Positions 1 through 64,000 of a DNA stretch of 64,000 nucleotides are shown here, piece by piece. The notes below the pieces were generated by a model. That model had not been told where the DNA came from. It did not search any database and saw nothing but the letters and a program-made list of their open reading frames with translations. The stretch comes from a virus, in IMG/VR virus record IMGVR_UViG_3300009034_000027, positions 1-64,000 of that record. One strand, given 5' to 3'. Both the position numbers and the translations under genes were made by a program. Positions within the stretch are counted from its first letter, which is position 1, and the number at the start of each line of letters is the position of its first letter.

Positions 1-239
1 AACCCAAGAAGAAGAAAAAGAAGAAGCCAAAACGTAAAGCAAAGAGAAAATCCAAAGAAGATGAGGACGAAGATGAGGATGAGGAAGAGGATGAAGAAAA
101 TGAAGATGACGAAAATGAGGATGACGAGGACAAGCACGAGAAAGAAATCAGTGATATATTAGACAGGCTCAAAAAGGGCAAAGGCAAAAAGAAGGGGAAG
201 AAAAAAAAGAAAGACGAAGATGACGATGATGATGATTAG
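1..239 (+). CDS. C-terminal end of a highly charged low-complexity protein (5' truncated)
   Basis: The frame is open from the window edge to TAG at 237-239 and encodes about 78 residues. It starts with a lysine-rich block, continues with a long Asp/Glu run, has a short ordinary stretch (about EISDILDRL), then another lysine block and a final poly-Asp tail. No domain is visible. Acidic tails are typical of single-stranded DNA-binding proteins, and a recombinase gene follows directly, so an SSB-like replication protein is one possibility. That is a guess from context only, because the N-terminal part lies outside the window. Confidence 0.7.
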   Translation, partial: PKKKKKKKPKRKAKRKSKEDEDEDEDEEEDEENEDDENEDDEDKHEKEISDILDRLKKGKGKKKGKKKKKDEDDDDDD

Positions 240-281
240 TGAAAACAAAGGCTGGCTTTGTAACAATTGGTAGGAGCAGAG

Positions 282-1277
282 GTGAGCAAGGACATTAAGA
301 AGGCAATTAACAATCTGGCCAAAGCTGTTCGCAAGAAGTTTGCGAAGAGTAAAACTGAAATTGGCGTTGGCTTGACTTCGCTCCCAACGGTGAAACGATG
401 GGTGCCTACTGGATGCCCGCCATTTGATGTGATACTTGGCGGTGGTGTTCCATGCGGGAGAATCATTGAGATATACGGCGATGAGAGTCAGGGCAAATCC
501 GCCATTGGCGAGGCCATTCTTGCCTCAGCCCAGCAACACGGGGCAGTCCCTGTTTTGATAGACACTGAGTATTCCTTGGAAGAGCAGAAGGCAGAACGCT
601 GGGGCATGGATTTACAAAGAATCCTGCCTGTCTATCCTGACACGATGGAAGATTGTTTTGAGACTATCGCCACCATAATAGCAACCCAAAGAGAGTTAGG
701 AACGCCAACAGTGATAGTTTGGGACACTTTGGCTGCCACTCCGACAAGAAAAGAGTTGGAGGCAAAGTATGATGACGAGACACCTGCTCGACAAGCAAGG
801 CTGATGTCCAAAGCTCTCAAGAAAGTCTATCAAGATATAGCTCGAACCAAGACTGCGCTTGTTGTGCTTAATCAGACACGCAAGAAAATTGGAGTGATGT
901 TTGGTTCCAAAAAGACCACGCCAGCAGGAAAAGCATTGCGATTTTATGCGGCAGCGAGAGTTGAAATCAGAATTAGGAAAAGATTGAAGAAAGGCGATAT
1001 TGTCATTGGGATTGAGACAGAACTCCGTACTGTAAAGAATAAACTCATTGCGCCATTGAAGAAATGCGTGGCGAACATCTATTTCCAGACAGGGTTACAT
1101 CCAGCCGAATCATTATTGTTTTCTCTCAAAGAAGTAGACCGTGCCAAAATCAAAGACAACAAAGTTGTGATTGAGGGAAGTTCATTTGACAAAGATGAGT
1201 TGATGGAAGAGATGTACAGTGATGAAGAATTAATGCTTCATCTTCAGGAAATGTTCAAGAATGAGACGTTCCAGTAA
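282..1277 (+). CDS. recA: RecA/UvsX-like recombinase
   Basis: This 331-residue protein is a RecA-fold ATPase that would form filaments on single-stranded DNA and drive strand exchange in phage replication and repair. A Walker A motif GDESQGKS lies at residues 66-73, a Walker B-like TVIVWDTLAA follows, and the L2 region carries the NQ-R signature VVLNQTRKKIGV with a TPAGKAL segment, as in RecA. The GTG at 282 is preferred because AGGAG lies 5 bases upstream. A TTG at 267 would add five residues but has no SD. The gene overlaps the next by 17 bases and opens the recombination block with the exonuclease and SbcCD homologues. Confidence 0.93.
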   Translation: MSKDIKKAINNLAKAVRKKFAKSKTEIGVGLTSLPTVKRWVPTGCPPFDVILGGGVPCGRIIEIYGDESQGKSAIGEAILASAQQHGAVPVLIDTEYSLEEQKAERWGMDLQRILPVYPDTMEDCFETIATIIATQRELGTPTVIVWDTLAATPTRKELEAKYDDETPARQARLMSKALKKVYQDIARTKTALVVLNQTRKKIGVMFGSKKTTPAGKALRFYAAARVEIRIRKRLKKGDIVIGIETELRTVKNKLIAPLKKCVANIYFQTGLHPAESLLFSLKEVDRAKIKDNKVVIEGSSFDKDELMEEMYSDEELMLHLQEMFKNETFQ

Positions 1278-2319
1278 ACAAACTGCGAGTGCTAAGTGGG
1301 TGGCGATGATAGCTGGTTATCAACCAACCAAAAGAAAAACTTGGCGACAGCCCAAAGTCAAAGAACCAGAACCAAAAAGAATCATAGTGATTGATGGGAA
1401 CAATATGCTGTGGAGAGGATTTTATGTTAGCTCTGGGCCGCTTGGAGCAGTTTACAGTTTCATTCGACAATTGGGGCATCAAATAAAAAAGTTCGATGCC
1501 AAGCGCTGTTACATCTGCTGGGATGGTAAGTTTGGAAGCAAACGTCGAAAGGAATTGTATCCAGAATATAAGCAAGGTAGAGAGAAACAGCATCTGGATT
1601 TCAAGACTTTCTATGACCAGTTTCCTTTGCTCCGAAAGTTGTTGAGGTTTCTTAGTGTAATTCAGGTTGAGCATCCAGAGTTGGAAGCAGATGACTCCAT
1701 GGCAAGTATTGTAAATCTTCATTTTGAAAAAACAGAGCAATATGTCCTGATTACTTCTGACAAGGATTTGCTTGCTCAGGTGAAAGAGAAAGTTTCTGTC
1801 TACCAGCCGGTCAAAGAAAAACTCATCACAAGCAAGAATTTCAGTGTAGAGTTTGGGCTGACTCCAGAACAGTATTTTCAATTCAGAGTTCTGTCTGGTG
1901 ATGCTTCAGATAAACTGAAGGGAGTCCTTGGCCCAAAAGGTGCTATGTGGGTGATTCAAAATTTCGGTACCATTGATAAATTCCTTGACGCTTTGGAGAA
2001 AGCGAAGCAGAAGGGCGGCAAGACGCTGGTTAAAAAGAAGAATCGTGGCTTACATAAAATCCAAGAAAGAATAGCGGAGCATGAACGGGTTCTGAACCAG
2101 AAGAAGTTTGCGAGCGTTGATTCGCCTGAGAAGGTTGAAGCATTGAAAAGAAATTTGGAATTGATGAATCCTAAATTAGTCAACCTTGACTCCTACTTTG
2201 AGCGTGGGCAGTTGAGAGAAGAAAGGCTCAAGCGTATATTTCTCAAAGCTGGTTTTGTTTCATTGCTTGCTCCATATTGGGGCAATTTTATTTCTCGCTT
2301 CAGGGAATTGGAGACTTAG
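1261..2319 (+). CDS. 5'-3' exonuclease / flap endonuclease
   Basis: The 352-residue protein resembles the 5'-nuclease family (Pol I N-terminal domain, T5 D15, T4 RNase H), which removes primers and flaps. The N-terminal IIVIDGNN motif (D45), the acidic cluster ELEADD, TSDKDLLAQV and the helix-3-turn-helix GDASDKLKGVLGPKGA are all present in family order. The ATG at 1261 has AGGAA 10 bases upstream. An in-frame ATG at 1306 is the alternative and would remove a basic leader before the domain. It sits between the recombinase and a possible second nuclease with a one-base stop/start overlap, which suggests a translationally coupled repair operon. Confidence 0.9.
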   Translation: MRRSSKQTASAKWVAMIAGYQPTKRKTWRQPKVKEPEPKRIIVIDGNNMLWRGFYVSSGPLGAVYSFIRQLGHQIKKFDAKRCYICWDGKFGSKRRKELYPEYKQGREKQHLDFKTFYDQFPLLRKLLRFLSVIQVEHPELEADDSMASIVNLHFEKTEQYVLITSDKDLLAQVKEKVSVYQPVKEKLITSKNFSVEFGLTPEQYFQFRVLSGDASDKLKGVLGPKGAMWVIQNFGTIDKFLDALEKAKQKGGKTLVKKKNRGLHKIQERIAEHERVLNQKKFASVDSPEKVEALKRNLELMNPKLVNLDSYFERGQLREERLKRIFLKAGFVSLLAPYWGNFISRFRELET

Positions 2320-2921
2320 TGGCTAAGAAGAAAAGAAAGAAAGACCCCAAGAAGCAAGCGATTGGGAAGAGCAGCAGGAACAAGGGTCAGAGGTATGAAC
2401 GGAAGTGGGTGCACATGTTGAGAGAATTCCATTGTGATTTGACAGCCAAACGCAATCTCTCAGAAACCAGAGACCCTGACCTTGACATCGAGACATCACT
2501 TCCTTGGGCTTTTCAAGTTCGAAGTGGTGAAGGCGTATCAATCTGGAAAGCTCTTGAAGAGGCACAAGTTGGGCAAAAGAAAAGAAACAAAAGGTGGGCA
2601 ATGGGGGTTATCTTTGAAACAAGACCAAAGGGCAAAAGAAAGGGCAACCCGCCATTCCCGCCTTTTGTTGTTGCACCGCTCGATGAGTTCGTGGAGTTTT
2701 TCGAAGAAGCATGTAGAATCAAAGATTCAAAGATTATTGAAGTCACCAAAGCCAAACCTGCTTTGAGACAGCTGATTAGGGATACTGAATTCTCATCAGA
2801 TTCAGATTGGTTTACTACTGCTATCTTTGTTTTGGATATTGAAGGCAGGCCAGCTGCTGTTGGTTTGTTTGCTGCCCAGTTTTTATTCTTGGTACAATTT
2901 TGGTTAAAGGAGCAGAAATGA
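2319..2921 (+). CDS. possible PD-(D/E)xK-type nuclease, resolvase-like
   Basis: This is a 200-residue protein with a basic N-terminus. The segment KGQRYERKW, then DPDLDIE about 30 residues later and FQVR after that, follows the order of E, D and (E/Q)xK elements in Holliday-junction-resolvase-like nucleases. Here the last element reads QVR rather than ExK, so the call is tentative. The start is GTG at 2319, overlapping the previous TAG by one base with GGAG five bases upstream. A recombination neighbourhood fits a branch-processing enzyme. The C-terminal 40 residues are hydrophobic and unexplained. Confidence 0.5.
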   Translation: MAKKKRKKDPKKQAIGKSSRNKGQRYERKWVHMLREFHCDLTAKRNLSETRDPDLDIETSLPWAFQVRSGEGVSIWKALEEAQVGQKKRNKRWAMGVIFETRPKGKRKGNPPFPPFVVAPLDEFVEFFEEACRIKDSKIIEVTKAKPALRQLIRDTEFSSDSDWFTTAIFVLDIEGRPAAVGLFAAQFLFLVQFWLKEQK

Positions 2922-3154
2922 ATGTTGTGGCTTGTGACATTTGTAAATCAACTGATAATGTGAAGTGTATTGATATTCCTGCGGGCAAGACCACAAGGAT
3001 TCCAGGCATAAGTTACAAACATGCTGACTTATGCCCAAAGCACATGAAGATGGCAGTACAGGAGATGTTTCGCTGTGCTGGGAGCTTAACAGGTTGCCCC
3101 ACCAAGCTTGGGAAGTTGTTCTTCAAATGGGTTCAGAAAAACAAAGCAAATTGA
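2918..3154 (+). CDS. small zinc-finger-like protein
   Basis: The 78-residue protein starts with a CDIC pair and has a later CPKH and two further cysteines, consistent with a small zinc-binding fold. The ATG at 2918 overlaps the preceding stop (ATGA) and has AAAGGAG five bases upstream, so the start is secure. The function is not recognised. Its position between a nuclease and a thymidylate-synthase-like gene gives no specific clue. Confidence 0.75.
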   Translation: MNVVACDICKSTDNVKCIDIPAGKTTRIPGISYKHADLCPKHMKMAVQEMFRCAGSLTGCPTKLGKLFFKWVQKNKAN

Positions 3155-3167
3155 AGAAGGAGAGGAC

Positions 3168-4421
3168 ATGAGCCAAATAGAAAAAGTAGTTGAAAAAGAC
3201 AGGGACAGAATTGTCATGAAGAATGAAGAATCTCTACAACTTATGCTGCGAAAGAATAAAGACTATGGCTCATCTTTCAGGACTGGTGGCTATCTCGGCT
3301 GTTTCATGGACATGAGGAGTGTCTTCAGCCGTTTGATTCAAATGACTTATAAAGGATTCAATGAGAACAAGTGGAACAAGGCCAAGCTCAGAGATAAGCT
3401 CCAAGACATAAGGAACTTTGCAGTGCTTGCTGAGATTTGTTTGGATGAAGATTTGTTCATGGGTGCAGAAGATTCTGATAAAGAGCTTTTTATCAATCTT
3501 GAGGAAGCAGCAGAGAAATTCCCTGAGAAGATGTCGAAAGCTGAGACAACTGTTATGTCTCCTATTGTTGCTTCTGATTATCAACCAAGAAAGATTGGAA
3601 CTGATGCCGACAATGAGAGCAAACTGATTCAGGGCACGTGCGAAGGGAAGAAGAAAAAAGCTTGGCTAAGAAAAGAACAATACTCCAAATTGAATCATGG
3701 GTGTCTTGATGCAGGAGTCAAAAATATCTCAATCCGCCTTACTGATTATCCGCAAAGGGAAAGATTCGAAAAGAACTTAGCAAGAATTCTTGCTGCACCT
3801 TTCGGTAACTATCCCAGCAGAGAATTCACTGAGGAAGAAATTAAGTCTGCTTGGGAGAAGTTATCTTCATTTTATTCTGTTGCCGCGCCACTTCAATTTG
3901 CTGTAGTTGAATTTGAACTTTCAGGAGTATCCAGAACCCTGACCCACCAACTGGTCAGGACAAGATTAGCATCTTATATGCAACAGACAACAAGAGTCTG
4001 TTATGCTGGAGACAAATTTGATATCAGGATGCCTTTCTCGATTGCAAGTAGTAAAGAAGCAAGAAAGATTTTTGAAAATCTTGCTCATCATTCGAGGGAG
4101 GCATATATTGATTTATGTAATCTTGGAATCCCTCTTGAGGATGCGAGATTTGTCGCGCCAGTTGGCATTGAGACTTATATTATAGCAAGGTATCCTCTCA
4201 ATATTTTCTTCCAAGTATATTCTCAGAGAGCTTGCCCGATGATGCAGTGGGAGATATGTTGGGTTGTCCGAGAGATGAAAAGATTGCTTTCAGTAGTTTG
4301 GCCTGAATTGACTAAGTTCATGAAGTTGCCTTGTGAGTTTTCGAAGAAGTGTAACAAGGCTTTGACGATAGACCAGAGAGCAGAGTTGCTTTGCAACTTT
4401 CCTTGGGCTGGAGAAGAGTAA
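3168..4421 (+). CDS. thyX: ThyX-like flavin-dependent thymidylate synthase with N-terminal Nmad1/DUF1599-like domain
   Basis: The C-terminal half of this 417-residue protein matches ThyX, which methylates dUMP using FAD and folate. It has ISR-like VSRTLTHQLVR followed by RTRLASYMQQTTR at residues 264-276, and a late MQWEI segment. Canonical ThyX has RHRxxSxxxxSxR; here the His is Thr and the second Ser is Thr, so altered chemistry such as making a modified pyrimidine is possible. Residues of about 15-100 (NKDYGSSFR, then LRDKLQDIRNFAVLAE) resemble the Nmad1/DUF1599 domain linked to nucleotide modification. The ATG at 3168 follows AAGGAGAGG. The FAD enzyme gene begins one base after its stop. 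Confidence 0.85.
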   Translation: MSQIEKVVEKDRDRIVMKNEESLQLMLRKNKDYGSSFRTGGYLGCFMDMRSVFSRLIQMTYKGFNENKWNKAKLRDKLQDIRNFAVLAEICLDEDLFMGAEDSDKELFINLEEAAEKFPEKMSKAETTVMSPIVASDYQPRKIGTDADNESKLIQGTCEGKKKKAWLRKEQYSKLNHGCLDAGVKNISIRLTDYPQRERFEKNLARILAAPFGNYPSREFTEEEIKSAWEKLSSFYSVAAPLQFAVVEFELSGVSRTLTHQLVRTRLASYMQQTTRVCYAGDKFDIRMPFSIASSKEARKIFENLAHHSREAYIDLCNLGIPLEDARFVAPVGIETYIIARYPLNIFFQVYSQRACPMMQWEICWVVREMKRLLSVVWPELTKFMKLPCEFSKKCNKALTIDQRAELLCNFPWAGEE

Positions 4422-4422
4422 G

Positions 4423-5793
4423 ATGAACAGAACTCGCTGGAAGCATATTATTATAGGCTCTGGTTTGTCCGGGGCAGCCATCAAATTCTTTCTTGACAGT
4501 GAAAATACTCTGGTCTTGGAAAGGATGAGCAGGACTGGCGGGCTTTCCAAGCAAGAAGAAATCTTTGGTTGCAAAATCAATGTTGCTGGTGTTGGACACC
4601 TGCGAATATCTGATATCAATATGAAACTCATGGAAGGTCTGCTCCAGCAATTGGGATTTGCTTCTATTCTTGAAACACGAGATACAGATTCAATATATTC
4701 AGCTGTCTGGATGGATGGCAGGATTATTGACTTCCCTGTCCAATTGAATTTATACCAGTTGCCTTTCTGGCTTAGGATGAGATGTCTATTTGATGCTGTT
4801 ATGGCTCTCTTCTCAAGAAAGAAAAAAGCTCCAACTAATTTCCGAGAGTGGGCAATAAGACAAATGGGCAAAACAATTGCTAACAAAGTTGTTTTGCCTC
4901 ATACCTATAAGACCTATCAAGTTGACCCATCCCTGCTTGACCCAAGAAGTATAGCTGACAAAGTAGTTGGCCCAAGCTTTTGGCGCTCTGTGAAAACTAT
5001 ATTTGCGAAGCAACATGGTTGGAGAAGTTCAGACTCTGCGTCATCAGCAGTGTTCTACCCTATGAAAGCTTTGGGGCCGATAGTTCAAGCGATGCTGAAC
5101 AAAAGCAAAGGCGAAGTTTGGACGGGGACTCGTGTCCCAGATGGTGGGATTGAAGTTGAAAAGAAACAGTTAAGAATAGAATTGGAAGATGGGCAAACAA
5201 AGAAGCTACAATTTGACAAATTGTATTCTACAATCGCTCTGCCTGGCTTGATTGATTTGATTTGGAAGCCGCCGGATGACATAAAGCTTGCGGCCAAGTA
5301 TCTTGATTTCAGTATGATGTGTGAAACAGTGCTCGCGTTTGAAGGCGAGAGTCCAACAAAGGTCAGGAAGTTCTATGTGCCTAATCCGCAGTTCAGTTTT
5401 CAACGTCTCATCTTCCCAAAGAATTTTGATAGGGATTGTTGTTCAGAAGGGAAGTATGTAGTTGTCGCTGAATCCTGTTATCATAAAGGCAAAAAGAGCC
5501 TGGTGACTCAGCCGCTATTCAGGAAGTCTATAATTGAGAGAACAATCAATGATTTGGAAAGGCTTGGTATCTTTAATGCTAATAAAGTTCTGGCGGCAAA
5601 GGTTTTCTTTGTTAACCCTGCTTATATAATCCCTGACCAAAATTGTATGGTCAATCGTTTGAAGTTGATAAATTATTTGGATGACGTTGGGATTCTGCCT
5701 TGTGGTAGATTCGCGGAATGGAAAACGAGAGAAATTGACGGTAGTATCAGAAGAGCTTGGGAGCTTGCCGGTTGCCCAGAGGTGACGAAATGA
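4423..5793 (+). CDS. FAD-dependent oxidoreductase (amine oxidase / UDP-galactopyranose mutase-like)
   Basis: A 456-residue flavoprotein. The N-terminal dinucleotide-binding fingerprint IIIGSGLSG and a downstream RTGGLSK segment are typical of the amine-oxidase, protoporphyrinogen-oxidase and UDP-galactopyranose-mutase group. The C-terminus has a GILPCGRFAEWK segment where such enzymes complete the FAD site. The substrate cannot be read. It could act on a sugar nucleotide or, given the adjacent ThyX-like gene, on a modified base intermediate. It follows the ThyX stop after one base and overlaps the Nudix gene by four bases, so the three are probably co-translated. Confidence 0.82.
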   Translation: MNRTRWKHIIIGSGLSGAAIKFFLDSENTLVLERMSRTGGLSKQEEIFGCKINVAGVGHLRISDINMKLMEGLLQQLGFASILETRDTDSIYSAVWMDGRIIDFPVQLNLYQLPFWLRMRCLFDAVMALFSRKKKAPTNFREWAIRQMGKTIANKVVLPHTYKTYQVDPSLLDPRSIADKVVGPSFWRSVKTIFAKQHGWRSSDSASSAVFYPMKALGPIVQAMLNKSKGEVWTGTRVPDGGIEVEKKQLRIELEDGQTKKLQFDKLYSTIALPGLIDLIWKPPDDIKLAAKYLDFSMMCETVLAFEGESPTKVRKFYVPNPQFSFQRLIFPKNFDRDCCSEGKYVVVAESCYHKGKKSLVTQPLFRKSIIERTINDLERLGIFNANKVLAAKVFFVNPAYIIPDQNCMVNRLKLINYLDDVGILPCGRFAEWKTREIDGSIRRAWELAGCPEVTK

Positions 5794-6278
5794 CAAAAGA
5801 CGCAGGGAAAGTTCTGATGCACTTTGTAATGGGTTTTGTTTTTGATAGAGCTGGAGCAAATGTTGCTTTGATTCGAAAGAAGAGTCCAGAATGGATGAAA
5901 GGTTTTCTCAATGGAATAGGCGGTAAAGTGGAAGCTGGAGAGAGCCTGAAGAAAGCTATGTATAGAGAATTTGGAGAAGAGACTGGTACTTGGATTCCTG
6001 AGTATCGCTGGAAACACACACTCACTTTTATCTGTCCAGGTGGAACAGTCTTTTGCTTCATGACCAAGTTCCCTCATTTGGATTTGTTGGAAAGCAAAAC
6101 TGACGAGACAGCTGTGGTAGTTCCTGTAGATGCTATTGCCCGTGTTCCCATCATGAATAATCTGCTTTGGATTATCCCACTTCAGCTGGCTGAGGCTAAC
6201 TTTCCAATTCTGTTAACGCAAAATCACTTGAGCAAAGGAATCAACAAAGACAAAGAGAAGAAGTGGAAGGAGAAATGA
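5790..6278 (+). CDS. Nudix hydrolase
   Basis: The 162-residue protein has a complete Nudix box at residues 45-66: G, then E51, R59-E60, E63-E64 and G66, matching GX5EX7REUXEEXGU. It would hydrolyse a nucleoside diphosphate linked to another group, for example an oxidised or modified dNTP or a nucleotide sugar. The ATG at 5790 overlaps the previous stop (ATGA) with AGAGGTGA upstream. An upstream TTG at 5757 would add 11 residues without an SD. Its placement after the ThyX-like and FAD genes suggests nucleotide-pool control. Confidence 0.92.
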   Translation: MTKDAGKVLMHFVMGFVFDRAGANVALIRKKSPEWMKGFLNGIGGKVEAGESLKKAMYREFGEETGTWIPEYRWKHTLTFICPGGTVFCFMTKFPHLDLLESKTDETAVVVPVDAIARVPIMNNLLWIIPLQLAEANFPILLTQNHLSKGINKDKEKKWKEK

Positions 6279-6823
6279 TGAGAGTTTCATTGAAACAAGG
6301 CGATGAGCAAGTAATTTATCTGGTGAAGTTTGGGTATACAGAAGAGCCATTGAGACTTGAACAGTTTGAAGGGACTCGCTTTCAAAAGCGTTTAAGAAAC
6401 AAGATTAAAATGCTTGAAAAAGTATTTGCTAATGACAATGACCGCATTCGCAAGGAATTGACACGGAAATTTATTTGGTGCTCTATCTTGCGAAAGATTC
6501 CCAGTATGGATGATAGATTTGAGCTTCTGCTCAGGATGCCGGCTGTTTGTCACCAAGAAGATGAACAGTTAGGTCTGTTTGATAAGAGGATTGGGAGAAA
6601 AATTGCTTTCAAGAAAGCTGTTGATAAGTTGGTAGGCAATCAACTGGGGCTCAATCGTTTCTTCTTTGACACTTCGGAAGTTCTCGCGTTGGGTGGTTTG
6701 AAAAGAATTCGGCAAGAGTTCTGGCTTGAGTATCTTAGAACTCATTTGCTTCCCAGTTTTTCAAATATCAATGAACAGAGAAAGTATCTTTTGAGGAGGG
6801 GAAATAAGAAAAATGAAAGCTGA
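6278..6823 (+). CDS. hypothetical protein, 181 aa
   Basis: Not recognised. The protein is mixed helical and rich in Arg, Lys and Leu, with an RFQKRLRNKIKMLEKVF segment near the N-terminus. No cysteine cluster or membrane segment is seen. Two adjacent ATGs (6275, 6278) are possible; 6278 lies five bases after AAGGAG and is preferred. The gene ends 10 bases inside the next one. Confidence 0.7.
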   Translation: MRVSLKQGDEQVIYLVKFGYTEEPLRLEQFEGTRFQKRLRNKIKMLEKVFANDNDRIRKELTRKFIWCSILRKIPSMDDRFELLLRMPAVCHQEDEQLGLFDKRIGRKIAFKKAVDKLVGNQLGLNRFFFDTSEVLALGGLKRIRQEFWLEYLRTHLLPSFSNINEQRKYLLRRGNKKNES

Positions 6824-7097
6824 ATTGTTGATAACTTACTTGAAAAGAAGCTTGAAGAGAAGTAAATGGACAATGGTTGATATTTATTTCTCTGAATTCT
6901 GTCATAAGTTCTGGTTGTATCTGTTTGACCATCGAAGTGGTAAAGTAAGGGATGAGACATCTGTTGGCTTCAAGGCTTTCAGCAGGAGAGTTCATTCTGC
7001 TCTACAGACTCTTGTCCGTCGAGGCTTGGCTTGGCATGTAGACTATGGTTGTTATAGGTTTGATATCAGGAAAATAAAGAAATGGCAAAAGCAATAG
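6813..7097 (+). CDS. hypothetical protein, 94 aa, possibly winged-helix-like
   Basis: A small basic protein with aromatic residues. The C-terminal part (SRRVHSALQTLVRRGLAW followed by a YGCYRFDI strand) has the helix-turn-helix-then-hairpin look of a small winged helix, so DNA binding is possible, but no family is recognised. AGGAGGGG lies about 14 bases before the ATG, farther than usual. It overlaps the SbcD-like gene by 16 bases. Confidence 0.65.
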   Translation: MKAELLITYLKRSLKRSKWTMVDIYFSEFCHKFWLYLFDHRSGKVRDETSVGFKAFSRRVHSALQTLVRRGLAWHVDYGCYRFDIRKIKKWQKQ

Positions 7098-8119
7098 TCA
7101 TGGCTGACCCTCACCTACACAGGCACGGCATAGACTCGCACCGTCTTGAGGATGGTTTGGCAGTTTTGAATTGCGTATCTGCTTATGCTCTTGAGAATGA
7201 TATCAAATATATTTTCTATTTGGGCGACATCTTCCACGACAGGAATAAGATAGATTCAATCACTTGGTATTATGTTTTCAAAACTTTTTGGGCAATTAGG
7301 TTGAATGGTATTTGCCAATACTGGCTCGTTGGCAATCACGATTGGGTCACCAGTTTTGGTGTTCATACTCTGGAAGCATTCAAGAGAATCTGGGATGGTG
7401 TTTATGATGAGACTTCGGCTGCATCTTTCCCAGGAATTCCGAGATGGCTTGTTTTTATTCCCTTCTGTCACAACTTGGCGAAGTTCAAAGAAGAGATTGG
7501 GAAAGCTTTGAGACTTAGTTCGCCTTGGCACGACGGCAAGAAACCTTTGCTCTTCATCCATCAAGGTGTCTCTGGTTACAAAGTTGGTTCGGATTATGTA
7601 CTTGAGCAAGACGTAAAATACTCAGACTTGAAACCTGATAGATTTGAGTTGATAATTGCTGGGCACTACCATAAGCATCAACAAAAGAAGAAGCTCATTT
7701 ATGTTGGTTCGCCTTATCAGCTCAACTTTGGTGAGAGAGACAACGAACCAGGATTCCTTGTGTTAGATATTGAGAAAGATAAAGTCGAAACAGAATTTGT
7801 CTCATTGGACGCAGCACCGAGATTTGTGAGAATAGAAAAAGACAGCCCAAGATTGAAAGGCTTGGTGAAAGGGAACTTTGTTCAAGTAACAGATGAAGCT
7901 CTGCTCAAGAAAGTTAAGAAGCTCAAACCAAGAAAGTTGATGTTCCTGCCGAGCAAAAAGAAGAGTGTAATGAAGAAGAGACTTGAAGTCAAGCCGTCTG
8001 ATTCGCTGAAGGATGTTTTGAAAGCATATGTTGGGAAGAAAGCCAAGAAGTCTGAAGAGAAAGTCTTAGCTTCGCTTGGTATGAAGATTCTTGAGGAAGC
8101 AAGATTAGATGATAGCTGA
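7082..8119 (+). CDS. sbcD: SbcD/Mre11-like nuclease subunit (T4 gp47-like)
   Basis: The 345-residue calcineurin-like phosphoesterase carries all the metal-binding motifs in order: DPHLH (residues 9-13), GDIFHD, GNHDW, and GHYHKHQ followed by GSPYQ. Partnered with the Rad50/SbcC homologue encoded 340 bases downstream, it would cut DNA ends and hairpins and help recombination-dependent replication, as T4 gp46/47 do. The C-terminus is lysine-rich. The small gene between the pair is uncharacterised. Confidence 0.93.
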   Translation: MAKAIVMADPHLHRHGIDSHRLEDGLAVLNCVSAYALENDIKYIFYLGDIFHDRNKIDSITWYYVFKTFWAIRLNGICQYWLVGNHDWVTSFGVHTLEAFKRIWDGVYDETSAASFPGIPRWLVFIPFCHNLAKFKEEIGKALRLSSPWHDGKKPLLFIHQGVSGYKVGSDYVLEQDVKYSDLKPDRFELIIAGHYHKHQQKKKLIYVGSPYQLNFGERDNEPGFLVLDIEKDKVETEFVSLDAAPRFVRIEKDSPRLKGLVKGNFVQVTDEALLKKVKKLKPRKLMFLPSKKKSVMKKRLEVKPSDSLKDVLKAYVGKKAKKSEEKVLASLGMKILEEARLDDS

Positions 8120-8124
8120 GGAGC

Positions 8125-8460
8125 ATGATTGTGAAGCTCAAAGTCATTGTTACAAGCGGGTCAGGACAGCAGTATGAGAGAGAAGTTGAAGCAGAATTAG
8201 TCTTGCCCGGCTTAGCAGTCTCTCGTGCTCTTTTTGGGCCGAAGTGTAGGATTAGCGGAAAAGTAAGGACTTGGGATTTAACACATGTTGCTACAGGGTT
8301 ACGTATTATTGGTGATTTCTGTTCAAAGGTTGAAGCAGTCAAAATTGCTAAGAAATATCTTGCTGGAGTAGACTGGACGGTGAAAGACAAAGATGAAATA
8401 ATTAGAACCGGAGCCAGAGCGTTTCGCACTGCAAAGTTAGCAAGAGACAAAGGCAAATGA
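8125..8460 (+). CDS. hypothetical protein between sbcD and sbcC homologues
   Basis: A 111-residue protein with beta-strand-like alternation at the N-terminus and a basic C-terminal helix (ARAFRTAKLARDK). No family recognised. GAGGAG lies just upstream of the ATG. It overlaps the SbcC-like gene by four bases (ATGA), so it is co-translated with the nuclease complex and might be an accessory factor. That role is inferred from position only. Confidence 0.75.
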   Translation: MIVKLKVIVTSGSGQQYEREVEAELVLPGLAVSRALFGPKCRISGKVRTWDLTHVATGLRIIGDFCSKVEAVKIAKKYLAGVDWTVKDKDEIIRTGARAFRTAKLARDKGK

Positions 8461-10313
8461 TAACATTTGATAACATACAAATTGAGAATTTCCTCTCTAT
8501 CGGCTCAGCCAATGTCGACTTGGGTCAGCAAGGGCTTGTCTTGGTCAGAGGGATAAACAAAGACTCTGGCGTGGCTAAGTCTAATGGTGCCGGCAAATCA
8601 GCTGTCTTTGAAGCGTTGATTTGGGACTTGTTCGGCAAAACCTTCAGAGGGATAACTGGAGATGAAGTTATAAATAGGAATACAAGAAAGAAGAAAGAGT
8701 GTGCGGTAGCTTTGAGTTTCTCCAAAAACGGGAAGCCATTTGAGATAGTCAGATTTCGGAAACTACGCAACCTGGGTACGGGGTTGAAATTGTTCTACAA
8801 TGACAAGGACATTTCCAAGCCAACTATTCCAGAAACTCAGAAAGAGCTTGAGAGGATTCTTGGCTTCAAGTATGATACCTTAGTCCACTCAACTTATTTC
8901 GGTCAAGCTCTCAGTCATTTCTCATCTCTCACTGATGCGCAGCAAAAGAAAATTCTTGATGACTTGTTGGGTTTATCTGTCTTGCCAAAATGTCTTGCGA
9001 GAGTGAGGGCAGGGTTGAAAGAGATTAGTCATCAGGAAATTTCTAATTCTGCTCAAGTTGAAATTCTGGAACAAGAAATAGAAGCATCGAGAGACAGAAT
9101 CAAAGAACTCAAAGAGACTCAGAAGAAGCAAATGAAAGAACAGAAGCAAGAGAAAGAAAGTTTGGAGAGACTTCTGAAGCATAAAAGAAAGAAGCATGCT
9201 GAAGCAGAGAAGGAGATGCTTGAGGCAAAGGAATCGCATTGGTTGAAGGAGCAAGAATTCTTAGGTGAGAAAAAGAAGTTCAGGTTGGACGCAACCAAAC
9301 TTCAGAATCTGTCTGCTCAATCTGTAGCAAAACTCAAGATGCTTGCAAGACAAAAGTCAGGCATCGAAAGTGAGAAGGAAGTTTTGTACTGTAAAGTAAT
9401 TGATGGGTCTTGCCCTGTTGATGAAAAACGCAGAAAGACAGAACTTGCTGAGATTAAAAAACAGAAAGCAAAGATTACAAACCAAAAGGCTAAGTTGGAT
9501 GCTGCTCTGGAAATTCTCTCTCAGCAAGAAAAGGAGTTGACGAAGCAAGAGAAAGAACTTAATAAGGTAGCAATGGGAATCCAATCTGAGGAAAAGGAAG
9601 TTGACTCATTGGCCAATGAAGTTTCCGTTACAGAGCAAAAGCTTGGACAAATAGAAAGCGAGACAGAACAACAAACCGATATTGATAAATTGTTAGACAA
9701 AGAGCGCAGACGGCTGAGAACAAAAAAGGGTAAGATTGAGAGTTTGGAAGAAAATCTCAAGAAAAGAGCCAAACAGAAAAAACGATTGGAGTTTTGGGAA
9801 GAGGGATTTGGCAACGCAGGAATGAAGTCTTATATGCTTGACGACGTTGCGGAATTTCTCAATGAGAAGGTTAATGATTTCACTGAGTTTTTGACTGATG
9901 GAGAGATTAGGATTGCCTTCCAGACGCAAAGGCGTCTCAAGTCAGGAGAGACACGGGAAAGGTTCGCCATAGATATTATAGGTCAAGGCGGGAAAACCAC
10001 GTATGCGGCCAGCAGTGGTGGAGAAAAGAGGCGAATTGACGTGGCTATCCTACTTGCTTTATCGGAACTTACTTCAAGACACGGGAATCTTCCATCGCTG
10101 CTAATCCTTGATGAAGTATTTGATTCACTTGATGATGTTGGAATTGAGCGAGTTGTGAGACTTTTGAAGTCACAACTGTTGAACAAAAGAGATTCTGTCT
10201 TTGTGATAACTCATTCAGATGTTCTTGCTCAGCATTTTGACAAGGAATTATTGATTACAAAAGAAGATGGAATTTCATCTGTTCAATTTAGAGATAAAAC
10301 TTTATCTGCTTGA
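8457..10313 (+). CDS. sbcC: SbcC/Rad50-like ATPase (T4 gp46-like)
   Basis: This 618-residue SMC-type ATPase has a Walker A at residues 43-48 (NGAGKS), a long coiled coil, the ABC signature SSGGE at 519-523, Walker B LLILDE (D552, E553) and a terminal THSD H-loop. It powers the nuclease encoded by the SbcD-like gene. At the coiled-coil apex, where a CxxC zinc hook is expected, the sequence has C312 and then C319 in CPVD, so the second hook cysteine is missing. At 618 residues it is close to T4 gp46 in size and far shorter than bacterial SbcC. Confidence 0.93.
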   Translation: MITFDNIQIENFLSIGSANVDLGQQGLVLVRGINKDSGVAKSNGAGKSAVFEALIWDLFGKTFRGITGDEVINRNTRKKKECAVALSFSKNGKPFEIVRFRKLRNLGTGLKLFYNDKDISKPTIPETQKELERILGFKYDTLVHSTYFGQALSHFSSLTDAQQKKILDDLLGLSVLPKCLARVRAGLKEISHQEISNSAQVEILEQEIEASRDRIKELKETQKKQMKEQKQEKESLERLLKHKRKKHAEAEKEMLEAKESHWLKEQEFLGEKKKFRLDATKLQNLSAQSVAKLKMLARQKSGIESEKEVLYCKVIDGSCPVDEKRRKTELAEIKKQKAKITNQKAKLDAALEILSQQEKELTKQEKELNKVAMGIQSEEKEVDSLANEVSVTEQKLGQIESETEQQTDIDKLLDKERRRLRTKKGKIESLEENLKKRAKQKKRLEFWEEGFGNAGMKSYMLDDVAEFLNEKVNDFTEFLTDGEIRIAFQTQRRLKSGETRERFAIDIIGQGGKTTYAASSGGEKRRIDVAILLALSELTSRHGNLPSLLILDEVFDSLDDVGIERVVRLLKSQLLNKRDSVFVITHSDVLAQHFDKELLITKEDGISSVQFRDKTLSA

Positions 10314-10324
10314 AGGAGCTTAGC

Positions 10325-10531
10325 ATGAGTTTGCGATTTGGGACAGCCAGAATTTCTGTAATGAGAAAAGACCTCAAAAAAATCAGAGAGAAATTGGAAG
10401 CAAAGCTTATCAAACTTGAGGGGATTCCAGCCCAGAAAAAATTATTTGAAGAACTACAAGAGATTGAATTAGACTTGGCCAAAGTTGATGCTAAGATGCT
10501 TAAACTTTTGAAGATGAAGGGCGTAAAATGA
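10325..10531 (+). CDS. short coiled-coil protein
   Basis: A 68-residue protein dominated by one amphipathic helix with heptad-like Leu/Ile spacing (from about KDLKKIREKLEAKL onward). AAGGAG lies five bases before the ATG at 10325; a TTG at 10310 would lack this. It follows the SbcC-like gene by 11 bases and might contact that complex. No family recognised. Confidence 0.65.
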   Translation: MSLRFGTARISVMRKDLKKIREKLEAKLIKLEGIPAQKKLFEELQEIELDLAKVDAKMLKLLKMKGVK

Positions 10532-10587
10532 CGACTGAGAAGATTAAGCGGTGCCGAATGGGAATCCAGTTAGAAAGAGGTGAATAA
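10528..10587 (+). CDS. micro-ORF of 19 residues joining two genes
   Basis: ATG at 10528 overlaps the stop of the coiled-coil gene (ATGA). The TAA at 10585-10587 overlaps the ATG of the zinc-finger gene (TAATG), so a 19-residue peptide (begins MTTEKIKRC) exactly bridges the two genes. It may encode a peptide or only serve to carry ribosomes to the next start. The 11 bases before the next ATG contain AGAGGTGA, so that gene does not depend on coupling. Confidence 0.4.
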   Translation: MTTEKIKRCRMGIQLERGE

Positions 10588-11558
10588 TGTCTTTTTGCGA
10601 AGGTTGTGGGAAGGAAGTTGAAGGACTCAACACGTGCTCAAGTTGCCAGTACAGACTTTGTGTAGATTGCTTCTCGACTGTAGGTCAACCGCTGGCGTTG
10701 TGTGAATCTTGTCAGTCAGATAAAGTACGAGACCAAAACTATTGCCAAAGATGTGGACATGCGTTCCCCAGAATAGAAAGTTACAGTTGTGGAAGATGTG
10801 GCGAAGTTATATGCACAGAATGTTTTGGTCCAGTTGAAGGAGAACGTGTCTCTGCATGTATAAATTGTAGAGAGGATGAGATTGTCGAAAGAGGTTGTTA
10901 TATCTGCTTGAGTGTAGATAAGCACTTAGTTTGGTGTAAAGCGTGCAACAGAGTATTCTGTAAAGACTGTGGAGATTTCTTGAAGGATACGTGTAAAAAT
11001 TGTTTGGAGAAGTTTGTTGAGAAAGGAGGCAAGGATGGATTTGAGCATGGAGCAAGTCCCAGCAGGGACGAAGTGGGTAGTGTTGAAGAGGAAAGTGATA
11101 GCGGCAGAGCCAGATGCCAAGAAGTTCTATCTCAAGAAGAACAAGGCAGCGGGCAAGCGTCTCAGGAAGGCGCTCCAGGAGATTCGCAAGATAGCAAAGG
11201 AAGTGAGGGAAGAGACACTGAACCTGGAAAAGAAGAGCAAAGAAAGCAAGAGCAAGAAAAAGAAGAGAGGGAAGAAGTAGTCAGCCCTCTGAAGAAGGCA
11301 ATTCCTGAGCTTGAGAGGATGAAAGAAGTTCGTTGCCCTGGTTGCTCAGGTAGTCTTTTCACTTTGCCTGTAATTTATTCTATCAGGGCTGATAAGAGTG
11401 GAGCAACTTGGTTCAAAGAACTTGGTCGAAAGGTTAATGACTTAACCTGTTATTGCTGCGGCAAGCCAGTGGGGATAGACTTTGGAGAAAGCGATGGCAA
11501 AGAAAAAGAAACCAGCCCTGTTCAAGGATTGGTCAAAGGAGACAAAACGTCTGTCTAA
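10587..11558 (+). CDS. cysteine-rich multi-zinc-finger protein containing a nested gene
   Basis: The 323-residue ORF has an N-terminal half (about residues 1-147) with many CxxC/CxxCG pairs, resembling tandem B-box or RING-like zinc fingers. A Ser/Glu/Gln/Lys-rich linker covers residues of about 150-240, and a C-terminal zinc ribbon (CPGC ... CYCC) follows. The linker coincides with a histone-like gene read in another frame (11035-11280), so its sequence may be a by-product of overprinting. An in-frame ATG at 11319 could start the C-terminal ribbon as a separate product. The last 65 bases overlap the next gene. Function unknown. Confidence 0.7.
   Translation: MSFCEGCGKEVEGLNTCSSCQYRLCVDCFSTVGQPLALCESCQSDKVRDQNYCQRCGHAFPRIESYSCGRCGEVICTECFGPVEGERVSACINCREDEIVERGCYICLSVDKHLVWCKACNRVFCKDCGDFLKDTCKNCLEKFVEKGGKDGFEHGASPSRDEVGSVEEESDSGRARCQEVLSQEEQGSGQASQEGAPGDSQDSKGSEGRDTEPGKEEQRKQEQEKEEREEVVSPLKKAIPELERMKEVRCPGCSGSLFTLPVIYSIRADKSGATWFKELGRKVNDLTCYCCGKPVGIDFGESDGKEKETSPVQGLVKGDKTSV
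11035..11280 (+). CDS. histone H1/Hc1-like basic nucleoid protein, nested gene
   Basis: This 81-residue lysine-rich protein has the segment DAKKFYLKKNKAAGKRLRKA followed by LQEIRKIAKEVREE. That is the characteristic core of bacterial histone H1-like (Hc1-type) proteins, which bind and condense DNA. The tail is poly-Lys/Arg/Ser. Its ATG has a near-perfect SD, AAAGGAGG, five bases upstream, which is strong evidence for expression. It lies wholly inside the zinc-finger ORF in a different frame. A phage copy could compact DNA or act on the host nucleoid. Confidence 0.75.
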   Translation: MDLSMEQVPAGTKWVVLKRKVIAAEPDAKKFYLKKNKAAGKRLRKALQEIRKIAKEVREETLNLEKKSKESKSKKKKRGKK

Positions 11559-11751
11559 TACAGTGCTTCTTCTTGGGAAGGCACACAAAGGCAAGAAATT
11601 CGATGACGTGCCTCTGGAGTACCTGATTTGGATGGCAGACAAGTTCAAAGTTTGGAGCAAGAGCGAAGAAGAAACTGAGAACCTTGAAGCTGTAAGAGCG
11701 TATGTAAAGTTGCCATTGGTGCAGAAGATGATTGAGGAGCAAGGATTATGA
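11494..11751 (+). CDS. DUF3820-like small protein
   Basis: An 85-residue protein with the pattern LLGKAHKGKKFDDVPLEYLIWM. This matches the core of DUF3820 proteins (gk-kGk-f-dvP--YL-w), which occur in many phages and are of unknown function, often near nucleases. GGAG lies six bases before the ATG at 11494. The gene overlaps the end of the zinc-finger ORF by 65 bases and the MazG-like gene by four. Confidence 0.72.
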   Translation: MAKKKKPALFKDWSKETKRLSNTVLLLGKAHKGKKFDDVPLEYLIWMADKFKVWSKSEEETENLEAVRAYVKLPLVQKMIEEQGL

Positions 11752-12383
11752 TGGAGAATATCAAGTCAATGCGAGTGTTCTTAGGTTTTTGCCCTGATTG
11801 CGGGACGCAGATGATGAACAAAAAGGGTTTTCATCTGTATAAATGCCCAAAATGCCACGCCGAAGTAACTCACCAGTTGGCTTCAGAAATCAGGAATCGG
11901 GCAATATTGCTTGACGAGTATCAAGAGATGTCTAAGGACACGGCAATCTATCCTTCCAAGTTTGACTTGATGATTTCAGCACTTGATAGAGCTTATCAAG
12001 AAACACCTACATCCTTTTGCGAGAGTCCTGAAATCTTGCGAATCAAGGAATGTTTGCAATCTTTGATTACAATTCCTTCCAAAGATAGATTCATAAGAAA
12101 GCAGGGAATCTTTGGTAACATAGATTATGTTGTTGAAGGGTTGGCAGGAGAGGCAGGAGAACTGGCTGGCAAGGTTAAGAAAGTCATGCGAGATAATCAA
12201 GGAGAGTTCACGCCAGAGAAAGTTCAAGCCATCAAAGATGAAGTGGGCGATTGTTTTTGGTACTTGGCTCAGATTGGAAGCGAACTTGGTTTCAAATTAA
12301 GTGAAGCTGTTGTTGAAAATAGACTCAAGCTCTTGGACAGACAGGAGAGAGGCAAGCTTGGTGGTTCGGGAGACAAGCGGTAG
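11748..12383 (+). CDS. MazG-like NTP pyrophosphohydrolase with N-terminal zinc ribbon
   Basis: The 211-residue protein begins with a zinc ribbon (CPDCG ... CPKCH). It then shows the all-alpha NTP-PPase signature: EAGE at residues 135-138 and EVGDCFWYL at 165-173, ending with DRQERGKLGGSGDKR, a typical MazG tail. The N-terminal helix DEYQEMSKDTAIYP belongs to the same fold but is separated from the rest by an insertion of about 55 residues. The enzyme would hydrolyse (d)NTPs or an alarmone such as ppGpp. It fits the nucleotide-metabolism block with the Nudix and ThyX-like genes. Confidence 0.88.
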   Translation: MMENIKSMRVFLGFCPDCGTQMMNKKGFHLYKCPKCHAEVTHQLASEIRNRAILLDEYQEMSKDTAIYPSKFDLMISALDRAYQETPTSFCESPEILRIKECLQSLITIPSKDRFIRKQGIFGNIDYVVEGLAGEAGELAGKVKKVMRDNQGEFTPEKVQAIKDEVGDCFWYLAQIGSELGFKLSEAVVENRLKLLDRQERGKLGGSGDKR

Positions 12384-12397
12384 TTGGGAGGCAGAAT

Positions 12398-12529
12398 ATG
12401 GAATGGGTAGTTCTAACTTGTGTAGCATTTATCTTAGCTTTGTTGATACCCACCTCTCGAAGAGGATGTTGTCATAAGTCGCCGCCCAAAAATCCAAGAC
12501 CGCCAAAGCCACCGAAAGGGCAACAATGA
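12398..12529 (+). CDS. small single-pass membrane protein with proline-rich tail
   Basis: A 43-residue ORF. About 16 hydrophobic residues (VVLTCVAFILALLIP) form a membrane segment right after the start, followed by a basic Cys/Pro/Lys-rich cytoplasmic tail (PPKNPRPPKPPKG). GGGAGG lies about six bases before the ATG. It overlaps the next gene by four bases (ATGA). Function unknown; such proteins often modify the host envelope. Confidence 0.6.
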   Translation: MEWVVLTCVAFILALLIPTSRRGCCHKSPPKNPRPPKPPKGQQ

Positions 12530-12783
12530 AACAGAGAGTTGGACAATGTAATCGCTGTGGCCGATGTTGCATTGGTCGTTTGCTGTACTGTGACGATGAG
12601 CATTTACAGATGTTGATGAAGTAGCATGGGACTGATTTGGTTTGTTTGCATCTCATTCGAGGTGAACCTGCGACTTGTCAAATTTATAAAGACAGGCCTG
12701 TTATTTGCAGAAGTTATCCAGAGACTGAGGATGATGTTTTGGACAGCTGTGGTTATGAGTTTGTTGATGGAGAAGAAGAATGA
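12526..12783 (+). pseudogene. YkgJ/UPF0153-type cysteine-cluster protein interrupted by an in-frame TAG
   Basis: The frame encodes CNRCGRCC near the start, then CLHL, then CQIYKDRPVICRSYP, the full motif set of the YkgJ family, a putative zinc- or iron-chelating domain. A TAG at 12622-12624 interrupts it after 32 codons. The frame stays open for a further 52 codons to the TGA at 12781-12783, which overlaps the next ATG as elsewhere in this operon. No restart codon sits in frame after the TAG. It is a recent nonsense mutation, a sequencing error or a suppressed amber codon. Confidence 0.75.
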
Positions 12784-13832
12784 ACGTAGTTCTGATAGTC
12801 CCGACAGGGATTGGCGCTGAGATTGGTGGCCATTCAGGAGATGCTACCCCAGTAGCTCGATTGATTGGTTCATTGTGTAATAATTTGATTATTCATCCAA
12901 ATGTAGTGAATGCTTCAGATATCAATGAGATGCCTGAGAATGCATTATATGTTGAGGGGAGCATGCTTGATGAATTCCTCAAAGGGAATCTGGCATTGAG
13001 AAAAGTTCGTTCTAATACAGTATGTGTTGCAATCAACCCGCCAGCAAGTCCTGAAATTGTGAATACTGTTTCTGCTGCTCGTGCTATATTGGGGATGGAT
13101 GCTTTTGTTATTGTGTTAGATAAGCCGTTGAAGATGACTGCTATGATTGATGGAAAGGGTGTGGCTACAGGCCTTGTTGACGGTTGGGAAGATTTGGTAG
13201 AGCAAGTTAAATCATACAAATTCGGTGCTTTGGCTGTTTGTACACCTGTCGATGTCCCGAAAGAAGTTGAATTGGATTATTTACAAAATGGCGGAACAAA
13301 TCCTTGGGGTGGGGTTGAGGCTATTCTTTCAAAACTGGTATATGGAAGACTTGGACGGCCTGTTGCCCATGCGCCTTATGATGATAGCCCTATTGAGTTC
13401 AAATCTGTTGTAGACCCAAGAATATCGGCAGAGATGTTGTCTTCGACCAGTCTGTTCTCAGTGTTGAAGGGGCTGAATAAAGCTCCGCAGCCTGCTACTG
13501 AAGGATTGAAAGTTGAGGACATTGCTTGTATGATTTCCCCAATTGGATGCGTTGGGTTGCCTCATGGTGCATGTTTTGCGAGTGGTATCCCAATGTTAAT
13601 TGTCAAGGAAAATCGGACAGTTCTTGCAGGAAGTCTGTTTACTGAAGCAGGTTCTGATTCAGTATTATATGTAGAAAACTATTTGGAAGCAGCAGGGATT
13701 ATTGTTGCTATGCGCATTGGCCTGGATTGGCGTTCTGTCAGAAGGCCACTTGAGCCAACAAGGGTGATTCAGTCAATATCCAGAAGAGACTTGGATAACA
13801 GAGAGCTTGAACTGTTGCTGGGAGATGGTTGA
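12780..13832 (+). CDS. DUF3326 family protein
   Basis: A 350-residue protein. The N-terminal PTGIGAEIGGHSGDATPVARL, HPNVVNASDINEMPEN and ALYVEGSMLDEFL segments match, from memory, the DUF3326 family known from cyanobacteria, archaea and some bacteria, whose reaction is not established to my knowledge. Glycine-rich loops and conserved Asp/Asn/His suggest a metabolic enzyme. It overlaps the YkgJ-like frame by four bases. Its stop abuts the AdoMet-decarboxylase-like GTG start, so both may act in one small-molecule pathway. Confidence 0.8.
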   Translation: MNVVLIVPTGIGAEIGGHSGDATPVARLIGSLCNNLIIHPNVVNASDINEMPENALYVEGSMLDEFLKGNLALRKVRSNTVCVAINPPASPEIVNTVSAARAILGMDAFVIVLDKPLKMTAMIDGKGVATGLVDGWEDLVEQVKSYKFGALAVCTPVDVPKEVELDYLQNGGTNPWGGVEAILSKLVYGRLGRPVAHAPYDDSPIEFKSVVDPRISAEMLSSTSLFSVLKGLNKAPQPATEGLKVEDIACMISPIGCVGLPHGACFASGIPMLIVKENRTVLAGSLFTEAGSDSVLYVENYLEAAGIIVAMRIGLDWRSVRRPLEPTRVIQSISRRDLDNRELELLLGDG

Positions 13833-14204
13833 GTGAACAGATACGGGAAAGAGTTGATTTTTGATATGCGAGATTGTGACCCGAACACATTCAGCAGAGA
13901 TGTGATTGGTTCGTTCTTTGTTGCTCTTGCGGATGTCCTGAAGGTTGAGCGTGGTGACGTTCATTATTGGGATGATACAGGGACTCCGCAAGAGGAGAAA
14001 GAAACCGAGCCACGTTTGCGAGGCACGTCAGCAGTGCAGTTCATTCGTACCAGCAACATAACTGTTCATACATTGGATGTGTTGAAGCGGGTTTATTTGA
14101 ATGTATTTTCTTGTGATGAATTTGATTCAGATTTGGTTGTAGACATTGCCAAGAGATGGTTTTGTGGCAATGTAGTGAATAGAGTGGAGGTTACAAGGGT
14201 ATAG
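13833..14204 (+). CDS. S-adenosylmethionine decarboxylase-like protein (SpeH type)
   Basis: In this 123-residue protein, Ser74, His79 and Cys94 stand at the same spacing as the pyruvoyl-forming Ser63, His68 and Cys83 of bacterial AdoMetDC, within TSNITVHTL and NVFSC. The enzyme would self-cleave before the Ser to form pyruvate and decarboxylate AdoMet for polyamine synthesis. The residue before the Ser is Thr instead of the usual Glu, so processing may differ. The start is GTG directly after the DUF3326 stop. Polyamines could neutralise packaged DNA or decorate bases. Confidence 0.72.
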   Translation: MNRYGKELIFDMRDCDPNTFSRDVIGSFFVALADVLKVERGDVHYWDDTGTPQEEKETEPRLRGTSAVQFIRTSNITVHTLDVLKRVYLNVFSCDEFDSDLVVDIAKRWFCGNVVNRVEVTRV

Positions 14205-14224
14205 GTAGTAGATTGGAGGGAGTC

Positions 14225-14515
14225 ATGGGTAAATACAGGAAGAGGCCGGTAGTTGTTGAAGCATTCCAGATGACAAAGGAACGTCGTTGGGATAACTCAG
14301 AATGGCCTAACTGGTTACATGAAGCATGGCAAAAGGAAAAGAATGAAAAAGGTTCTCTTTGTTGTGTAAAAGATTCGAAAGAAGAACTCTACATAGTGAC
14401 ACTTGAGGGAGTTCTCAATATAGAGTTTGGTGATTGGATTATCAAAGGGGTCAAGGGCGAACTTTACCCTTGTAAACCGGATATATTTGAGCAAACATAT
14501 GAGCCGGCTGATTGA
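14225..14515 (+). CDS. conserved small phage protein
   Basis: A 96-residue protein of a pattern very common in phages: KYRKRPVVVEAFQM at the N-terminus, then LYIVTLEGVLNIEFGDWIIKG and KGELYPCKPDIFEQTYE. The family function is unknown. GGAGGG lies four bases before the ATG at 14225. An in-frame upstream start at 14213 would add four residues. Confidence 0.85.
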   Translation: MGKYRKRPVVVEAFQMTKERRWDNSEWPNWLHEAWQKEKNEKGSLCCVKDSKEELYIVTLEGVLNIEFGDWIIKGVKGELYPCKPDIFEQTYEPAD

Positions 14516-14536
14516 TAGATGAGAGGTGGACAAATA

Positions 14537-14869
14537 ATGTTCAAGAAAGTGATACTCAAGAAAGCAATAGAAGAAGGTGATTGCATTCCAACTGGTTTCA
14601 GAATTGCTTATCTTGATTTTCATTATCAAGTTGCCGTCTGTTTCCCGATTGGGGTGCATTTGCTTGTTCGATGGTTTGTTCGTCTGTGGCGGTTGACTTA
14701 TTATTTCAAGCCGGATAAGTGGGAGAAGAAAGTCAATAGAGCAATAGCAAATGTAAAGATGGGTTTGATAGATAAACATTTGAAAGAACGAGAAAGACTT
14801 GCACAAACATTTTATAACTTAGCTTATTTGGCCAGCAGAAAAAGATCATTGCGGTCTAATCTGAATTAA
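14537..14869 (+). CDS. hypothetical protein, 110 aa
   Basis: A basic protein with one moderately hydrophobic stretch (YQVAVCFPIGVHLLVRWFVRLW) that could associate with membrane. The C-terminal half is helical with many Arg and Lys. AGAGGTGG precedes the ATG at 14537 by eight bases. Not recognised. Confidence 0.6.
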   Translation: MFKKVILKKAIEEGDCIPTGFRIAYLDFHYQVAVCFPIGVHLLVRWFVRLWRLTYYFKPDKWEKKVNRAIANVKMGLIDKHLKERERLAQTFYNLAYLASRKRSLRSNLN

Positions 14870-14890
14870 TGAAAGATGGAGGCTGAAGGG

Positions 14891-15157
14891 ATGAGCAAGA
14901 AACCAAAGAGAGTGAAATGTGTTATGTTCGAATGCAATGGCAAAGGTTACAGCATTCCAGTAAGTGAGAAGTATAGAGAATCTGACCGAGAGACTGAAGC
15001 TATGGGACTTCTTGGCGATTTGATGGAATGGGGTAGATTGTCAAAGCTGGGAGCACAACTGAAAGTGGAAGTAGTTATGATTCCAATCTCATCTTTGAAA
15101 CAGGAATCACCGTTCTTTATTTCAGATTTCAGATGGTGTTTGATGTTATGGAGGTGA
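14891..15157 (+). CDS. hypothetical protein, 88 aa
   Basis: A small protein with a basic start (KKPKRVKCVMFECNGKGYS) and predicted mixed alpha/beta content. GGAGG lies seven bases before the ATG at 14891. Not recognised; it belongs to the run of short accessory genes. Confidence 0.6.
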   Translation: MSKKPKRVKCVMFECNGKGYSIPVSEKYRESDRETEAMGLLGDLMEWGRLSKLGAQLKVEVVMIPISSLKQESPFFISDFRWCLMLWR

Positions 15158-15161
15158 AGGG

Positions 15162-15416
15162 ATGAGTATGGGGCCAAATAGTGACCTTGAAAGGTCGTCG
15201 CAACGAGAAGCAACTTACAAACGGAAAAATGCCGCCCTCGAAGCCGAAGTGGCGCGGCTGAAGACGACTATTAAGTGGTTCGTGGAAACCTGTGGTTTGG
15301 ATTTTCCAGACCAAAGCAGTTTTTGCATGGAGGCGTGTTGCCCGGCACGCGACCTCGGATTCTGTAATAGAACTGACCCCGAAGCAAACAAAGACCCGTT
15401 CTTTGATGGAGAATGA
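15162..15416 (+). CDS. hypothetical coiled-coil and cysteine-containing protein
   Basis: An 84-residue protein with a short coiled coil (KNAALEAEVARLKTTIKWFVE) followed by a cysteine-containing tail (CMEACC, then FCNRTDP). GGAGGTGAAGGG precedes the ATG. Codon use is visibly more GC-rich than in neighbouring genes (GCC, CTC and GCG codons), hinting at a different origin. Confidence 0.6.
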   Translation: MSMGPNSDLERSSQREATYKRKNAALEAEVARLKTTIKWFVETCGLDFPDQSSFCMEACCPARDLGFCNRTDPEANKDPFFDGE

Positions 15417-15419
15417 ATT

Positions 15420-15578
15420 ATGGAATGTATAATTGCAGGATTCATCTTGCTTCTTTTTAGTTTTTTGTTGTCACTGGAATATGGCAGAGACCCAAGTAAT
15501 ACGGAGCATAGCGTTGCACTACCTATTGTTGGAGTGTTGTTAATTATTTGTGCGCTTGTATTGTTTCTTTTGGCTTGA
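15420..15578 (+). CDS. small two-helix membrane protein
   Basis: A 52-residue ORF. Two hydrophobic helices (IIAGFILLLFSFLLSL and LPIVGVLLIICALVLFLLA) are joined by a polar loop (EYGRDPSNTEHS), a holin-like hairpin topology. GGAG lies eight bases before the ATG. It is far from the late genes, so a host-envelope role is as likely as lysis. The +1 frame past its stop stays open to 15645 and could encode a GC-rich acidic tail. Confidence 0.6.
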   Translation: MECIIAGFILLLFSFLLSLEYGRDPSNTEHSVALPIVGVLLIICALVLFLLA

Positions 15579-15634
15579 GGCCCGCGCCGCGCTGAAGGCT
15601 ACGGGCGCAAACGCTGTTGTGGAGGAGGATGGAG
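15579..15634 (+). other. GC-rich short spacer with small hairpin
   Basis: This spacer is much richer in G and C than its surroundings. GCCCG at 15580-15584 pairs with CGGGC at 15602-15606. In one frame (GTG at 15550 to TAA at 15645) it reads as an acidic, alanine-rich peptide, possibly a frameshifted tail of the preceding membrane protein. The SD of the next gene, GGAGGAGG, occupies 15621-15628. Confidence 0.35.
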
Positions 15635-15856
15635 ATGAATAAGAGGTCTCATGTATTCTTAGTGGAAATTGATTATGCAGAAGTTGAGTTACCAAAAGGA
15701 ACAGGTTCTCTGAATAGGATAGATATTTCTGAAGCAAATGAGGAAGGAGAATTTGTTCATCGATTTGGGAGTTGCGACCCAAATGCATTTCAAGTGGGAG
15801 AGCTTCTGGCTAAATTGGTAGATGGGAAGAAGAAGGAAGTAGATTCAAGAAAGTGA
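15635..15856 (+). CDS. hypothetical protein, 73 aa
   Basis: A small acidic protein with beta-like N-terminal strand (HVFLVEIDYAEVEL) and helical C-terminus. GGAGGAGG lies six bases before the ATG at 15635; in-frame ATGs upstream are too close to it. It ends four bases inside the DUF488-like gene. Not recognised. Confidence 0.6.
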   Translation: MNKRSHVFLVEIDYAEVELPKGTGSLNRIDISEANEEGEFVHRFGSCDPNAFQVGELLAKLVDGKKKEVDSRK

Positions 15857-16257
15857 GACCAACAGTGATTAAATTTCATACAGCTTCTTTTTTTGACAAG
15901 AAGAATCATCATGGTATTTGTTTTTCGATTGCTATGAGTCAGCCGGAACAATTCTCATTTCCTCAGCTGAAGATGTTGGTGCCTGATACAAAGACTCTTT
16001 CCTTGTTCAGGAGCAAAAGAATTGGCGAAGAGATTTATGCCAGACGTTATACAAGAGAAACATTGGTTTCTTTGAGACCAAAAACTTTGATAGAGAAAAT
16101 CAGAAAGCTTTGTCCAAACATTGAAGTTACAGATGTCACATTGCTGTGTTGGGAACCAAGTGGAACTTTCTGCCATAGACAACTTGTGATGGCTTGGTTG
16201 ATGAGAAATAAGCACTTGGTGCGATTCGCTGGATATGAGATAGGCTATGACGAATAG
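15853..16257 (+). CDS. DUF488-like protein
   Basis: The 134-residue protein ends with the pattern VTLLCWEPSGTFCHRQLVMAWL, like the LLC-E...CHR signature of DUF488 proteins, and has a YTRETL...LRPKTLIEKI region upstream. The DUF488 reaction is not established; cysteine-based chemistry is often proposed. The start is GTG at 15853 in a GTGA overlap. It sits next to a macro-domain gene, so the two may form a small nucleotide- or ADP-ribose-related pair. Confidence 0.65.
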   Translation: MRPTVIKFHTASFFDKKNHHGICFSIAMSQPEQFSFPQLKMLVPDTKTLSLFRSKRIGEEIYARRYTRETLVSLRPKTLIEKIRKLCPNIEVTDVTLLCWEPSGTFCHRQLVMAWLMRNKHLVRFAGYEIGYDE

Positions 16258-16266
16258 GGGTTAGCA

Positions 16267-16800
16267 ATGGAAATCCATAAAGGCGACATTTGGGATTTGA
16301 AGGATGACCATGCAATTTGTATCCCGACAAATCTTGGCTGGAGAAAATCAAATGGCACTAATGTAATGGGCAGAGGATTGGCAAAGCAAGCTTGTCTGCG
16401 TTATTCTAATTTGCCGACAGTAATTGGCACGCAATACAGAAGAAGAAGCAGACAAACAAATCTCAACGAGAATCCACCAGTGTTCAGGTCAATAATGCCT
16501 GATGGAGTTGAATTGATTTTCCTGCCGACAAAAAGATTGAGAGAGCCAGCCTTTCTCTCGTGGAAACAAGATGCTGATGTTCAATTGATTCGGAAGTCTT
16601 TGACGACATTGAAAGAAAAACATATCGGCAAGACTGCTAAGCCAAAAATTGCCATCCCGCTGGTTGGAGCAGGGAATGGTCATCTTTCTCCAGCGATAGT
16701 TGAGGCTGTAATCCAGGAGATGCTTGGCTCAGAGAAGAATGTAACTTTGGTTCTTTATGTAGGATTGAGAGCAAGACAGCGGGAGTCCAAGAAGAAATGA
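16267..16800 (+). CDS. macro-domain protein (ADP-ribose binding/hydrolase)
   Basis: The 177-residue protein shows macro-domain landmarks: ICIPTNLGWRKSNGTNVMGRGLAKQ (the NxxxxxGxGxA-type loop) and later IAIPLVGAGNGHLSP (the phosphate-binding GxG loop). Macro domains bind ADP-ribose and can remove it from proteins or nucleic acids. A phage could use this against ADP-ribosylating host defences, or to balance its own MuF-linked ADP-ribosyltransferase-like domain. It overlaps the next gene by four bases. Confidence 0.85.
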   Translation: MEIHKGDIWDLKDDHAICIPTNLGWRKSNGTNVMGRGLAKQACLRYSNLPTVIGTQYRRRSRQTNLNENPPVFRSIMPDGVELIFLPTKRLREPAFLSWKQDADVQLIRKSLTTLKEKHIGKTAKPKIAIPLVGAGNGHLSPAIVEAVIQEMLGSEKNVTLVLYVGLRARQRESKKK

Positions 16801-16991
16801 CTATCAAAGAAGTTATGGAAGCTGGGTTATTGAAAATCAAACAGCCTGATTGGAAGAGAGGCCACTTCATACGATTGAAGAGAGATAAGGAAAGAAAATA
16901 CTCGCCTTATTGCGAGATATACCAGAAGGGCAAGAAGGTCAAGACGTATCCGATGTGGCGTTTGAAGGGGTTCAAGTGGGTCAAGGCTTGA
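16797..16991 (+). CDS. hypothetical small basic protein, 64 aa
   Basis: A strongly basic, aromatic protein (HFIRLKRDKERKYSPYCEIYQKGKKVKTYPMWRLKGFKW) that reads like a short beta-barrel nucleic-acid-binding module, but no family is recognised. The ATG overlaps the macro-domain stop (ATGA), so it is probably co-translated. Confidence 0.65.
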   Translation: MTIKEVMEAGLLKIKQPDWKRGHFIRLKRDKERKYSPYCEIYQKGKKVKTYPMWRLKGFKWVKA

Positions 16992-16996
16992 GGAGA

Positions 16997-17512
16997 ATGG
17001 CGCTGACGAAGCAAGAGAAGAGAGAAGCAAGGCAGAGAGAGCAGAAGTTGAAGAAGCAGTTGGAAGACACGACAAAATCCCGTGATGATTTGCGGAAGAG
17101 GATTGATGAATGCGAGAAGCCACTCAAAACCAAGATAGAACAGTTGGAGATTCATGAGAAAAGGCATGTTCATGAACAATTCGAAATCCTGAAGATTCTT
17201 GACGAATCAGGATTCCCAGCGCTTGGTGAAGCAGCCTCTGCGGCAGCACAAGCAGTCCAAAAGCTTGCTGATGCTTACAAGGAGTTAAAAGGAGAACTGG
17301 GTGAGGAAGAAGAGATTGAAGAAATGCTTTGTCCTGAATGTGACAAGGGAGTTCTTGAAAAGACAGATGATGAGTTTACGCCTTTTCTTTGCCCAAGATG
17401 TAAAAGTAAGTTCTCAAGAAAGCTGTTGATTGCATTAATCAAAGACGGCAAAGCCAAGTTTGTTGAGAAGAAAGAACAAGAAGTTGAGGAAGATGCCAAA
17501 AAAGATGATTGA
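16997..17512 (+). CDS. coiled-coil protein with C-terminal zinc ribbon
   Basis: A 171-residue protein. A basic coiled coil covers roughly residues 1-60, an Ala-rich helical part follows, then a zinc ribbon (CPECDKG ... CPRCKSKF) and an acidic-lysine tail. The ATG at 16997 is very close to its GAGGAG. An in-frame GTG at 16976 with GAAGGGG five bases upstream is a serious alternative and would overlap the previous gene. Function unknown. Confidence 0.65.
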   Translation: MALTKQEKREARQREQKLKKQLEDTTKSRDDLRKRIDECEKPLKTKIEQLEIHEKRHVHEQFEILKILDESGFPALGEAASAAAQAVQKLADAYKELKGELGEEEEIEEMLCPECDKGVLEKTDDEFTPFLCPRCKSKFSRKLLIALIKDGKAKFVEKKEQEVEEDAKKDD

Positions 17513-17834
17513 CAGATGGGGCAATACTGTTGAATTTGTAAAGATACCAATTGCAGAATGCGAGCTTTTGCGCTCAATACCAGAATCAGAAATTCCAGAG
17601 AAGGAGCTTGATGGGATGATAACAGTGCTTGATAAATGTAAGACTCCATCAGGCAAATATACAGTAGTTCAAAGATGCTTGCTCCTTGCTCAAGTTCGTG
17701 CTAAGGGCAAGAAGTATATTTGGGCGTGGATAGTAATGAAAGGATGGTGGGAGAAGAAAGAATTTGGCTTGGACAGGCAGGTAGGCAGGAAGTATGTAGA
17801 CAGAAAGGTAGGTAGAGATGATACTGAAGATTAG
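17493..17834 (+). CDS. hypothetical protein, 113 aa
   Basis: Mixed alpha/beta protein with a well-ordered centre (ELDGMITVLDKCKTPSGKYTVVQRCLLLAQVRAKGKKYIWAW) and a basic tail. The ATG at 17493 is near TGAGGA; a second in-frame ATG lies at 17505. Overlaps both neighbours by about 20 bases. Not recognised. Confidence 0.6.
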   Translation: MPKKMIDRWGNTVEFVKIPIAECELLRSIPESEIPEKELDGMITVLDKCKTPSGKYTVVQRCLLLAQVRAKGKKYIWAWIVMKGWWEKKEFGLDRQVGRKYVDRKVGRDDTED

Positions 17835-18186
17835 GCATGCAGGAGGTTGGTGGTTGTATGACGAGCTTTGTCGTGTACATTTTGGCTTGAGTAAACATGG
17901 AGTTGAAATGGTAGACACAGACAGAGTTGTAATGTTGCAGAACAAAAGATTTGTGCGTTTGAGATGGGGTGAGTCCCTGACACAAGAGGCTCTGGCAGAC
18001 GAAAATGCTGGGTTCCTGCCAGATGTGATATTAACAAGCAAATTCAATGAAGTAGCAGCAGCAACAGAACCAGCGCCTGTTGCTTGGGCTTGCGTCAGAG
18101 ATGAGAAAGGAGTTGAAAAGTTCTTTGTTTTTGACGAAGGGTATGTTCTCAACAATGAAGGGAAAACATTGGAAATATTGAGGTAA
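17818..18186 (+). CDS. hypothetical protein, 122 aa
   Basis: Soluble, aromatic-rich N-terminus (HAGGWWLYDELCRVHFGLSKHGVEMVD) and acidic C-terminus. No motif recognised. GGTAGGTAGAG precedes the ATG. It overlaps the preceding gene by 17 bases. Confidence 0.6.
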   Translation: MILKIRHAGGWWLYDELCRVHFGLSKHGVEMVDTDRVVMLQNKRFVRLRWGESLTQEALADENAGFLPDVILTSKFNEVAAATEPAPVAWACVRDEKGVEKFFVFDEGYVLNNEGKTLEILR

Positions 18187-18197
18187 GGACTTAGGTG

Positions 18198-18275
18198 ATG
18201 CCTGCCTGTCCTTCTCAATTCTGGGAGCAGCAAGCTAAGGAGATTGATGAAGATGGAAATGATAACAATAGCTGA
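18198..18275 (+). CDS. possible micro-ORF, 25 aa
   Basis: ATG at 18198 follows TTAGGTG and opens a 25-codon frame (begins MPACPSQFW) ending in TGA at 18273-18275, 29 bases inside the next gene. It fills an otherwise unexplained 60-base gap. No similarity is recognised and it could be chance. Confidence 0.2.
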   Translation: MPACPSQFWEQQAKEIDEDGNDNNS

Positions 18276-18765
18276 TGTGAGAAAGGACAATCCCAAGAAG
18301 ATTTATTATGGAGCGCAGACTCTGTGGTGGACTCATAGGGCTGGAGACCTTCATTCCACTGGAGATTTGAAAATGAAAGTTGGCCCAAATAAAGACTCAA
18401 TGAAAGAAATCACTACATCTCTTCCTTGTGACCCGCGTGGCGGGATGCTGTTTGAGACAGATGATGTTGAGGCTTTCTTGAAAGCAGCAGAGGGAAATCC
18501 CGAACACTACGGCAGGCATGGGATAAGAGCATTTGAGTTGGCTCATCACCAAAACTGTTCTGTACCATTTGACAATTGGGAAGGATACAATGACTTCTTG
18601 GATAAACATGTGATATTTAACAAAGTCAGAAGAGAGAGAGCCAAGCGAGGATTTTGTCCTTATTGCAATGTAGTGTTAGGTTTGAAGGAGAAAGCAACTC
18701 TTTGGTTCTGTAGTTTGTGTGGTTTCAGAATGACTGATGTGTTCAAGAAAGAATTGGAGAAATGA
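18247..18765 (+). CDS. hypothetical protein with C-terminal zinc ribbon
   Basis: The 172-residue protein has a C-terminal CPYC ... CSLC zinc ribbon. The upstream part includes KIYYGAQTLWWTHRAGDLHS and PCDPRGGMLFETDDVEAFLKAAE, which looks like a conserved phage domain of unknown function. AAGGAG lies four bases before the ATG at 18247; further in-frame ATGs are at 18253 and 18259. Confidence 0.7.
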   Translation: MKMEMITIADVRKDNPKKIYYGAQTLWWTHRAGDLHSTGDLKMKVGPNKDSMKEITTSLPCDPRGGMLFETDDVEAFLKAAEGNPEHYGRHGIRAFELAHHQNCSVPFDNWEGYNDFLDKHVIFNKVRRERAKRGFCPYCNVVLGLKEKATLWFCSLCGFRMTDVFKKELEK

Positions 18766-18780
18766 AAGGGTGGCAGAGCA

Positions 18781-19065
18781 ATGAGTATTCCTTTGATAAG
18801 AGAGTTTTGGAGTATCTGGTCATTTAGACCGTATAAGTGGGTTAAAGACAAACTAAAAATGAATGGCGTTCAAGGCACCTGGCTTTGTCTTGACTTCTCT
18901 CGTGGATACTGCGAAAGAAGTAAGATGTGTTCATTTATGGCCGATGGCGATGACTGGAAAGAAGTGAGACAACAGAGATTTGAAGAATGTAGACGTTTTG
19001 GCATGTCAATAGAAGTGGGAGATTATGAGATTATTGAGAATCGTTCCTTGAAGAAAGGGCTATAA
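18781..19065 (+). CDS. hypothetical protein, 94 aa
   Basis: A small protein with an aromatic basic N-terminus and three cysteines (GTWLCLDFSRGYCERSKMCSF). AAAGGGTGG lies upstream of the ATG. Not recognised. Confidence 0.6.
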   Translation: MSIPLIREFWSIWSFRPYKWVKDKLKMNGVQGTWLCLDFSRGYCERSKMCSFMADGDDWKEVRQQRFEECRRFGMSIEVGDYEIIENRSLKKGL

Positions 19066-19070
19066 GAAGA

Positions 19071-19361
19071 ATGATTCATGATTTCAGAAAAGAGATTTGG
19101 GGCCATGGAATGACTCTCACAGAAAGAGTTAAGAAAAAGAGCGAATGGACTTTTGTAAGCCAAAGGCTTGGAGTCGATGTCGGTGATATTATCTTGAGGG
19201 ATATGTCATCGGGGCAGGTTGGCCAATTTAAGGTTGAATCAATCAACTATTTCAAAACTCCAAAGGACATGTTCAACGCCAGAGTTAGTTGGGTAGGATA
19301 TATTGAAGATGAAGAGGTGGAAAAGTTATTGAGAAAGCAAAGAATGAGGGAAGGGAGTTGA
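19071..19361 (+). CDS. hypothetical protein, 96 aa
   Basis: Predicted mixed fold with a central beta-rich stretch (VGDIILRDMSSGQVGQFKVESI) and a basic C-terminus. No motif recognised. It continues the run of same-strand short genes. Confidence 0.6.
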   Translation: MIHDFRKEIWGHGMTLTERVKKKSEWTFVSQRLGVDVGDIILRDMSSGQVGQFKVESINYFKTPKDMFNARVSWVGYIEDEEVEKLLRKQRMREGS

Positions 19362-19363
19362 TT

Positions 19364-19666
19364 GTGTTATTGTTGACTTACAATCAATGGTTTGGCTCGT
19401 CAAGAGTTGCTACATTGAGAGGTGATTCTACAGTGCTATCTAAAAAGGAAATTGTTGGAATCTTCTCAAGACTGTCTCTTCCTGAAGCTATTGCTCAGGT
19501 TCATGAATATCAAAAAGCTTATAATGCTCGATATGTAGAAGTCACTGCTATAGAATTTGAATTGGTATCTGTGTCAGAAATTCCAGATTTGCCGGATTCA
19601 ATAATCCAATTGTCGGGTTCCATGTTAATTGAAAAGCACTTGAAAGTATTTCTTGAGGAAGATTAA
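19364..19666 (+). CDS. hypothetical protein, 100 aa
   Basis: The GTG at 19364 has GAAGGGAG six bases upstream and is preferred over the TTG at 19358. The protein is soluble, with an alpha/beta pattern and an acidic end. Its TAA overlaps the next ATG (TAATG). Not recognised. Confidence 0.6.
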   Translation: MLLLTYNQWFGSSRVATLRGDSTVLSKKEIVGIFSRLSLPEAIAQVHEYQKAYNARYVEVTAIEFELVSVSEIPDLPDSIIQLSGSMLIEKHLKVFLEED

Positions 19667-20004
19667 TGACAGCAAGAAGTGAATCAAATGGTCATGAGAC
19701 TAAGTTCTTCAAAGGTCAATGGGTCTATTCAGATTCATTGGAGCCAATCAAAGCCAAAGACAGGCCTTGTAAAACTTGCGGGAGAAAGACAGTGAAAGTT
19801 GTTGTCTTAATTCCTGCTGATTTGAGCTGGACAGGCAAAGCAAGGCTGGCAAGCAAAGAGATAGACGCTTGTATTGCTCCGATAGTTAAGGCTCTCCAGG
19901 TTGCCGGGATTAAGATGAGAAGTTCTTGTTGCGGACACGGCAAAGGTGATGGAGAGATTCTGTTTGAAGATGGTAGAACTTTGATAATAAAATCGAGAAG
20001 CTAA
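19666..20004 (+). CDS. conserved hypothetical protein with cysteine motifs
   Basis: The 112-residue protein has CKTCGRKT and then EIDACIAPIVKALQVAGIKMRSSCCGHGKGDGEILFEDGRTL. This C-terminal pattern (D-CIA...SCCGHG...DGR-L) recurs in many phage and bacterial proteins of unknown function. A metal or Fe-S site is possible. Confidence 0.75.
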   Translation: MTARSESNGHETKFFKGQWVYSDSLEPIKAKDRPCKTCGRKTVKVVVLIPADLSWTGKARLASKEIDACIAPIVKALQVAGIKMRSSCCGHGKGDGEILFEDGRTLIIKSRS

Positions 20005-20007
20005 CTC

Positions 20008-20799
20008 ATGAAAAAGTTCTTTCCAAGTTACAAGTCAGGAAGACAATTGACTTTTGAGTCACTTGGGGAGCTTTGGGATAACGTTCCAATCAATAAATGG
20101 CAACATGCTTCTGTTATAACTGGAGATTTCTTTGAAGAGGCAAGCAAACAGTTGCTCTCTCTTGGCGGCGATACTATCAAAAGGTTCAACACTGGTGGAG
20201 ACTGTAACCCGGATATGGTTGAACTTCTACATCATGAGTTTTATGTTGAGAGCAAAGCTCATGGCCCGGCGGGCAGAAGGTTTGTGCTTTATGATAGGCA
20301 GATAAAATCTTATCAGTACATGCTTGAGACTTATTGGCCTGAAGACATTAGGAAGTTTGCTTTTGAACCTGTTTTGCTGTATTTGTTTTGGGAACACAAA
20401 ATCGAAAAGGTGGGCAGTTATCCAGACAGAGATTCACTTCGAAAAGCATTTGCGAAATCTAAGTGTAATTGCTATTTGTTGGATTTTTGGGTGATTGAGC
20501 ATATTGTTAATGTCTCACCTTTGACTGAGCATACTGTTTGGGCAAGAGAAGCTTCACCATATTATCAATTGCGAAGCACCAAACTTAAATTGCTTTCGGA
20601 AGGCAATGTTCCTGCATTCATTGCACAATGGAAGTTGAATCGAGCCTTGAAAGAATTTGAACATCGAAGATTTGGACATCTTGAATTTGAAGTTTATGGT
20701 TTGCCTTTTCAATGTTCTTTAACTTACTTCTTGACTCAGGAGTCAAGTTTGGTTCCCAGTGTGTCAAGATTTTTGGAAGCAATAGGAGTTGAATCATGA
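20008..20799 (+). CDS. possible PD-(D/E)xK nuclease
   Basis: The 263-residue protein has FFEEA (candidate Glu), then PD at D69 and E81-S-K83 in the order P-D-x11-ExK, followed by a helix with Q and Y residues (DRQIKSYQYML). This is the layout of PD-(D/E)xK endonuclease cores. The second half is not recognised. If active it could cut host or competitor DNA. It overlaps the small membrane gene by four bases. Confidence 0.55.
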   Translation: MKKFFPSYKSGRQLTFESLGELWDNVPINKWQHASVITGDFFEEASKQLLSLGGDTIKRFNTGGDCNPDMVELLHHEFYVESKAHGPAGRRFVLYDRQIKSYQYMLETYWPEDIRKFAFEPVLLYLFWEHKIEKVGSYPDRDSLRKAFAKSKCNCYLLDFWVIEHIVNVSPLTEHTVWAREASPYYQLRSTKLKLLSEGNVPAFIAQWKLNRALKEFEHRRFGHLEFEVYGLPFQCSLTYFLTQESSLVPSVSRFLEAIGVES

Positions 20800-20978
20800 T
20801 GCGAGCTTTTGCTTGGGTAGTGGCGATAGGGTCAGGCCTCTTGGGTCTGCTTTTCTTCCCGCTATGGTTGTTAACTATTGCCGCTGTCTTAGTTGCGGTG
20901 TTACATAAGCCTGAAAGTCAAAGCAGACATCGAGGTAGATATAACAGGTACAGACGCAATCGCCGCAGAAGGTTTTGA
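20796..20978 (+). CDS. small membrane protein with arginine-rich tail
   Basis: A 60-residue protein. The first 38 residues are hydrophobic (one long or two short helices, AWVVAIGSGLLGLLFFPLWLLTIAAVLVAVL), followed by an Arg/Tyr/Asn tail ending RRNRRRRF. The tail could bind nucleic acid or phospholipid heads. AGGAG lies seven bases before the ATG. Confidence 0.65.
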   Translation: MMRAFAWVVAIGSGLLGLLFFPLWLLTIAAVLVAVLHKPESQSRHRGRYNRYRRNRRRRF

Positions 20979-21652
20979 TGAAACCAATCGATGTTACAAA
21001 AGAATTCAAAGACCTTGGCCCAATGCCTGCTGTGAGACGCTCATCTACTTATAGAGAGATAAGAGGCAGAATTGGGCTTTACAAAGGTGTGAAGGTTTTG
21101 GTTAAGTTTTGCGGGAAGAAAGGGATGGCTCATCAATTAGCTTATGATGAATTGAAACCTCTGTTCGGCCTGAGGAGGATGGGTTGCTTTCCGGTCGAAT
21201 GGAAATCCAGATTAGCGTTGATGATAGTTTATCATGAAAACAAGAATATCTTGACTCAAGTGAAAGATGCTCTGGATGATGACGATACAATGAATGAGTT
21301 GGTAGGTATCTTGCTCTACTGTCTTGTTACAGGCCCGAATGACAAACGCCAGAGCAATATCTTGGTACTTAAATCAGGTCACTTAATGGCAATAGATGAA
21401 GCATCAGGGTTTAATTTCATGCGAAAGGATTGGTGGTATCTTTGGTCATCTGCTGCTCAGAAGAGAGTGAAAAGATGGATTAGAAAGAATGGTTGTGAGG
21501 ATTGGTTGGAGAGAATTGAGACTATCAAGAGAAGCGAGGTTGTTGCTGTTCTTGAGAGATACGGTTTATCAAAACACGTTGGCATATTGATGAGAAGAGC
21601 GAAGAATGTACGAGAATTAGTCGAGGAGTGTCTGTTTGGAGAGTCTACTTGA
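20978..21652 (+). CDS. kinase-fold-like protein (HipA/PI3K-like), putative
   Basis: A 224-residue protein. The segment GPNDKRQSNILVLKSGHLMAIDEASGF resembles the D-x3-N ... D catalytic and metal loops of HipA- and phosphoinositide-kinase-like folds, and an upstream VLVKFCGKKGMAHQ could hold the ATP-binding lysine. No other confirmation is available. The ATG at 20978 overlaps the previous TGA, with AGAAGG five bases upstream. It is the last gene before the 180-base spacer. Confidence 0.45.
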   Translation: MKPIDVTKEFKDLGPMPAVRRSSTYREIRGRIGLYKGVKVLVKFCGKKGMAHQLAYDELKPLFGLRRMGCFPVEWKSRLALMIVYHENKNILTQVKDALDDDDTMNELVGILLYCLVTGPNDKRQSNILVLKSGHLMAIDEASGFNFMRKDWWYLWSSAAQKRVKRWIRKNGCEDWLERIETIKRSEVVAVLERYGLSKHVGILMRRAKNVRELVEECLFGEST

Positions 21653-21833
21653 AATCTTTGGCTAATCGAAATTTAATTTTGTTATCCTAAAGTCAATAGA
21701 AACTGAGACTTAGGCAGAAAAGTTGATGATGAGGCTTAGGATTTTGAAAACTTTTCCCTTTACTTTTGCTGTTAATAGGGTATTAAGTTATAGCGTTGAA
21801 CGAAGTTAAGGCGATTTAAGGTAGTACCAAAAG
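21653..21833 (+). promoter_or_regulatory. spacer between early-type and packaging blocks, candidate promoter
   Basis: This 181-base AT-rich gap separates the two large gene runs. A weak sigma-70-like pair is TTTACT at 21759-21764 and TATTAA at 21781-21786 with a 16-base spacer. An 8-base perfect inverted repeat, GAAAAGTT at 21717-21724 and AACTTTTC at 21749-21756, could be an operator or weak hairpin. No gene is seen here. The assignment rests mainly on position. Confidence 0.35.
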
Positions 21834-22289
21834 ATGGCCAAAAAGAAGGATTCTTTGAGAAAATCGCGCAAACAGAGGCATTGCTTGGGTTTCAAGCCGG
21901 ATGGCTCTCCTTGCAAGGCTTTCCCTCTACGCGGGGAAGATTTCTGCATGCTTCATCATCCAGATAAGGACAACTTGATGCTGTCTGGTTCTCTAAGGAC
22001 AAGAAAAGCGAGAGCAGAACGGAAAAGAGAGCACAAAGAGTTCTGGGAAAATCTTGAAGAGAACATCGATGGCTCGAAAGATGTGAAGCGATTGCTGTTG
22101 ATGGCAATTTCTGAGGTAAAGTCTGGCGAATTGAGCCCAAAACAAGCTTCAAATATCTCTTCCCTTTCAGGCCATCTTATCAAGACGATTGAGGTCTCTC
22201 AGCTTGAAGCCAGAATGCAATATCTGGAAGGCAAGTATAGAGAGAATGAGGACAGGAAGAGTAGGGTGGCCAAGAGTAGAGGAGCCTAA
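21834..22289 (+). CDS. zinc-finger-containing protein, possible terminase small subunit
   Basis: A 151-residue protein. The N-terminus has a C-x8-9-C ... C-x2-HH pattern (CLGFKPDGSPCKAFPLRGEDFCMLHH) seen in small phage and bacterial proteins, followed by a basic coiled-coil-like helical region. Being the first gene of the packaging block it could be the DNA-recognition small terminase subunit, but no helix-turn-helix is evident. The terminase role is inferred only from position. Confidence 0.65.
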   Translation: MAKKKDSLRKSRKQRHCLGFKPDGSPCKAFPLRGEDFCMLHHPDKDNLMLSGSLRTRKARAERKREHKEFWENLEENIDGSKDVKRLLLMAISEVKSGELSPKQASNISSLSGHLIKTIEVSQLEARMQYLEGKYRENEDRKSRVAKSRGA

Positions 22290-22291
22290 TC

Positions 22292-22486
22292 TTGGACGGG
22301 AAGAGATTAGAAAGATTCCAAGAGCTTACCGGCAGAGTGCTTAGAAACAAGTTGAATGAGGAAGGAGCTTGTAGAGAGTGTGGTAAGCCTGGTAAGCAAA
22401 GAGAAGATAAGGGTTTGGCTGCCGGAATTCATTGTGACGAGTGTTGGGAGAAACTGGTCACTGAGTGTAGGAAGAGAAGCTGGTAA
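22292..22486 (+). CDS. small zinc-finger phage protein
   Basis: A 64-residue protein with CRECGKPG and HCDECWEKLVTECRKRSW, a two-CxxC arrangement found in many small phage proteins of unknown role. The start is TTG at 22292 with AGGAG seven bases upstream; no ATG precedes the cysteines. The TAA overlaps the next ATG (TAATG). Confidence 0.7.
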   Translation: MDGKRLERFQELTGRVLRNKLNEEGACRECGKPGKQREDKGLAAGIHCDECWEKLVTECRKRSW

Positions 22487-22668
22487 TGAAGTTGTCTCTG
22501 GAAGAGTATTATGACCACGAAGAGAAAAGAGAAGCAGAGCAAGAAGTGGTCGAGCCAGAAAAGAGACTTCCAACTGTACCAGCTATTCTTCAACTGAGAG
22601 AAATTGAAAAACTCGTGAAAGAGAGAGAAAATGAGTGTTTTCGATTTCGGGAAGAATCTGGTCAATGA
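22486..22668 (+). CDS. hypothetical charged protein, 60 aa
   Basis: A Glu/Lys/Arg-rich helical protein with a proline break in the middle (EKRLPTVPAILQL). It starts at an ATG overlapping the previous stop and ends 38 bases inside the next gene. Not recognised. Confidence 0.55.
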   Translation: MKLSLEEYYDHEEKREAEQEVVEPEKRLPTVPAILQLREIEKLVKERENECFRFREESGQ

Positions 22669-23332
22669 AAGTGACTTCACTCAGATAAACGTTCAGGAAT
22701 TTGACCCCAAGATTCTTCATCGTAGCTTGGATATGAAAGAGCGTCTGGAGCAGATAGCTCTCAGGCAAGCTGAGAGAAGGATTGATGGGCCTAATGTTCA
22801 CGTCTTAGATGCTCTCAACTACGTCAACCGACAAATAGCAACCGCCACTGGTGCCCCGCCTGAACATGTAAATTGTCGCTGTCTGCCTGTTGATACAGAT
22901 GGTACAGCATCTGCAAATAAACCTACACCTGCACCTGCCTGGGAAAATTGGAAGAAATTTGTGGGCGGGGTAACTGGCGGCTCAAGTGGCTCTTCTCCAA
23001 CTCCTACTCCAGATTCAACAGTTGAGAAACTCCCGCCTGGAGCGATTGAATATCTAATCAAAGAAAACCTGAAAGCATTGAGAGATGCTGATCCTACCAA
23101 ACTCACTCCAGAAGAGCAAGCAAAATTGAAAAGACGCTGGGAAGCAACCAAGAAGCTGCAAGAGCAGTATCCAGAGCTTGATAGGAAAGTAAGAAAAGAA
23201 TTAAACCAAGAATATGAAGAGAGAGACAAAGAGAGAAAACAAGAGGAAGCCAGCCGTCTGAAGAGATTTCAGGAACAGCAAGAAGTAAAGGACAGGCTGA
23301 GAGCGATGGGCAAAAGGATGAGAGGGGAATGA
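22631..23332 (+). CDS. hypothetical protein with MuF-like NCRC motif and coiled coil
   Basis: In this 233-residue protein, residues of about 75-90 (TGAPPEHVNCRCLPV) recall the C-terminal H/V-NCRC motif of MuF/SPP1 gp7 head proteins, also present in the MuF gene at 29.9 kb. A Gly/Ser/Pro/Thr linker and a long highly charged helix (to MRGE) follow. It may be a degenerate or partial relative of a head morphogenesis protein. ATG at 22631 follows an AGAGAGAG purine run. Confidence 0.6.
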   Translation: MSVFDFGKNLVNESDFTQINVQEFDPKILHRSLDMKERLEQIALRQAERRIDGPNVHVLDALNYVNRQIATATGAPPEHVNCRCLPVDTDGTASANKPTPAPAWENWKKFVGGVTGGSSGSSPTPTPDSTVEKLPPGAIEYLIKENLKALRDADPTKLTPEEQAKLKRRWEATKKLQEQYPELDRKVRKELNQEYEERDKERKQEEASRLKRFQEQQEVKDRLRAMGKRMRGE

Positions 23333-23481
23333 TGTTAATTTTCTTGAGAGCGATTGCTAAGGCTTGGGATGCGTACAGAGTATTCAGCATATTCAAGTTA
23401 AGAATGATGCGCTATCCTGAGTTGAGAAAGTTATACAAAGAGAGTAGGGACAATGAGAACCCAGTCTGGGGGAACCAATGA
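23329..23481 (+). CDS. hypothetical small protein, 50 aa
   Basis: A short ORF starting in an ATGA overlap with the preceding stop and ending in an ATGA overlap with the next start. The N-terminal 25 residues are hydrophobic/amphipathic (MMLIFLRAIAKAWDAYRVFSIF), the rest basic and polar. Not recognised. Confidence 0.55.
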   Translation: MMLIFLRAIAKAWDAYRVFSIFKLRMMRYPELRKLYKESRDNENPVWGNQ

Positions 23482-23648
23482 AGTGCCGAGTGTTCAGTAG
23501 GAAAGAAGTGAAGAGTTGGGAGTCTGAGACTTTCCCTGAGCCAAAATACAAGCCAAAGAAGAAAGCAAAAGGATTGAGAAAGCATATTAGAAAGCAGAAG
23601 GCCGAAGCAAGAGAGAAAAGAACAGCAAGACTACTGGGGATAAAATGA
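23478..23648 (+). CDS. hypothetical basic protein, 56 aa
   Basis: A lysine/arginine-rich ORF (KPKKKAKGLRKHIRKQKAEAREKRTARLLG) with a predicted long helix, suitable for nucleic-acid binding. Both ends show ATGA overlaps with the neighbours, which supports its reality despite its length. Confidence 0.55.
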   Translation: MKCRVFSRKEVKSWESETFPEPKYKPKKKAKGLRKHIRKQKAEAREKRTARLLGIK

Positions 23649-23878
23649 CTTCTTGTGCTACATGTGGGAAGAGAATAGTATACAACAAGAAGAACTGTTG
23701 TGCTCTCTGCTGTTACAAGATTGAAGAAGAGATTAAATTAAGGCGAATCGGCGGGGATGTTTCTTACAGATACTTCAGGGGCAATCCCCTCAGAAAGACG
23801 TTTAAGATAGAGATGAGCAATGAAGAACTGACATGGATAGCTCAAGCGAGAGAATTGGAGAAGAAAACAAATGCCTGA
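23645..23878 (+). CDS. small zinc-finger protein, 77 aa
   Basis: CATCGKR and CCALCCYK near the N-terminus form a likely zinc knuckle. A basic middle and an acidic helix follow. The ATG overlaps the previous stop. Not recognised. Confidence 0.6.
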   Translation: MTSCATCGKRIVYNKKNCCALCCYKIEEEIKLRRIGGDVSYRYFRGNPLRKTFKIEMSNEELTWIAQARELEKKTNA

Positions 23879-24035
23879 TAGCGGTATAATAGATATGACT
23901 GACCCAGAAGCTCTCAGAGAAGCATTGTTCCCTGGCAGGGAAAAGAAAAGTCTTTGCCCTACTGTTCAGAAAGCAATCAAGGCATTAGCAAAGGACATAG
24001 AGAAGGTTGAGAAGGAAGAAGATGAGAGCAAATAG
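23871..24035 (+). CDS. hypothetical small acidic protein, 54 aa
   Basis: ATG at 23871 opens a 54-codon frame (TDPEALREALFPGREKK, then a Lys/Glu helix) ending with TAG at 24033. It overlaps the previous gene by eight bases and the next by 14. Short but consistent with local gene packing. Confidence 0.5.
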   Translation: MPDSGIIDMTDPEALREALFPGREKKSLCPTVQKAIKALAKDIEKVEKEEDESK

Positions 24036-24249
24036 GAAGAAAGAAGCTTGCCCGCGAGAGAGTAGTGTTCAAGCAGATGCGCTCATAACATTGGCTCTCA
24101 GAGAGTTGAACCCAGAAACACTGAAAGAACTATTTGGAGAAACAGTAACAATGGAATCACTGAGCCAAAGACCTATCAGAAAGACAACCAAACAGGAAAG
24201 AGAAAGACTGAAGAAAACAGAGCAAATGATGAGGCAAGAAGAGAGATAA
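24022..24249 (+). CDS. hypothetical helical protein, 75 aa
   Basis: A basic and acidic mixed helical protein (ALITLALRELNPETLKELFGETVTMESL). The ATG at 24022 lies after a GAAGGAAGA purine run. Not recognised. It is the last gene before the 24.3-24.9 kb stretch of uncertain content. Confidence 0.55.
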   Translation: MRANRKKEACPRESSVQADALITLALRELNPETLKELFGETVTMESLSQRPIRKTTKQERERLKKTEQMMRQEER

Positions 24250-24272
24250 CTGGTAAGAGAACAGAAGAACGG

Positions 24273-24301
24273 TTGACTGATTGATTGTATATGTATATAT
24301 G
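24273..24301 (+). promoter_or_regulatory. candidate sigma-70-like promoter
   Basis: TTGACT at 24273-24278 is followed, after a 17-base spacer, by TATATG at 24296-24301; TATATA at 24294-24299 gives a 15-base alternative. This is the best match to a -35/-10 pair noticed in the window. It would start transcription just before the odd 24.3 kb ORF and the downstream SprT-like gene. Confidence 0.5.
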
Positions 24302-24313
24302 TAGGATGTTGAA

Positions 24314-24889
24314 ATGGCTGTTAAGTGGGTTAGAAACGTTATGGTTGGAAAAATGCCTAAAATAACAAAAGCCGTTTTGTTCTCATTGAGCATGTTTGTT
24401 GTTTTTCATCGCCCTACAAGTGTTATCAATGTTGAGAAACTGCCACCCTACAAGCCAACAAAATCAACACCCTCATGTCGGCCAAACAAAAGAACAACGA
24501 AACATTGCCCCAGACGATGTAACGTATATGCGAATAAGTCTAAGCCGATGAATACTTACCCTGCCGAAAAGAAAACTCCCGTGGCGCTAACTCTAATAAA
24601 AGAAGTAAGTAGAAATGACCAAAAGAGAGTTAGGGAGTTTTTGCCTGCCTCAATAAGACACTCGCCAGAATCGCCTTGTAGGTGTTATCATTGTTGGGCT
24701 GTTGCCAATGTCTACACCAAGCATTGTAACACTCTCCCGTTGGCGATTTGCTGGGTTTGTTGTAATGTTTGGGGGAGCGTTGGTTTTGATTCCTGTGATG
24801 TTGAAGGCTGGGTAGAGACCACCCTTGAAAATTCTCATGGCAACTTTTGCCTATTGGCCAACGCCAACTATATTTGCAAAATAAACTGA
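24314..24889 (+). CDS. uncertain ORF of 191 codons with unusual composition
   Basis: The frame is open for 191 codons after the candidate promoter, with AGGA eight bases before the ATG. The product is rich in Cys, Trp, His, Asn and Thr and lacks any recognisable domain, quite unlike its neighbours. Nucleotide content is also different. It may be a foreign gene, a decayed gene with imperfect internal repeats, or a non-coding segment. A second open frame in this stretch (24708-24815) encodes a 35-residue hydrophobic peptide without an SD. Confidence 0.3.
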   Translation: MAVKWVRNVMVGKMPKITKAVLFSLSMFVVFHRPTSVINVEKLPPYKPTKSTPSCRPNKRTTKHCPRRCNVYANKSKPMNTYPAEKKTPVALTLIKEVSRNDQKRVREFLPASIRHSPESPCRCYHCWAVANVYTKHCNTLPLAICWVCCNVWGSVGFDSCDVEGWVETTLENSHGNFCLLANANYICKIN

Positions 24890-24903
24890 GAGGCACTGAG
24901 TTC

Positions 24904-25371
24904 ATGAAAGTTGATATCGAGATAAACAAGAAAGACAGGACGGGCATCATCAAGCCTGCGAGTCTTAATGATGCAACAGATTTGTTTGGGCTCAATGAAC
25001 TGGAACTGCAGTATGCCAAAGAATTATCACCTGTGTTCCTTCGCAGAGAGGATGAAATAAGAGAACCTGCCAAAGCTCCCTCATCATACTCAGCAGAAGG
25101 GATAACAAAATTCGCTCTATCTGTCTTGGACAGCGAGAACTTAGATAATTGGTCTGTTGAATGGACACGCTCTTCAAGTGGCTTCTTCATGAGAAAGTCG
25201 AGAAGAGTTGCAATCCCTGAAAGAATCATAAGAATGTATATCTGGGAAGCCAAAGAGTATGTTCTTCACGAAGTGGCCCATATCCAAACCGAAGAGGATA
25301 GAAAGCATGGGCCAGTGTTCTACAAAGAGTTTGCGCGGCTTGTTACAAAATACATGACTGGGGAAGAGTAA
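24904..25371 (+). CDS. SprT-like zinc metallopeptidase domain protein
   Basis: A 155-residue protein. VLHEVAHIQTEEDRKHGPVFYKEF provides the zinc site: H122, E123 and H126 in HExxH with H135 nearby, followed by the GPxFYxEF pattern of SprT/WLM-type proteases. These cleave proteins, often those bound to DNA. The N-terminal 50 residues are unassigned. ATG at 24904 has GAGAGG upstream; an upstream in-frame ATG at 24847 would add a basic leader overlapping the uncertain ORF. Confidence 0.75.
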   Translation: MKVDIEINKKDRTGIIKPASLNDATDLFGLNELELQYAKELSPVFLRREDEIREPAKAPSSYSAEGITKFALSVLDSENLDNWSVEWTRSSSGFFMRKSRRVAIPERIIRMYIWEAKEYVLHEVAHIQTEEDRKHGPVFYKEFARLVTKYMTGEE

Positions 25372-25372
25372 A

Positions 25373-25879
25373 ATGCTTTTCATTAAGTATATCCTGACCT
25401 ACATAGGATGTAAGCTGGTTAATCCTGTTTGGAGCTTCCCAATCAATCTTGCGATATGGTTGAAGATGTTCTTGTCTCCCAAAAGGTATAGGGAAGTAAA
25501 GGCCCGCATCAAAGAGTTGAGAAAAGTTGTTAAGACACTGAGCGATTTAGACAGGGAGTTAGTGTGCTTCTCCTGGCGAAAAGATAGATGGTTTGATTGG
25601 GTGCCCTGGATTAGTGTCTTTCTCTATCGTTCTGGTAGGGATGACTGCGATGGGGCAGCGACTTTCACATGCTGGCTCGCAAAGCTGGTAGGGCTAACCG
25701 CCAGGAAAGTAACAGTGATAAGCAAGAAGTTCTTTGCCGGGAATCATGCCGTAGCATTAATAAGCGAAACTTACTTGTATTCAAACGGCGTCTGCGTAAT
25801 TAGCAAATGGAATCCGTTAGACAAGTATGTCAAAGGTGGGAATGAATGGAAACAAGAGTTCTACAAGAGGACGGTGTGA
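25373..25879 (+). CDS. transglutaminase-like (papain-fold) protein
   Basis: The 168-residue protein has C92 in RDDCDGAATFTCWLAKLVGL and H125 in GNHAVALI, with Asn residues shortly after (YSNG, KWNP). This Cys-His-Asn/Asp order is typical of transglutaminase-like cysteine peptidases. The N-terminus has hydrophobic stretches and a basic helix, so membrane association is possible. It starts two bases after the SprT-like gene; two peptidases in tandem may act on host or virion proteins. Confidence 0.65.
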   Translation: MLFIKYILTYIGCKLVNPVWSFPINLAIWLKMFLSPKRYREVKARIKELRKVVKTLSDLDRELVCFSWRKDRWFDWVPWISVFLYRSGRDDCDGAATFTCWLAKLVGLTARKVTVISKKFFAGNHAVALISETYLYSNGVCVISKWNPLDKYVKGGNEWKQEFYKRTV

Positions 25880-25890
25880 AGGAGAATGAG

Positions 25891-26091
25891 ATGAATCTGA
25901 AAAATAGGGCTCACTTCCATAAGTCTGATGAAGTATGGGATGGAAGGATTATGCTTGAAGAAGAGGAAAGCAGGAAGTGGAAGCCAATACTGATGTATAA
26001 ACGGTCAGTGCTCTATTGGCTTGTTACTTGTGGAAGCGTGGCTGGGATAGTGGCGCTGATTATCTTGCTTGTAGTGCTAATATCGAGTTGA
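25891..26091 (+). CDS. small tail-anchored membrane protein
   Basis: A 66-residue protein with a soluble charged N-terminus and a C-terminal membrane helix (VLYWLVTCGSVAGIVALIILLVVLI). The ATG at 25891 has AAGGAG five to six bases upstream. The topology resembles tail-anchored effectors. Function unknown. Confidence 0.65.
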   Translation: MNLKNRAHFHKSDEVWDGRIMLEEEESRKWKPILMYKRSVLYWLVTCGSVAGIVALIILLVVLISS

Positions 26092-26095
26092 GAAG

Positions 26096-26305
26096 ATGGG
26101 ATTGATTGAGAAACTTGTTGCGACAATAAACTGGGATGCGTTCAAATACAATCCGAAAGATACTTGCCATTGCGTCTGCGGAGAAACTTATCTCAGTCAT
26201 ACAAAGAGCGTTGTATTTGAGGAAGAAAAAATTACAGTGAGCAAAGAATACTGTCCAGTTTGTGGAAAGCATGATAAACTTGTCAAAGTAGAGAAAGGCG
26301 AGTGA
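26096..26305 (+). CDS. small zinc-ribbon protein, 69 aa
   Basis: CHCVCG and CPVCGKHD form a likely zinc ribbon separated by about 28 residues of beta-like sequence. The stop overlaps the next gene's start. Not otherwise recognised. Confidence 0.65.
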   Translation: MGLIEKLVATINWDAFKYNPKDTCHCVCGETYLSHTKSVVFEEEKITVSKEYCPVCGKHDKLVKVEKGE

Positions 26306-26535
26306 TGGTAGACAAAGTCAACATGAACGTCACTGTAAGCATCGCTGAGATTAAAGAAGGTTTGCCTATATATATAAGGATAAGACAAGGCAAGGTTGCC
26401 CGAACAGAAGTGGTACGGGATGGCATAATGTTAGACAGAGGGCCAAGAGGCTTGCTTTTAGGAATAGAGATAATCAGGAAAGTCAAAGCCAGTGTAGACA
26501 AAGAAGGCGCTGTCCTGATAGATTGTGTAGAGTAA
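26305..26535 (+). CDS. DUF2283-like protein
   Basis: A 76-residue protein with PIYIRIRQGKVARTEVVRDGIMLDRGPRGLLLGIEII, matching the YI-l--gkv--T-----i-lD-d--G-l-GIEil pattern of DUF2283, a small beta-rich family of unknown function found in phages and bacteria. ATG at 26305 (TGATG overlap) has AAAGG upstream; a GTG at 26302 is an alternative. Confidence 0.8.
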   Translation: MVDKVNMNVTVSIAEIKEGLPIYIRIRQGKVARTEVVRDGIMLDRGPRGLLLGIEIIRKVKASVDKEGAVLIDCVE

Positions 26536-26549
26536 GGAGATGGAGGCTT

Positions 26550-26669
26550 GTGGGAACCGATGTTGGCAGAAACAAAGAGACTCGCAAGCGCCCCACCTTC
26601 TGCCTGGGGGTTGGGGTTGGGCTTCGCGCTCGTGGTTCAGCCCTGCCCTTTGATTTGAGAACAGGATGA
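26550..26669 (+). CDS. possible 39-codon ORF in a GC- and G-run-rich spacer
   Basis: GTG at 26550 follows GGAGG and opens a 39-codon frame whose TGA overlaps the terminase ATG in the usual ATGA way. The product is Gly/Arg-rich (RKRPTFCLGVGVGLRARG). The DNA is far more GC-rich than the surroundings, contains three consecutive G-runs at about 26608-26623, and has GGGCT/AGCCC arms. It may instead be a regulatory leader of the terminase gene. A second open frame (ATG at 26540) overlaps it. Confidence 0.3.
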   Translation: MGTDVGRNKETRKRPTFCLGVGVGLRARGSALPFDLRTG

Positions 26670-28318
26670 GTAAAACAAAAAGACAATTTGAGCGATTGAC
26701 CGAAATGGCAATGGAGCTTCTCAATCCTGAAGAAAAGGAAGAGTATGCCCGTCTGTTCGGGGTGAGTAATGCTCAAGAGCTTGTCCAGAAGATGAGCCAT
26801 ACAGAAAAACAACTCGACCGAATGATTAGAAAGCGTTTGAGCAATCCAATTAAGAATAGACTACAGCTCAGAGATTTGTTCTGGGCGATGGCTGATTATG
26901 CTGGTTTGCCGAGAATTCCTGCTGTTGCTGTTTGTCCAAATCATTGCGCCCCGTTTGATGCTGTAAGTGCGCCATTCTTTGGGCATACTACCAACTATCT
27001 CAAGCATGCAAATAGACACGGCTACAAGACAATGGGCGATGCCTTTCTGATGTTTGTTGAGTCTGTAATGTTCAATGGATGTAAATCTAAGATTCTTGGA
27101 GGCTCAGGAACTCAATCCAAGAACGTCTATGAGTATCTCCAAATGTTTGGCGATATTCCTGCTTGTCACGAAAAGACAAAATCGTTGTTTGTCCAAAGAG
27201 CGATATTCAAGAACAGAAGCGAAGTTTCAATTTTGACGCAATCAATGAAATCAGTCAGAGGCCCGCATCCTCAGAAACTCAGATTGGATGAGATTGAAGA
27301 ATTTGATGCTTCTGTTTTTCGAGCTGCTCTTGCTACTACAAGAAGCTTTGGTGGCGTCTCATCGTCAATTGGGATGGGCAGTACTCACCACAAGCGTTCT
27401 GGCATAATGGCTAATTTGCTCAAGGAGCATTTGAAGAGGGGGATTGCTCTCTTCCAATGGTGTATCTTTGAAGTCATGGCTCAATGTACTGAGAAGTCGT
27501 GTCGTATGTGTAAAGAAGTTACCAAGATTGATTATGAGGGCAATGCTATTTCGTTCTATGATTTGTGTCAAGGCAAGGCAAAAAAGAGTAGAGGCTATTA
27601 TTCCTTGAAAGAGGTTTTGGAAAAATTTTATTTGTTATCTTTGGAAGATTTCAAAGCTGAGTGGCTTTGCCAGGCTATCTCTCTTTCAGGCTATGTCTTT
27701 CCTAAGTTTGAGGCGGAAGAGGAAGTGCTTCATGTTACAGAGAGGGCTGAGTACAATCCTAATCTGCCTTTGACAAGAACATGGGATTTTGGATGGAGTG
27801 GTGCGACAGTAATTCTTTGGATTCAGGTTGACGGCAATCGTCAAAAAAGAGTGATTGATGAAGCGTGGTTTGTGATGACTCCTTTGCCTGAAATTGTGAA
27901 AGTTGTGCTCGGCAAGCCTTACCAATCAAGTTCAGGTAGGATTCTGGATTACGGTGACCCTGGTGGTAAAGGGGGCAAAGACAAAATTATTGGTATTGAT
28001 GATATTTCTTACTTGGGCAGTCAAGGTATTGATATTATCTCTAAGGCTTCAGGGATTCCGCAAGGGTTGAGGTTGGTAAATCAGGCTCTTGAGCCAACCA
28101 GCGGAAAAATAGATTTGATAATTCATCCGAGATGCGAACATCTCATTGAGTACATGAAGGATGCAAAGTATCCTGTTGATGCTCAAGGCCAACCAGTCTC
28201 TGAGATTCCAATAAAAGATGGCAAGGAGCACCCTGGTGATGCTTTGAGGTATTGGTTTGTGAATAATGAGGGTACTTCAGTCAAACCAGCTTATGGTGGC
28301 GAAGTCCTGGTGAAGTAA
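26666..28318 (+). CDS. terL: terminase large subunit
   Basis: A 550-residue packaging motor. A deviant Walker A, NRHGYKT, is followed by Walker B LRLDEIEEFD and the coupling motif MGSTHHKRSG. The C-terminal RNase H-like nuclease has TWDFGWSG, a DPGGKGG segment and HPGDALRYW as its acidic positions. It cuts concatemeric DNA and pumps it into the prohead through the portal encoded next. After its TAA the -1 frame stays open to 28485, suggesting a C-terminal extension lost or gained by frameshift. Confidence 0.93.
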   Translation: MSKTKRQFERLTEMAMELLNPEEKEEYARLFGVSNAQELVQKMSHTEKQLDRMIRKRLSNPIKNRLQLRDLFWAMADYAGLPRIPAVAVCPNHCAPFDAVSAPFFGHTTNYLKHANRHGYKTMGDAFLMFVESVMFNGCKSKILGGSGTQSKNVYEYLQMFGDIPACHEKTKSLFVQRAIFKNRSEVSILTQSMKSVRGPHPQKLRLDEIEEFDASVFRAALATTRSFGGVSSSIGMGSTHHKRSGIMANLLKEHLKRGIALFQWCIFEVMAQCTEKSCRMCKEVTKIDYEGNAISFYDLCQGKAKKSRGYYSLKEVLEKFYLLSLEDFKAEWLCQAISLSGYVFPKFEAEEEVLHVTERAEYNPNLPLTRTWDFGWSGATVILWIQVDGNRQKRVIDEAWFVMTPLPEIVKVVLGKPYQSSSGRILDYGDPGGKGGKDKIIGIDDISYLGSQGIDIISKASGIPQGLRLVNQALEPTSGKIDLIIHPRCEHLIEYMKDAKYPVDAQGQPVSEIPIKDGKEHPGDALRYWFVNNEGTSVKPAYGGEVLVK

Positions 28319-28485
28319 TCAAAACAAAAAAGAAAGATGATGATGAAGACGATGAAGTTCTTGTAATACCAGCTGGAAGATTCAAAGATTGGAGCGAACG
28401 CAAAAGGCTGTCTGCTACAGGAACAGGTTTTGGTTTCTTCCGCAATTCGATGCGTAATCAACTCTTGGGAATCGGAAGGGGATGA
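28312..28485 (+). other. open -1 frame after terminase, candidate frameshifted C-terminal extension
   Basis: Starting at the last codons of the terminase, the -1 frame is open for 57 codons to TGA at 28483-28485, one base before the portal ATG. It reads IKTKKKDDDEDDEVLVIPAG followed by a Gly/Phe/Arg segment, which looks coding. It has no ATG, GTG or TTG near its beginning, and no classic slippery heptamer was found at the junction. A single-base indel between the terminase AAG and TAA would fuse the two frames. Confidence 0.45.
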
Positions 28486-28486
28486 G

Positions 28487-29899
28487 ATGGGAGTTCTTAA
28501 TAAAGTCTTGAAAGCTATTGGTCTTCAAAGAATTCCTGAATCTGTTCCTGCTTTGGGTTTTGTAGATAAAGATGACCATCTATTCCGCCAGCTTGGAATC
28601 CCTGAAAAAGACCTCAGCCCGTTTTTGTGGGAGAGACATGAGAAGATAGCATACTATCTGTTTCTTGTCAACCCTCTTTGTTCTCGTATAATTGAACTCA
28701 GCAAAAACTTTACGGTTGGTGAAGGAGTCGCATTTGAAGCCAAAGATTCCAGAGTCCAAAAAGTTCTTCAAGATTTCTGGGATGATGAGATTAACAATAT
28801 GGAGTTGAGACAATTCAATATGGCTTTGGAACTTTCTCTTTCAGGTGAACAGATTATTGTTCCTACTGTAAATAGATTCTCAGGTGGAGTCACAATTGAA
28901 GTTCTGGATAATTTGCAAGTTGAACGAGTTGTGCCTAATAAACAGAACAGGAATGTCCCTGATGAGTTGGTGCTCAAGAGAACATCAGTTGAATCAGAGC
29001 CAACGACGTTGAAGGTGATAGGCAAGGACAGAAATCCTGAGAGTGAGTCGTTTGGACGATTGGTTGGTGAAGCATTCTTCTTTGCTGTGAATAAGATTAC
29101 TAATGCCACTCGCGGGCATAGTGATGTTTTGGCTTTACTTGATTGGATTGAAGGTTATGATGAGTTTTTGTATTCTGAGCTTGAGCGAGCCCAAGCGATG
29201 AAAGCTCATATTTGGGATGTAGAAATCCAAGGTGCCGACAAACCCGCGATTGATGAATTCTTGAAGAGAGTGCCGCCGCCAAAACCTGGTTCTATAAGGG
29301 CTCACAATGAGAAAATCAAATGGCAGCCTCTGACTCCTGACCTCAAGGCGGCTGATGCGACAGCGCAAGCGAGATTGGTTAGGACACATATTTTGTCTGG
29401 GGCAGGGATGCCTGAAACTTGGTTCTCTCAAGGCGATTCTGCTAATAAGGCCACTGCGGGTGAAATGACTTTCCCTGCTCTCAAAGGTTTGGCAACGAGA
29501 CAAAAATTCTTCAAGCATATCATCAGACGGATTTTCCAATTTGTTATTGACCAAGCCGTAATTGCTGGTACTCTTCCAGCTGGAATTGATGAATCATTCT
29601 CAATCAATATACCGACAGTGGAAAGAAATTTGGTTGAGAAATCGCAAGTGCTAACTGGGATTACTCAATCAATGATGATTGCGAGAGAGAACGCTTGGAT
29701 TTCTGATGCGGAAGCAAAGATAGTTTATCAGCACTTCCTGAATCAGTTGGGAGTAGAGCTTTCAAGATACAGACAAGAAACTGGGAAGCCGAAGCCTGAA
29801 GATGTACTGACTCCTGAAGGAAAAGATAAACCAGGCTTGGTAGAAGATTATCTTTGGGCGATGGATAAATTCAAGGAGAGAGTGGCTGGAGTAGCTTAA
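28487..29899 (+). CDS. portal protein
   Basis: A 470-residue protein in the standard slot between terminase and MuF. It has portal-like features: an N-terminal stretch describing the wing (LVNPLCSRIIELSKNFTVGEGV), LSGEQIIVPTVN, the later PETWFSQGDSANKATAGEMTFPALKGL, and a C-terminal helical region. Portals form a dodecameric ring at one capsid vertex for DNA entry and exit. ATG at 28487 has AAGGGG five bases upstream; an in-frame TTG at 28430 would only add residues read through the preceding frame. The stop overlaps the MuF start. Confidence 0.88.
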   Translation: MGVLNKVLKAIGLQRIPESVPALGFVDKDDHLFRQLGIPEKDLSPFLWERHEKIAYYLFLVNPLCSRIIELSKNFTVGEGVAFEAKDSRVQKVLQDFWDDEINNMELRQFNMALELSLSGEQIIVPTVNRFSGGVTIEVLDNLQVERVVPNKQNRNVPDELVLKRTSVESEPTTLKVIGKDRNPESESFGRLVGEAFFFAVNKITNATRGHSDVLALLDWIEGYDEFLYSELERAQAMKAHIWDVEIQGADKPAIDEFLKRVPPPKPGSIRAHNEKIKWQPLTPDLKAADATAQARLVRTHILSGAGMPETWFSQGDSANKATAGEMTFPALKGLATRQKFFKHIIRRIFQFVIDQAVIAGTLPAGIDESFSINIPTVERNLVEKSQVLTGITQSMMIARENAWISDAEAKIVYQHFLNQLGVELSRYRQETGKPKPEDVLTPEGKDKPGLVEDYLWAMDKFKERVAGVA

Positions 29900-31761
29900 T
29901 GCCTGTTGCCGTTGTTACGCAGAAATACAGAGATAAGTACAAGAAGTTGCTTGCGAAAGCATACAACCAAGTGGATACTACCAGTGAGCTTGGCTTGAAA
30001 GAAATAATTAAGTTTTTGAAAGAGTTGGACAAAAAAGTTACTTACCAAATGGTCAAGGCCAAAAATTATAGAGCAGAGCATCTTCGAGATTTGCGGAAAG
30101 AACTGAAAAAGCATGTTGACGAGTTTGAAAGACGTTTGCTTGAAGTGACCGGGAAGGCTCAAAAGAAAACATACAAACTTGGAGCCAAATCTGTTCTTCA
30201 ATTGCCCAAAAGTTTTCAGGTCAAAGCCGTTCTTCCTGCGGTCTCCGAAGAGGCATTGAGAATTGCTCAATCATTCACTGCTGATTTGGTGACTGGTGTG
30301 ACTAATAAAGTTAGAGAAAGAATAAATAGCGAAGTCTCGCAAGTTGCGTTGGGAGTCAAGAAGCCACTTGACGCTATCAAAGCCCTTGCCCGCATTATTT
30401 CTCCAGTTAGAACGAAAGTTGGTTATGTTGGTACGGCGTATAGGGCTGAGATGATAGTGAGAACTGAAACCAACCGTGCCTTCTCGATTGGAGCTGATGA
30501 GAGAGCCAAGCAAGTCGAGAAGAAATCTCCAGGTTTGAAGAAGTGGTGGCTGACTGCGAGAGATGAGAGAGTTCGGGATTCGCATTATGAAGCTGGGATT
30601 AGGTACAGCGAAGACAAGGCGATTCCTGTTAAGAAAAGATTTTCAGTTGGCCGGGCAAGTCTTGACTATCCCAGTGACCCAGCCGGATTGCCAGAAGAGG
30701 TCATCAATTGCCGGTGTCGCGCTATTTATGTCCATCCCAAATGGGAAGAAGAAGCTGAGGAAGAGGAAAAGAAAGAAATCAAGAAAGAGACAAAAAAGAA
30801 GCTCAAGAAAATTGCTAAGAAAGAGAAAAAGAGAAAGCTGACTCCCAAAGAATACAATGAGAAGCAAATTGCTAAACTTTTCAGCAAGCTTGGGTTGCCG
30901 CCAGATACAACTTTTGGTGGGGTAAAGAAAGAAATCATAAACACGATTCGGGAGGAACCTGACATCTTCGGTTTTTTGAGGCACCATCTTGTGGGCAGCA
31001 ATCCTGATTCTTGGGGAGCGATGGTCTCTGAGATTTTCCCTAAAATTCGTGAAAGAATGGAGAAGAATCTATCTCCAGAATCAAGGAGAAGTCTTGAAGG
31101 ATGGAAACAAGAAGTTGATAAACCAGAGCTTCTGGGCTCTTACAGACGATACTTGGATTTGACTCAGTTAGCTCTGCGAAGGAAATATCCAAGTGGGGCA
31201 ATGAAATTATACAGAGGCTTGGGTCTGCATAGTGTGAAAGCCAGACAAAAAATCACAAAAAATCTTGACCGCCCAGAAAGATTTACTTATTCGCCTGAAG
31301 CAATGGTAGAATCTTGGACAACTTCATATAAACGGGCAAAACGATTCGCTGACGAAGGTTTTGAGGGCGGAGTAGTTCTGGAGATGGAAGTCCCAATTGA
31401 TTACATTGGCGGGTCAATAATTTCTGACCCCAAAAGTTATGCTGAGATGCCTGAAGAACGAGAATCAACTGTGATATCAAAGTTCACTAAAGCTAAAGCT
31501 GAATATTTGGAACCAGTAGGGATGACTGCGATGGATAAGCCGCTCTTCAGAGTAAAGATGGGTTTGAAAGGGAAGAAAATCAAGGAAGCTGAGGAAGAGA
31601 TAGAATTTGATTTCAGTGATTTGACAATTCAATTCCCAATTGATTTGAAAAAAGCCATCGCCTACAGAGAGTACCTCAGAAAACAAGGGAAGTTGAAAGA
31701 CCCTGATATCAGGAGAGCAATAAATCAACATATTGAAAGGCTGAACAAGAGACTTGAATAA
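29899..31761 (+). CDS. MuF-type head morphogenesis protein fused to an ADP-ribosyltransferase-like domain
   Basis: A 620-residue fusion. Residues of about 1-285 match MuF/SPP1 gp7 proteins, ending with RTETNRAFSIGA, a WWLTARDERVRDSHYEA segment and INCRCRA (N270, C271, C273). A Glu/Lys linker follows. The C-terminal part has the R-S-E layout of ADP-ribosyltransferases: R439 in KLYRGLG, S472-S476 in SWTTS, and E520-R-E522. MuF proteins sit inside heads and can be ejected with DNA, so the domain would be an injected toxin or host-modifying enzyme, like T4 Alt. The start overlaps the portal stop (TAATG). Confidence 0.85.
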   Translation: MPVAVVTQKYRDKYKKLLAKAYNQVDTTSELGLKEIIKFLKELDKKVTYQMVKAKNYRAEHLRDLRKELKKHVDEFERRLLEVTGKAQKKTYKLGAKSVLQLPKSFQVKAVLPAVSEEALRIAQSFTADLVTGVTNKVRERINSEVSQVALGVKKPLDAIKALARIISPVRTKVGYVGTAYRAEMIVRTETNRAFSIGADERAKQVEKKSPGLKKWWLTARDERVRDSHYEAGIRYSEDKAIPVKKRFSVGRASLDYPSDPAGLPEEVINCRCRAIYVHPKWEEEAEEEEKKEIKKETKKKLKKIAKKEKKRKLTPKEYNEKQIAKLFSKLGLPPDTTFGGVKKEIINTIREEPDIFGFLRHHLVGSNPDSWGAMVSEIFPKIRERMEKNLSPESRRSLEGWKQEVDKPELLGSYRRYLDLTQLALRRKYPSGAMKLYRGLGLHSVKARQKITKNLDRPERFTYSPEAMVESWTTSYKRAKRFADEGFEGGVVLEMEVPIDYIGGSIISDPKSYAEMPEERESTVISKFTKAKAEYLEPVGMTAMDKPLFRVKMGLKGKKIKEAEEEIEFDFSDLTIQFPIDLKKAIAYREYLRKQGKLKDPDIRRAINQHIERLNKRLE

Positions 31762-31791
31762 GTTTGGTCTGTTTTGAGAAAGGAGTTGGTT

Positions 31792-32157
31792 GTGGCAAAG
31801 GCAAAGAAGAGAACGCCAAGAAAGAAGAAGGAAACAGCAGAAGAGCCTGCTGTTGAAGAAGTTGAAGAAGTAGTTGAGGAGGTTCCTGCTGAGGAAGAAG
31901 TAGTGTCTGAGTCTGAGAAGGTTGAGGAAGAGCCAGCGCCCAAAATTAAGAAAGCTCCTGTCCACTCGCCTACTGAGCCAGAGGCCGAAGCTCTCGCACG
32001 CCCAAAGATTGAGATTCATCCAGTTGCGACGCTGGAAGAAGCTATTGAGCTTTGTGGGGGTGAAGATAAAGTTAATGCCTCTGCGGAACTTGAGACAGAG
32101 TTTGTTATTGTCTTCGGCTCAGAAAACAAGAAGGTGAGGATTCCCAAAAATAATTGA
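31792..32157 (+). CDS. charged low-complexity protein with small C-terminal domain
   Basis: A 121-residue protein. A Lys/Arg-rich start is followed by a long Glu/Val/Pro-rich stretch, then a compact domain (IHPVATLEEAIELCGGEDKVNASAELETEFVIVFGSENKKVRI). GTG at 31792 has AAAGGAG six bases upstream; a TTG at 31774 lies before the SD. It lies between MuF and the polyprotein gene, so it may be a minor head or internal protein. Confidence 0.7.
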   Translation: MAKAKKRTPRKKKETAEEPAVEEVEEVVEEVPAEEEVVSESEKVEEEPAPKIKKAPVHSPTEPEAEALARPKIEIHPVATLEEAIELCGGEDKVNASAELETEFVIVFGSENKKVRIPKNN

Positions 32158-32164
32158 GGGATAA

Positions 32165-35100
32165 ATGGAACTTCAGAAAGTAACGTCTAAGTCTCTCCGC
32201 AAGGAGAGTGCCCCGGCTTTGGGGAATATGCATTACCATTGCCATATGCTCTTTGCGTGGTGGAAAAAGGGCAGAGAAAAAATTGATGTCGAGATGGTGA
32301 AGAGAGCGCATGATTTGATTGTGGATGAAGTGGACAGAAGGAAGCTTGCTAAGAAAGAGGAACACGCAACGCCAATTCTGCTCAAAGAAGCACTGGCGAC
32401 AGTGTATCCATCTGGTGTCAAGAAAGGTGAAAAGATAACTTTCAAAGATTTGCCTGATTTTGGGGACTTCTATCTCAACGACAGATTTGTCTCATTGGTA
32501 GGCTCAATCCCAAACAATGGAGAAACCGAGAACGATATTGATTTCTTGATTGCTTGGCCTGAAGATGCTCCAGTTGAGATAGTTCGCCCAATTGAATTTC
32601 GTCTCTGGCGACAATTCGAAAATCTTGACCATCAAGCTCGTTGTTCGTTTCATCTTGATACCTTTCATGGGCCATTCACAAACTCGATTCCATTGTATCG
32701 TTTGAAATGTGAAAGAATCAATCCTGATATGGAGACAATCCTTGCGGCATTGAAACGTGAACCAACGGCAATGGAGCAGTCTGATAAATCAGAAAAGGAA
32801 GATAAGATTCTGCCAATGCGGTTCTTCAATCCTGTAAAAGCAGGTGGTGGTTCTCTGATTATCAGAAAGAAATTCAAAGGGCCGTGGGATTATTCTGCTG
32901 TTATTGAAAAGGCAAAGAAAAAACTGCCCTTGGTAGCCGAGAAGAAGTATGATGGGATGCGGGTTGTTCTTGCTAAGCAAGGCGAGAAAGTTAGGCTCAT
33001 GACCGATGGCGGTACAGATGTGGCTTCAAGATTGCCAAAGCTTGTAGAACAAATTAGGAAAATTCCGCACAAATCCTTTGTTTTGGATTCTGAACTTGAA
33101 TGGTACAAAGATGGGACTCATCAGCCGAGAGAAGAAGTGGCTGCTTCGTTGATGAGTAAGGAGATTTTAGATGAGACCGGCTTTGTGGCGAATATCTTTG
33201 AGATAGTGTATTTGGACGGCAAAGATTTGCACAAACTAACTTGGGAAGAGCGCCATAAGATTCTCAAGAAATTTCCTATCAAGCAGGAACAGTTGGAATT
33301 CAAACCAAGCAAGGAGATGCTTAACAGAGTGCCATCGTTGATAGCAAATTCTGAAGCTGAATTGAAGGCATCTTTGAAGAAAGTTTCAGAAGCAGAAGCT
33401 TCAGAAGGCGGAATTCTGAAATCGCCAACATCGAAATATCCTCTCACTGGCAGCTCAAAGTTGATGATTAAAGCTAAGAAATATGCGACTGTTTTTGGAA
33501 TAGTCGTCAAGAGAAATGAAACCAAAGTGAAAGGGACTTACAATTATGACTATGCCATTAGGATTCCAAAAGCCGTAGTTGACCCAGAATCCATTGTAGA
33601 GATAAAAGGTAAGCCATACTCTCAAACTGGCACATCCTATGCTACAACTGAGAAGCTTGTCAAAGCCGATGTCTTCGCAATTACGTTTCATACCTTTAAT
33701 AAATATATTGACCCGGAGACAGGGAAAATCAGTGGTCGTTTCTATGAGCCTGTCTTTGATGGGAAGGTTGATAGGAGAGAGCCGCATTCGATTGATGAAG
33801 CAATTGCAATTGCTCGTGATGCACAGCTTCTTGGAGAAAAAGAAGGTAAGCAAACTTTCTCGGAAGGAATCACGTCTGTCTTTTTGAAATTCCTTGGTAC
33901 AAAAGGCGAGATTGAGGAAGAATCACCTAAACATAAAAGACATACAGCTATTTTGGTGCTGTATGATGGAGTCTCTGGTTTGATTGACTTTGGAAAAACT
34001 TGGAAAGGCAAGTTTGAAGACGTCAGGAAAATGACAGAAGGGACTCTCCGATGGATTGCAATAACACATGCTCATCCTGACCATATTGGTGGATTGGAAG
34101 GCGAAGAAATTGATTTGCCCGTCTACATGACCGCAGAGACAGACAAACTTCTTTCGCCAGATAAGTTTCTGTTCAAGAATAGAATAGTTCTTAAACCAAA
34201 TGAGAAAGCCGATTTGAAGCATTACGCAACCCTTGAGCCTGTACCAGTTGAACATTCAAGTAAGGCTCCAACTAATGGTTACATACTTAGGCTGTCTCAT
34301 GAAGAACTGAGTTATACAATTGGCTTCTTCCCTGATGTAGCTGACCTTGACGAAAGAGACTTGGAAGGAATAGATATTTACATCGGCGATGGAGCCTCTC
34401 CAGTCAGACCAATCATGAGAGGGAAATCTCCAGAGGGCAAAGATGTCGGTCATGCTTCGATGAAACAGCAGTGTGCTTGGTGCCAGAATGTTGGTATACA
34501 TACAGTTGTTTTTGTGCATCAAGGGAAGCAATCTGTTGAAATGAAGGATGAGAAAATTATTGAGTTATTGAGTCAATCATTCCCGAACAAGGAAATTCTC
34601 TTACCTGATGATGGTGAGACAATAATAGTTCCTGAATACGCAGTTAAGGATGGTGTTTATTTTGTGCCGCCTCATGGAGAATTGATTTGGAATGGTGAAA
34701 AGGATTTAGTGGTTAAAGCGAAACAGTTTCATATCCTCTACCAAAGAACTCATTTCTTAGCTTCAGACCTTGTCTATGGAACTATAAAATTCAAAGAGCC
34801 TTACAAGATAACTTTGGAAGAGTTTGAGAAACTTCGCAAACGACATCGTATTAGTGATGAAGAGAGAAAGAAGTGGTGGCCTGACAAAGATGAACTTTGG
34901 GCTTATGAAATAGAGGACTTCTGGCCTTGGTATGTTCCAAAGCGTTACCAGTATATCAAGGGGGCTCAGGTCATTATCAGGAATCTTCAATTGCTTGAGA
35001 GTCGTGAGAAATCAATCTTGGTTGCCTCTGAATTAAGACTTGAAGAAATGGCCAAAGTTTTTGGTTCTCCTGGAGGCAAACACTTCCAATCTAAAATGCT

Positions 35101-38100
35101 GCTCGAAATTGTGCCTGACCACAAAGTTTATGTAGAACCATATGCAGGCGGCGCAAGTTTGTTCTGGAGAAAGGAACCAAGTGAAAAAGAAATTTTGTCT
35201 GATTTGAATGCTGATATTATTAGCTCCTTCAGGTTTCTTCAGTCAGCATCAATCCTTGATTTTGAAAAATTTCGGAAAAGAAAATGGGTCGGTGAAATAG
35301 ATTACTTCAAGAAACTCAAGCTTTCCAAACCTACAAAACTGATTGATTCTGCTTACAGATATATGTATCTTGTCAGGCATAGTGTTTTTGGAGGTGCAGA
35401 AAACTTTGGTCGAAGTTCGGTGGAAAATTCTGAACCGTTATTTTTGAATAGGTTAGAAGCATACAAAAGGCGTTTGGAAGGCGTCTCAATTCTACACCAA
35501 GATGCGTTTGAAGTCATTCGCAAATACGATTCGCCAGATGCTTTCTTTTATCTTGACCCACCGTATGCTGGCGCTGAAGCTCCAAGAAGGTTCAAGCATT
35601 TTGGAGAAGCACCTAACCACCGAGAGTTGATATCGCTTTTGAAATCCTTGAGGGGCAAATTTTTGCTCAGTTACAGTAATGACTCTGAATTGAAGATACT
35701 TGCAAAACAAGTTGGTTTCAAGGTTGAAAAGGTTCCAGTTCGCAGGCAGCAAATGCCTCACCGAAGTCCTGATATTGATTATGAAGTGTTAGTTTCGAAT
35801 TATGATTTTCACTTGCCCAAGAAGTCATTGAAAGAAGTTGCTTATGTCCACTCGCGCAAGAAGTTTGCTGGTAGTATAGTTAACAAGTTTCCTGAAGAAA
35901 CAAAGATAGTCTTTGACCCGATGTGCGGCGTTGGCTCTGTTCTTGTAGAAGCTGCCCGCCGTGGGATTCAAGTTATGGGGAATGATTTGAATCCTTACGC
36001 CAACAGGTTTGCAAAAGGTATTTTTGAAGGGACGGGGCTGACGCCTTCTGATGTTGAGAAGATGATTCATCCGCCTGAGAAAGAAGGTTGGTTTGCGAAT
36101 AAATACAAGGGCAAACATCCGAGAAACTTGGTATTGAGAGCTTGGGTTGATAGTGTAGTTCTTGGTGTTGAAGAAACTTTCAAGGAAGATGAAAAGAAGA
36201 GAGATGCAGCACGCGCCGCAATCGTATCCTTCTTGGGAAAATTCTTCAGAGGGACGCATACGGGAATGTTTTCTCAATGGCATTACCAAGATGTAGAGAG
36301 AGCTAAGTCAATGCTTAGGTCTTCAATCCTTGAAGTTAATAGGCTCATTGGCCAAGTGGGCGGCAAAGGACTAATTACCAGCCTTGATGCTTTCTCGATG
36401 GAGATTCCAAAGGCTGATGTAATTTTCTTTGACCCGCCAAACTTGTCACAAGCTTCTTACAGGCAAGCTATGTCTGAGTATAAGACAAGGAACGCCATTC
36501 TTCTTCAGAAGGAATTAAGTTTCAAAGCCCCAACCAAAGAGGCAGTTGGGCAGTTGCTTGGAAAGCTTGCGAAGAAAAGTAAGTTGCTGATAGTCTGCTC
36601 TTCAGAGATAGCTGATTTTGATTGGGAAGAGATGCTGAAAAAGCACAAATCAAATGTTACAAAATTCCAAATGCAATATTTCAAGCAAATCAAGTCACTT
36701 GATGCTTTTCAATCTGTTAAGAAGTCAAGAGTCCAAAAACTCTATCTGGCTGAACAAGACCCTTATTTGCTTGTGCCAGATGAGAAGAAAACTTACAAGT
36801 ATATGGTTCACCATCATTGGAGAGGAAAGTCCTGCCACGCAGATTTGCGGCTTGAGTCTGCCTTGAAAGACATGCTAATTGGTTGGACTCTTAATGATTT
36901 GATTAAAGGCGAAGTGAAAGAGCCAGTGCTTACAATGGCAGATGCGAGAAAGATTGAAGCAAATCCGAAAAGATATTTCAAGATAAACTGGAAGACAGGC
37001 GAATGGGCAAAGCGAATTAAGAAGGGTGCTGTTAAACCTGTTAATGTTACAGTGATGACACAGAAGAAAGCGCCTGAGCCAATTGAGTGGATGAAATTTG
37101 AGGGGGTAGTAGAGCCTGGTGAAGTTGGCGCAACTAAAACATTTCCAGGTGTATTTTTGATAAACGACAAAGGCACGATGGAGTATGGTGCACAGAAACC
37201 CTGGTCTCATGAGTATTTCTTTCATGGTGGAGCTTTGAAATACAAACTCGTAATGAGACAATTGAGGGCTGCGTTTGGAGAGGCATTGCTCCAAGACGAA
37301 CTTCTGCAGCGTCAGCTATTTATGTATCCAGATTTGCTTGAAGAGGGATTAGAAGAGAATCTTGAGCGACTGACTGAATCTCTGGACAAAGAGTTTCTTG
37401 AATCTTTGCCGGATAAGCTGTTCAAGGGTTGCTTTGTAGTGGAGTCTAATTTGTTTATAGACTCTTGTGAAGAACAGAGAATACTTCCGCCATCTGAAGA
37501 GAAAGTAGTAGGAGTGAAATGGTTTACAATTAAACCAATTGACCAAACGCCATATGTTTTGGGTGATGAGGCAGTCAAGAAGAAATGGATGCCACCACTT
37601 GGAAAATCGGCATTACCCAAGAAGGTTAGGGCTAAGATTCCTGAACCGCTAAGATACTGGAATGCGAAGAAGCCAAAAGAAGCGCAGATGATTCGAGATG
37701 AGCTTGTTGAGATGATAAAGAAAGATGAGATTAGTTTGCCTGTAGTTGGAGAGGAACTCAGGGAAGCAAGAAAGGGAACTTATGCTCTGAAGTATCATTG
37801 GTTTGCTAAAGTGGGCATGAAGAAGAGAGCAGGTGCGAGTAAATATCATTTCGACTTATTTCTATTAAACAAGAAGAAAGAACATTTTGAATTAGACTTA
37901 GACCCGCTTGAGAATGATGTTATTTCGATTCATCCGCCTGCGCCGGACGTGGCTCATGATGAAAAGGCTGAAGGATTCATTAAACCAGGCGAGTTAGGCA
38001 ACAATACCAAAGAGACTGGAGTGTGGATTGAAGATTGGGCCAGTGGTAAAATGCTGGTACTTGAGGAAACTCCTGTTTTCAAGAAAATCAGATTCTATGG

Positions 38101-38200
38101 GAAACTGAATGGTGTTTGGGTGTTTGAACGAGAGAGCCCAACATCTGAGTTTTGGCAAATGAAATTGAGTAAGCCTGCACCAGTTATGACAACAAAATGA
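32165..38200 (+). CDS. 2011-residue multidomain DNA ligase / nuclease-like / methyltransferase polyprotein
   Basis: Domains in order: a His-rich N-terminus; a Pol-beta-type nucleotidyltransferase (GS at 113-114, D124 and D126); an ATP-dependent DNA ligase (K261 in KYDG, E414 to K419 in EGGILK, KAKKY near 436); a metallo-beta-lactamase fold (H635, H637, D639, H640); a PUA/ASCH-like domain (about 837-945); a Dam-type adenine methyltransferase (GGKHFQSK at 970, DPPY at 1131); a second class I methyltransferase (DPMCG at 1251, DPPN at 1423); a LigD phosphoesterase-like domain (HHHW at 1549, CHADLRLE at 1557); and a second related domain (about 1820-2011). It lies between MuF and the prohead protease, suggesting a virion or maturation role. 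I do not know this combination from described proteins. Confidence 0.85.
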   Translation: MELQKVTSKSLRKESAPALGNMHYHCHMLFAWWKKGREKIDVEMVKRAHDLIVDEVDRRKLAKKEEHATPILLKEALATVYPSGVKKGEKITFKDLPDFGDFYLNDRFVSLVGSIPNNGETENDIDFLIAWPEDAPVEIVRPIEFRLWRQFENLDHQARCSFHLDTFHGPFTNSIPLYRLKCERINPDMETILAALKREPTAMEQSDKSEKEDKILPMRFFNPVKAGGGSLIIRKKFKGPWDYSAVIEKAKKKLPLVAEKKYDGMRVVLAKQGEKVRLMTDGGTDVASRLPKLVEQIRKIPHKSFVLDSELEWYKDGTHQPREEVAASLMSKEILDETGFVANIFEIVYLDGKDLHKLTWEERHKILKKFPIKQEQLEFKPSKEMLNRVPSLIANSEAELKASLKKVSEAEASEGGILKSPTSKYPLTGSSKLMIKAKKYATVFGIVVKRNETKVKGTYNYDYAIRIPKAVVDPESIVEIKGKPYSQTGTSYATTEKLVKADVFAITFHTFNKYIDPETGKISGRFYEPVFDGKVDRREPHSIDEAIAIARDAQLLGEKEGKQTFSEGITSVFLKFLGTKGEIEEESPKHKRHTAILVLYDGVSGLIDFGKTWKGKFEDVRKMTEGTLRWIAITHAHPDHIGGLEGEEIDLPVYMTAETDKLLSPDKFLFKNRIVLKPNEKADLKHYATLEPVPVEHSSKAPTNGYILRLSHEELSYTIGFFPDVADLDERDLEGIDIYIGDGASPVRPIMRGKSPEGKDVGHASMKQQCAWCQNVGIHTVVFVHQGKQSVEMKDEKIIELLSQSFPNKEILLPDDGETIIVPEYAVKDGVYFVPPHGELIWNGEKDLVVKAKQFHILYQRTHFLASDLVYGTIKFKEPYKITLEEFEKLRKRHRISDEERKKWWPDKDELWAYEIEDFWPWYVPKRYQYIKGAQVIIRNLQLLESREKSILVASELRLEEMAKVFGSPGGKHFQSKMLLEIVPDHKVYVEPYAGGASLFWRKEPSEKEILSDLNADIISSFRFLQSASILDFEKFRKRKWVGEIDYFKKLKLSKPTKLIDSAYRYMYLVRHSVFGGAENFGRSSVENSEPLFLNRLEAYKRRLEGVSILHQDAFEVIRKYDSPDAFFYLDPPYAGAEAPRRFKHFGEAPNHRELISLLKSLRGKFLLSYSNDSELKILAKQVGFKVEKVPVRRQQMPHRSPDIDYEVLVSNYDFHLPKKSLKEVAYVHSRKKFAGSIVNKFPEETKIVFDPMCGVGSVLVEAARRGIQVMGNDLNPYANRFAKGIFEGTGLTPSDVEKMIHPPEKEGWFANKYKGKHPRNLVLRAWVDSVVLGVEETFKEDEKKRDAARAAIVSFLGKFFRGTHTGMFSQWHYQDVERAKSMLRSSILEVNRLIGQVGGKGLITSLDAFSMEIPKADVIFFDPPNLSQASYRQAMSEYKTRNAILLQKELSFKAPTKEAVGQLLGKLAKKSKLLIVCSSEIADFDWEEMLKKHKSNVTKFQMQYFKQIKSLDAFQSVKKSRVQKLYLAEQDPYLLVPDEKKTYKYMVHHHWRGKSCHADLRLESALKDMLIGWTLNDLIKGEVKEPVLTMADARKIEANPKRYFKINWKTGEWAKRIKKGAVKPVNVTVMTQKKAPEPIEWMKFEGVVEPGEVGATKTFPGVFLINDKGTMEYGAQKPWSHEYFFHGGALKYKLVMRQLRAAFGEALLQDELLQRQLFMYPDLLEEGLEENLERLTESLDKEFLESLPDKLFKGCFVVESNLFIDSCEEQRILPPSEEKVVGVKWFTIKPIDQTPYVLGDEAVKKKWMPPLGKSALPKKVRAKIPEPLRYWNAKKPKEAQMIRDELVEMIKKDEISLPVVGEELREARKGTYALKYHWFAKVGMKKRAGASKYHFDLFLLNKKKEHFELDLDPLENDVISIHPPAPDVAHDEKAEGFIKPGELGNNTKETGVWIEDWASGKMLVLEETPVFKKIRFYGKLNGVWVFERESPTSEFWQMKLSKPAPVMTTK

Positions 38201-38217
38201 TTCGAAAGGAGAATGCT

Positions 38218-40782
38218 GTGAGCTTGTTAGATTTGTTGACAGAATCGTCTGTCCTACTAATTGAGAAGGGAGGTGCTGAAGGAAGAGTTTGGGATGTTGT
38301 GCTGATTGACGTTGGTCTATCGCTCAACAACAAATTGTATGGGCCTGAAGTGCTCAAGGGTGCGAAGGATTTGTTTGAGGGAAGCAAATGTTTTGCTTAT
38401 GAGTTCAAGGCAGGGGCAGCAGAAAAAATGTATAATCATCTGCCTTGGAAAATAAGAAAAGTCATGCCGGATGGGTTGGTTAGGAATCTGGTGGGTGACT
38501 TTCGCAATGTCCGATTCGGTAAGTATCGGAAGCCAGATGGGACTCAAAGCGAGGCTTTGTTATCTGAGTTTCATTGTATTGAAGATTGGCTGAGAAAGAA
38601 ACTTTTGGGTGCTTACAAAAGCGGGAACCCAAGAATTCTTGGTTTCTCGATTGACGCTGAAGGGATTGTCGTTGATTATCCTTACAAAGGTAAGATAGTC
38701 AAGAAGGTAATGAGCATCGAGAAAGTTCACGAAGTCACTGCGGTTACCAGCCCAGCGGCTGGTGGGAAGATATTGCGTTTGGTTGCTTCTATTGAAGGGG
38801 AACAAGTAATGGATGAATTGAAGAAGTTGCTGGAGAAGCTGTTCGGCGGCAAAGCCTTCCTGGGCGGGAAGCTTATGGAAGGTGTTGACGAGCTTGATGA
38901 AGAGAAAGTAATTGAGCTTGTTGACAAGGCGGTTGAGGAAGTGGAGAAGGATGAGAAGTTGGCTGAGACTTCAACCCTGCCTGTGGTGCTTCGCGCCCTG
39001 CGTGATACGTTGAAGGCAGGAGACACTGCGAAGGCCATGAAGATACTTGATGACCTCATCGCCAATCTCGCCAAGTACCCCTATCCGCCACCTGCGGGAG
39101 GGAAAGCGCCGTATCCGAAACCAACAGCTTCCAAGGAATCTGATGACGACGATGCCAAAGTTTCACCAGAAGAGTTCCAAAAGGTGAAGGACACCTTGGC
39201 AAAGGTTGAAGAGGAAAAGAAAGAGATAGCACGTAAGGCTGAAATCAAAAACCTGATTTCAGAGGCCAAGCTTTCTGATGCCAAAAAGACAGAACTTACA
39301 AAAGCCTGTGAGAAAGTTTCTGTTGAGGAAGCAAAGAAGTTGATTGAGAAGGCAGAAGCTGACTCGCCAATGCAGGAAAGTGAGGAAGTCAAAGAGCTGA
39401 AAGAAGGCATGGACAAACTCCAAGGTGAGGTCAAAGAAAGCAAAGAAGAGTTGGCGAAGATTCTTGAGTCTGAACGCAAGACAAAAGTTCGCTTGCTCAT
39501 AACCGAGTCCAAGCTGCCCAAGCCAGTACTTGATAAGCTGACCGAGCAACATGCTGACTCAAAGCCGGAAGTTGTTGAGAAAGCGATTGTGCTTGAGCGA
39601 AAGGTCTTGGCTGCTCTGAGTGAGACAGTCGGCAGCGGTATTGCGGTTGACCGTGTCTCTTTGGTTGAGTCAGAAAGAGACAAATACCAGAAGGCAATGG
39701 ATGGACTCTTTGAGGCCAAGGCCGTTGACGGCGTCCAGCCATTCCGCGGCATCCAGCACGCCTACCGTGTAATAACTGGAAGAGCAGAATTTGAGACAAG
39801 GGAAATCCTTGCCGAGGCCATTGCGTTTATTCCCGGTTTCACAAAGGACAATAAGCGGCTGGCTGAGTCCTTGAAGACTTCGGACTTTGCCCAGATTCTC
39901 GGTGACTCGATTGCCCGCAAGATGATTAGAGAGTACAAGCTTGACCAGTTGAATGTCTGGCGCTTGTTTGTTTCGGAGTTCTCTAACATCAAGGACTTCA
40001 GAGTCAATCCACGGATGAGGATGGGTGGTTATGGGATTTTGCCGAAAGTTGCTGAGCAGGGAACCTACCAGAACCTAACCTCGCCAGGAGACGAGCAGGC
40101 AACATATGCCATCGAGAAACGTGGTGGGCTGGAAGACCTCACGATGGAGATGATTGCGAATGACGACGTTGGCGCGCTGAAGAAAATCCCGATGAAACTG
40201 GGACGCGCTGCCGTGCTGACTCTTTATCGCACAATCTTCGACATCCTGTTGAACAACCCAACTATATATGACGGCAAGACTCTCTTCCATGCCGACCACG
40301 GGAATACCGACACCAAAGTTTTGAGTCATGACAATCTGACTTTGGTCAGGAAGGCGATGCAGAAACAACAGCCTTACGGTCATGATGACGAGTTCTTGGG
40401 CATGATGAATGTACCTGCCTATCTGGTTATTCCGCCAGACCTTGAGGATACTGCGTTCAAGATTCTGAAGTCAACTGTAGAGTTGACTTCCAACAAGGAC
40501 GCAACTGTGCCGAATATCCACAGCACTTATCTCAAGGACTATGTCTCAGTGCCTTACTGGACTGATGCGACAGACTGGGTTGCTGTTGCTGACCCTGCTA
40601 TGATTCCGACTATCGAGGTTGGTTTCTATCAGGGCAAGCAGGAGCCTGAACTGTTCGTCCAAGACCAGCCGAATGTAGGCTCAGTCTTTACGGCTGACAA
40701 GATAACCTACAAGATTAGGCACATTTGGGGCTACACCGTTCTTGATTACAGAGGATTTTACAAGAATGTGGCAGCTGGATAA
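38218..40782 (+). CDS. prohead protease - scaffold - major capsid protein fusion (Mu gpI/gpT-like)
   Basis: An 854-residue protein. Residues 1-200 look like a prohead serine protease (H119, S144 in ILGFSIDAEG, then VHEVTAVTSPAAGGKILRL). A Glu/Lys coiled-coil scaffold covers about 210-460. The rest matches Mu gpT-type major head subunits, with TIYDGKTLFHADHG and the terminal VFTADKITYKIRHIWGYTVLDYRGFYK. In most phages these are two or three genes. GTG at 38218 has AAAGGAG six bases upstream; the ATG at 38197 overlaps the previous stop but lacks an SD. Codons in the capsid part are richer in C, as expected for high expression. A strong hairpin follows. Confidence 0.88.
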   Translation: MSLLDLLTESSVLLIEKGGAEGRVWDVVLIDVGLSLNNKLYGPEVLKGAKDLFEGSKCFAYEFKAGAAEKMYNHLPWKIRKVMPDGLVRNLVGDFRNVRFGKYRKPDGTQSEALLSEFHCIEDWLRKKLLGAYKSGNPRILGFSIDAEGIVVDYPYKGKIVKKVMSIEKVHEVTAVTSPAAGGKILRLVASIEGEQVMDELKKLLEKLFGGKAFLGGKLMEGVDELDEEKVIELVDKAVEEVEKDEKLAETSTLPVVLRALRDTLKAGDTAKAMKILDDLIANLAKYPYPPPAGGKAPYPKPTASKESDDDDAKVSPEEFQKVKDTLAKVEEEKKEIARKAEIKNLISEAKLSDAKKTELTKACEKVSVEEAKKLIEKAEADSPMQESEEVKELKEGMDKLQGEVKESKEELAKILESERKTKVRLLITESKLPKPVLDKLTEQHADSKPEVVEKAIVLERKVLAALSETVGSGIAVDRVSLVESERDKYQKAMDGLFEAKAVDGVQPFRGIQHAYRVITGRAEFETREILAEAIAFIPGFTKDNKRLAESLKTSDFAQILGDSIARKMIREYKLDQLNVWRLFVSEFSNIKDFRVNPRMRMGGYGILPKVAEQGTYQNLTSPGDEQATYAIEKRGGLEDLTMEMIANDDVGALKKIPMKLGRAAVLTLYRTIFDILLNNPTIYDGKTLFHADHGNTDTKVLSHDNLTLVRKAMQKQQPYGHDDEFLGMMNVPAYLVIPPDLEDTAFKILKSTVELTSNKDATVPNIHSTYLKDYVSVPYWTDATDWVAVADPAMIPTIEVGFYQGKQEPELFVQDQPNVGSVFTADKITYKIRHIWGYTVLDYRGFYKNVAAG

Positions 40783-40794
40783 TAGCAAATAAGG

Positions 40795-40829
40795 GTTGAT
40801 GGGAGAGTCTTGACGGCTCTCCTGTCAAC
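40795..40829 (+). terminator. strong hairpin after the capsid gene
   Basis: The arms 40795-40807 and 40817-40829 pair over 13 positions (two G-U), with GGAGAG/CTCTCC at the core and a 9-base loop. The following bases are CTTTCC rather than a long U-run, so it could be a weak terminator, a processing site or an mRNA stabiliser for the capsid message. A second hairpin with the same core occurs after the next gene. Confidence 0.6.
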
Positions 40830-40911
40830 TTTCCAAAGGAAGGAGAAAGTTGTTTCGATTCGAGTTTTGGTAGTAAGAGTTCTTGGTTGGTTCAGTTTGG
40901 GAGGTTAAGTA

Positions 40912-41346
40912 ATGGGTGAGCAGAAGTTGTCTGATATTCCTGGTCTTCACAAGAAACAAGTTAGGGTGCCTCAAAATGCTGTAAACGGCACAGATGAGGA
41001 GTTTGTTCTTTTTGAGGCAGAAGAAGCTATTGAAGTCGTAGAAGTTAATACAATCTACGATGCCGCAGTAACCGGCGCAGACGACAACAACTTCACTTCG
41101 GAGGTTGTCAACAAGAAGGCTGATGCGTCAGGGACAACAGTAGTTGCCACTGGCGCCGAAATGGCGGCAGGAGTGAACTATGCTGCGTTTATCAAGAACG
41201 CATTGACCGTCTCGACCACTGCGGCCAACAGGCTTCTCGCCAAAGGTCATGTTTTGGTCTACAAGTCTAACCAGAAAGGAACCGGGCTTGCAGACACCGA
41301 GAAGTCTGTTGAAGTTCTGTACAAGTACAGGACTTACAACGAGTAA
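40912..41346 (+). CDS. head decoration-like protein
   Basis: A 144-residue Ala/Thr/Val-rich protein directly after the major capsid gene, the usual slot for a decoration or head-stabilising protein. The C-terminal end (GHVLVYKSNQKGTGLADTEKSVEVLYKYRTYNE) is beta-rich. GGGAGG precedes the ATG. It is bracketed by two GGAGAG/CTCTCC hairpins, which suggests separate control of its message level. The role is inferred from position and composition. Confidence 0.7.
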   Translation: MGEQKLSDIPGLHKKQVRVPQNAVNGTDEEFVLFEAEEAIEVVEVNTIYDAAVTGADDNNFTSEVVNKKADASGTTVVATGAEMAAGVNYAAFIKNALTVSTTAANRLLAKGHVLVYKSNQKGTGLADTEKSVEVLYKYRTYNE

Positions 41347-41360
41347 GTAAGAAAGATTAA

Positions 41361-41384
41361 AAGGAGAGCTTTGCTGCTCTCCTT
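41361..41384 (+). terminator. perfect 9-bp hairpin after the decoration-like gene
   Basis: AAGGAGAGC at 41361-41369 pairs perfectly with GCTCTCCTT at 41376-41384 across a 6-base loop. No U-run follows (CAGGAG). It shares the GGAGAG/CTCTCC core with the hairpin at 40795-40829, so the two probably do the same job around the capsid and decoration genes. Confidence 0.6.
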
Positions 41385-41462
41385 CAGGAGCATTTAATTG
41401 AGTGCTTCAGAACGAGAGCAGTTAGCTTGTTTAATGGGGGTTCAGATGAAAGGAGTAAAGAA

Positions 41463-41810
41463 GTGGCTTTGAAAAGTGTTCAGACTATGTTGCCTCTCCA
41501 ATCGCATGGCACTGGCATCGGTAAGACTAATGGTTATGTTTTGGATACTTTTGTTCCAGAGCATTCCCAAGTGTTTGTCCACGTTACTGCAATAGGTGGC
41601 GGCACCCTGGATATAAAAATTCAGGACTCTTGGAAAGATATAGATGCCAACTACTCTAATACTGGTGATGAAGCGCTGGGCATCAATGCCAACGGGATTA
41701 CCAGAGTACCGCCAGATGCTGTTAGAGGTAAATACATTAGAGTCTGGTATGAAGTCAAAACAGCTGCCGTAACTTTTGCAATTTACTTGGACAAAAAGGA
41801 AATGCAATAA
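41463..41810 (+). CDS. hypothetical head-region beta-rich protein
   Basis: A 115-residue beta-rich protein (HGTGIGKTNGYVLDTFVPEHSQVFVHVTAIGGGTLDIKIQDSW and YIRVWYEVKTAAVTFAIYL), the look of a virion surface or minor head protein. GTG at 41463 has AAAGGAG seven bases upstream; the TTG at 41427 precedes that SD and is unlikely. Not assigned to a family. Confidence 0.7.
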   Translation: MALKSVQTMLPLQSHGTGIGKTNGYVLDTFVPEHSQVFVHVTAIGGGTLDIKIQDSWKDIDANYSNTGDEALGINANGITRVPPDAVRGKYIRVWYEVKTAAVTFAIYLDKKEMQ

Positions 41811-41863
41811 GAAGTGGTTGGCTTGGCTCCTTTCAATGGAATAGGAAGGACAGGTGAACTGAT

Positions 41864-42844
41864 ATGGGAGTGGTTGAAGATTTCGAAGCCAGAATTGGGA
41901 CTTTGATTCAGGATTCTGATTCTGTTTTGGATAATACTAAATTGATTCATTGCATGGAACAAGCTCTTGAACACTTTAATAAAGAACTTCCAAGGAATAT
42001 TGTTTCAAAAGTTACTCCTGCAGATGATAGCATAGATTTCAATTATCCCAGCGACTGGGATGAGGATTTCTCTATCATCAGAGATATTGAATTTCCGATT
42101 GATGAGAATCCGCCTGAGTTTCTTGATGCTGATGATTTTAAGGAAGTCGAAGTTGAAATGACTGTGACAGAATCAGGAGATACTGACAATGAGTTGGATA
42201 GTTGGAGTCTTAGTGGGATTATAATAGGATTTAATACTGATTCATCGAGTAAGCTTTATGTCAAACTTACTGATACAGCTGGAACAAGAAAAGTTGAAAT
42301 CTTCAAAGATTCCAACCAAACTCTCCAAGTAGCAGAAGGTACTCTTGTAGGCGATGGGACTTTAACTCTTGCTCAAAAGAATGGTTCAGGACTTTCTGGG
42401 ACTGTAGATGTAACATATACTGACGGAGAAGCTGCTGTAATCCTGACTGCGAGAAACAAAGTCATTCGCTTCATTTCTGCTCCAGGTACGGGCAATTCTT
42501 TCAGGGTTCTCTATTCCAAGAGAATCAAGTCAATCAGCGATGGCGAGTTGAGTAAAATTCCCGAAAGGCATAAAGGAGCCTTTGTTCAGTTGTGTGCCCA
42601 TTATTGCGCAAAGGCATTAGCGTTTTACTATGCTAATACCTCTGCTCCGACGTTGACAGCTGATGTGGTTGACTATAGAACTAAGTCTGCTGAGTACGAG
42701 AGCCTGTCAGATAGGACTCTGGCGAACTTTGAGAAGGTTGCTTTGGAAAGTAGTTCAAGAGAAGCGGCCTATGGTGAAAAAGATTTGGATATTGATTTTG
42801 CTTGGAAAGAAGAAAAGTTGTTTCATAGAAGGACACATAGATAA
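41864..42844 (+). CDS. head-tail connector (adaptor)-like protein with inserted repeat domain
   Basis: A 326-residue protein. The N-terminal 100 residues and the C-terminal 100 (GAFVQLCAHYCAKALAFYY ... TKSAEYESLSDRTLANFEK) resemble a gp6-type head-completion adaptor, which is all-helical and binds under the portal. Between them, residues of about 102-195 are a beta-rich domain (ESGDTDNELDSWSLSG ... SGTVDVTYTDGEAAVIL) that recurs in two other structural genes. The insertion into a connector is unusual. The stop overlaps the next ATG. Confidence 0.68.
   Translation: MGVVEDFEARIGTLIQDSDSVLDNTKLIHCMEQALEHFNKELPRNIVSKVTPADDSIDFNYPSDWDEDFSIIRDIEFPIDENPPEFLDADDFKEVEVEMTVTESGDTDNELDSWSLSGIIIGFNTDSSSKLYVKLTDTAGTRKVEIFKDSNQTLQVAEGTLVGDGTLTLAQKNGSGLSGTVDVTYTDGEAAVILTARNKVIRFISAPGTGNSFRVLYSKRIKSISDGELSKIPERHKGAFVQLCAHYCAKALAFYYANTSAPTLTADVVDYRTKSAEYESLSDRTLANFEKVALESSSREAAYGEKDLDIDFAWKEEKLFHRRTHR
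42167..42447 (+). repeat. structural repeat domain, copy 1
   Basis: First copy of a domain of roughly 95 residues, with the core DTAGTRKVEIFKDS and the ending SGTVDVTYTDGE. Bases 42275-42311 are identical to 37-base stretches in copies 3 and 4. Located inside the connector-like gene. Confidence 0.8.
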
Positions 42845-43332
42845 TGCCTTTTGAGATGAAAGTAAACATTGCTGTGAAAGGCAAAATAATCAAAGGGACA
42901 GCAACCAAAGCTTTTGATGAAGCCAATTTGGCTGCATTCAAAGAAGGTGGTTTGTATTTGGAAGGTCAAGTAGCCAAAAGGACTCCTGTTAATCTTGGTT
43001 TTTTGTCTGGGTCAATCTCGCATGATGTTAGAGGTTCTGCCTTGGCAAGATACGGACGTGTTTTTTCTGCTCTTGAATACGCAAGACCTGTTGAGGAAGG
43101 GCAAAGACCTCACTGGCCGCCATTTGCTCCAATTTATCAATGGGTGATTAGAAAAAAAAGAGAAAGCGGTTTGCGGGCAAAGAAGGCGGCATTCGCCATT
43201 ATGCACAAAATCAGTAGAAGAGGTGTATCAGCAGTTGCTATGTTCAAGAAAACTTTCAAAGACTCAAGAGCGATAGCAACATTGGGCAATATCTTCAGAA
43301 GACACATGAATCGGTTCATAAAGAAATTTTAG
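42844..43332 (+). CDS. HK97 gp10-like tail completion/minor tail protein
   Basis: The 162-residue protein has the pattern LYLEGQVAKRTPVNLGFLSGSISHDV and later EYARPVEEGQRPHWPPFAPIYQW, matching HK97 gp10-type proteins (T-P---G-L--S- ... YA--vE-G). They act in head-tail joining or tail completion. It is in the expected place between the connector and the tail tube. Confidence 0.82.
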   Translation: MPFEMKVNIAVKGKIIKGTATKAFDEANLAAFKEGGLYLEGQVAKRTPVNLGFLSGSISHDVRGSALARYGRVFSALEYARPVEEGQRPHWPPFAPIYQWVIRKKRESGLRAKKAAFAIMHKISRRGVSAVAMFKKTFKDSRAIATLGNIFRRHMNRFIKKF

Positions 43333-43346
43333 CTTAGAGGGCAAAT

Positions 43347-43820
43347 ATGGCCGAATGGGTAGAGACTAAGCTTGGAACGATTTCGACCAAGCTGCAAGCG
43401 ATTGCTGGCCTACAAAACGTCTATAAACGCAGTAGATGGACTAATAAACCCGATGTCTTCAAAAATCTCTTCGCAGAAGATGTTAGACAAGTGAGACGCA
43501 TCAACACATGGATGGTGGGAAGAGAGACAGTCAGAGAGACTGGGCCGAAAGAACAGTGGAGATTTATTTCTGCTCATGTCTTTGTAATAAGAGGCTATCT
43601 CAGCTTCAAAGATGCAGATGCCACTGAATTGGAATTCAATGCCATGATAGATAAAATCAGGAAAGAGTTGAGAGCTGACCAAGCAATTTGGGATTCCTGC
43701 TCAGAGATAGTGGAAGAGGCTGTTCAAGTGAGGCATATTGGTTATGAGTTTTTTGGTGAAGTTTTCTGCCATTATTGTGAACTGATAATTGAAGTGGAAG
43801 AACACGAAACGAAAGGTTAG
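43347..43820 (+). CDS. tail terminator-like minor protein
   Basis: A 157-residue protein of alpha/beta pattern in the slot where the tail terminator normally lies, just upstream of the tail tube gene. Segments such as IDKIRKELRADQAIW and HYCELIIEVEEHE fit such proteins, but the assignment is positional. Confidence 0.6.
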   Translation: MAEWVETKLGTISTKLQAIAGLQNVYKRSRWTNKPDVFKNLFAEDVRQVRRINTWMVGRETVRETGPKEQWRFISAHVFVIRGYLSFKDADATELEFNAMIDKIRKELRADQAIWDSCSEIVEEAVQVRHIGYEFFGEVFCHYCELIIEVEEHETKG

Positions 43821-43834
43821 TTGGAGGTGAGACA

Positions 43835-45382
43835 ATGGCGAAGGATATGACCAAGATTAGATGCGGCAAGAAATTCCGCATGGCTATCGGAGTTCAAGAT
43901 GTAGAAGGCACCCCGGCATCTTCTCCAATTGAGACCCTATGGGCCGGGAATGGAGAAGCTGCTTGGGGCAGAGAGAAGGAAGAAATACCAGGTTCATATG
44001 GTCGAGTCGCAAGACCTCATTATTCAGTAATTAATGCGGCTTTTGCGCCCACCATGACTGCTACCATTGCTGTTACAAGAAAGATTCTGCCGGTTCTGCT
44101 TCGTAGTATCTATGGCAAGGGATTGGTCTCAAGTTACAGCGAGACAGGAGACATTAATAGTGAGCTTGACAATTGGGTTATCAACGGTGTTGTTCCTTAT
44201 TATAATACAGACACCGCCAGAAAGCTATATGCGGATTTGACAGATGCTGCTGGAACCAGGAAAGTCGAGATTTACAAAGATGCGGCCAAATCCAATAAGG
44301 TAGCAGAAGGAACAAAGGTTGGTGATGGGACTCTTACTTTCACTGAGAGGAACAATTCAGGAATTTCTGGAACTGTAGACGTGACTTATTCTGATGGTGA
44401 GACAGATGTAGTGATTCTCGTCAAGCAATTGAAGTACCAGAAGATGGACAATATTTATGAGAAGTATCTGACCCTCTGGTATGAGGATGGTGAGAAACAG
44501 TATAAGCATCAGGATTGTCAGTTGAGGATGGTGAGATTTATCTCTGCTGAGAAGTCTCATCTTAGAATGGAGCTTGACTTCATCTCCAAAGGGACTCCTG
44601 TTGAAGATGACGCGGCACCGCTTGGTATCTCTTCTGTCTTTGAAGTTTTCTGTCATAAGATATTCAGTTTAATCAAAGACCCGGCAGCATCAGGTGGGCT
44701 TACAGAATCAGGAGATGCTGATAATGAATTGGATAGTTGGAGTTTGACTGGAGTAGTTCCTTATACTAATACCGATGCTGCTGCGAAGCTTTATGCTAAA
44801 CTTACTGACACAGCTGGAACAAGAAAAGTTGAAATCTTCAAAGATTCTGCGAAAACTTTGAAAGTAGCAGAAGGAACAAAGGTTGGTGATGGGACACTGA
44901 CTCTTTCTGAGGAGAACAATTCAGGAATTTCAGGGACGGTAGATGTAACTTATTCTGACGGGGAAGATAATGTTGTCTTGCTCTTTGAAATTGAGTTCGG
45001 AGTCAGAGAATTTTCTACTGGAATTGAGATTGAAGCAGAGGTATTCCAAGGCAATAGCTTGTATCCCCTCAAGCTCATCAAGGAAGCATTTGTTATGGTT
45101 AGCGGAAATATAAAATCCAAGTATTCAAATGAAACCAAGCGTTTGTTTACTGATAGTGTAGCGGATACGTTGACCTTTGATTACTTGAAGGGACAATGGG
45201 AAATATCTGGTGCTTATCTCACGATGACATTTGAAAAAGTCACAATGGACAAGGACTCACCTCCGGCATTTTCGGAAAGTAAGTTTGACGACTTTGACTC
45301 AGACTTTTCGGCATACGGCCCAGATGATGAGAATACTGACCCGGTGGTAATCACTGTTGACCTTGAAGACTTGACACCGTAA
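43835..45382 (+). CDS. tail tube protein with two inserted repeat domains
   Basis: A 515-residue protein. The framework (N-terminal KKFRMAIGVQDVEGTPAS, the central LRMELDFISKG and C-terminal WEISGAYLTMTFEKV) looks like a major tail tube subunit that stacks in rings around the DNA channel. Two copies of the repeat domain are inserted at residues of about 102-196 and 290-385. They would project from the tail surface and nearly double the protein size. GGAGGTGAG precedes the ATG. It lies upstream of the chaperone pair, the expected order. Confidence 0.78.
   Translation: MAKDMTKIRCGKKFRMAIGVQDVEGTPASSPIETLWAGNGEAAWGREKEEIPGSYGRVARPHYSVINAAFAPTMTATIAVTRKILPVLLRSIYGKGLVSSYSETGDINSELDNWVINGVVPYYNTDTARKLYADLTDAAGTRKVEIYKDAAKSNKVAEGTKVGDGTLTFTERNNSGISGTVDVTYSDGETDVVILVKQLKYQKMDNIYEKYLTLWYEDGEKQYKHQDCQLRMVRFISAEKSHLRMELDFISKGTPVEDDAAPLGISSVFEVFCHKIFSLIKDPAASGGLTESGDADNELDSWSLTGVVPYTNTDAAAKLYAKLTDTAGTRKVEIFKDSAKTLKVAEGTKVGDGTLTLSEENNSGISGTVDVTYSDGEDNVVLLFEIEFGVREFSTGIEIEAEVFQGNSLYPLKLIKEAFVMVSGNIKSKYSNETKRLFTDSVADTLTFDYLKGQWEISGAYLTMTFEKVTMDKDSPPAFSESKFDDFDSDFSAYGPDDENTDPVVITVDLEDLTP
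44138..44423 (+). repeat. structural repeat domain, copy 2
   Basis: First copy within the tail tube gene (SETGDINSELDNWVINGVV ... SGISGTVDVTYSDGE). More diverged in DNA than copies 3 and 4 but clearly homologous in protein. Confidence 0.8.
44702..44988 (+). repeat. structural repeat domain, copy 3
   Basis: Second copy within the tail tube gene (ESGDADNELDSWSLTGVV ... SGTVDVTYSDGED). Shares 53 identical consecutive bases with copy 4 starting at 44810, pointing to recent duplication or gene conversion. Confidence 0.85.
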
Positions 45383-45403
45383 TACAGGCAGAAGGGAGTA
45401 ATT

Positions 45404-45880
45404 ATGGTAGAAGAGAAATTGGACACGTATGAGTTTGAGCTTCCACACAAGGGAGTCATGCTTGTACTCAAGAAGTTCAACCAAATTGAGTTGGACGAAT
45501 TTGCATTGGAATATGGTGCGAGAGGCACGACTTGGAATTTTCTTCAAGACCAAGCTGAGAAAGTGAAGATTGAAGCAGAGACTCTTGGAGATTTCACTGG
45601 ATATGGGAAGAGACTCGAATCATTGTTACGAGAGCAGAACAAATTTGCTTTGGAGATGTTTTATTCTTTCAAGGAGATTCTCAAAAAGCAAATTGTTAAA
45701 ACGGAGTCCCAGAATGGCGCTCTTGATGCCAGGACTGAAGAAGGTTGGAACAAAATCTTTGACCGAAGAAGGAATGAAGACAACCAATTCCTCATGAATC
45801 TCGCAGAGGGATTCATAAGCAGTCATAAACCTGCTGAGGAAATTGTAAAAAACTCAGACAGGGCATTGGAATCCTCTTGA
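45404..45880 (+). CDS. tail assembly chaperone (gpG-like)
   Basis: The 158-residue product is the first protein of the two-frame chaperone pair found between tail tube and tape measure in long-tailed phages. It coats the tape measure during assembly. The N-terminus (LDTYEFELPHKGVMLVLKKFNQIELDEFALEYG) resembles other such chaperones. Near its end lies the slippery sequence A AAA AAC in frame (45847-45853), so a fraction of ribosomes shift to the next frame. Confidence 0.82.
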   Translation: MVEEKLDTYEFELPHKGVMLVLKKFNQIELDEFALEYGARGTTWNFLQDQAEKVKIEAETLGDFTGYGKRLESLLREQNKFALEMFYSFKEILKKQIVKTESQNGALDARTEEGWNKIFDRRRNEDNQFLMNLAEGFISSHKPAEEIVKNSDRALESS

Positions 45881-45897
45881 GCGGAACGCCAGTGCCC
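45847..45897 (+). promoter_or_regulatory. programmed -1 ribosomal frameshift site (slippery heptamer plus stem-loop)
   Basis: A AAA AAC at 45847-45853 is in the correct phase with the chaperone frame (GTA AAA AAC). Seven bases later GGGCATTGG (45861-45869) pairs with CCAGTGCCC (45889-45897), a 9-bp stem with one wobble. Heptamer, spacer and stem together make a textbook -1 frameshift signal. The -1 frame is open and leads directly into the downstream ORF. Confidence 0.9.
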
Positions 45898-46185
45898 GAG
45901 AATTCTTGTGAAGTTTGTAAGAACTGGTTGATTGATGAAACTGGAGAGAAGCTTAGGCCGAGAGAGAAAGGCGAAGAGCCTGTGTGTGAAGGCTGTCCAA
46001 AGAAGTTTCAATGGCATCCCAAAGCAATGGCTCTTCTTAGATTGTATTGGATTTGTTGCGACCCGATATTTGGTAGTTACAGGCATTTGCCCAGAGGTGG
46101 CGGTGTCTTGGAACAGGACGCTTTGACGATGGGTTATCTCGAAGTTATCAGAGGCATCATGGCTGAGTTCAAGGACAAGAACTAA
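45853..46185 (+). CDS. frameshift-encoded tail chaperone extension (gpT of a gpG/gpGT pair)
   Basis: Read after the -1 slip, this frame adds about 110 residues to the chaperone and gives a fusion of about 260 residues. Alone, the ORF has only a TTG at 45877 without a good SD, which argues for expression by frameshift. The extension has CEVCKNWL and CEGCPKKF cysteine pairs suggesting zinc binding, and a helical end (EVIRGIMAEFKDK). Its TAA overlaps the tape measure ATG. Confidence 0.85.
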   Translation, partial: LRQGIGILLSGTPVPENSCEVCKNWLIDETGEKLRPREKGEEPVCEGCPKKFQWHPKAMALLRLYWICCDPIFGSYRHLPRGGGVLEQDALTMGYLEVIRGIMAEFKDKN

Positions 46186-47501
46186 TGCCTGAAGAAATTG
46201 GAATACAATTCAAAGCAGTTGGTGCAGAAGCAGTCTCTGGCGCATTTACAGACCTTCAAAGTCAGATGCGCGAAAGCCAGAAAGCAACCGCAGGTCTTGG
46301 AGGCGGGTTCTTAGGAATTAAACCAAAGATGCTTGGGTTCTTGTCTAACATAGGGAATATTGCTACCGGCATAAGCTCTGTTATTGGGTTGGTTAAAGGT
46401 CTGGCAAGCGGAGTGGTCAGTTTGGGGAAAGGCATTGCCGGAACAGTGCTGCAACTTGCTTCTCTTGGCGGAGAATCAATCGGCGTCGCCAGTGCTTTTG
46501 AAGGTTTGACCAAACGTGCAGGTGAATCAGCAGACGTTATGCTGACCAAGATGAAAGCTGCTTTGAAAGGGACTGTTTCAGAGACTGAGATTATGAGGCA
46601 AGTCAACATCGGTCTTCAGCTTGGATTGCCGGGTACTGCGGATGAGATGTCCGAACTTGCAAATATGGCTATGGTCTTGGGACGTTCAGTAGGTCGTGGG
46701 CCTGTTGCTTCTCTTGGAGACCTTATGACTGGTATTGGGCGAACATCGAAACAAATCTTAGATAACCTTGGAATAATTGTGAATGCTTCAAAGGCTTATG
46801 AAGACTACGGTAAGAAAATTGGGAAATCTTCTGATGACCTTACCGAGATGGAAAAGAAACAGGCTTTCTATAATGCTGTGATGGAAAAAGGTAGAGGAGT
46901 AGTAGCTGCCTTGGGTGAACAACAAGTTACGTCTACTGAACAGATTGCTGGCGTCTCAGCAGCTTGGGAGAATTTGAAATCAAGAATTGGCGAAGTGATT
47001 GCAACCTCACCAGGCTTTGGAGCCATGATGGACGCTATTTCTAAGAAGATTCAAATGGTAATGGAGTGGGTTAATAAAAATCAGGTTGCTATTACTAACT
47101 TCTTTAATCAAGCTTTCGCCTTGGCATCAGATATTGCTTCGGTCTTGTTTAATGTTTTGATTCCGGCTATCAAGGCAGTAATGTGGATAGCCAAAGCGGC
47201 TATGGCAATACTGAGTCCATTGATAAGAGCAGTTGGTGCGATATTTGGAGGCTTTGCCGTTGGCCCAGCTGCTCCGCCAGTGACTCCACCTGCTGGGGGT
47301 GGAGGGGCTCAAATCTCGATTGCGCCTGAAGTTAATGTTGCTGTTAATCAGAGTGGGATAGCAACTCGCAGAGCCTTAGATACAGCTTTTGATGATGTCA
47401 AGCGGACTGTCTTTGACCAGCTTGATGAGACAGATAGAGAAGTCAAGAGACAAGCTGCGGTATTTGAAGTGGAAGCAAGAAATAAAATGTATCGAGTTTA
47501 G
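46185..47501 (+). CDS. tail tape measure protein (short)
   Basis: A 438-residue protein. It has Gly/Ala-rich amphipathic and hydrophobic helices (NIATGISSVIGLVKGLASGVVSLGKGIAG, LFNVLIPAIKAVMWIAKAAMAILSPLIRAVGAIFGGF), a central EQIAGVSAAWENLKSRIGEVIA segment typical of tape measures, a Pro/Gly linker and a terminal coiled coil. It follows the chaperone pair. At roughly 1.5 angstrom per residue it would set a tail of about 65 nm or less. Confidence 0.85.
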   Translation: MPEEIGIQFKAVGAEAVSGAFTDLQSQMRESQKATAGLGGGFLGIKPKMLGFLSNIGNIATGISSVIGLVKGLASGVVSLGKGIAGTVLQLASLGGESIGVASAFEGLTKRAGESADVMLTKMKAALKGTVSETEIMRQVNIGLQLGLPGTADEMSELANMAMVLGRSVGRGPVASLGDLMTGIGRTSKQILDNLGIIVNASKAYEDYGKKIGKSSDDLTEMEKKQAFYNAVMEKGRGVVAALGEQQVTSTEQIAGVSAAWENLKSRIGEVIATSPGFGAMMDAISKKIQMVMEWVNKNQVAITNFFNQAFALASDIASVLFNVLIPAIKAVMWIAKAAMAILSPLIRAVGAIFGGFAVGPAAPPVTPPAGGGGAQISIAPEVNVAVNQSGIATRRALDTAFDDVKRTVFDQLDETDREVKRQAAVFEVEARNKMYRV

Positions 47502-47515
47502 CAGGGGAGGTTAAA

Positions 47516-48970
47516 ATGGCAGTTCAATATGAACAAATCTTTGACCACGCTGCCCTTTTCATTAGTGCGAAAAGGCGGTTGAACTATCTTGCTGATATCA
47601 TGAGCAGAATCAGTGAAAAGTATTGGATTGAAAATGACGACTCTGACCAGACAAAAGATTGGCTGTTCAGAGGTTTGCGGAAGGGATGGAACACAGGGGC
47701 TAATGGGCAACTATGGGTTGAATTGACCGATACAGCTGGAACAAGAAAAGTTGAAATCTTCAAAGATTCTGCGAAAACTTTGAAGGTAGCTTCCGGGACG
47801 AAAGTTGGAGATGGAGTGCTTCCCTTTATTGAGGTAGGTGCATCTGGAATTTCAGGGACAGTATATGTAACTTATTCAGGAGATGATTTAGATATCCAAA
47901 TCACTGTTGATTTTTCTTGGCCGGTACTGGTTGATGCAATTCCCCTTACTATCTCTGGCCTCGGTGAAGTCTATGATGATGCATATTCTAACCTTCAAAC
48001 TGCGATACAAGGTGCGTTAGACGGGAGCGCAGGAGAATTGACATCTATTTGGTCTGCGCTGGAATCTGTCTTTGATGTCAATTTCTGGCTTGGGATAGTT
48101 GCTATCGAAATAGAGTCTGGCGAAGCTTCTGCTTGGTCTTATACCGAATCCAGGGCTTCGGATGGTGCGATAACTATTTCTGAAGCAGGAATTCTCCAAG
48201 ATTTCATTCAAGCAATGATTGATGATGCTCAAGATGTTCAAGAGAATACTGTAGCTTGTCCTGCTCCGACAGCAGGGGGTGATAATGTTGGCGATGTCAC
48301 TGTCACAACAAAAACCCCACGTTCTTGGGTGAGAAATGAGAAAATCAAAGTGAGATGCACCAAAACTTTGGATAGTGCACTTGAACGCTTTGAAGTTATC
48401 GGGTCTATTTCTGGTGCGGCTCAAAATAGTTTGACTCTCAACGCAATCTTCCGCTCTCATGACCTTGCAATGGAGATTCAATTGGATAGAAAGAATACTT
48501 ATGACGGCTCATATTTGAGTAATATCGTGTTGCTGGGAGAGAAAAGTGCATACGTCTCAAGTGAGGGCAAGCTCTATACTAAGATAACTAATCCAAGCGG
48601 GTCAACATATCTGTTGGAAATATTTAGCAACTCTGCCAGGACTGAAGCGTACAAGGTAGCAGAAGGTCAAAGAGATGGAGCAGGGACTATTGTAGCAACA
48701 CAATATGGTGGTTCAGGCCTGACTGTAACAGCAACCTTGAGCGTGGGGACTGAAGAAAAGATAATTGATTTGCATGTCTGTCATGTGAATGATATATGGT
48801 ACTTTGAGCCAACCAATAATGAGAAAGGTCTTTGGCTTACCATGATTGCTCGGATGTATCCAGGAGCTGAATTGCCTAACAGCAGTTCACCGAGTATTGA
48901 AGATGGTTTGGCTGGTATGCCGGTTGATGAGTTGCTTCAATTAGGCGATGCTTGGGAAGGTCTTGAATAA
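47516..48970 (+). CDS. tail structural protein with repeat domains
   Basis: The 484-residue protein follows the tape measure, where distal tail proteins lie. Residues of about 47-132 carry a clear copy of the repeat domain. A more diverged copy (YVSSEGKLYTKITNPSGSTYLLEIFSNSARTEAYKVAEGQ) lies near residues 340-420. The rest is beta-rich and unassigned. SD GGGGAGG precedes the ATG. Confidence 0.68.
   Translation: MAVQYEQIFDHAALFISAKRRLNYLADIMSRISEKYWIENDDSDQTKDWLFRGLRKGWNTGANGQLWVELTDTAGTRKVEIFKDSAKTLKVASGTKVGDGVLPFIEVGASGISGTVYVTYSGDDLDIQITVDFSWPVLVDAIPLTISGLGEVYDDAYSNLQTAIQGALDGSAGELTSIWSALESVFDVNFWLGIVAIEIESGEASAWSYTESRASDGAITISEAGILQDFIQAMIDDAQDVQENTVACPAPTAGGDNVGDVTVTTKTPRSWVRNEKIKVRCTKTLDSALERFEVIGSISGAAQNSLTLNAIFRSHDLAMEIQLDRKNTYDGSYLSNIVLLGEKSAYVSSEGKLYTKITNPSGSTYLLEIFSNSARTEAYKVAEGQRDGAGTIVATQYGGSGLTVTATLSVGTEEKIIDLHVCHVNDIWYFEPTNNEKGLWLTMIARMYPGAELPNSSSPSIEDGLAGMPVDELLQLGDAWEGLE
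47655..47912 (+). repeat. structural repeat domain, copy 4
   Basis: Copy within the post-tape-measure gene (LWVELTDTAGTRKVEIFKDSAKTLKVASG ... ISGTVYVTYSGDD). Its first part differs from the other copies. From 47732 it shares 53 consecutive identical bases with copy 3. Confidence 0.82.
48530..48780 (+). repeat. structural repeat domain, diverged copy 5
   Basis: A more distant copy in the same gene, with the aligned pattern KLYTKIT...LLEIFSNSART...YKVAEGQRDGAGTI...GGSGLTVTATL. Only the protein pattern, not the DNA, is obviously similar to copies 1-4. Confidence 0.55.
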
Positions 48971-50157
48971 TGGCTGACAAGATAGAGATTGGCCCGGAGG
49001 GTGACCCAAAAGTTGTCTTTGGGGTTGATACAGCTCACAGGCCTAATCCTTTCACGAGCCCAGGCAGGGATTATTCGTATGATGGGGCAGGCAAACTTAT
49101 CACAATTCGTGACCGTGTTAGCTTGACTTGTATCTTCATTTATGAGCCAAGTGAGATTTGGGATAAGTTTGCTGAAATCAAGACTGAACTTGAACATGGA
49201 ACCATGGATTTCCGATACTATCGTGATAGTATAATAGTTTTGAATTTGAAAACTTCTGAACATGTAGGTTCCCCAAGATACGAGAACATTACGCCATCAG
49301 GCACGCCAGGTGAACTTGCTAATCATGTCAAATTCACGATGGATGTCATCTCTGAAAAAGGAAGTTTCTGGGGCAATTGGATTCTTGATGTTGATAGAAC
49401 TGTTGAAGTTGAATCTTCTGCAGAAGAAGAAGGCGGGAATGTTGAGAGACGCACAATCACTGTGCGAGGGGAGATGACTCCAAGCTTGGCTATTATTGAA
49501 AGTTTCATTGGCCAAGCAGATATTGATAAACTGGAAACAGTCAAATATTCTTATCAGCCAGACAAGAATGTTTGGTCGGCAACTTCTACCATCAAACAAA
49601 AGTCAAATACAGGAATTGAAGCATTCCATGAGAGTATTTCGGTAACTGGCGGAGGTCAAGAGCTTAGTTTCTTCCAAAGGACTGGTTCTCGATTGCCTTT
49701 GAAGATTGTAGGCAAGATGAGAGAGTTCATAATAGTCATCACAGGCGAAGTTCGTGGGCCAGATATTTCCAAGCTTCGTATCCCTGCCAGAACCGCAGCT
49801 GGTTTAACTCCGAAGCAGAGAGGTGTGAAAGGGAAGAGTGAAAAAACAAGGACTGGGAAAGTTCAAAGACTACTGGGAAAATCTGGTGCGACTGAATTTT
49901 CGATTGGTATTGTAGAATCAAATCCAGATGGAAGTCCTAAGACTTTTTCTTTGAAGTATACTGAGATATATAAGAGAGCTGTTGAGGAAGATAAAATTCA
50001 GAGATTGATTCAAACTGATTATCAATTGCGAACCGTTGCAGACATTCTCGCTGGTCAAGCAGTGATTCCGACAGTTCAAATTGGCTTCTTAGAAGGGGCA
50101 AATTGGAGTTGGAGTTGGATAGAATCTGCTGAGGGTGGTGGAATTCCGCCTTGGTAA
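48970..50157 (+). CDS. distal tail/baseplate protein
   Basis: A 395-residue beta-rich protein starting at an ATG overlapping the previous stop. Segments such as YDGAGKLITIRDRVSLTCIFIYEPSEIWDKFAEIKTEL and RLPLKIVGKMREFIIVITGEVRGPDISKLRIPA look like tail-tip or hub proteins. No specific family can be named; the role is inferred from position after the tape measure. Confidence 0.65.
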   Translation: MADKIEIGPEGDPKVVFGVDTAHRPNPFTSPGRDYSYDGAGKLITIRDRVSLTCIFIYEPSEIWDKFAEIKTELEHGTMDFRYYRDSIIVLNLKTSEHVGSPRYENITPSGTPGELANHVKFTMDVISEKGSFWGNWILDVDRTVEVESSAEEEGGNVERRTITVRGEMTPSLAIIESFIGQADIDKLETVKYSYQPDKNVWSATSTIKQKSNTGIEAFHESISVTGGGQELSFFQRTGSRLPLKIVGKMREFIIVITGEVRGPDISKLRIPARTAAGLTPKQRGVKGKSEKTRTGKVQRLLGKSGATEFSIGIVESNPDGSPKTFSLKYTEIYKRAVEEDKIQRLIQTDYQLRTVADILAGQAVIPTVQIGFLEGANWSWSWIESAEGGGIPPW

Positions 50158-50201
50158 CTTGTCAGAAGGAAGTTAGCTGTTAATTTTGTTGAGTGCTAAT
50201 T

Positions 50202-52475
50202 ATGTCAAGAGAGCGTGTTTACTCATTGCCAGAGACTCACGGCCAATTGGCCCGATTCTACAAGGATGGGATTTTGCCTCCTTCAGGCGCTCAGCCAGTA
50301 CCGCAACGCGATGATATAGAAATTCTTTTCAAACCTTCTGAATCGGCCTCAAGCTTTCTTGGTTTTCCTTGCTCTTCAGTATCTTTCTCAAGGTCACTTG
50401 GTTTACAACCTGACCGTGGTTCAATAACCATAGCCAAATCGGATTTGGGATTGATAGTGATAAGACCGCCTGATACTGATGTTGACGCTGCCGCACGTCT
50501 GGCGCTTGGGATTGTACAAACAGCTTTGGGCGAAGCCGAAGAGCCAAGAGAAGTAGCTGAATTGGTTGGCATCGTAGGCCAGCCGCCTCAGGGTCTTGAG
50601 ATAGCTGGAAGCTTGAGGATGTATGCGCCCCATGGACAGATAATTCTTGGGCCAATCTACTTAGATAAGACAGGAATCAGAGAAACTCAAGTTTCTGAAG
50701 ACCGTGAGGGTAAGCCAGCGCCATTTGGGAGCCCAGTGGGAGCCGGAGCAGTCCCGCCAAAATCAGTAGAGTCAATAGTTACCGTATCTATTGCTGATGA
50801 GAGAATTTGGTGGGAGCGTCGTGGAGTGGTTTCTGGCAGATATAACATAGAGTCAAATATTAGGGGTGTTTCTGTGATGGTTGGCCCCCAAAGATTTGAA
50901 ACCAAAACTCTGAAAGGGCTATCTCTTTTCAGCTTAGCAGACTTGCTTCAGATTTGTGTTGCGAATCTGCCGCCAAGAGAGTTTACTTACAAAGGTGAAA
51001 AGATTGATGCACCTGTAGCAAGAAAGATTGTTTATTACCATCCAACTTTGGATACAGAGTTTCCTCTCAATGTTGAATGGAAAGGGATTCTTGCAGCAAA
51101 TGCTCTGCGTAAACTTCTTTCTGATTATAAACTTCATCTTAATCTTCGTTATGATGGGGATGTAGATATATTCTTTGAAGACTGGCCTGGCCAGTATGAC
51201 CCACAAGAAAAACTTGCTGATTTGCTTGGTGATATTAAAGAAGGTTCAGTATATTCTTTCAAGCCACCTTCAGCAATAGTAGTAGGCCGCCCAAAAATTA
51301 GAGAACAGACTATCCGCTATTGGATACCTGTGACTGTGTCTGATGGGACAATATCTGGCTATCCTGAAGGTGCGATAGTTCCACTGTCTACAGCTATTTA
51401 TAGATGGGGCTACACTAATGAAAAACTGCGTAAGTCTCTCCTCACTTGGTTTGATGGGAAAGACTCAAAGGCATTTGCTGATTTGTCGGGCACTAATAAA
51501 GAAAAGCGCAAAAAAATATTGAAGGAAACAGCCTACCAATGGTTCCAAGCTGTCTATTGGAGGGATTATGTTCCTATTCTTGAGAAAAGAGTGAAATTGG
51601 TTGGAGGGGAAATCCAAGAAGCTCCTTGTGAAGTAAAAGCCTCATGGTTTGAACCAAAGAAAAAGAAAGACCCGCTGCAAGGCGGCTGGAGAAATATGTT
51701 TTACAGGGACGCCAAAGATTATTTGAGCGAGGTTGATAATGAACTGCTCATCCTGAAATTCAAACAGCCCATGGGTTGTATTGCTGTAACCAGAGCGAAA
51801 GATGCAGATGTCTTGTCTGCTGCTAAGACTACTCAACAAAATCTCAATATTGCTTTGGCGAATTGGATGGCTTTGGTTCTTGGTCAAGCGCCTGTTGGGA
51901 CAGCACTTCATCGGGTCAGAGCGCAGTCAGAAGCATTACTTGAAGATTTTTCAATCACTAATTTACACGTCTGTGATTTTTATGCTCCTGCTATTGAATA
52001 CAAATTTATGTTTGTCCAGAACGATAATTTCGAAGCAACAATAAACGGTGAGATAGCGGATGAGTTACTTAGCGGGCGAGATGTTGCTCCAAACCCACTT
52101 GACGGCATCTTCCAGTCTGACCGTTTCATTTATTACATCGGTGAAGGAATTCCAGAAGTGATTGAATCTGATATTCAAGTTTATTATGCTGAGGAATGGA
52201 ACAACGAGCAAGCATGTCTTGACGAGGCATTACAATTGGTCTACAAGAGATTTTCTGTCAAGTCGGTGAGAGAGATGAAGGATGTAGTGATTGCTGGCTT
52301 CCAAGTAATCCCAAACTCTGGAAAGGTTACTCAAGTTGCTTGGGAATCAGATGGAGAGATGGCGAGCACGAAAGTTAAGTACGGTGATTTCATTCGAGGC
52401 ATTGATTTTCGTGCTGGGATTGATTGGAGAGAAAAAAGACCGATAGTAGTTGAGACCCGTGCGAGGGTTGACTGA
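50202..52475 (+). CDS. large baseplate/tail-tip structural protein
   Basis: The 757-residue protein is one of the largest tail proteins here. It has mixed beta-rich parts (ESIVTVSIADERIWWERRGVVSGRYNIESN) and a C-terminal end (GKVTQVAWESDGEMASTKVKYGDFIRGIDFRAGIDWREKRP). A central-hub or tail-associated role is likely from position. ATG at 50202 is preferred over the in-frame GTG at 50193; neither has a strong SD. Confidence 0.65.
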   Translation: MSRERVYSLPETHGQLARFYKDGILPPSGAQPVPQRDDIEILFKPSESASSFLGFPCSSVSFSRSLGLQPDRGSITIAKSDLGLIVIRPPDTDVDAAARLALGIVQTALGEAEEPREVAELVGIVGQPPQGLEIAGSLRMYAPHGQIILGPIYLDKTGIRETQVSEDREGKPAPFGSPVGAGAVPPKSVESIVTVSIADERIWWERRGVVSGRYNIESNIRGVSVMVGPQRFETKTLKGLSLFSLADLLQICVANLPPREFTYKGEKIDAPVARKIVYYHPTLDTEFPLNVEWKGILAANALRKLLSDYKLHLNLRYDGDVDIFFEDWPGQYDPQEKLADLLGDIKEGSVYSFKPPSAIVVGRPKIREQTIRYWIPVTVSDGTISGYPEGAIVPLSTAIYRWGYTNEKLRKSLLTWFDGKDSKAFADLSGTNKEKRKKILKETAYQWFQAVYWRDYVPILEKRVKLVGGEIQEAPCEVKASWFEPKKKKDPLQGGWRNMFYRDAKDYLSEVDNELLILKFKQPMGCIAVTRAKDADVLSAAKTTQQNLNIALANWMALVLGQAPVGTALHRVRAQSEALLEDFSITNLHVCDFYAPAIEYKFMFVQNDNFEATINGEIADELLSGRDVAPNPLDGIFQSDRFIYYIGEGIPEVIESDIQVYYAEEWNNEQACLDEALQLVYKRFSVKSVREMKDVVIAGFQVIPNSGKVTQVAWESDGEMASTKVKYGDFIRGIDFRAGIDWREKRPIVVETRARVD

Positions 52476-52476
52476 T

Positions 52477-53631
52477 ATGGCCGAAACAAAAGCGCAAGAA
52501 CAAAACTTCATCTCCTCAGGAATCATAGTCATTCGAGATATTTCTTATGATGTCCATCCTGATTTTCCAGGAGCAATAGGACAAGGCGGAGACACTGGTT
52601 TTCAAAGCCTGCGAGTTGCTTTCGTAGATGAATATGACGAAGAAGCAGGATTGCTAAACTACTCTATCAATTTTGAAGATGAAATTGAAGAGCTTATGAT
52701 TCTTGAGCCGCGTAATTGGCAGCCCAGAGTTCACAACGAAAAACGACCAAGAGGTGAAGAGACGGCTGGCGAATTTCATCCTGATGATAGAGTTGGGGCA
52801 ATCAGGATTGTGATTGACGAGAAGCATACAACCAAGACAAAATGGAACAGAAGCACTCGCTACATTCGAGAGTCTGATTTTTACATGGGCGATGCTCACG
52901 ACATGCTACGAGTGCGTGGAGTCCCAGATACGGTTTCTGGAGAGAGCCCATCCAAGGAAGGTCAAAGTGATACTGGCCCGACAACACCGACTCCAGTGCC
53001 GGGAGCTGGTGGTCCAGCAACTTCTCTCCCTGATGCTGACCGTGGGCCGCGAACCGTCCTTGATGGTGGCCCAGACAAACATAACAAGCAGATGAGGTTG
53101 ATGTGGTTAGTTGATAATAAATTCTATGAGCCGGCAATTGAAGGCGGTTGGATTACCACTGGCGGGCGGTTCACGAGCGAGAGGGAAGATGCTAAGAGAG
53201 ACCATGAGCAGGTTTCACCACCTGGTTACGTTGCTCAAATTGGTGACATTGTTGTATTGACTCCAGATGATGTTTCGGGAGTCACAGTTGACAATGATTT
53301 GATTACCTATTCCAATATTAGGCACGATGCTCATTTCCATATGGTGCCAGCTGCTGATGGAAGACTTCATCTTACATTAACTCCGCCCGGATTGGAGCCG
53401 GATGGATTTCTCGTTATTGGTGAAATAGTTCATGACCCCAAGAAAGCGAATATCAACACTAAGCTGGGACGAGAATCAGGGCAATGGCGTCCGCAGATTC
53501 CTGTGCCGTTTTGGAAGCCCGAAGTCTACCTGACGAAGTACCCAGGCATTGACATGCCTTCGTTTGCTTACATTCCTGGGACTTCGGCGATGGCAGCTGT
53601 CTTTGAACCAGGGCCGGAAATACCGCCATAA
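52477..53631 (+). CDS. baseplate/tail protein with proline-threonine linker
   Basis: A 384-residue protein: a beta-rich N-terminal domain, a Pro/Thr/Gly linker at about residues 165-200 (TGPTTPTPVPGAGGPATS), and a C-terminal domain with RHDAHFHMVPAADGRLHLTLTPPGLEPDGFLVIGEIVHDP. The linker suggests two flexible modules in the tail tip. GAGGG precedes the ATG at 52477. Confidence 0.65.
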   Translation: MAETKAQEQNFISSGIIVIRDISYDVHPDFPGAIGQGGDTGFQSLRVAFVDEYDEEAGLLNYSINFEDEIEELMILEPRNWQPRVHNEKRPRGEETAGEFHPDDRVGAIRIVIDEKHTTKTKWNRSTRYIRESDFYMGDAHDMLRVRGVPDTVSGESPSKEGQSDTGPTTPTPVPGAGGPATSLPDADRGPRTVLDGGPDKHNKQMRLMWLVDNKFYEPAIEGGWITTGGRFTSEREDAKRDHEQVSPPGYVAQIGDIVVLTPDDVSGVTVDNDLITYSNIRHDAHFHMVPAADGRLHLTLTPPGLEPDGFLVIGEIVHDPKKANINTKLGRESGQWRPQIPVPFWKPEVYLTKYPGIDMPSFAYIPGTSAMAAVFEPGPEIPP

Positions 53632-53641
53632 GGAGTTTGAT

Positions 53642-54049
53642 ATGGCTTTGCCTCTACAGGGTTGGGGAGGAATGATAGAGATACCAGAAGTTCCGCCGGG
53701 AAAGAATCTCGGATTGGAGATAAGGTATTCTGCCGACAACCCAGGTGCGGCGGCAACAGCGGCATTCACCGCAACATATAGGATGATTACCGAAGGCGAG
53801 GATATGGGTGCGGGTGGGCAAGTCGAATACGGACTTTACGAGGTGCCCATCCCTGCGAGCGCGGCCAAGGAGGATTTGCTTATCTTCCGCCAGACAACAG
53901 TCAGAAACAGCAAGTTGGCGGCGGGTGACCAGATACATCTCGAAGGGTTCTATAGAGACAGAGAGAACCCGAAAGACACTTTTTTTGATAACGTTTACGT
54001 TTGCGGATTCATGTTCTACTGGACGAGCGAACCGTTTCCAGAGGTATAG
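53642..54049 (+). CDS. small tail-associated beta-rich protein
   Basis: A 135-residue beta-rich protein. Its end (GDQIHLEGFYRDRENPKDTFFDNVYVCGFMF) is similar in pattern to GDIILIEDLYRDFEHPEDTGDDVWITSF in the gene at 54961, so the two share a paralogous domain. AAGGAG precedes the ATG at 53642. Codon use is noticeably more GC-rich than in the following fibre genes. Confidence 0.65.
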   Translation: MALPLQGWGGMIEIPEVPPGKNLGLEIRYSADNPGAAATAAFTATYRMITEGEDMGAGGQVEYGLYEVPIPASAAKEDLLIFRQTTVRNSKLAAGDQIHLEGFYRDRENPKDTFFDNVYVCGFMFYWTSEPFPEV

Positions 54050-54964
54050 ATGGCTGGAATAACAGAGACAAAACAGCTGACTATTGGATTGCCGTTCATT
54101 TTCCACAACGCATTCGTAGACCATGAGTTGGACGGTTCGCATAGATTCCCTGACACAAGCTCCGACCCAATACTTGCAGGCGAGTTCCAAAGAGTCAAGG
54201 ACAGGCTCAAGTTTCACGACGGCACGATAGTTCAAATACTTGCCTGGCTCAAGGATTTCACGGGTTCCATCAATGGATTGAAACTTAGTTACATAAATGC
54301 GAACACGGTGCGAATTTCGCTTGGCATCTGTCTTGATGATACTGCTCTTGGTGTTGCCGTAAGTCCAGAAGTTATCAAATCAACTGCAAATATAGACGTG
54401 AATATTACCGTGAGCGGAGTTAATGGCCTTGACACAGGCTCTGAAGCAGCAAGCACGTGGTACTATGTCTGGATTATCCGCAACCCCACTACGGAAACTG
54501 TTGCAGGCTTGCTTTCACTAAGTTCTACCAGTCCTACAATGCCAGCAGGTTATACGAAGAAACGACGGATTGGTTGCGTTCGGAATGATGCAGGCAGTGA
54601 CTTCCTGGAATTCATTCAGTTTGGCAGAGGGACGGAAAGATATTACGAATACAGAGAAGAGATTGACTCAACTTTGCGAGTTCTTTCTGGCGGAACTGCA
54701 GCTACTTGGACAGATGTGGATTGTAGCTCGCTTGTTCCGCCTTGTTCTGTTTGGCCTTTGTTTTCTGCGCAGAACGATGTTCCTGCTTTTGGTACAGCTG
54801 GACAATTTCGTACAAAGGGACAAACAGTTACTATGAGAGTTGTTACAACGAGTGATGGCAGAGTGTTCTATCTGGAAACAGATGCGAACCAGGTTATCCA
54901 ATATCAAAGAATCAGTGCAGCATCTATCAATATTAGCATCATTGGTTTCAGAGAAGAGCTATGA
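54050..54964 (+). CDS. tail fibre-like protein
   Basis: A 304-residue protein with GLDTGSEAASTWYYVWIIRNPTT, then PAGYTKKRRIGCVRNDAGSDFLEF, a pattern shared by many phage tail fibre and receptor-binding proteins. The start overlaps the preceding stop closely and AGAGG lies upstream. It ends four bases inside the next fibre-region gene (ATGA). Confidence 0.75.
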   Translation: MAGITETKQLTIGLPFIFHNAFVDHELDGSHRFPDTSSDPILAGEFQRVKDRLKFHDGTIVQILAWLKDFTGSINGLKLSYINANTVRISLGICLDDTALGVAVSPEVIKSTANIDVNITVSGVNGLDTGSEAASTWYYVWIIRNPTTETVAGLLSLSSTSPTMPAGYTKKRRIGCVRNDAGSDFLEFIQFGRGTERYYEYREEIDSTLRVLSGGTAATWTDVDCSSLVPPCSVWPLFSAQNDVPAFGTAGQFRTKGQTVTMRVVTTSDGRVFYLETDANQVIQYQRISAASINISIIGFREEL

Positions 54965-56085
54965 TAACAAGAAAAGTAGTCGTTGAGACAACTTCCGGGA
55001 AAGTGCTCAGGCATGGTTATGCGGATTTTGTGAATGACCATTCTTTTGATGCTGAGATAGAGCAGATTATTGAATCTGGTTTTGTCTTTAATCCAGATAT
55101 AGATAGATGGAATTGGTTTTGGACTGGTTCAACTTTCATTGCTCAAGGTCAACGAATCTACATAGATGACGCCAAACCTTTCTTTGCTTTGTATATACAC
55201 AGGATTTACACGACACCAAAAGTTAAGAAAGTCCCAAATACAAATGTAAGAGCAAGAGAATTCAAAGGAGATAGGTCTGAAGGATTTGAAGCAGAAATTG
55301 TTTTGGTAAATGATGTAGGCTATCAGCGAGAAGTTGCAATAATCATAAAGTATGCGTTCGAGCATAGTATGACTGCCAAAGCTGCTTTTTTCAGAATGAA
55401 TCATTGCATCATTCATCCAGGAGATGACTTTGCAAATTGCCCACCATCCCCAAGAAATACAGGTGCTTTGCTCACCGACATTGCTCGTGCTGAAGAAAAT
55501 CCTGATGATTATACATTACTTGAAAACTCGCAGCTTGTTTTCCCTGGAATCTTCTTGGAGCCTGGTGATATAATTCTCATAGAAGATTTATACAGAGACT
55601 TCGAACATCCAGAGGATACAGGCGATGATGTTTGGATTACGAGTTTTGATGCTGTAACAAGAACACAAACAGTGGAGGATGAAGACATGTATATGTGTGA
55701 AGGTGAAAAGAGTTCTGGTTCAATATCGCAAGGTAACTCTGAGACAGTGGTGGTAGATATGGATGTAGTTGCTCCTGGTGTATTCTCCAAGAAGGGTCTG
55801 CTGGAAATGATTAAGGTGGTAGCAACTGGAGGAGTAGCAGGAACCTCAACAAGTTTTACGGTTGAAGTCTTTGAGGACGCTGGTGAGACAAAGTTAATCT
55901 GCAAATCAACTGCACATGATTCAACCGCTGCCCCTTGGTATGGGAAATATGAATGTTGTGCAGGGATTCCATTCAAGAATGCGGATTCTCCTCAGTTAGC
56001 AAAGCTTTATGTTAAGATAACAAATATAGCAGACCCTGGAAGTACAACATTTGATGTTTGTCTAAGAGGGAAGGAGCTGAAATAA
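54961..56085 (+). CDS. tail fibre/baseplate protein with duplicated domain
   Basis: A 374-residue protein. The middle part (HPGDDFANCPPSP ... LEPGDIILIEDLYRDFEHPEDTGDDVWITSF) is paralogous to the small protein at 53642. The C-terminal part (SISQGNSETVVVDMDVVAPG ... KLYVKITNIADPGSTTFDVCLRG) is a separate beta-sandwich-like domain. It starts in an ATGA overlap and ends in a TAATG overlap with the first tailspike gene. Confidence 0.65.
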   Translation: MITRKVVVETTSGKVLRHGYADFVNDHSFDAEIEQIIESGFVFNPDIDRWNWFWTGSTFIAQGQRIYIDDAKPFFALYIHRIYTTPKVKKVPNTNVRAREFKGDRSEGFEAEIVLVNDVGYQREVAIIIKYAFEHSMTAKAAFFRMNHCIIHPGDDFANCPPSPRNTGALLTDIARAEENPDDYTLLENSQLVFPGIFLEPGDIILIEDLYRDFEHPEDTGDDVWITSFDAVTRTQTVEDEDMYMCEGEKSSGSISQGNSETVVVDMDVVAPGVFSKKGLLEMIKVVATGGVAGTSTSFTVEVFEDAGETKLICKSTAHDSTAAPWYGKYECCAGIPFKNADSPQLAKLYVKITNIADPGSTTFDVCLRGKELK

Positions 56086-57068
56086 TGGCACTAAGTCCAT
56101 GCCCGATGATTGGTTATGAAGTTATAATTGCTGCACAACAGGCAGGCGATGATTTGGGAGCAAAGATAAATGCTGGTATTCAATATGCTAAAAATGACAT
56201 GGGCGGTGGCAAGGTTATACTTCCGCCAGGTATACATACCATAAAGACTGAGATACTTTACGAAGATAATGTCTGGCTTCAAGGGTGTGGCAGAGAAGCG
56301 ACAATCTTGAAATTGGACGCGGGATATACATCGGACAATTTAATTAAAGGCACGAGCAAGAATGATTTGAAGATTAGCGACTTGACGCTGGATGCTAATA
56401 ATTTGGAAAAGCATCTATTAAGGTTTAATGGCTGTCAGAGGATTACAGGTGAGAATCTTGGGTTCAAAAATGCGTCTGGTGCTGGCAAAGGAGCATACTT
56501 GGAGAACGCATGCAAATATGCCCACTTCAGAGAATTGAAATTCGGCACGATGCCAATTGGAATTTACATTTCCTCTGCCAGCTTTGCATCATTTCAAGAG
56601 GTGCATGCGGATAATACATGTGGAAGATTGATATTTCTGTTGGGTAGTGCGGTAGCAGATTGTATTTTTCAAGGCTTATTCTGTGATGGTTTAACCATTG
56701 ACGTCCAGATTCGAAATGGGCCAAAGCGAATCCAAATTAATGGATTGCATTCAAAGTTGGCAGATGAGCATTCTATTTATTTGGAGAATATGGGGTCAGC
56801 GGGGGAAGAAATTGACATACTCAATTCTGAGATTGAAGATGCCTCTGCATCTGCCCCAGGAGTTTATTCTTGTATACATGTCGAAGCAGATTATACACGA
56901 GTCAGAATTGTCAACACCCGCACCATAAACGCAAACAGCAAACAGAAGTATGGTGTGCTCATAGATGCGGGCGCTTCTGAATGCGAAATACGCGGCGGCA
57001 AGCACGAAGGTGTGACTGCCGCATGGTTGAATAATGGAACTGGGACTTTGATTGATTCAAGGAGATAG
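56085..57068 (+). CDS. tailspike-like right-handed beta-helix protein (pectate-lyase fold)
   Basis: The 327-residue protein starts with GDDLGAKINAGIQYAKNDMGGGKVILPPGIHTIKTEIL, the classic entry to a pectate-lyase-like beta-helix. Repeated short beta-rungs follow (ISDLTLDANNLEKHLLRFNGCQRITGENLGF and so on). Such spikes bind and often cleave surface polysaccharide of the host. The catalytic residues cannot be assigned. The ATG overlaps the previous TAA. Confidence 0.8.
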   Translation: MALSPCPMIGYEVIIAAQQAGDDLGAKINAGIQYAKNDMGGGKVILPPGIHTIKTEILYEDNVWLQGCGREATILKLDAGYTSDNLIKGTSKNDLKISDLTLDANNLEKHLLRFNGCQRITGENLGFKNASGAGKGAYLENACKYAHFRELKFGTMPIGIYISSASFASFQEVHADNTCGRLIFLLGSAVADCIFQGLFCDGLTIDVQIRNGPKRIQINGLHSKLADEHSIYLENMGSAGEEIDILNSEIEDASASAPGVYSCIHVEADYTRVRIVNTRTINANSKQKYGVLIDAGASECEIRGGKHEGVTAAWLNNGTGTLIDSRR

Positions 57069-57071
57069 ACA

Positions 57072-57350
57072 ATGGAAGATATAGGTTCAGAAGTTAGAAG
57101 GACGCTTGTAAAGGAAACAGAAGTTGAAGTTGTAGCAACTCAGTTCTCAGTCTTGGAAACAAGATTTCGTCCACATCTGAATAAAGTAGATGTTGAAGTT
57201 GTCTTGTATGATAACGAGAGCAAAATTGTTGGTCCAACTCTGTGGCTGACATTATCCTCGACTCCAGAACAGTATGAGGCGCTATTGCACAAGAAGTTTG
57301 AAGACATCAATGCTCTTGTAAAAGGAAAGGTGCAAGTATTATGGCAGTAA
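57072..57350 (+). CDS. small tail-region protein, 92 aa
   Basis: A soluble beta-rich protein (VEVVLYDNESKIVGPTLWLTLSSTPEQYEALLHKKF) between two tailspike genes. It could be a spike adaptor or chaperone; no family is recognised. It overlaps the second spike gene by 10 bases. Confidence 0.6.
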   Translation: MEDIGSEVRRTLVKETEVEVVATQFSVLETRFRPHLNKVDVEVVLYDNESKIVGPTLWLTLSSTPEQYEALLHKKFEDINALVKGKVQVLWQ

Positions 57351-58654
57351 ATATCAGGACAGGGTTTCAGCCAGAAGTCGATGGCGAACCCATTGGTGCA
57401 ACAGGTAAGCGATATGATGTTTTCTTGCGAGACATCAAAGAATTGCGCGGGATTGGTGGTTCTCTGGGCAAGGGAATCAGAATAGTTTATACAAAGGATG
57501 ACATCAAAAGTGCCTGTGAAGATGTAAATACATATTGGGTCATCATTCTTGACGGTACTTATACTTTTGGAACATCTCCCGCCATTACTCCAACTCAATA
57601 TACGCGCATTTCTGCAGCTGGTGCGGTTGGTGATGTGAAGTTTGACTGGAATGGTTCAACATGGGGTGTACTTTTCAATCTAAGCGCAACATTCATCCAG
57701 CTTGAACGTCTCATGTTTGTTTCAACTGGGAATGTCTATCATGCTTGGTCTGGCGGGTCATATCATAGGTTTATTGATTGTTGGCTTTATGGTAGCAACG
57801 CGCAGGTTACGGGTTCTGGTGACAGTTCTTATTTGGAACGTTGTAGAATCGGGTCTAATCATTATGTAGACGATGATTATCTTACCTATTCGGATTGTTA
57901 TTTTTACGGAACCAAACTGGCAATCCGTTCTGGTAAGGGAACGAAATTTTCAGATTGTCATGTGGCTGTAACTACACTTGTTCAAATTTACTGTAATACC
58001 GCGTATCCAACAGACCGAGATACGACTTTTGATGTTTGTACTTGGAGAGGCACTCAATCAGTAGCTTGTATTTCGTTTGCTCGCGGCAATGCCTCAACGG
58101 TTCGCAACATCAAATTTCTCGGTTGTATATTTGAGCCTCTCAATAATACAATACCCTGTATTAGAATCGGGGATTATGCCGACGTAACGGTTGAAGACCT
58201 TCTGTTTGACGGTTGCACTTTCAGGGATGCTCTTGATGCCTATCAAATTCCAAATGGCATACAAAATAGGTGGAGATTTAATAACAATATTTATACTTCA
58301 ATAGCGAATAGAATATATAACTTTCCTGGTGGAACTCAGAACGATTTCGAATTCGATGATATGCACCGCAGAAAAGCAACTGCTGTTTCATATACGGTCA
58401 ATGAGCGAGACAAGATAATTGCGGTCACAGATACTGCCGCTCCACGAACCATCACCTTCCCAACCACCATGATAACCAAGATGGCGAATACGAAATGGAC
58501 AGTCAAAGATGAGAGCGGTGGAGCGGCTGCGAACAATATCACGATAGCAACTCAGGGCGCAGAAACGATTGACGGTGCGGCAAGCATTGCTATTTCAACA
58601 AATTATGGAAAGGTTGAACTTTATAGTGATGGTGTGAATCTGTTTACTTGTTAG
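57341..58654 (+). CDS. second beta-helix tailspike-like protein
   Basis: A 437-residue protein. The central part shows repeated Cys/Tyr/Asp-rich rungs (RFIDCWLYGSNAQV, LERCRIGSNHYV, YSDCYFYGTKLAIRSGKGTKFSDCHV) typical of a right-handed beta-helix. The C-terminal domain (NERDKIIAVTDTAAPRTITFPT ... NITIATQGAETIDGAASIAIS) is a common trimeric fibre-tip cap. Together with the first spike it suggests more than one receptor specificity. Confidence 0.75.
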   Translation: MAVNIRTGFQPEVDGEPIGATGKRYDVFLRDIKELRGIGGSLGKGIRIVYTKDDIKSACEDVNTYWVIILDGTYTFGTSPAITPTQYTRISAAGAVGDVKFDWNGSTWGVLFNLSATFIQLERLMFVSTGNVYHAWSGGSYHRFIDCWLYGSNAQVTGSGDSSYLERCRIGSNHYVDDDYLTYSDCYFYGTKLAIRSGKGTKFSDCHVAVTTLVQIYCNTAYPTDRDTTFDVCTWRGTQSVACISFARGNASTVRNIKFLGCIFEPLNNTIPCIRIGDYADVTVEDLLFDGCTFRDALDAYQIPNGIQNRWRFNNNIYTSIANRIYNFPGGTQNDFEFDDMHRRKATAVSYTVNERDKIIAVTDTAAPRTITFPTTMITKMANTKWTVKDESGGAAANNITIATQGAETIDGAASIAISTNYGKVELYSDGVNLFTC

Positions 58655-58667
58655 GAAGGAGACCAAA

Positions 58668-58865
58668 ATGGCAGGCGAATGGGATGCGACGGTTGTGAAA
58701 GAAATCAAAAATTTGAACTTTGACATCAGAGAAGTTGAGGAGGCCAAGAAAGTTTTTTGTTTGGTTGAATCTGAACATGGCTACGTTGACAATTTTGAAT
58801 GCGATGCCCAGGATATTCAGGGACTGAGGCAGTTGCTTATTAAGCACGGAGTTTTGACATCGTAA
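58668..58865 (+). CDS. hypothetical protein, 65 aa
   Basis: A small acidic protein of mixed fold (WDATVVKEIKNLNFDIREVEEAKKVFCLVESEHGYVDNF). AAGGAG precedes the ATG. Not recognised; it follows the second tailspike gene. Confidence 0.6.
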   Translation: MAGEWDATVVKEIKNLNFDIREVEEAKKVFCLVESEHGYVDNFECDAQDIQGLRQLLIKHGVLTS

Positions 58866-58882
58866 CAGAGTCACAAAATTAG

Positions 58883-59164
58883 GTGGACGTGAGAGTGATA
58901 AAAAGATATTGTCCTCTTTGCCATTCGACAGAGGGATTCAAGCTTGAGGGCAAAGTATCTGGTAAAGTCTCTTGGGCGATTTTGGTGTGTACTCATTGTG
59001 GTTATAAATGCGAGGTTGAAGCTGTTATCAGAGAATGTTTGGAGTGTAGTTCTGAGCAACCACATGTCGCCGTGAGAAAAGAGGTTGTGAAAACAATTTG
59101 GGCTTATGTTTGTCTCTCTTGTGGTATTTTTGTTGATTTAGGCAATCAGGGCAAAGGCGAATAA
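58883..59164 (+). CDS. small double zinc-ribbon protein
   Basis: A 93-residue protein with four CxxC pairs (CPLC, CTHC, CLEC, CLSC) that probably bind two zinc ions. GTG codons at 58883, 58889 and 58895 are all possible starts; AGGTGG at 58881-58886 favours the last. Its place among fibre genes is unusual for such a protein. Confidence 0.6.
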   Translation: MDVRVIKRYCPLCHSTEGFKLEGKVSGKVSWAILVCTHCGYKCEVEAVIRECLECSSEQPHVAVRKEVVKTIWAYVCLSCGIFVDLGNQGKGE

Positions 59165-60376
59165 ATGTCAGATTTTACTGTAAACAATTTTAACATTTCT
59201 CCTGCGCTGGTGGACAATTATCAGCAGGTAGTTATTGATGGGGGAATAGCAAAGCTTGCACCTGATGGAGACCCGTTTGGCGATATCCAAGATTCCAGTT
59301 GGGTTGAGATTCTTGGCTCTGAAATTTACTCTGGCGGCCCTGGTAAAGGTGGCGCCTCATTAGTAGAGAACACAGGCAAATTAAAATGGATTGATGGGCC
59401 GGGTGCTGAGTGGTTCTTGGGTTGGCGTAGGACAATTGCATATAAAGATGCTGATATCAAGAAGATATTTGACCCGACAGATGCGGAAGATGCAGCATCT
59501 ATTTGGGGCGGTTACTTGAGGTTCTTTCTATGGAAGAATCAAGGTAATGCCGTCATGCTTAGTTATGCTGCTCACTCAATTCCAGGTCAATTCGTTGTCT
59601 TTGTATATCAACTCATTAATGGTGTTTTTATTCAATTGGGTTCCAATATATCTATTGGTCTTCAATCGCATGTAGAACTTAGAATTGAACGGGATGCTTC
59701 TGAGAACATATTCACCTTCTACTATAGAACCAGCCCAGTGGGCGGTTGGAATGTCGCGTGGGGCCCAGTCAAAATAACAGGCGCCACATTTGCCGCGAAT
59801 GATGATTTGTATCCAATTGTTGCTGCTCACATCCTTCCTACCGCAAATCATGGGTTTGACCCAGAATGTGATGAATATGCACAACTCTCTGGTGCGGAAG
59901 AGCGATTTTGCCTCAACTCGCCTGACATTTTACTTTCTGATGATGGAATTGTTAGCTGGGCTTTTGATGCAGGCGTTGTAGGCACTTGGTTGCTGACAGG
60001 AGCTTCTGATTCAAAATCAGAGCCAGGAAGTTCTTCGATTCTATACAAGTTGGGCGTCTCAAGCTCTGGTGCGATTGGCGATGTAGTTTGGAAAGATGCA
60101 ACTTGGCAGACTATTGTTCAAGTTGCCATAAATGCCGCTGCTGGAAATTATGATGGATACAGATATATCCATATCAAAGCTCAATTTAATAGCAATAGTA
60201 TTGACCAACCGACATTGACAAGTTTCACTATCTCAGGCAGCCCCTTCTTTCCTGTTCCAGAATTTGAGGTGACCAGAGTTGAGATTGAGATTATTGATAT
60301 TCCGCAAGTTCAAATTGTTGCTAAACCGAGAGTTGAAATCGAAGTTCCAGAGATAAGCGTACCAATTAAGTGGTGA
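59165..60376 (+). CDS. tail fibre protein with lectin-like domain
   Basis: A 403-residue protein. The N-terminal half (WFLGWRRTIAYKDADIKK ... RFFLWKNQGNAVMLSYAAHS ... VELRIERDASENIFTFYYRTSPVGGW) has the jelly-roll look of a concanavalin-like lectin. The C-terminal part has several short repeats of the type RVEIEI-DIPQVQIVAKPRVEIEVPEI. Carbohydrate binding is likely but inferred. Confidence 0.68.
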   Translation: MSDFTVNNFNISPALVDNYQQVVIDGGIAKLAPDGDPFGDIQDSSWVEILGSEIYSGGPGKGGASLVENTGKLKWIDGPGAEWFLGWRRTIAYKDADIKKIFDPTDAEDAASIWGGYLRFFLWKNQGNAVMLSYAAHSIPGQFVVFVYQLINGVFIQLGSNISIGLQSHVELRIERDASENIFTFYYRTSPVGGWNVAWGPVKITGATFAANDDLYPIVAAHILPTANHGFDPECDEYAQLSGAEERFCLNSPDILLSDDGIVSWAFDAGVVGTWLLTGASDSKSEPGSSSILYKLGVSSSGAIGDVVWKDATWQTIVQVAINAAAGNYDGYRYIHIKAQFNSNSIDQPTLTSFTISGSPFFPVPEFEVTRVEIEIIDIPQVQIVAKPRVEIEVPEISVPIKW

Positions 60377-60384
60377 GGTGAATG

Positions 60385-60723
60385 ATGATTGAGATTAAAC
60401 CGCCTTTCAAGCGAAAAGAAGGGAAACCAGTTGAATTCTTTTATAAAGATGGTGTTGGAGCTGCTATAGATGTTTCGACTGCTACTTTCTCTCTTGTCAT
60501 CAAGAGAACAAAAGATGAAGAGGGTTATCTTGTAGAGAAAGTAAATGGAGATTTTGACAAGAGCCAAGCTGCGAACGGGATAGTTGAAGTCTTGCTCAAG
60601 CCCACTGACCTTGATTTGGAACCGGGAATTTATATTGGAGAAATTGAAGCTGATTTTGGTTCTGATGTTCTTGACCGTTCAGATGATTTGAAAATTGAAA
60701 TCGAAAAGCCTGTGCATCATTGA
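60385..60723 (+). CDS. baseplate upper protein-like (BppU N-terminal-like) protein
   Basis: The 112-residue Ig-like protein (GKPVEFFYKDGVGAAIDVSTATFSLVIKRTKDEEGYL ... DLEPGIYIGEIEADF) resembles N-terminal BppU-type domains that link fibres to the baseplate. ATG at 60385 lies four bases after GAGGTG; an ATG at 60382 is almost touching it. Confidence 0.6.
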   Translation: MIEIKPPFKRKEGKPVEFFYKDGVGAAIDVSTATFSLVIKRTKDEEGYLVEKVNGDFDKSQAANGIVEVLLKPTDLDLEPGIYIGEIEADFGSDVLDRSDDLKIEIEKPVHH

Positions 60724-60752
60724 CGCAATGAGATTGATGAAAGGGTGTTGAA

Positions 60753-61151
60753 ATGTTAAGCGAAGAAGATAGAAAAGAACTGAAGGAACTTAATGCCAAA
60801 GTTATCAGGGATTCAGTTCAGGAAGCTTCCAAGGCTTTTGGAAAGACAATTGAGGTCTACAAAGAATCTCATGAACAAGCTTTGGGTTATGTGAAGGAAT
60901 CTGTTGGACGAGTGGAAGATGCTTTGACTTCACAAACCAAATATTGTAGAGATACAGTCAAATCGTTGACTTGTAAGATTGGTGATGCACAGAATGATGC
61001 TGTTATAGCTGTCACTAAGGCTGAGTCAGCCGAATCATCAGCAGAGGCTGCTGAGAAGAAAGCCACGGCTTGGGGCTGGAGGATTTTTCTGTTGGTAATT
61101 ACTTTGGGTGTTGCTGAAGTGCTTCGGAGAATATTCTGGCCAAGCCAATGA
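60753..61151 (+). CDS. coiled-coil protein with C-terminal membrane helix
   Basis: A 132-residue protein. A long helical region is followed by a C-terminal membrane segment (WRIFLLVITLGVAEVLRRIFW), the topology of XhlA-type or spanin-like lysis accessory proteins. It starts a three-gene membrane/lysis-like cassette and overlaps the next gene by four bases. Confidence 0.65.
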   Translation: MLSEEDRKELKELNAKVIRDSVQEASKAFGKTIEVYKESHEQALGYVKESVGRVEDALTSQTKYCRDTVKSLTCKIGDAQNDAVIAVTKAESAESSAEAAEKKATAWGWRIFLLVITLGVAEVLRRIFWPSQ

Positions 61152-61468
61152 GGAGGTGGAAGGTGTGTAGATGCTTGAGGATGCTGATTGTTGTTTTGTT
61201 TTGTTTTCTCTTTGTCGGTTGTATTGCTATTCCGACTTTTGTGGAAGATAGTGTCCACAAACTCTCCACCTCTAATCTGATAATCTCTGAAGATTATCAT
61301 AAGTTGATAACAGAGAAATATGCAGGAGAGGAGTTGGAGAACAAGAAATCTTTGTTGGCAAAGCATTTGGATTTGCTTGACAAATTAGAAAAGTATGTTA
61401 CTGGCCGTGGTGGCCGTATAAGCTTGCCTTGGGCAGAAGTTGGGAAGGAGGCAGAGGATGTTGAGTGA
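61148..61468 (+). CDS. putative small lipoprotein (outer spanin-like?)
   Basis: A 106-residue protein. A basic start and a hydrophobic stretch (MLIVVLFCFLFVGC) end in a Cys that could be a lipidation site, although F at -3 is not ideal for a lipobox. The mature part is helical and charged. Within a membrane-protein cassette this could be an outer-membrane spanin, which would imply a Gram-negative host. This is inference. Confidence 0.55.
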   Translation: MRRWKVCRCLRMLIVVLFCFLFVGCIAIPTFVEDSVHKLSTSNLIISEDYHKLITEKYAGEELENKKSLLAKHLDLLDKLEKYVTGRGGRISLPWAEVGKEAEDVE

Positions 61469-61814
61469 TATTTTGACGGGCCTGATTGGCATCGCAATCG
61501 TGGCCTTTGGAGGGCAAGGTATCAGAGCTTTGGCCGGGTTGATTAAGAACTTCGACTTGGCCAAGAAGTTGAAGCTTGATGCTCTTATTGATAAGGCGGC
61601 TGGAGTGGCAATCCATGCCGTTGAACAATGGGGACGGACACTCAGTTCGAAACCTGAGAGCGCGAAGAAGCTTGAGAAAGCCTTGGAAGCTATGGATGTT
61701 GAGTTGTCCCGATTGCGAATCAAACTCACTCCAGAAGAAAAGAAAGCAAGAATAGAAGCTTTGCTCAACAAATGCAAAAGTGAAGTAGAACACAAAGACG
61801 CACCTACTGGCTGA
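61458..61814 (+). CDS. holin-like protein
   Basis: A 118-residue protein with an N-terminal membrane helix (ILTGLIGIAIVAFGGQGIRALAGLI) followed by an amphipathic part (AAGVAIHAVEQWGRTLSSKPESAKKLEKAL) that resembles LLH-type phage holins. Holins make membrane holes for lysis. ATG at 61458 has GGAGGCAGAGG upstream. No endolysin gene is recognised nearby. Confidence 0.6.
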   Translation: MLSDILTGLIGIAIVAFGGQGIRALAGLIKNFDLAKKLKLDALIDKAAGVAIHAVEQWGRTLSSKPESAKKLEKALEAMDVELSRLRIKLTPEEKKARIEALLNKCKSEVEHKDAPTG

Positions 61815-61830
61815 TTTGTTTGTTAGAATT

Positions 61831-61871
61831 AGTTGGGGCATCTCCTGCTTCTTTGAGGGGATGTCCCAATC
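61831..61871 (+). terminator. terminator hairpin at the end of the late block
   Basis: TTGGGGCATC at 61833-61842 pairs with GATGTCCCAA at 61860-61869 (one wobble), and pairing continues inward for several more bases. TCTTATTTCT follows. This is the best intrinsic terminator seen. It follows the holin-like gene and precedes a 75-base gap before the helicase, whose promoter is not clear. Confidence 0.75.
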
Positions 61872-61944
61872 TTATTTCTAAGGAAATCTTAGCCTTCAAA
61901 TTCCTTTAATAAGAATAGGACAGCGATTTCAAAAGATAGAGCTT

Positions 61945-63345
61945 ATGAAGTTAACCATCAACAATCATACTTGCCGAATTCAAGCCATAACAACTTCCGA
62001 GATAGAAGCTCTGAACAAACTGGATGAAGAGTTCTCAATCCCAGTTCCCAACTATTGGTTCTCGCCAAAGTATCGTAGAGGTCTTTGGGACGGCAAATAT
62101 CATCCAATCCGAGTGAGAGGAACATCAGCAAGATTTGAGACAGGATTCCTCAACGAAGTCCTTGACCACTTGGAAAGTTTGAAAGTAAAAGTTACTGCTG
62201 AAGATAACAGAGACTTGCCTGATGTCAAGACACTCGCTGAGATTATTCATCCTGAGATTTTGGAAGGTAAGATTCTCAGAGATTATCAGGTTGAGGCTGC
62301 TAAGGTTGTGATTCGAAAAGTCAGAGGTATATTGGCGTTGGCGACCAATGCCGGCAAGACTTTGATAGCGGCAGCTGTTCTGGCTACTCTTCGCAAGCCT
62401 TCACTTCACTTAGCTCCCAACAAAGATGTTCTCTCTCAGACCTTCAAAGATTTTGTTCAGCATATGCCTTCTCCTCAATCAATCGGAAGAGCAGAAGGTG
62501 GAAAACTTGAGGAAGGGCTAATTGTTGTTGGGCTGCCTCAGACGCTTGCCAATACTAAGAAGTTCAAATCATTCCTGAGTAAGGTTGAAGTGGTTATAGT
62601 AGATGAATGCCATCACATGAAAGCAACGACGTGGTTGAAGGTAATGAGTGCTTGCAAAAGGGCAGCATTTCGCGTAGGATTGTCTGGAACGCCTTACGCT
62701 GACGAGATAGCCGAAAGGAAGCTCACTGGCGCTACAGGCGAAATCTTGATGACGGTGTCTAATGAGTATTTAATCAATAAAGGTTACTCAGCCAAACCTA
62801 TTTTTCTTTTCTTGAAAAATGTCCAACCTGAGATTGAATACCTGTCTTATGAAGAAGCATACAAAGAAGGCATTGTTAGAAGTACCAGCCGGAATCAACG
62901 GATAGTTGAGATGTGCACAACAGTACCTGAAAAACAAAAGTTGATTTTGGTCTGGGAGATGGAGCATGGAAGAAGATTGTTCCAGCGCTTGAGACGTCAA
63001 GGAATTGAAGCAGAGTTCATCCATGGCTCAGAAACTATGGAGAAGAGAGATAATGTCAAGGAAGATTTCAAAAAGGGCAAGCTCAAGACTCTGATAGCAA
63101 GTACGATTTTTGATGAAGGGATAGACATCCCAAACATTGAAATCTTGGTTCTTGCTGCTGGATGGAAAACTCCTATGAGATTTCTTCAGAGAGTTGGTCG
63201 AGCGATGAGAGCAAAGAAGGTTGGTGCTAATGCTGTGATTATTGTTGACTTCCTTGATATGTCTAATTATTATTTATTGGAGCATTCAAAGAACAGATAT
63301 GACACGGCAAAAGCTGAAGGCTTCCAGATTGAAGTGGAGGAATGA
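61945..63345 (+). CDS. SF2 DNA helicase (T4 UvsW-like)
   Basis: The 466-residue protein has the SF2 motifs in order: LRDYQVEAA, Walker A ATNAGKT (residues 133-139), DECHH (220-224), SGTPY, the FDEGIDIPNIE motif and QRVGRAMR. The N-terminal region (PVPNYWFSPKYRRGLWDGKYHPI) matches UvsW-like proteins. UvsW remodels branched DNA and R-loops, fitting the RecA- and SbcCD-based recombination block at the other end of the window. It follows the terminator and may begin a new transcription unit. Confidence 0.9.
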   Translation: MKLTINNHTCRIQAITTSEIEALNKLDEEFSIPVPNYWFSPKYRRGLWDGKYHPIRVRGTSARFETGFLNEVLDHLESLKVKVTAEDNRDLPDVKTLAEIIHPEILEGKILRDYQVEAAKVVIRKVRGILALATNAGKTLIAAAVLATLRKPSLHLAPNKDVLSQTFKDFVQHMPSPQSIGRAEGGKLEEGLIVVGLPQTLANTKKFKSFLSKVEVVIVDECHHMKATTWLKVMSACKRAAFRVGLSGTPYADEIAERKLTGATGEILMTVSNEYLINKGYSAKPIFLFLKNVQPEIEYLSYEEAYKEGIVRSTSRNQRIVEMCTTVPEKQKLILVWEMEHGRRLFQRLRRQGIEAEFIHGSETMEKRDNVKEDFKKGKLKTLIASTIFDEGIDIPNIEILVLAAGWKTPMRFLQRVGRAMRAKKVGANAVIIVDFLDMSNYYLLEHSKNRYDTAKAEGFQIEVEE

Positions 63346-63626
63346 TGCTTGAGATTTGGGATTATGTAACTGCTGTCAACGGAATCATCATGGGTTTTCT
63401 TCCCTTGCTTCACGTCATGAAGATGTTCAAAGAAAAAAGTTCAAAAGGTCAATCTGTTCTGGCTATTTTGTTTGCGGGTATTCTTTGTGGGGTTATTTGG
63501 TTTGTTTACGGATTGGGTCACAACTTGCTGGTTATTATTTTGACAAGCAGTACTGTAATCATTGTAAACACCATCGTTTTGCTGACTGTTTTGAGATTCA
63601 AGGAGAAATCTGGTGACCAAGCTTGA
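63345..63626 (+). CDS. SemiSWEET/PQ-loop-like membrane protein
   Basis: A 93-residue three-helix protein with LPLLHVMKMFKEKSSKGQSVLAILFAGILCGVIWFVYGLGHN, matching the SemiSWEET layout (P in helix 1, a K-S/S-K-QS loop, W-YG in helix 2, N in helix 3). SemiSWEETs transport sugars or other small solutes as dimers. GGAGG lies four bases before the ATG at 63345; an overlapping ATG lies at 63342. A phage copy is uncommon. Confidence 0.68.
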   Translation: MLEIWDYVTAVNGIIMGFLPLLHVMKMFKEKSSKGQSVLAILFAGILCGVIWFVYGLGHNLLVIILTSSTVIIVNTIVLLTVLRFKEKSGDQA

Positions 63627-64000
63627 TGACTTGCGGGTATTGGGTTTGGCGGCGGTCTATCAACAAGTAGTCTTGGATGAGTTCGGTGAGTGGAAGAATG
63701 TCCTACGCAAAAATCCCAAGAAAGTAAGGAAGTCAAAATATTACAAGACCTTTCAAAGGCTGTATCATATCTTGAGAAAAAATAGAATCAAACCTGAGAT
63801 TTACTTTCGTGCGCTTTGTAAATGGATTAAGCAGTCAAAGAGATTCCCTTCACTTTGGCCATCGATGTTAACTGGGAAGACAATGCTGGAGATTGCTAAG
63901 TCCTATATGCGTAAACAGTATCTTGCTCACGACCATGACGGCAAAGCTGCTGGTAAAGCTATGAAGCGTTCAAGACTCAAAGAGATTCTATCTGAAGTCA
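63613..64000 (+). CDS. unknown protein, 3' end beyond the window
   Basis: GTG at 63613, about eight bases after AAGGAGAAA, opens a frame that stays open to the window end (at least 129 codons). The product is basic and helical (VRKSKYYKTFQRLYHILRKNRIKPEIYFRALCKWI) and is not recognised. It overlaps the SemiSWEET-like gene by 14 bases. Confidence 0.7.
   Translation, partial: MTKLDDLRVLGLAAVYQQVVLDEFGEWKNVLRKNPKKVRKSKYYKTFQRLYHILRKNRIKPEIYFRALCKWIKQSKRFPSLWPSMLTGKTMLEIAKSYMRKQYLAHDHDGKAAGKAMKRSRLKEILSEV

Follow-up and report, generated by a model that had tools for sequence, protein, structure and literature searches.

A polyvalent protein encoded among viral head genes joins DNA ligase and methyltransferase domains to LigD-type phosphoesterase domains

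A single gene in the head operon of a tailed virus represented by a 68-kb IMG/VR record encodes a protein of 2011 residues, in which a nucleotidyltransferase-like (NTase) domain, an ATP-dependent DNA ligase and two LigD-type phosphoesterase (PE) domains are combined with a hydrolase, an ASCH-like domain and two methyltransferases (MTases). The analysis covered a stretch of 64,000 nucleotides of this record, hereafter termed the window, and the domain anatomy of the protein is near certain. The family, its gene context, the conservation of its residues and the purifying selection acting on it were likewise established computationally. The protein is best read as a head-associated polyvalent enzyme for LigD-like healing, sealing and modification of DNA ends, which would enter the prohead, be released by the prohead protease and be delivered together with the genome; we put the chance that this reading holds at about even.

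Translation of the window gives 2011 codons in one unbroken frame, with a GAGG sequence upstream of the ATG start (Table 1). A preliminary description of the sequence had named this frame as well as Lys261, HAHPDH (residues 635–640), DPPY (1131), DPPN (1423) and HHHW (1549), and both the frame and the residues are found where it had placed them. The domains that it had proposed are supported: the Pfam matches of the ligase, the metallo-β-lactamase (MBL) fold and the Dam-like domain lie above the curated cut-offs, the PUA/ASCH-like domain matches TTHA0113, the second methyltransferase and the two LigD-type domains are identified as described below, and the nucleotidyltransferase is matched by motifs and weak profile matches only. 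An assembly fusion of several genes, which had been considered as a source of the long frame, was rejected, since in two loci from other metagenomes (L002 and L004) a single frame encodes the domains in this order, and a third (L084) has the Dam domain within a similar set. The Dam domain is missing from the closest relatives of the window protein: two independent contigs encode the same protein minus this domain, with 1745 and 1732 residues, and in a whole-protein scan L002 (1745 residues, 68% identity) lacks the Dam block only. Between the window protein and L002, pN is 0.20 and pS 0.80 over the full length, with dS being saturated, and every module is similarly constrained. Purifying selection acts on all domains of the protein.

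Table 1. Features of the polyvalent protein and its neighbouring genes, with positions in the window.
Feature	Position	Strand	Basis
Terminase large subunit	26666..28318	+	phrog_2 1.2e-9
Portal protein	28430..29899	+	phrog_10963 9e-39
MuF head morphogenesis protein	29899..31761	+	Pfam 1.9e-7
Polyvalent NTase-ligase-PE protein, 2011-aa ORF	32165..38200	+	same family in ~72 loci
N-terminal segment, aa 1-75, helical	32165..32389	+	common to some relatives; all-helical in model
Putative Pol beta-superfamily nucleotidyltransferase-like domain, aa 77-221 (GS...DID)	32393..32827	+	motif; weak Pol X matches
ATP-dependent DNA ligase catalytic domain, aa 254-436, Lys261 motif I	32924..33472	+	Pfam 1.8e-20
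Conserved domain after ligase core, aa 443-560, probable OB fold	33491..33844	+	module map
Metallo-beta-lactamase-fold hydrolase, RNase Z/PhnP-like, aa 574-818	33884..34618	+	Pfam 3.5e-11; RNase Z 1.5e-6
ASCH/PUA-like domain, aa 829-945	34649..34999	+	ASCH protein TTHA0113, 2dp9/1wk2, E 7.5e-4
Dam/D12 adenine methyltransferase, aa 966-1194	35060..35746	+	Pfam 1.5e-24; phrog_56 2.8e-39
Second D12-like methyltransferase, aa 1223-1510 (DPMCG, DPPN)	35831..36694	+	D12 match in relatives
LigD-type 3'-phosphoesterase domain A (PEa), aa 1531-1701	36755..37267	+	conserved residues; fold
Conserved linker module (PEm), aa 1773-1858, PYVL..AVKKxWMPPxGxSALP	37481..37738	+	70/72 loci
LigD-type phosphoesterase domain B (PEb), aa 1874-2000	37784..38164	+	3p4h 5.1e-7, 3p43 1.1e-6; alignment
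Major capsid protein, protease/capsid-fusion type (Mu/HK97-type)	38197..40782	+	Pfam 8.7e-48; NF045541 1.1e-63 over aa 400-858

The core of the protein begins with the putative NTase domain. The glycine and both aspartates of its G...DxD motif are invariant in 41 of 41 members, and all 39 matches of its profile in the PDB are to Pol β/TdT (Pol X). The assignment made in the preliminary description is thus favoured by the motif and by the restriction of the matches to Pol X; however, these matches are weak (E 0.16–0.8), and the domain is the weakest of the domain calls. In the catalytic domain of the ligase the motif I lysine (present in 50 of 53 members) is accompanied by motifs III and IV, and the profile is nearest to the archaeal/eukaryotic replicative-type ligases (3gde, 6.9e-20). 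This is the only PF01068 ligase of its record in 16 of the 20 records searched. The conserved domain which follows probably represents the OB fold of the ligase.

At the C-terminus, the two PE domains are homologous to each other, as revealed by profile comparison. The profile of domain B gives five PDB matches at E values up to 10, all of them LigD PE domains, and the two proteins that lead this list (Table 1) are also at the top for domain A, at 0.049 and 0.13. Moreover, the best four PDB matches of an AlphaFold model of residues 1519–2011 (pLDDT 77) are the LigD PE structures 3p43, 3p4h, 3n9b and 5dmp, followed by a clear drop. In Pseudomonas LigD, the metal-site residues of the PE domain are His42, His48, Asp50 and Arg52, while His84 and Tyr88 are essential and their mutation abolishes activity (PMC8656161). 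The counterparts of the former in domain A (His1551, His1558, Asp1560 and Arg1562) are conserved in 65, 66, 66 and 65 of 66 sequences, respectively. The position of His84 is taken by Glu1638 (Glu in 46 sequences, Gln in 8 and His in 3) and that of Tyr88 by Trp1642 (Trp in 66 of 66). This pattern marks out a subfamily of PE domains in which the metal site is intact but the phosphate site has changed, and given the absence of His84 and Tyr88 equivalents the activity of domain A may differ or be lost. In domain B, alignment reveals that the metal ligands are gone in most members; in the window copy a His and an Asp from the second motif are still present. Loss of catalytic residues among homologues had been named as a ground for doubting the anatomy. 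Across the protein these residues are mostly kept, with the exception of the phosphate site of domain A and the degenerate domain B.

The accessory modules are well conserved at their motifs. The HxHxDH motif of the MBL hydrolase is found in 11 of 11 members, and the DPP of the Dam/D12 domain in 24 of 24, with the tyrosine in 21. In the second methyltransferase, motif D and DPP are present in 14 of 14 sequences, and the relation to D12 is apparent from the matches of relatives (1.2e-13 in L020 with Pfam, 8.1e-9 in L002). A further module, detected in relatives, appears to be TGT-like. A PDB profile search with this domain gave a repeat-protein artefact only, and the proposed identity draws on motifs and on neighbouring genes of the preQ0 pathway (FolE, QueE or QueC): a GTP cyclohydrolase I (FolE) gene adjoins the loci L008, L009 and L017, a QueE-like radical SAM protein lies beside L009 and L017, and QueC beside L009. 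These neighbours point to a DpdA-type modification of DNA with 7-deazaguanine.

The same protein family is present in about 72 non-redundant loci from IMG/VR, metagenome bins and the archaeal ANMV-1 virus. Searches with C-terminal profiles yielded 64 viral loci and nine metagenome-bin contigs, the latter in a second scan after an initial scan of genome contigs had returned no relatives, and ANMV-1, a virus from methane seeps, was found among the named phages with tblastn. The bins are assigned to Aenigmatarchaeota, Thermoplasmata, Methanosarcinales, Alkanophagales, Archaeoglobales, Euryarchaeota, Planctomycetota, Dehalococcoidia and an unnamed bacterium. Since two of the bin contigs (21,866 and 24,094 bases) equal IMG/VR contigs in size, the bin names only suggest hosts.

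To map the modules, profiles derived from the window protein were iterated over these loci. The preliminary description had proposed a search for the same domain order in other phage genomes, and the order of the core, NTase-ligase-OB-PEa-PEm-PEb, is indeed fixed across the 72 loci, with the other modules varying. The ligase is detected in 53 loci and the NTase in 48; PEa served as search bait, so that its presence in all 72 is by construction. Among the accessory modules, ASCH occurs in 24 loci, Dam in 22, the second MTase in 14, MBL in 11 and the TGT-like domain in 5, and their positions vary, the DNA-modification modules being interchangeable. ASCH comes first in L020 and L022, ASCH-MBL precedes the NTase in L022–L024 and in L084 (at 2241 residues longer than the window protein), and Dam is situated between PEm and PEb in L012 and present in two copies in L016. 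In L032, L038, L044, L063, L066, L085, L090 and L094 the modules are divided among adjacent ORFs. No ligase was detected in L015, L019, L068 and L075, which carry the PE domains in the same place and several of which are fused to the S78 protease described below.

The gene had been placed between MuF and the prohead protease. The MuF gene is indeed located upstream; however, the next gene encodes the capsid protein, and no protease domain was found in it. Profile comparison, iterative search and Pfam gave no link between the N-terminus of this capsid ORF and S78, and the window copy of the polyvalent protein is itself without a protease fusion. Judging from the AGGAG in front of it, the capsid ORF likely starts at the GTG at 38218 instead of the overlapping ATG at 38197. 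The Microcystis phage Mae-JY22, the nearest named relative by capsid, lacks a gene of this kind between its equivalent head genes. The window virus also encodes a bacterial-type RecA.

Across the family, the PE domains of 28 of the 72 loci are followed in the same protein by an XkdF/S78 prohead protease, always at the C-terminus, and in 8 further loci this protease is found on a separate ORF; the Pfam matches to S78_2 range from about 1e-24 to 1e-30. When as many as three genes upstream of each locus were searched with Pfam (125 proteins), portal (25), MuF (19) and terminase (9) proteins prevailed; among up to two downstream neighbours (116 proteins), these were S78 (16) as well as various capsid and cement proteins. 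Packaging, as described for P1 DarB, would most simply account for the repeated location among the head genes and for the fusion to the protease. The packaged and protease-processed protein envisaged in the preliminary description thereby gains strong, albeit indirect, support.

For the protein we infer an enzymatic activity, encapsidation, cleavage, injection and a substrate. Made with the capsid genes, it would enter the prohead, most likely by the route taken by the S78/XkdF protease to which many relatives are fused, and that protease may cut the enzyme free. Delivered with the genome, it would repair, close and protect the incoming viral DNA: the PE domain would clean 3' ends and the ligase would seal a nick or a joined end, with a possible role for the NTase-like domain in adding or transferring nucleotides. 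The attached Dam, second MTase, ASCH reader and MBL hydrolase (TGT/DpdA-like in relatives) could mark or inspect the same DNA. Against this reading stand the altered His84 and Tyr88 sites of domain A, the missing protease fusion of the window copy, with no protease domain found in the adjoining gene, the absence of Ku from the 39 records searched and the weak matches of the NTase. The protein could also serve replication, given that it carries the only PF01068 ligase in most of the records checked.

Alternatively, the protein may act late and in the producing cell only, sealing nicks, trimming ends and modifying DNA during packaging or maturation, with no injection. Such a role would predict the same position in the head operon and the same association with the protease, and it agrees with the occurrence of some S78 proteases on separate ORFs. 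We nevertheless consider it unlikely, since the C-terminal fusion would bring the enzymes into the prohead unless they were cut off earlier, and the theme of modification fits the protection of incoming DNA, as with the Dar proteins of P1 (PMC9024508). It is improbable that the LigD-like region is mainly structural, as part of the head or scaffold, with ligase and methyltransferases as passengers: the loss of metal ligands from most copies of domain B, the altered His84 and Tyr88 sites and the ubiquity of PEa, though this domain was the search bait, would suit such a role, but the near-invariance of two His, the Asp and the Arg in domain A is what one would expect at a catalytic or metal site. 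More improbable still is a plain replicative or repair ligase, fused to ordinary methyltransferases and brought into the late operon by chance, for which its frequent uniqueness in a record and its replicative-type relatives speak, because the ligase-less members keep their PE domains in place and the head-operon position recurs in many divergent contigs.

The preferred reading, that of an enzyme delivered with the genome, may be extended to a general proposal: a widespread class of tailed viruses of bacteria and archaea would possess a capsid-borne, self-contained, Ku-independent, LigD-like end-joining machine, loaded by fusion to the prohead protease or by its route and released by this protease, which closes and repairs the injected linear genome and, with exchangeable modification modules, marks it against host defences. 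In this wide form the proposal is tentative and rather doubtful. Early repair, circularisation and shielding of the genome after entry are known in tailed viruses mostly from a few model phages. If the protein is packaged, DNA end repair would join the known virion-delivered functions, the retention of a ligase among the capsid genes of some viruses would be explained, and fusion to the maturation protease would provide a testable route of protein loading. In any case, domains for end healing, sealing and modification are joined in one head-operon protein, in contigs from bacterial as well as archaeal bins.

Comparison with known systems identified a clear homologue in GenBank, the 'ATP-dependent DNA ligase' AJP62006.1 of ANMV-1 (KP703175), which directly follows a portal-like gene and displays the same NTase-ligase-OB-PEa-PEm-PEb order. 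With 866 residues it is smaller, lacking MBL, ASCH, Dam, the second MTase and the protease fusion. Phage polyvalent proteins are giant multi-enzyme proteins that include modification domains, undergo domain shuffling and are encoded next to MuF, portal and packaging genes (Iyer et al. 2017, PMC5512222). The window family is likewise multi-catalytic, has shuffled architectures and is encoded with portal and terminase genes; it differs in its fixed LigD-like core and its prohead-protease fusion. The main text of PMC5512222 makes no mention of DNA ligase, ASCH, XkdF or LigD, and the open-access literature searched yielded nothing on this family or on a head-operon DNA ligase. The earlier statement that the combination is not known from described proteins accordingly stands with respect to the polyvalent class, described without a DNA ligase, but not with respect to the smaller ANMV-1 relative.

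DarB of phage P1, a 250 kDa methylase protein which is packaged in the head and believed to enter the cell, is listed alongside the portal and the prohead protease (PMC9024508), and a DarB-like methylase is found fused to SWI2/SNF2 (PMC5512222). Both DarB and the window protein are very large and bear methyltransferases; DarB is a virion protein, as the window protein would be on the preferred reading. A methyltransferase-helicase of the DarB type was rejected for the window protein, as Pfam and NCBIfam reveal no helicase domain, and ligase and phosphoesterases are present instead.

LigD couples a polymerase, a phosphoesterase that cleans 3' ends, and a ligase (POL-PE-LIG). As in bacterial and archaeal LigD, a ligase and a LigD-type 3'-phosphoesterase share one polypeptide with a nucleotidyltransferase, here a putative one, in the window family; in contrast to LigD, the putative NTase is of Pol β type, there are two PE domains with altered phosphate-binding residues, and the ligase is LIG1-like. 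Pfam and NCBIfam detect no AEP-type polymerase domain in the window protein. Classical Ku-LigD end joining (NHEJ) was rejected, as Ku was found in none of 39 records, many of which are fragments. On the best reading, the family would thus work like a LigD-type end-repair enzyme while standing apart from LigD itself in the His84 and Tyr88 sites, the AEP polymerase and Ku. The general class, that of polyvalent proteins of the P1 DarB type, is already known, and the window family is best regarded as a variant of it with a LigD-like core.

At three loci (L008, L009 and L017), a TGT/DpdA-like domain is joined N-terminally to the nucleotidyltransferase-ligase-phosphoesterase core. These fusions adjoin genes for FolE, QueE or QueC, and together the domain and its neighbours predict a 7-deazaguanine modification of DNA in these three cases. 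Further fusions at relatives' loci are listed in the table.

In two viruses (L020 and L024), the LigD-type 3'-phosphoesterase (PE) domain A is split by intein-like insertions, each of which begins with Cys and ends with Asn, followed by Thr or Ser. The module situated between the two PE domains belongs to no known family. Elsewhere in the window, the phage genome encodes a DUF3326 protein.

Short genes of Pseudomonas and Rhizobium phages (L030 and L029), which are matched by the XkdF/S78 prohead protease region, are annotated as 'DNA methyltransferase', a label perhaps carried over from fused relatives. In the archaeal virus ANMV-1, the C-terminus of AJP62007 resembles a MuF end motif.

Features of the window and of loci (L-numbers) encoding relatives of its 2011-residue protein or matched by the XkdF/S78 protease region
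Feature	Location	Basis
AJP62007, 1166-aa cysteine-rich repeat protein	L003 (ANMV-1) 5868-9368	
826-aa upstream protein, 2H phosphoesterase (2'-5' RNA ligase family) and NTase module in one chain	L008 1879-4359	
C5-cytosine methyltransferase N-terminal fragment, fused ahead of ligase	L013 2-3445	
Portal protein with intein-like insertion, LAGLIDADG domain inside	L017 2-2662	
Intein-like insertion	L020, aa ~1188-1479 of ORF 3444-8570	sub-threshold Pfam matches to Hint and/or LAGLIDADG
Intein-like insertion	L024, aa ~1192-1518 of ORF 6624-12281	sub-threshold Pfam matches to Hint and/or LAGLIDADG
Short genes matched by the protease region	L030 3003-3467; L029 5028-5660	
DUF3326 protein	window 12780-13832	Pfam 2.6e-72
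Conserved 88-aa inter-PE module	window 37481-37738	present in 70/72 loci
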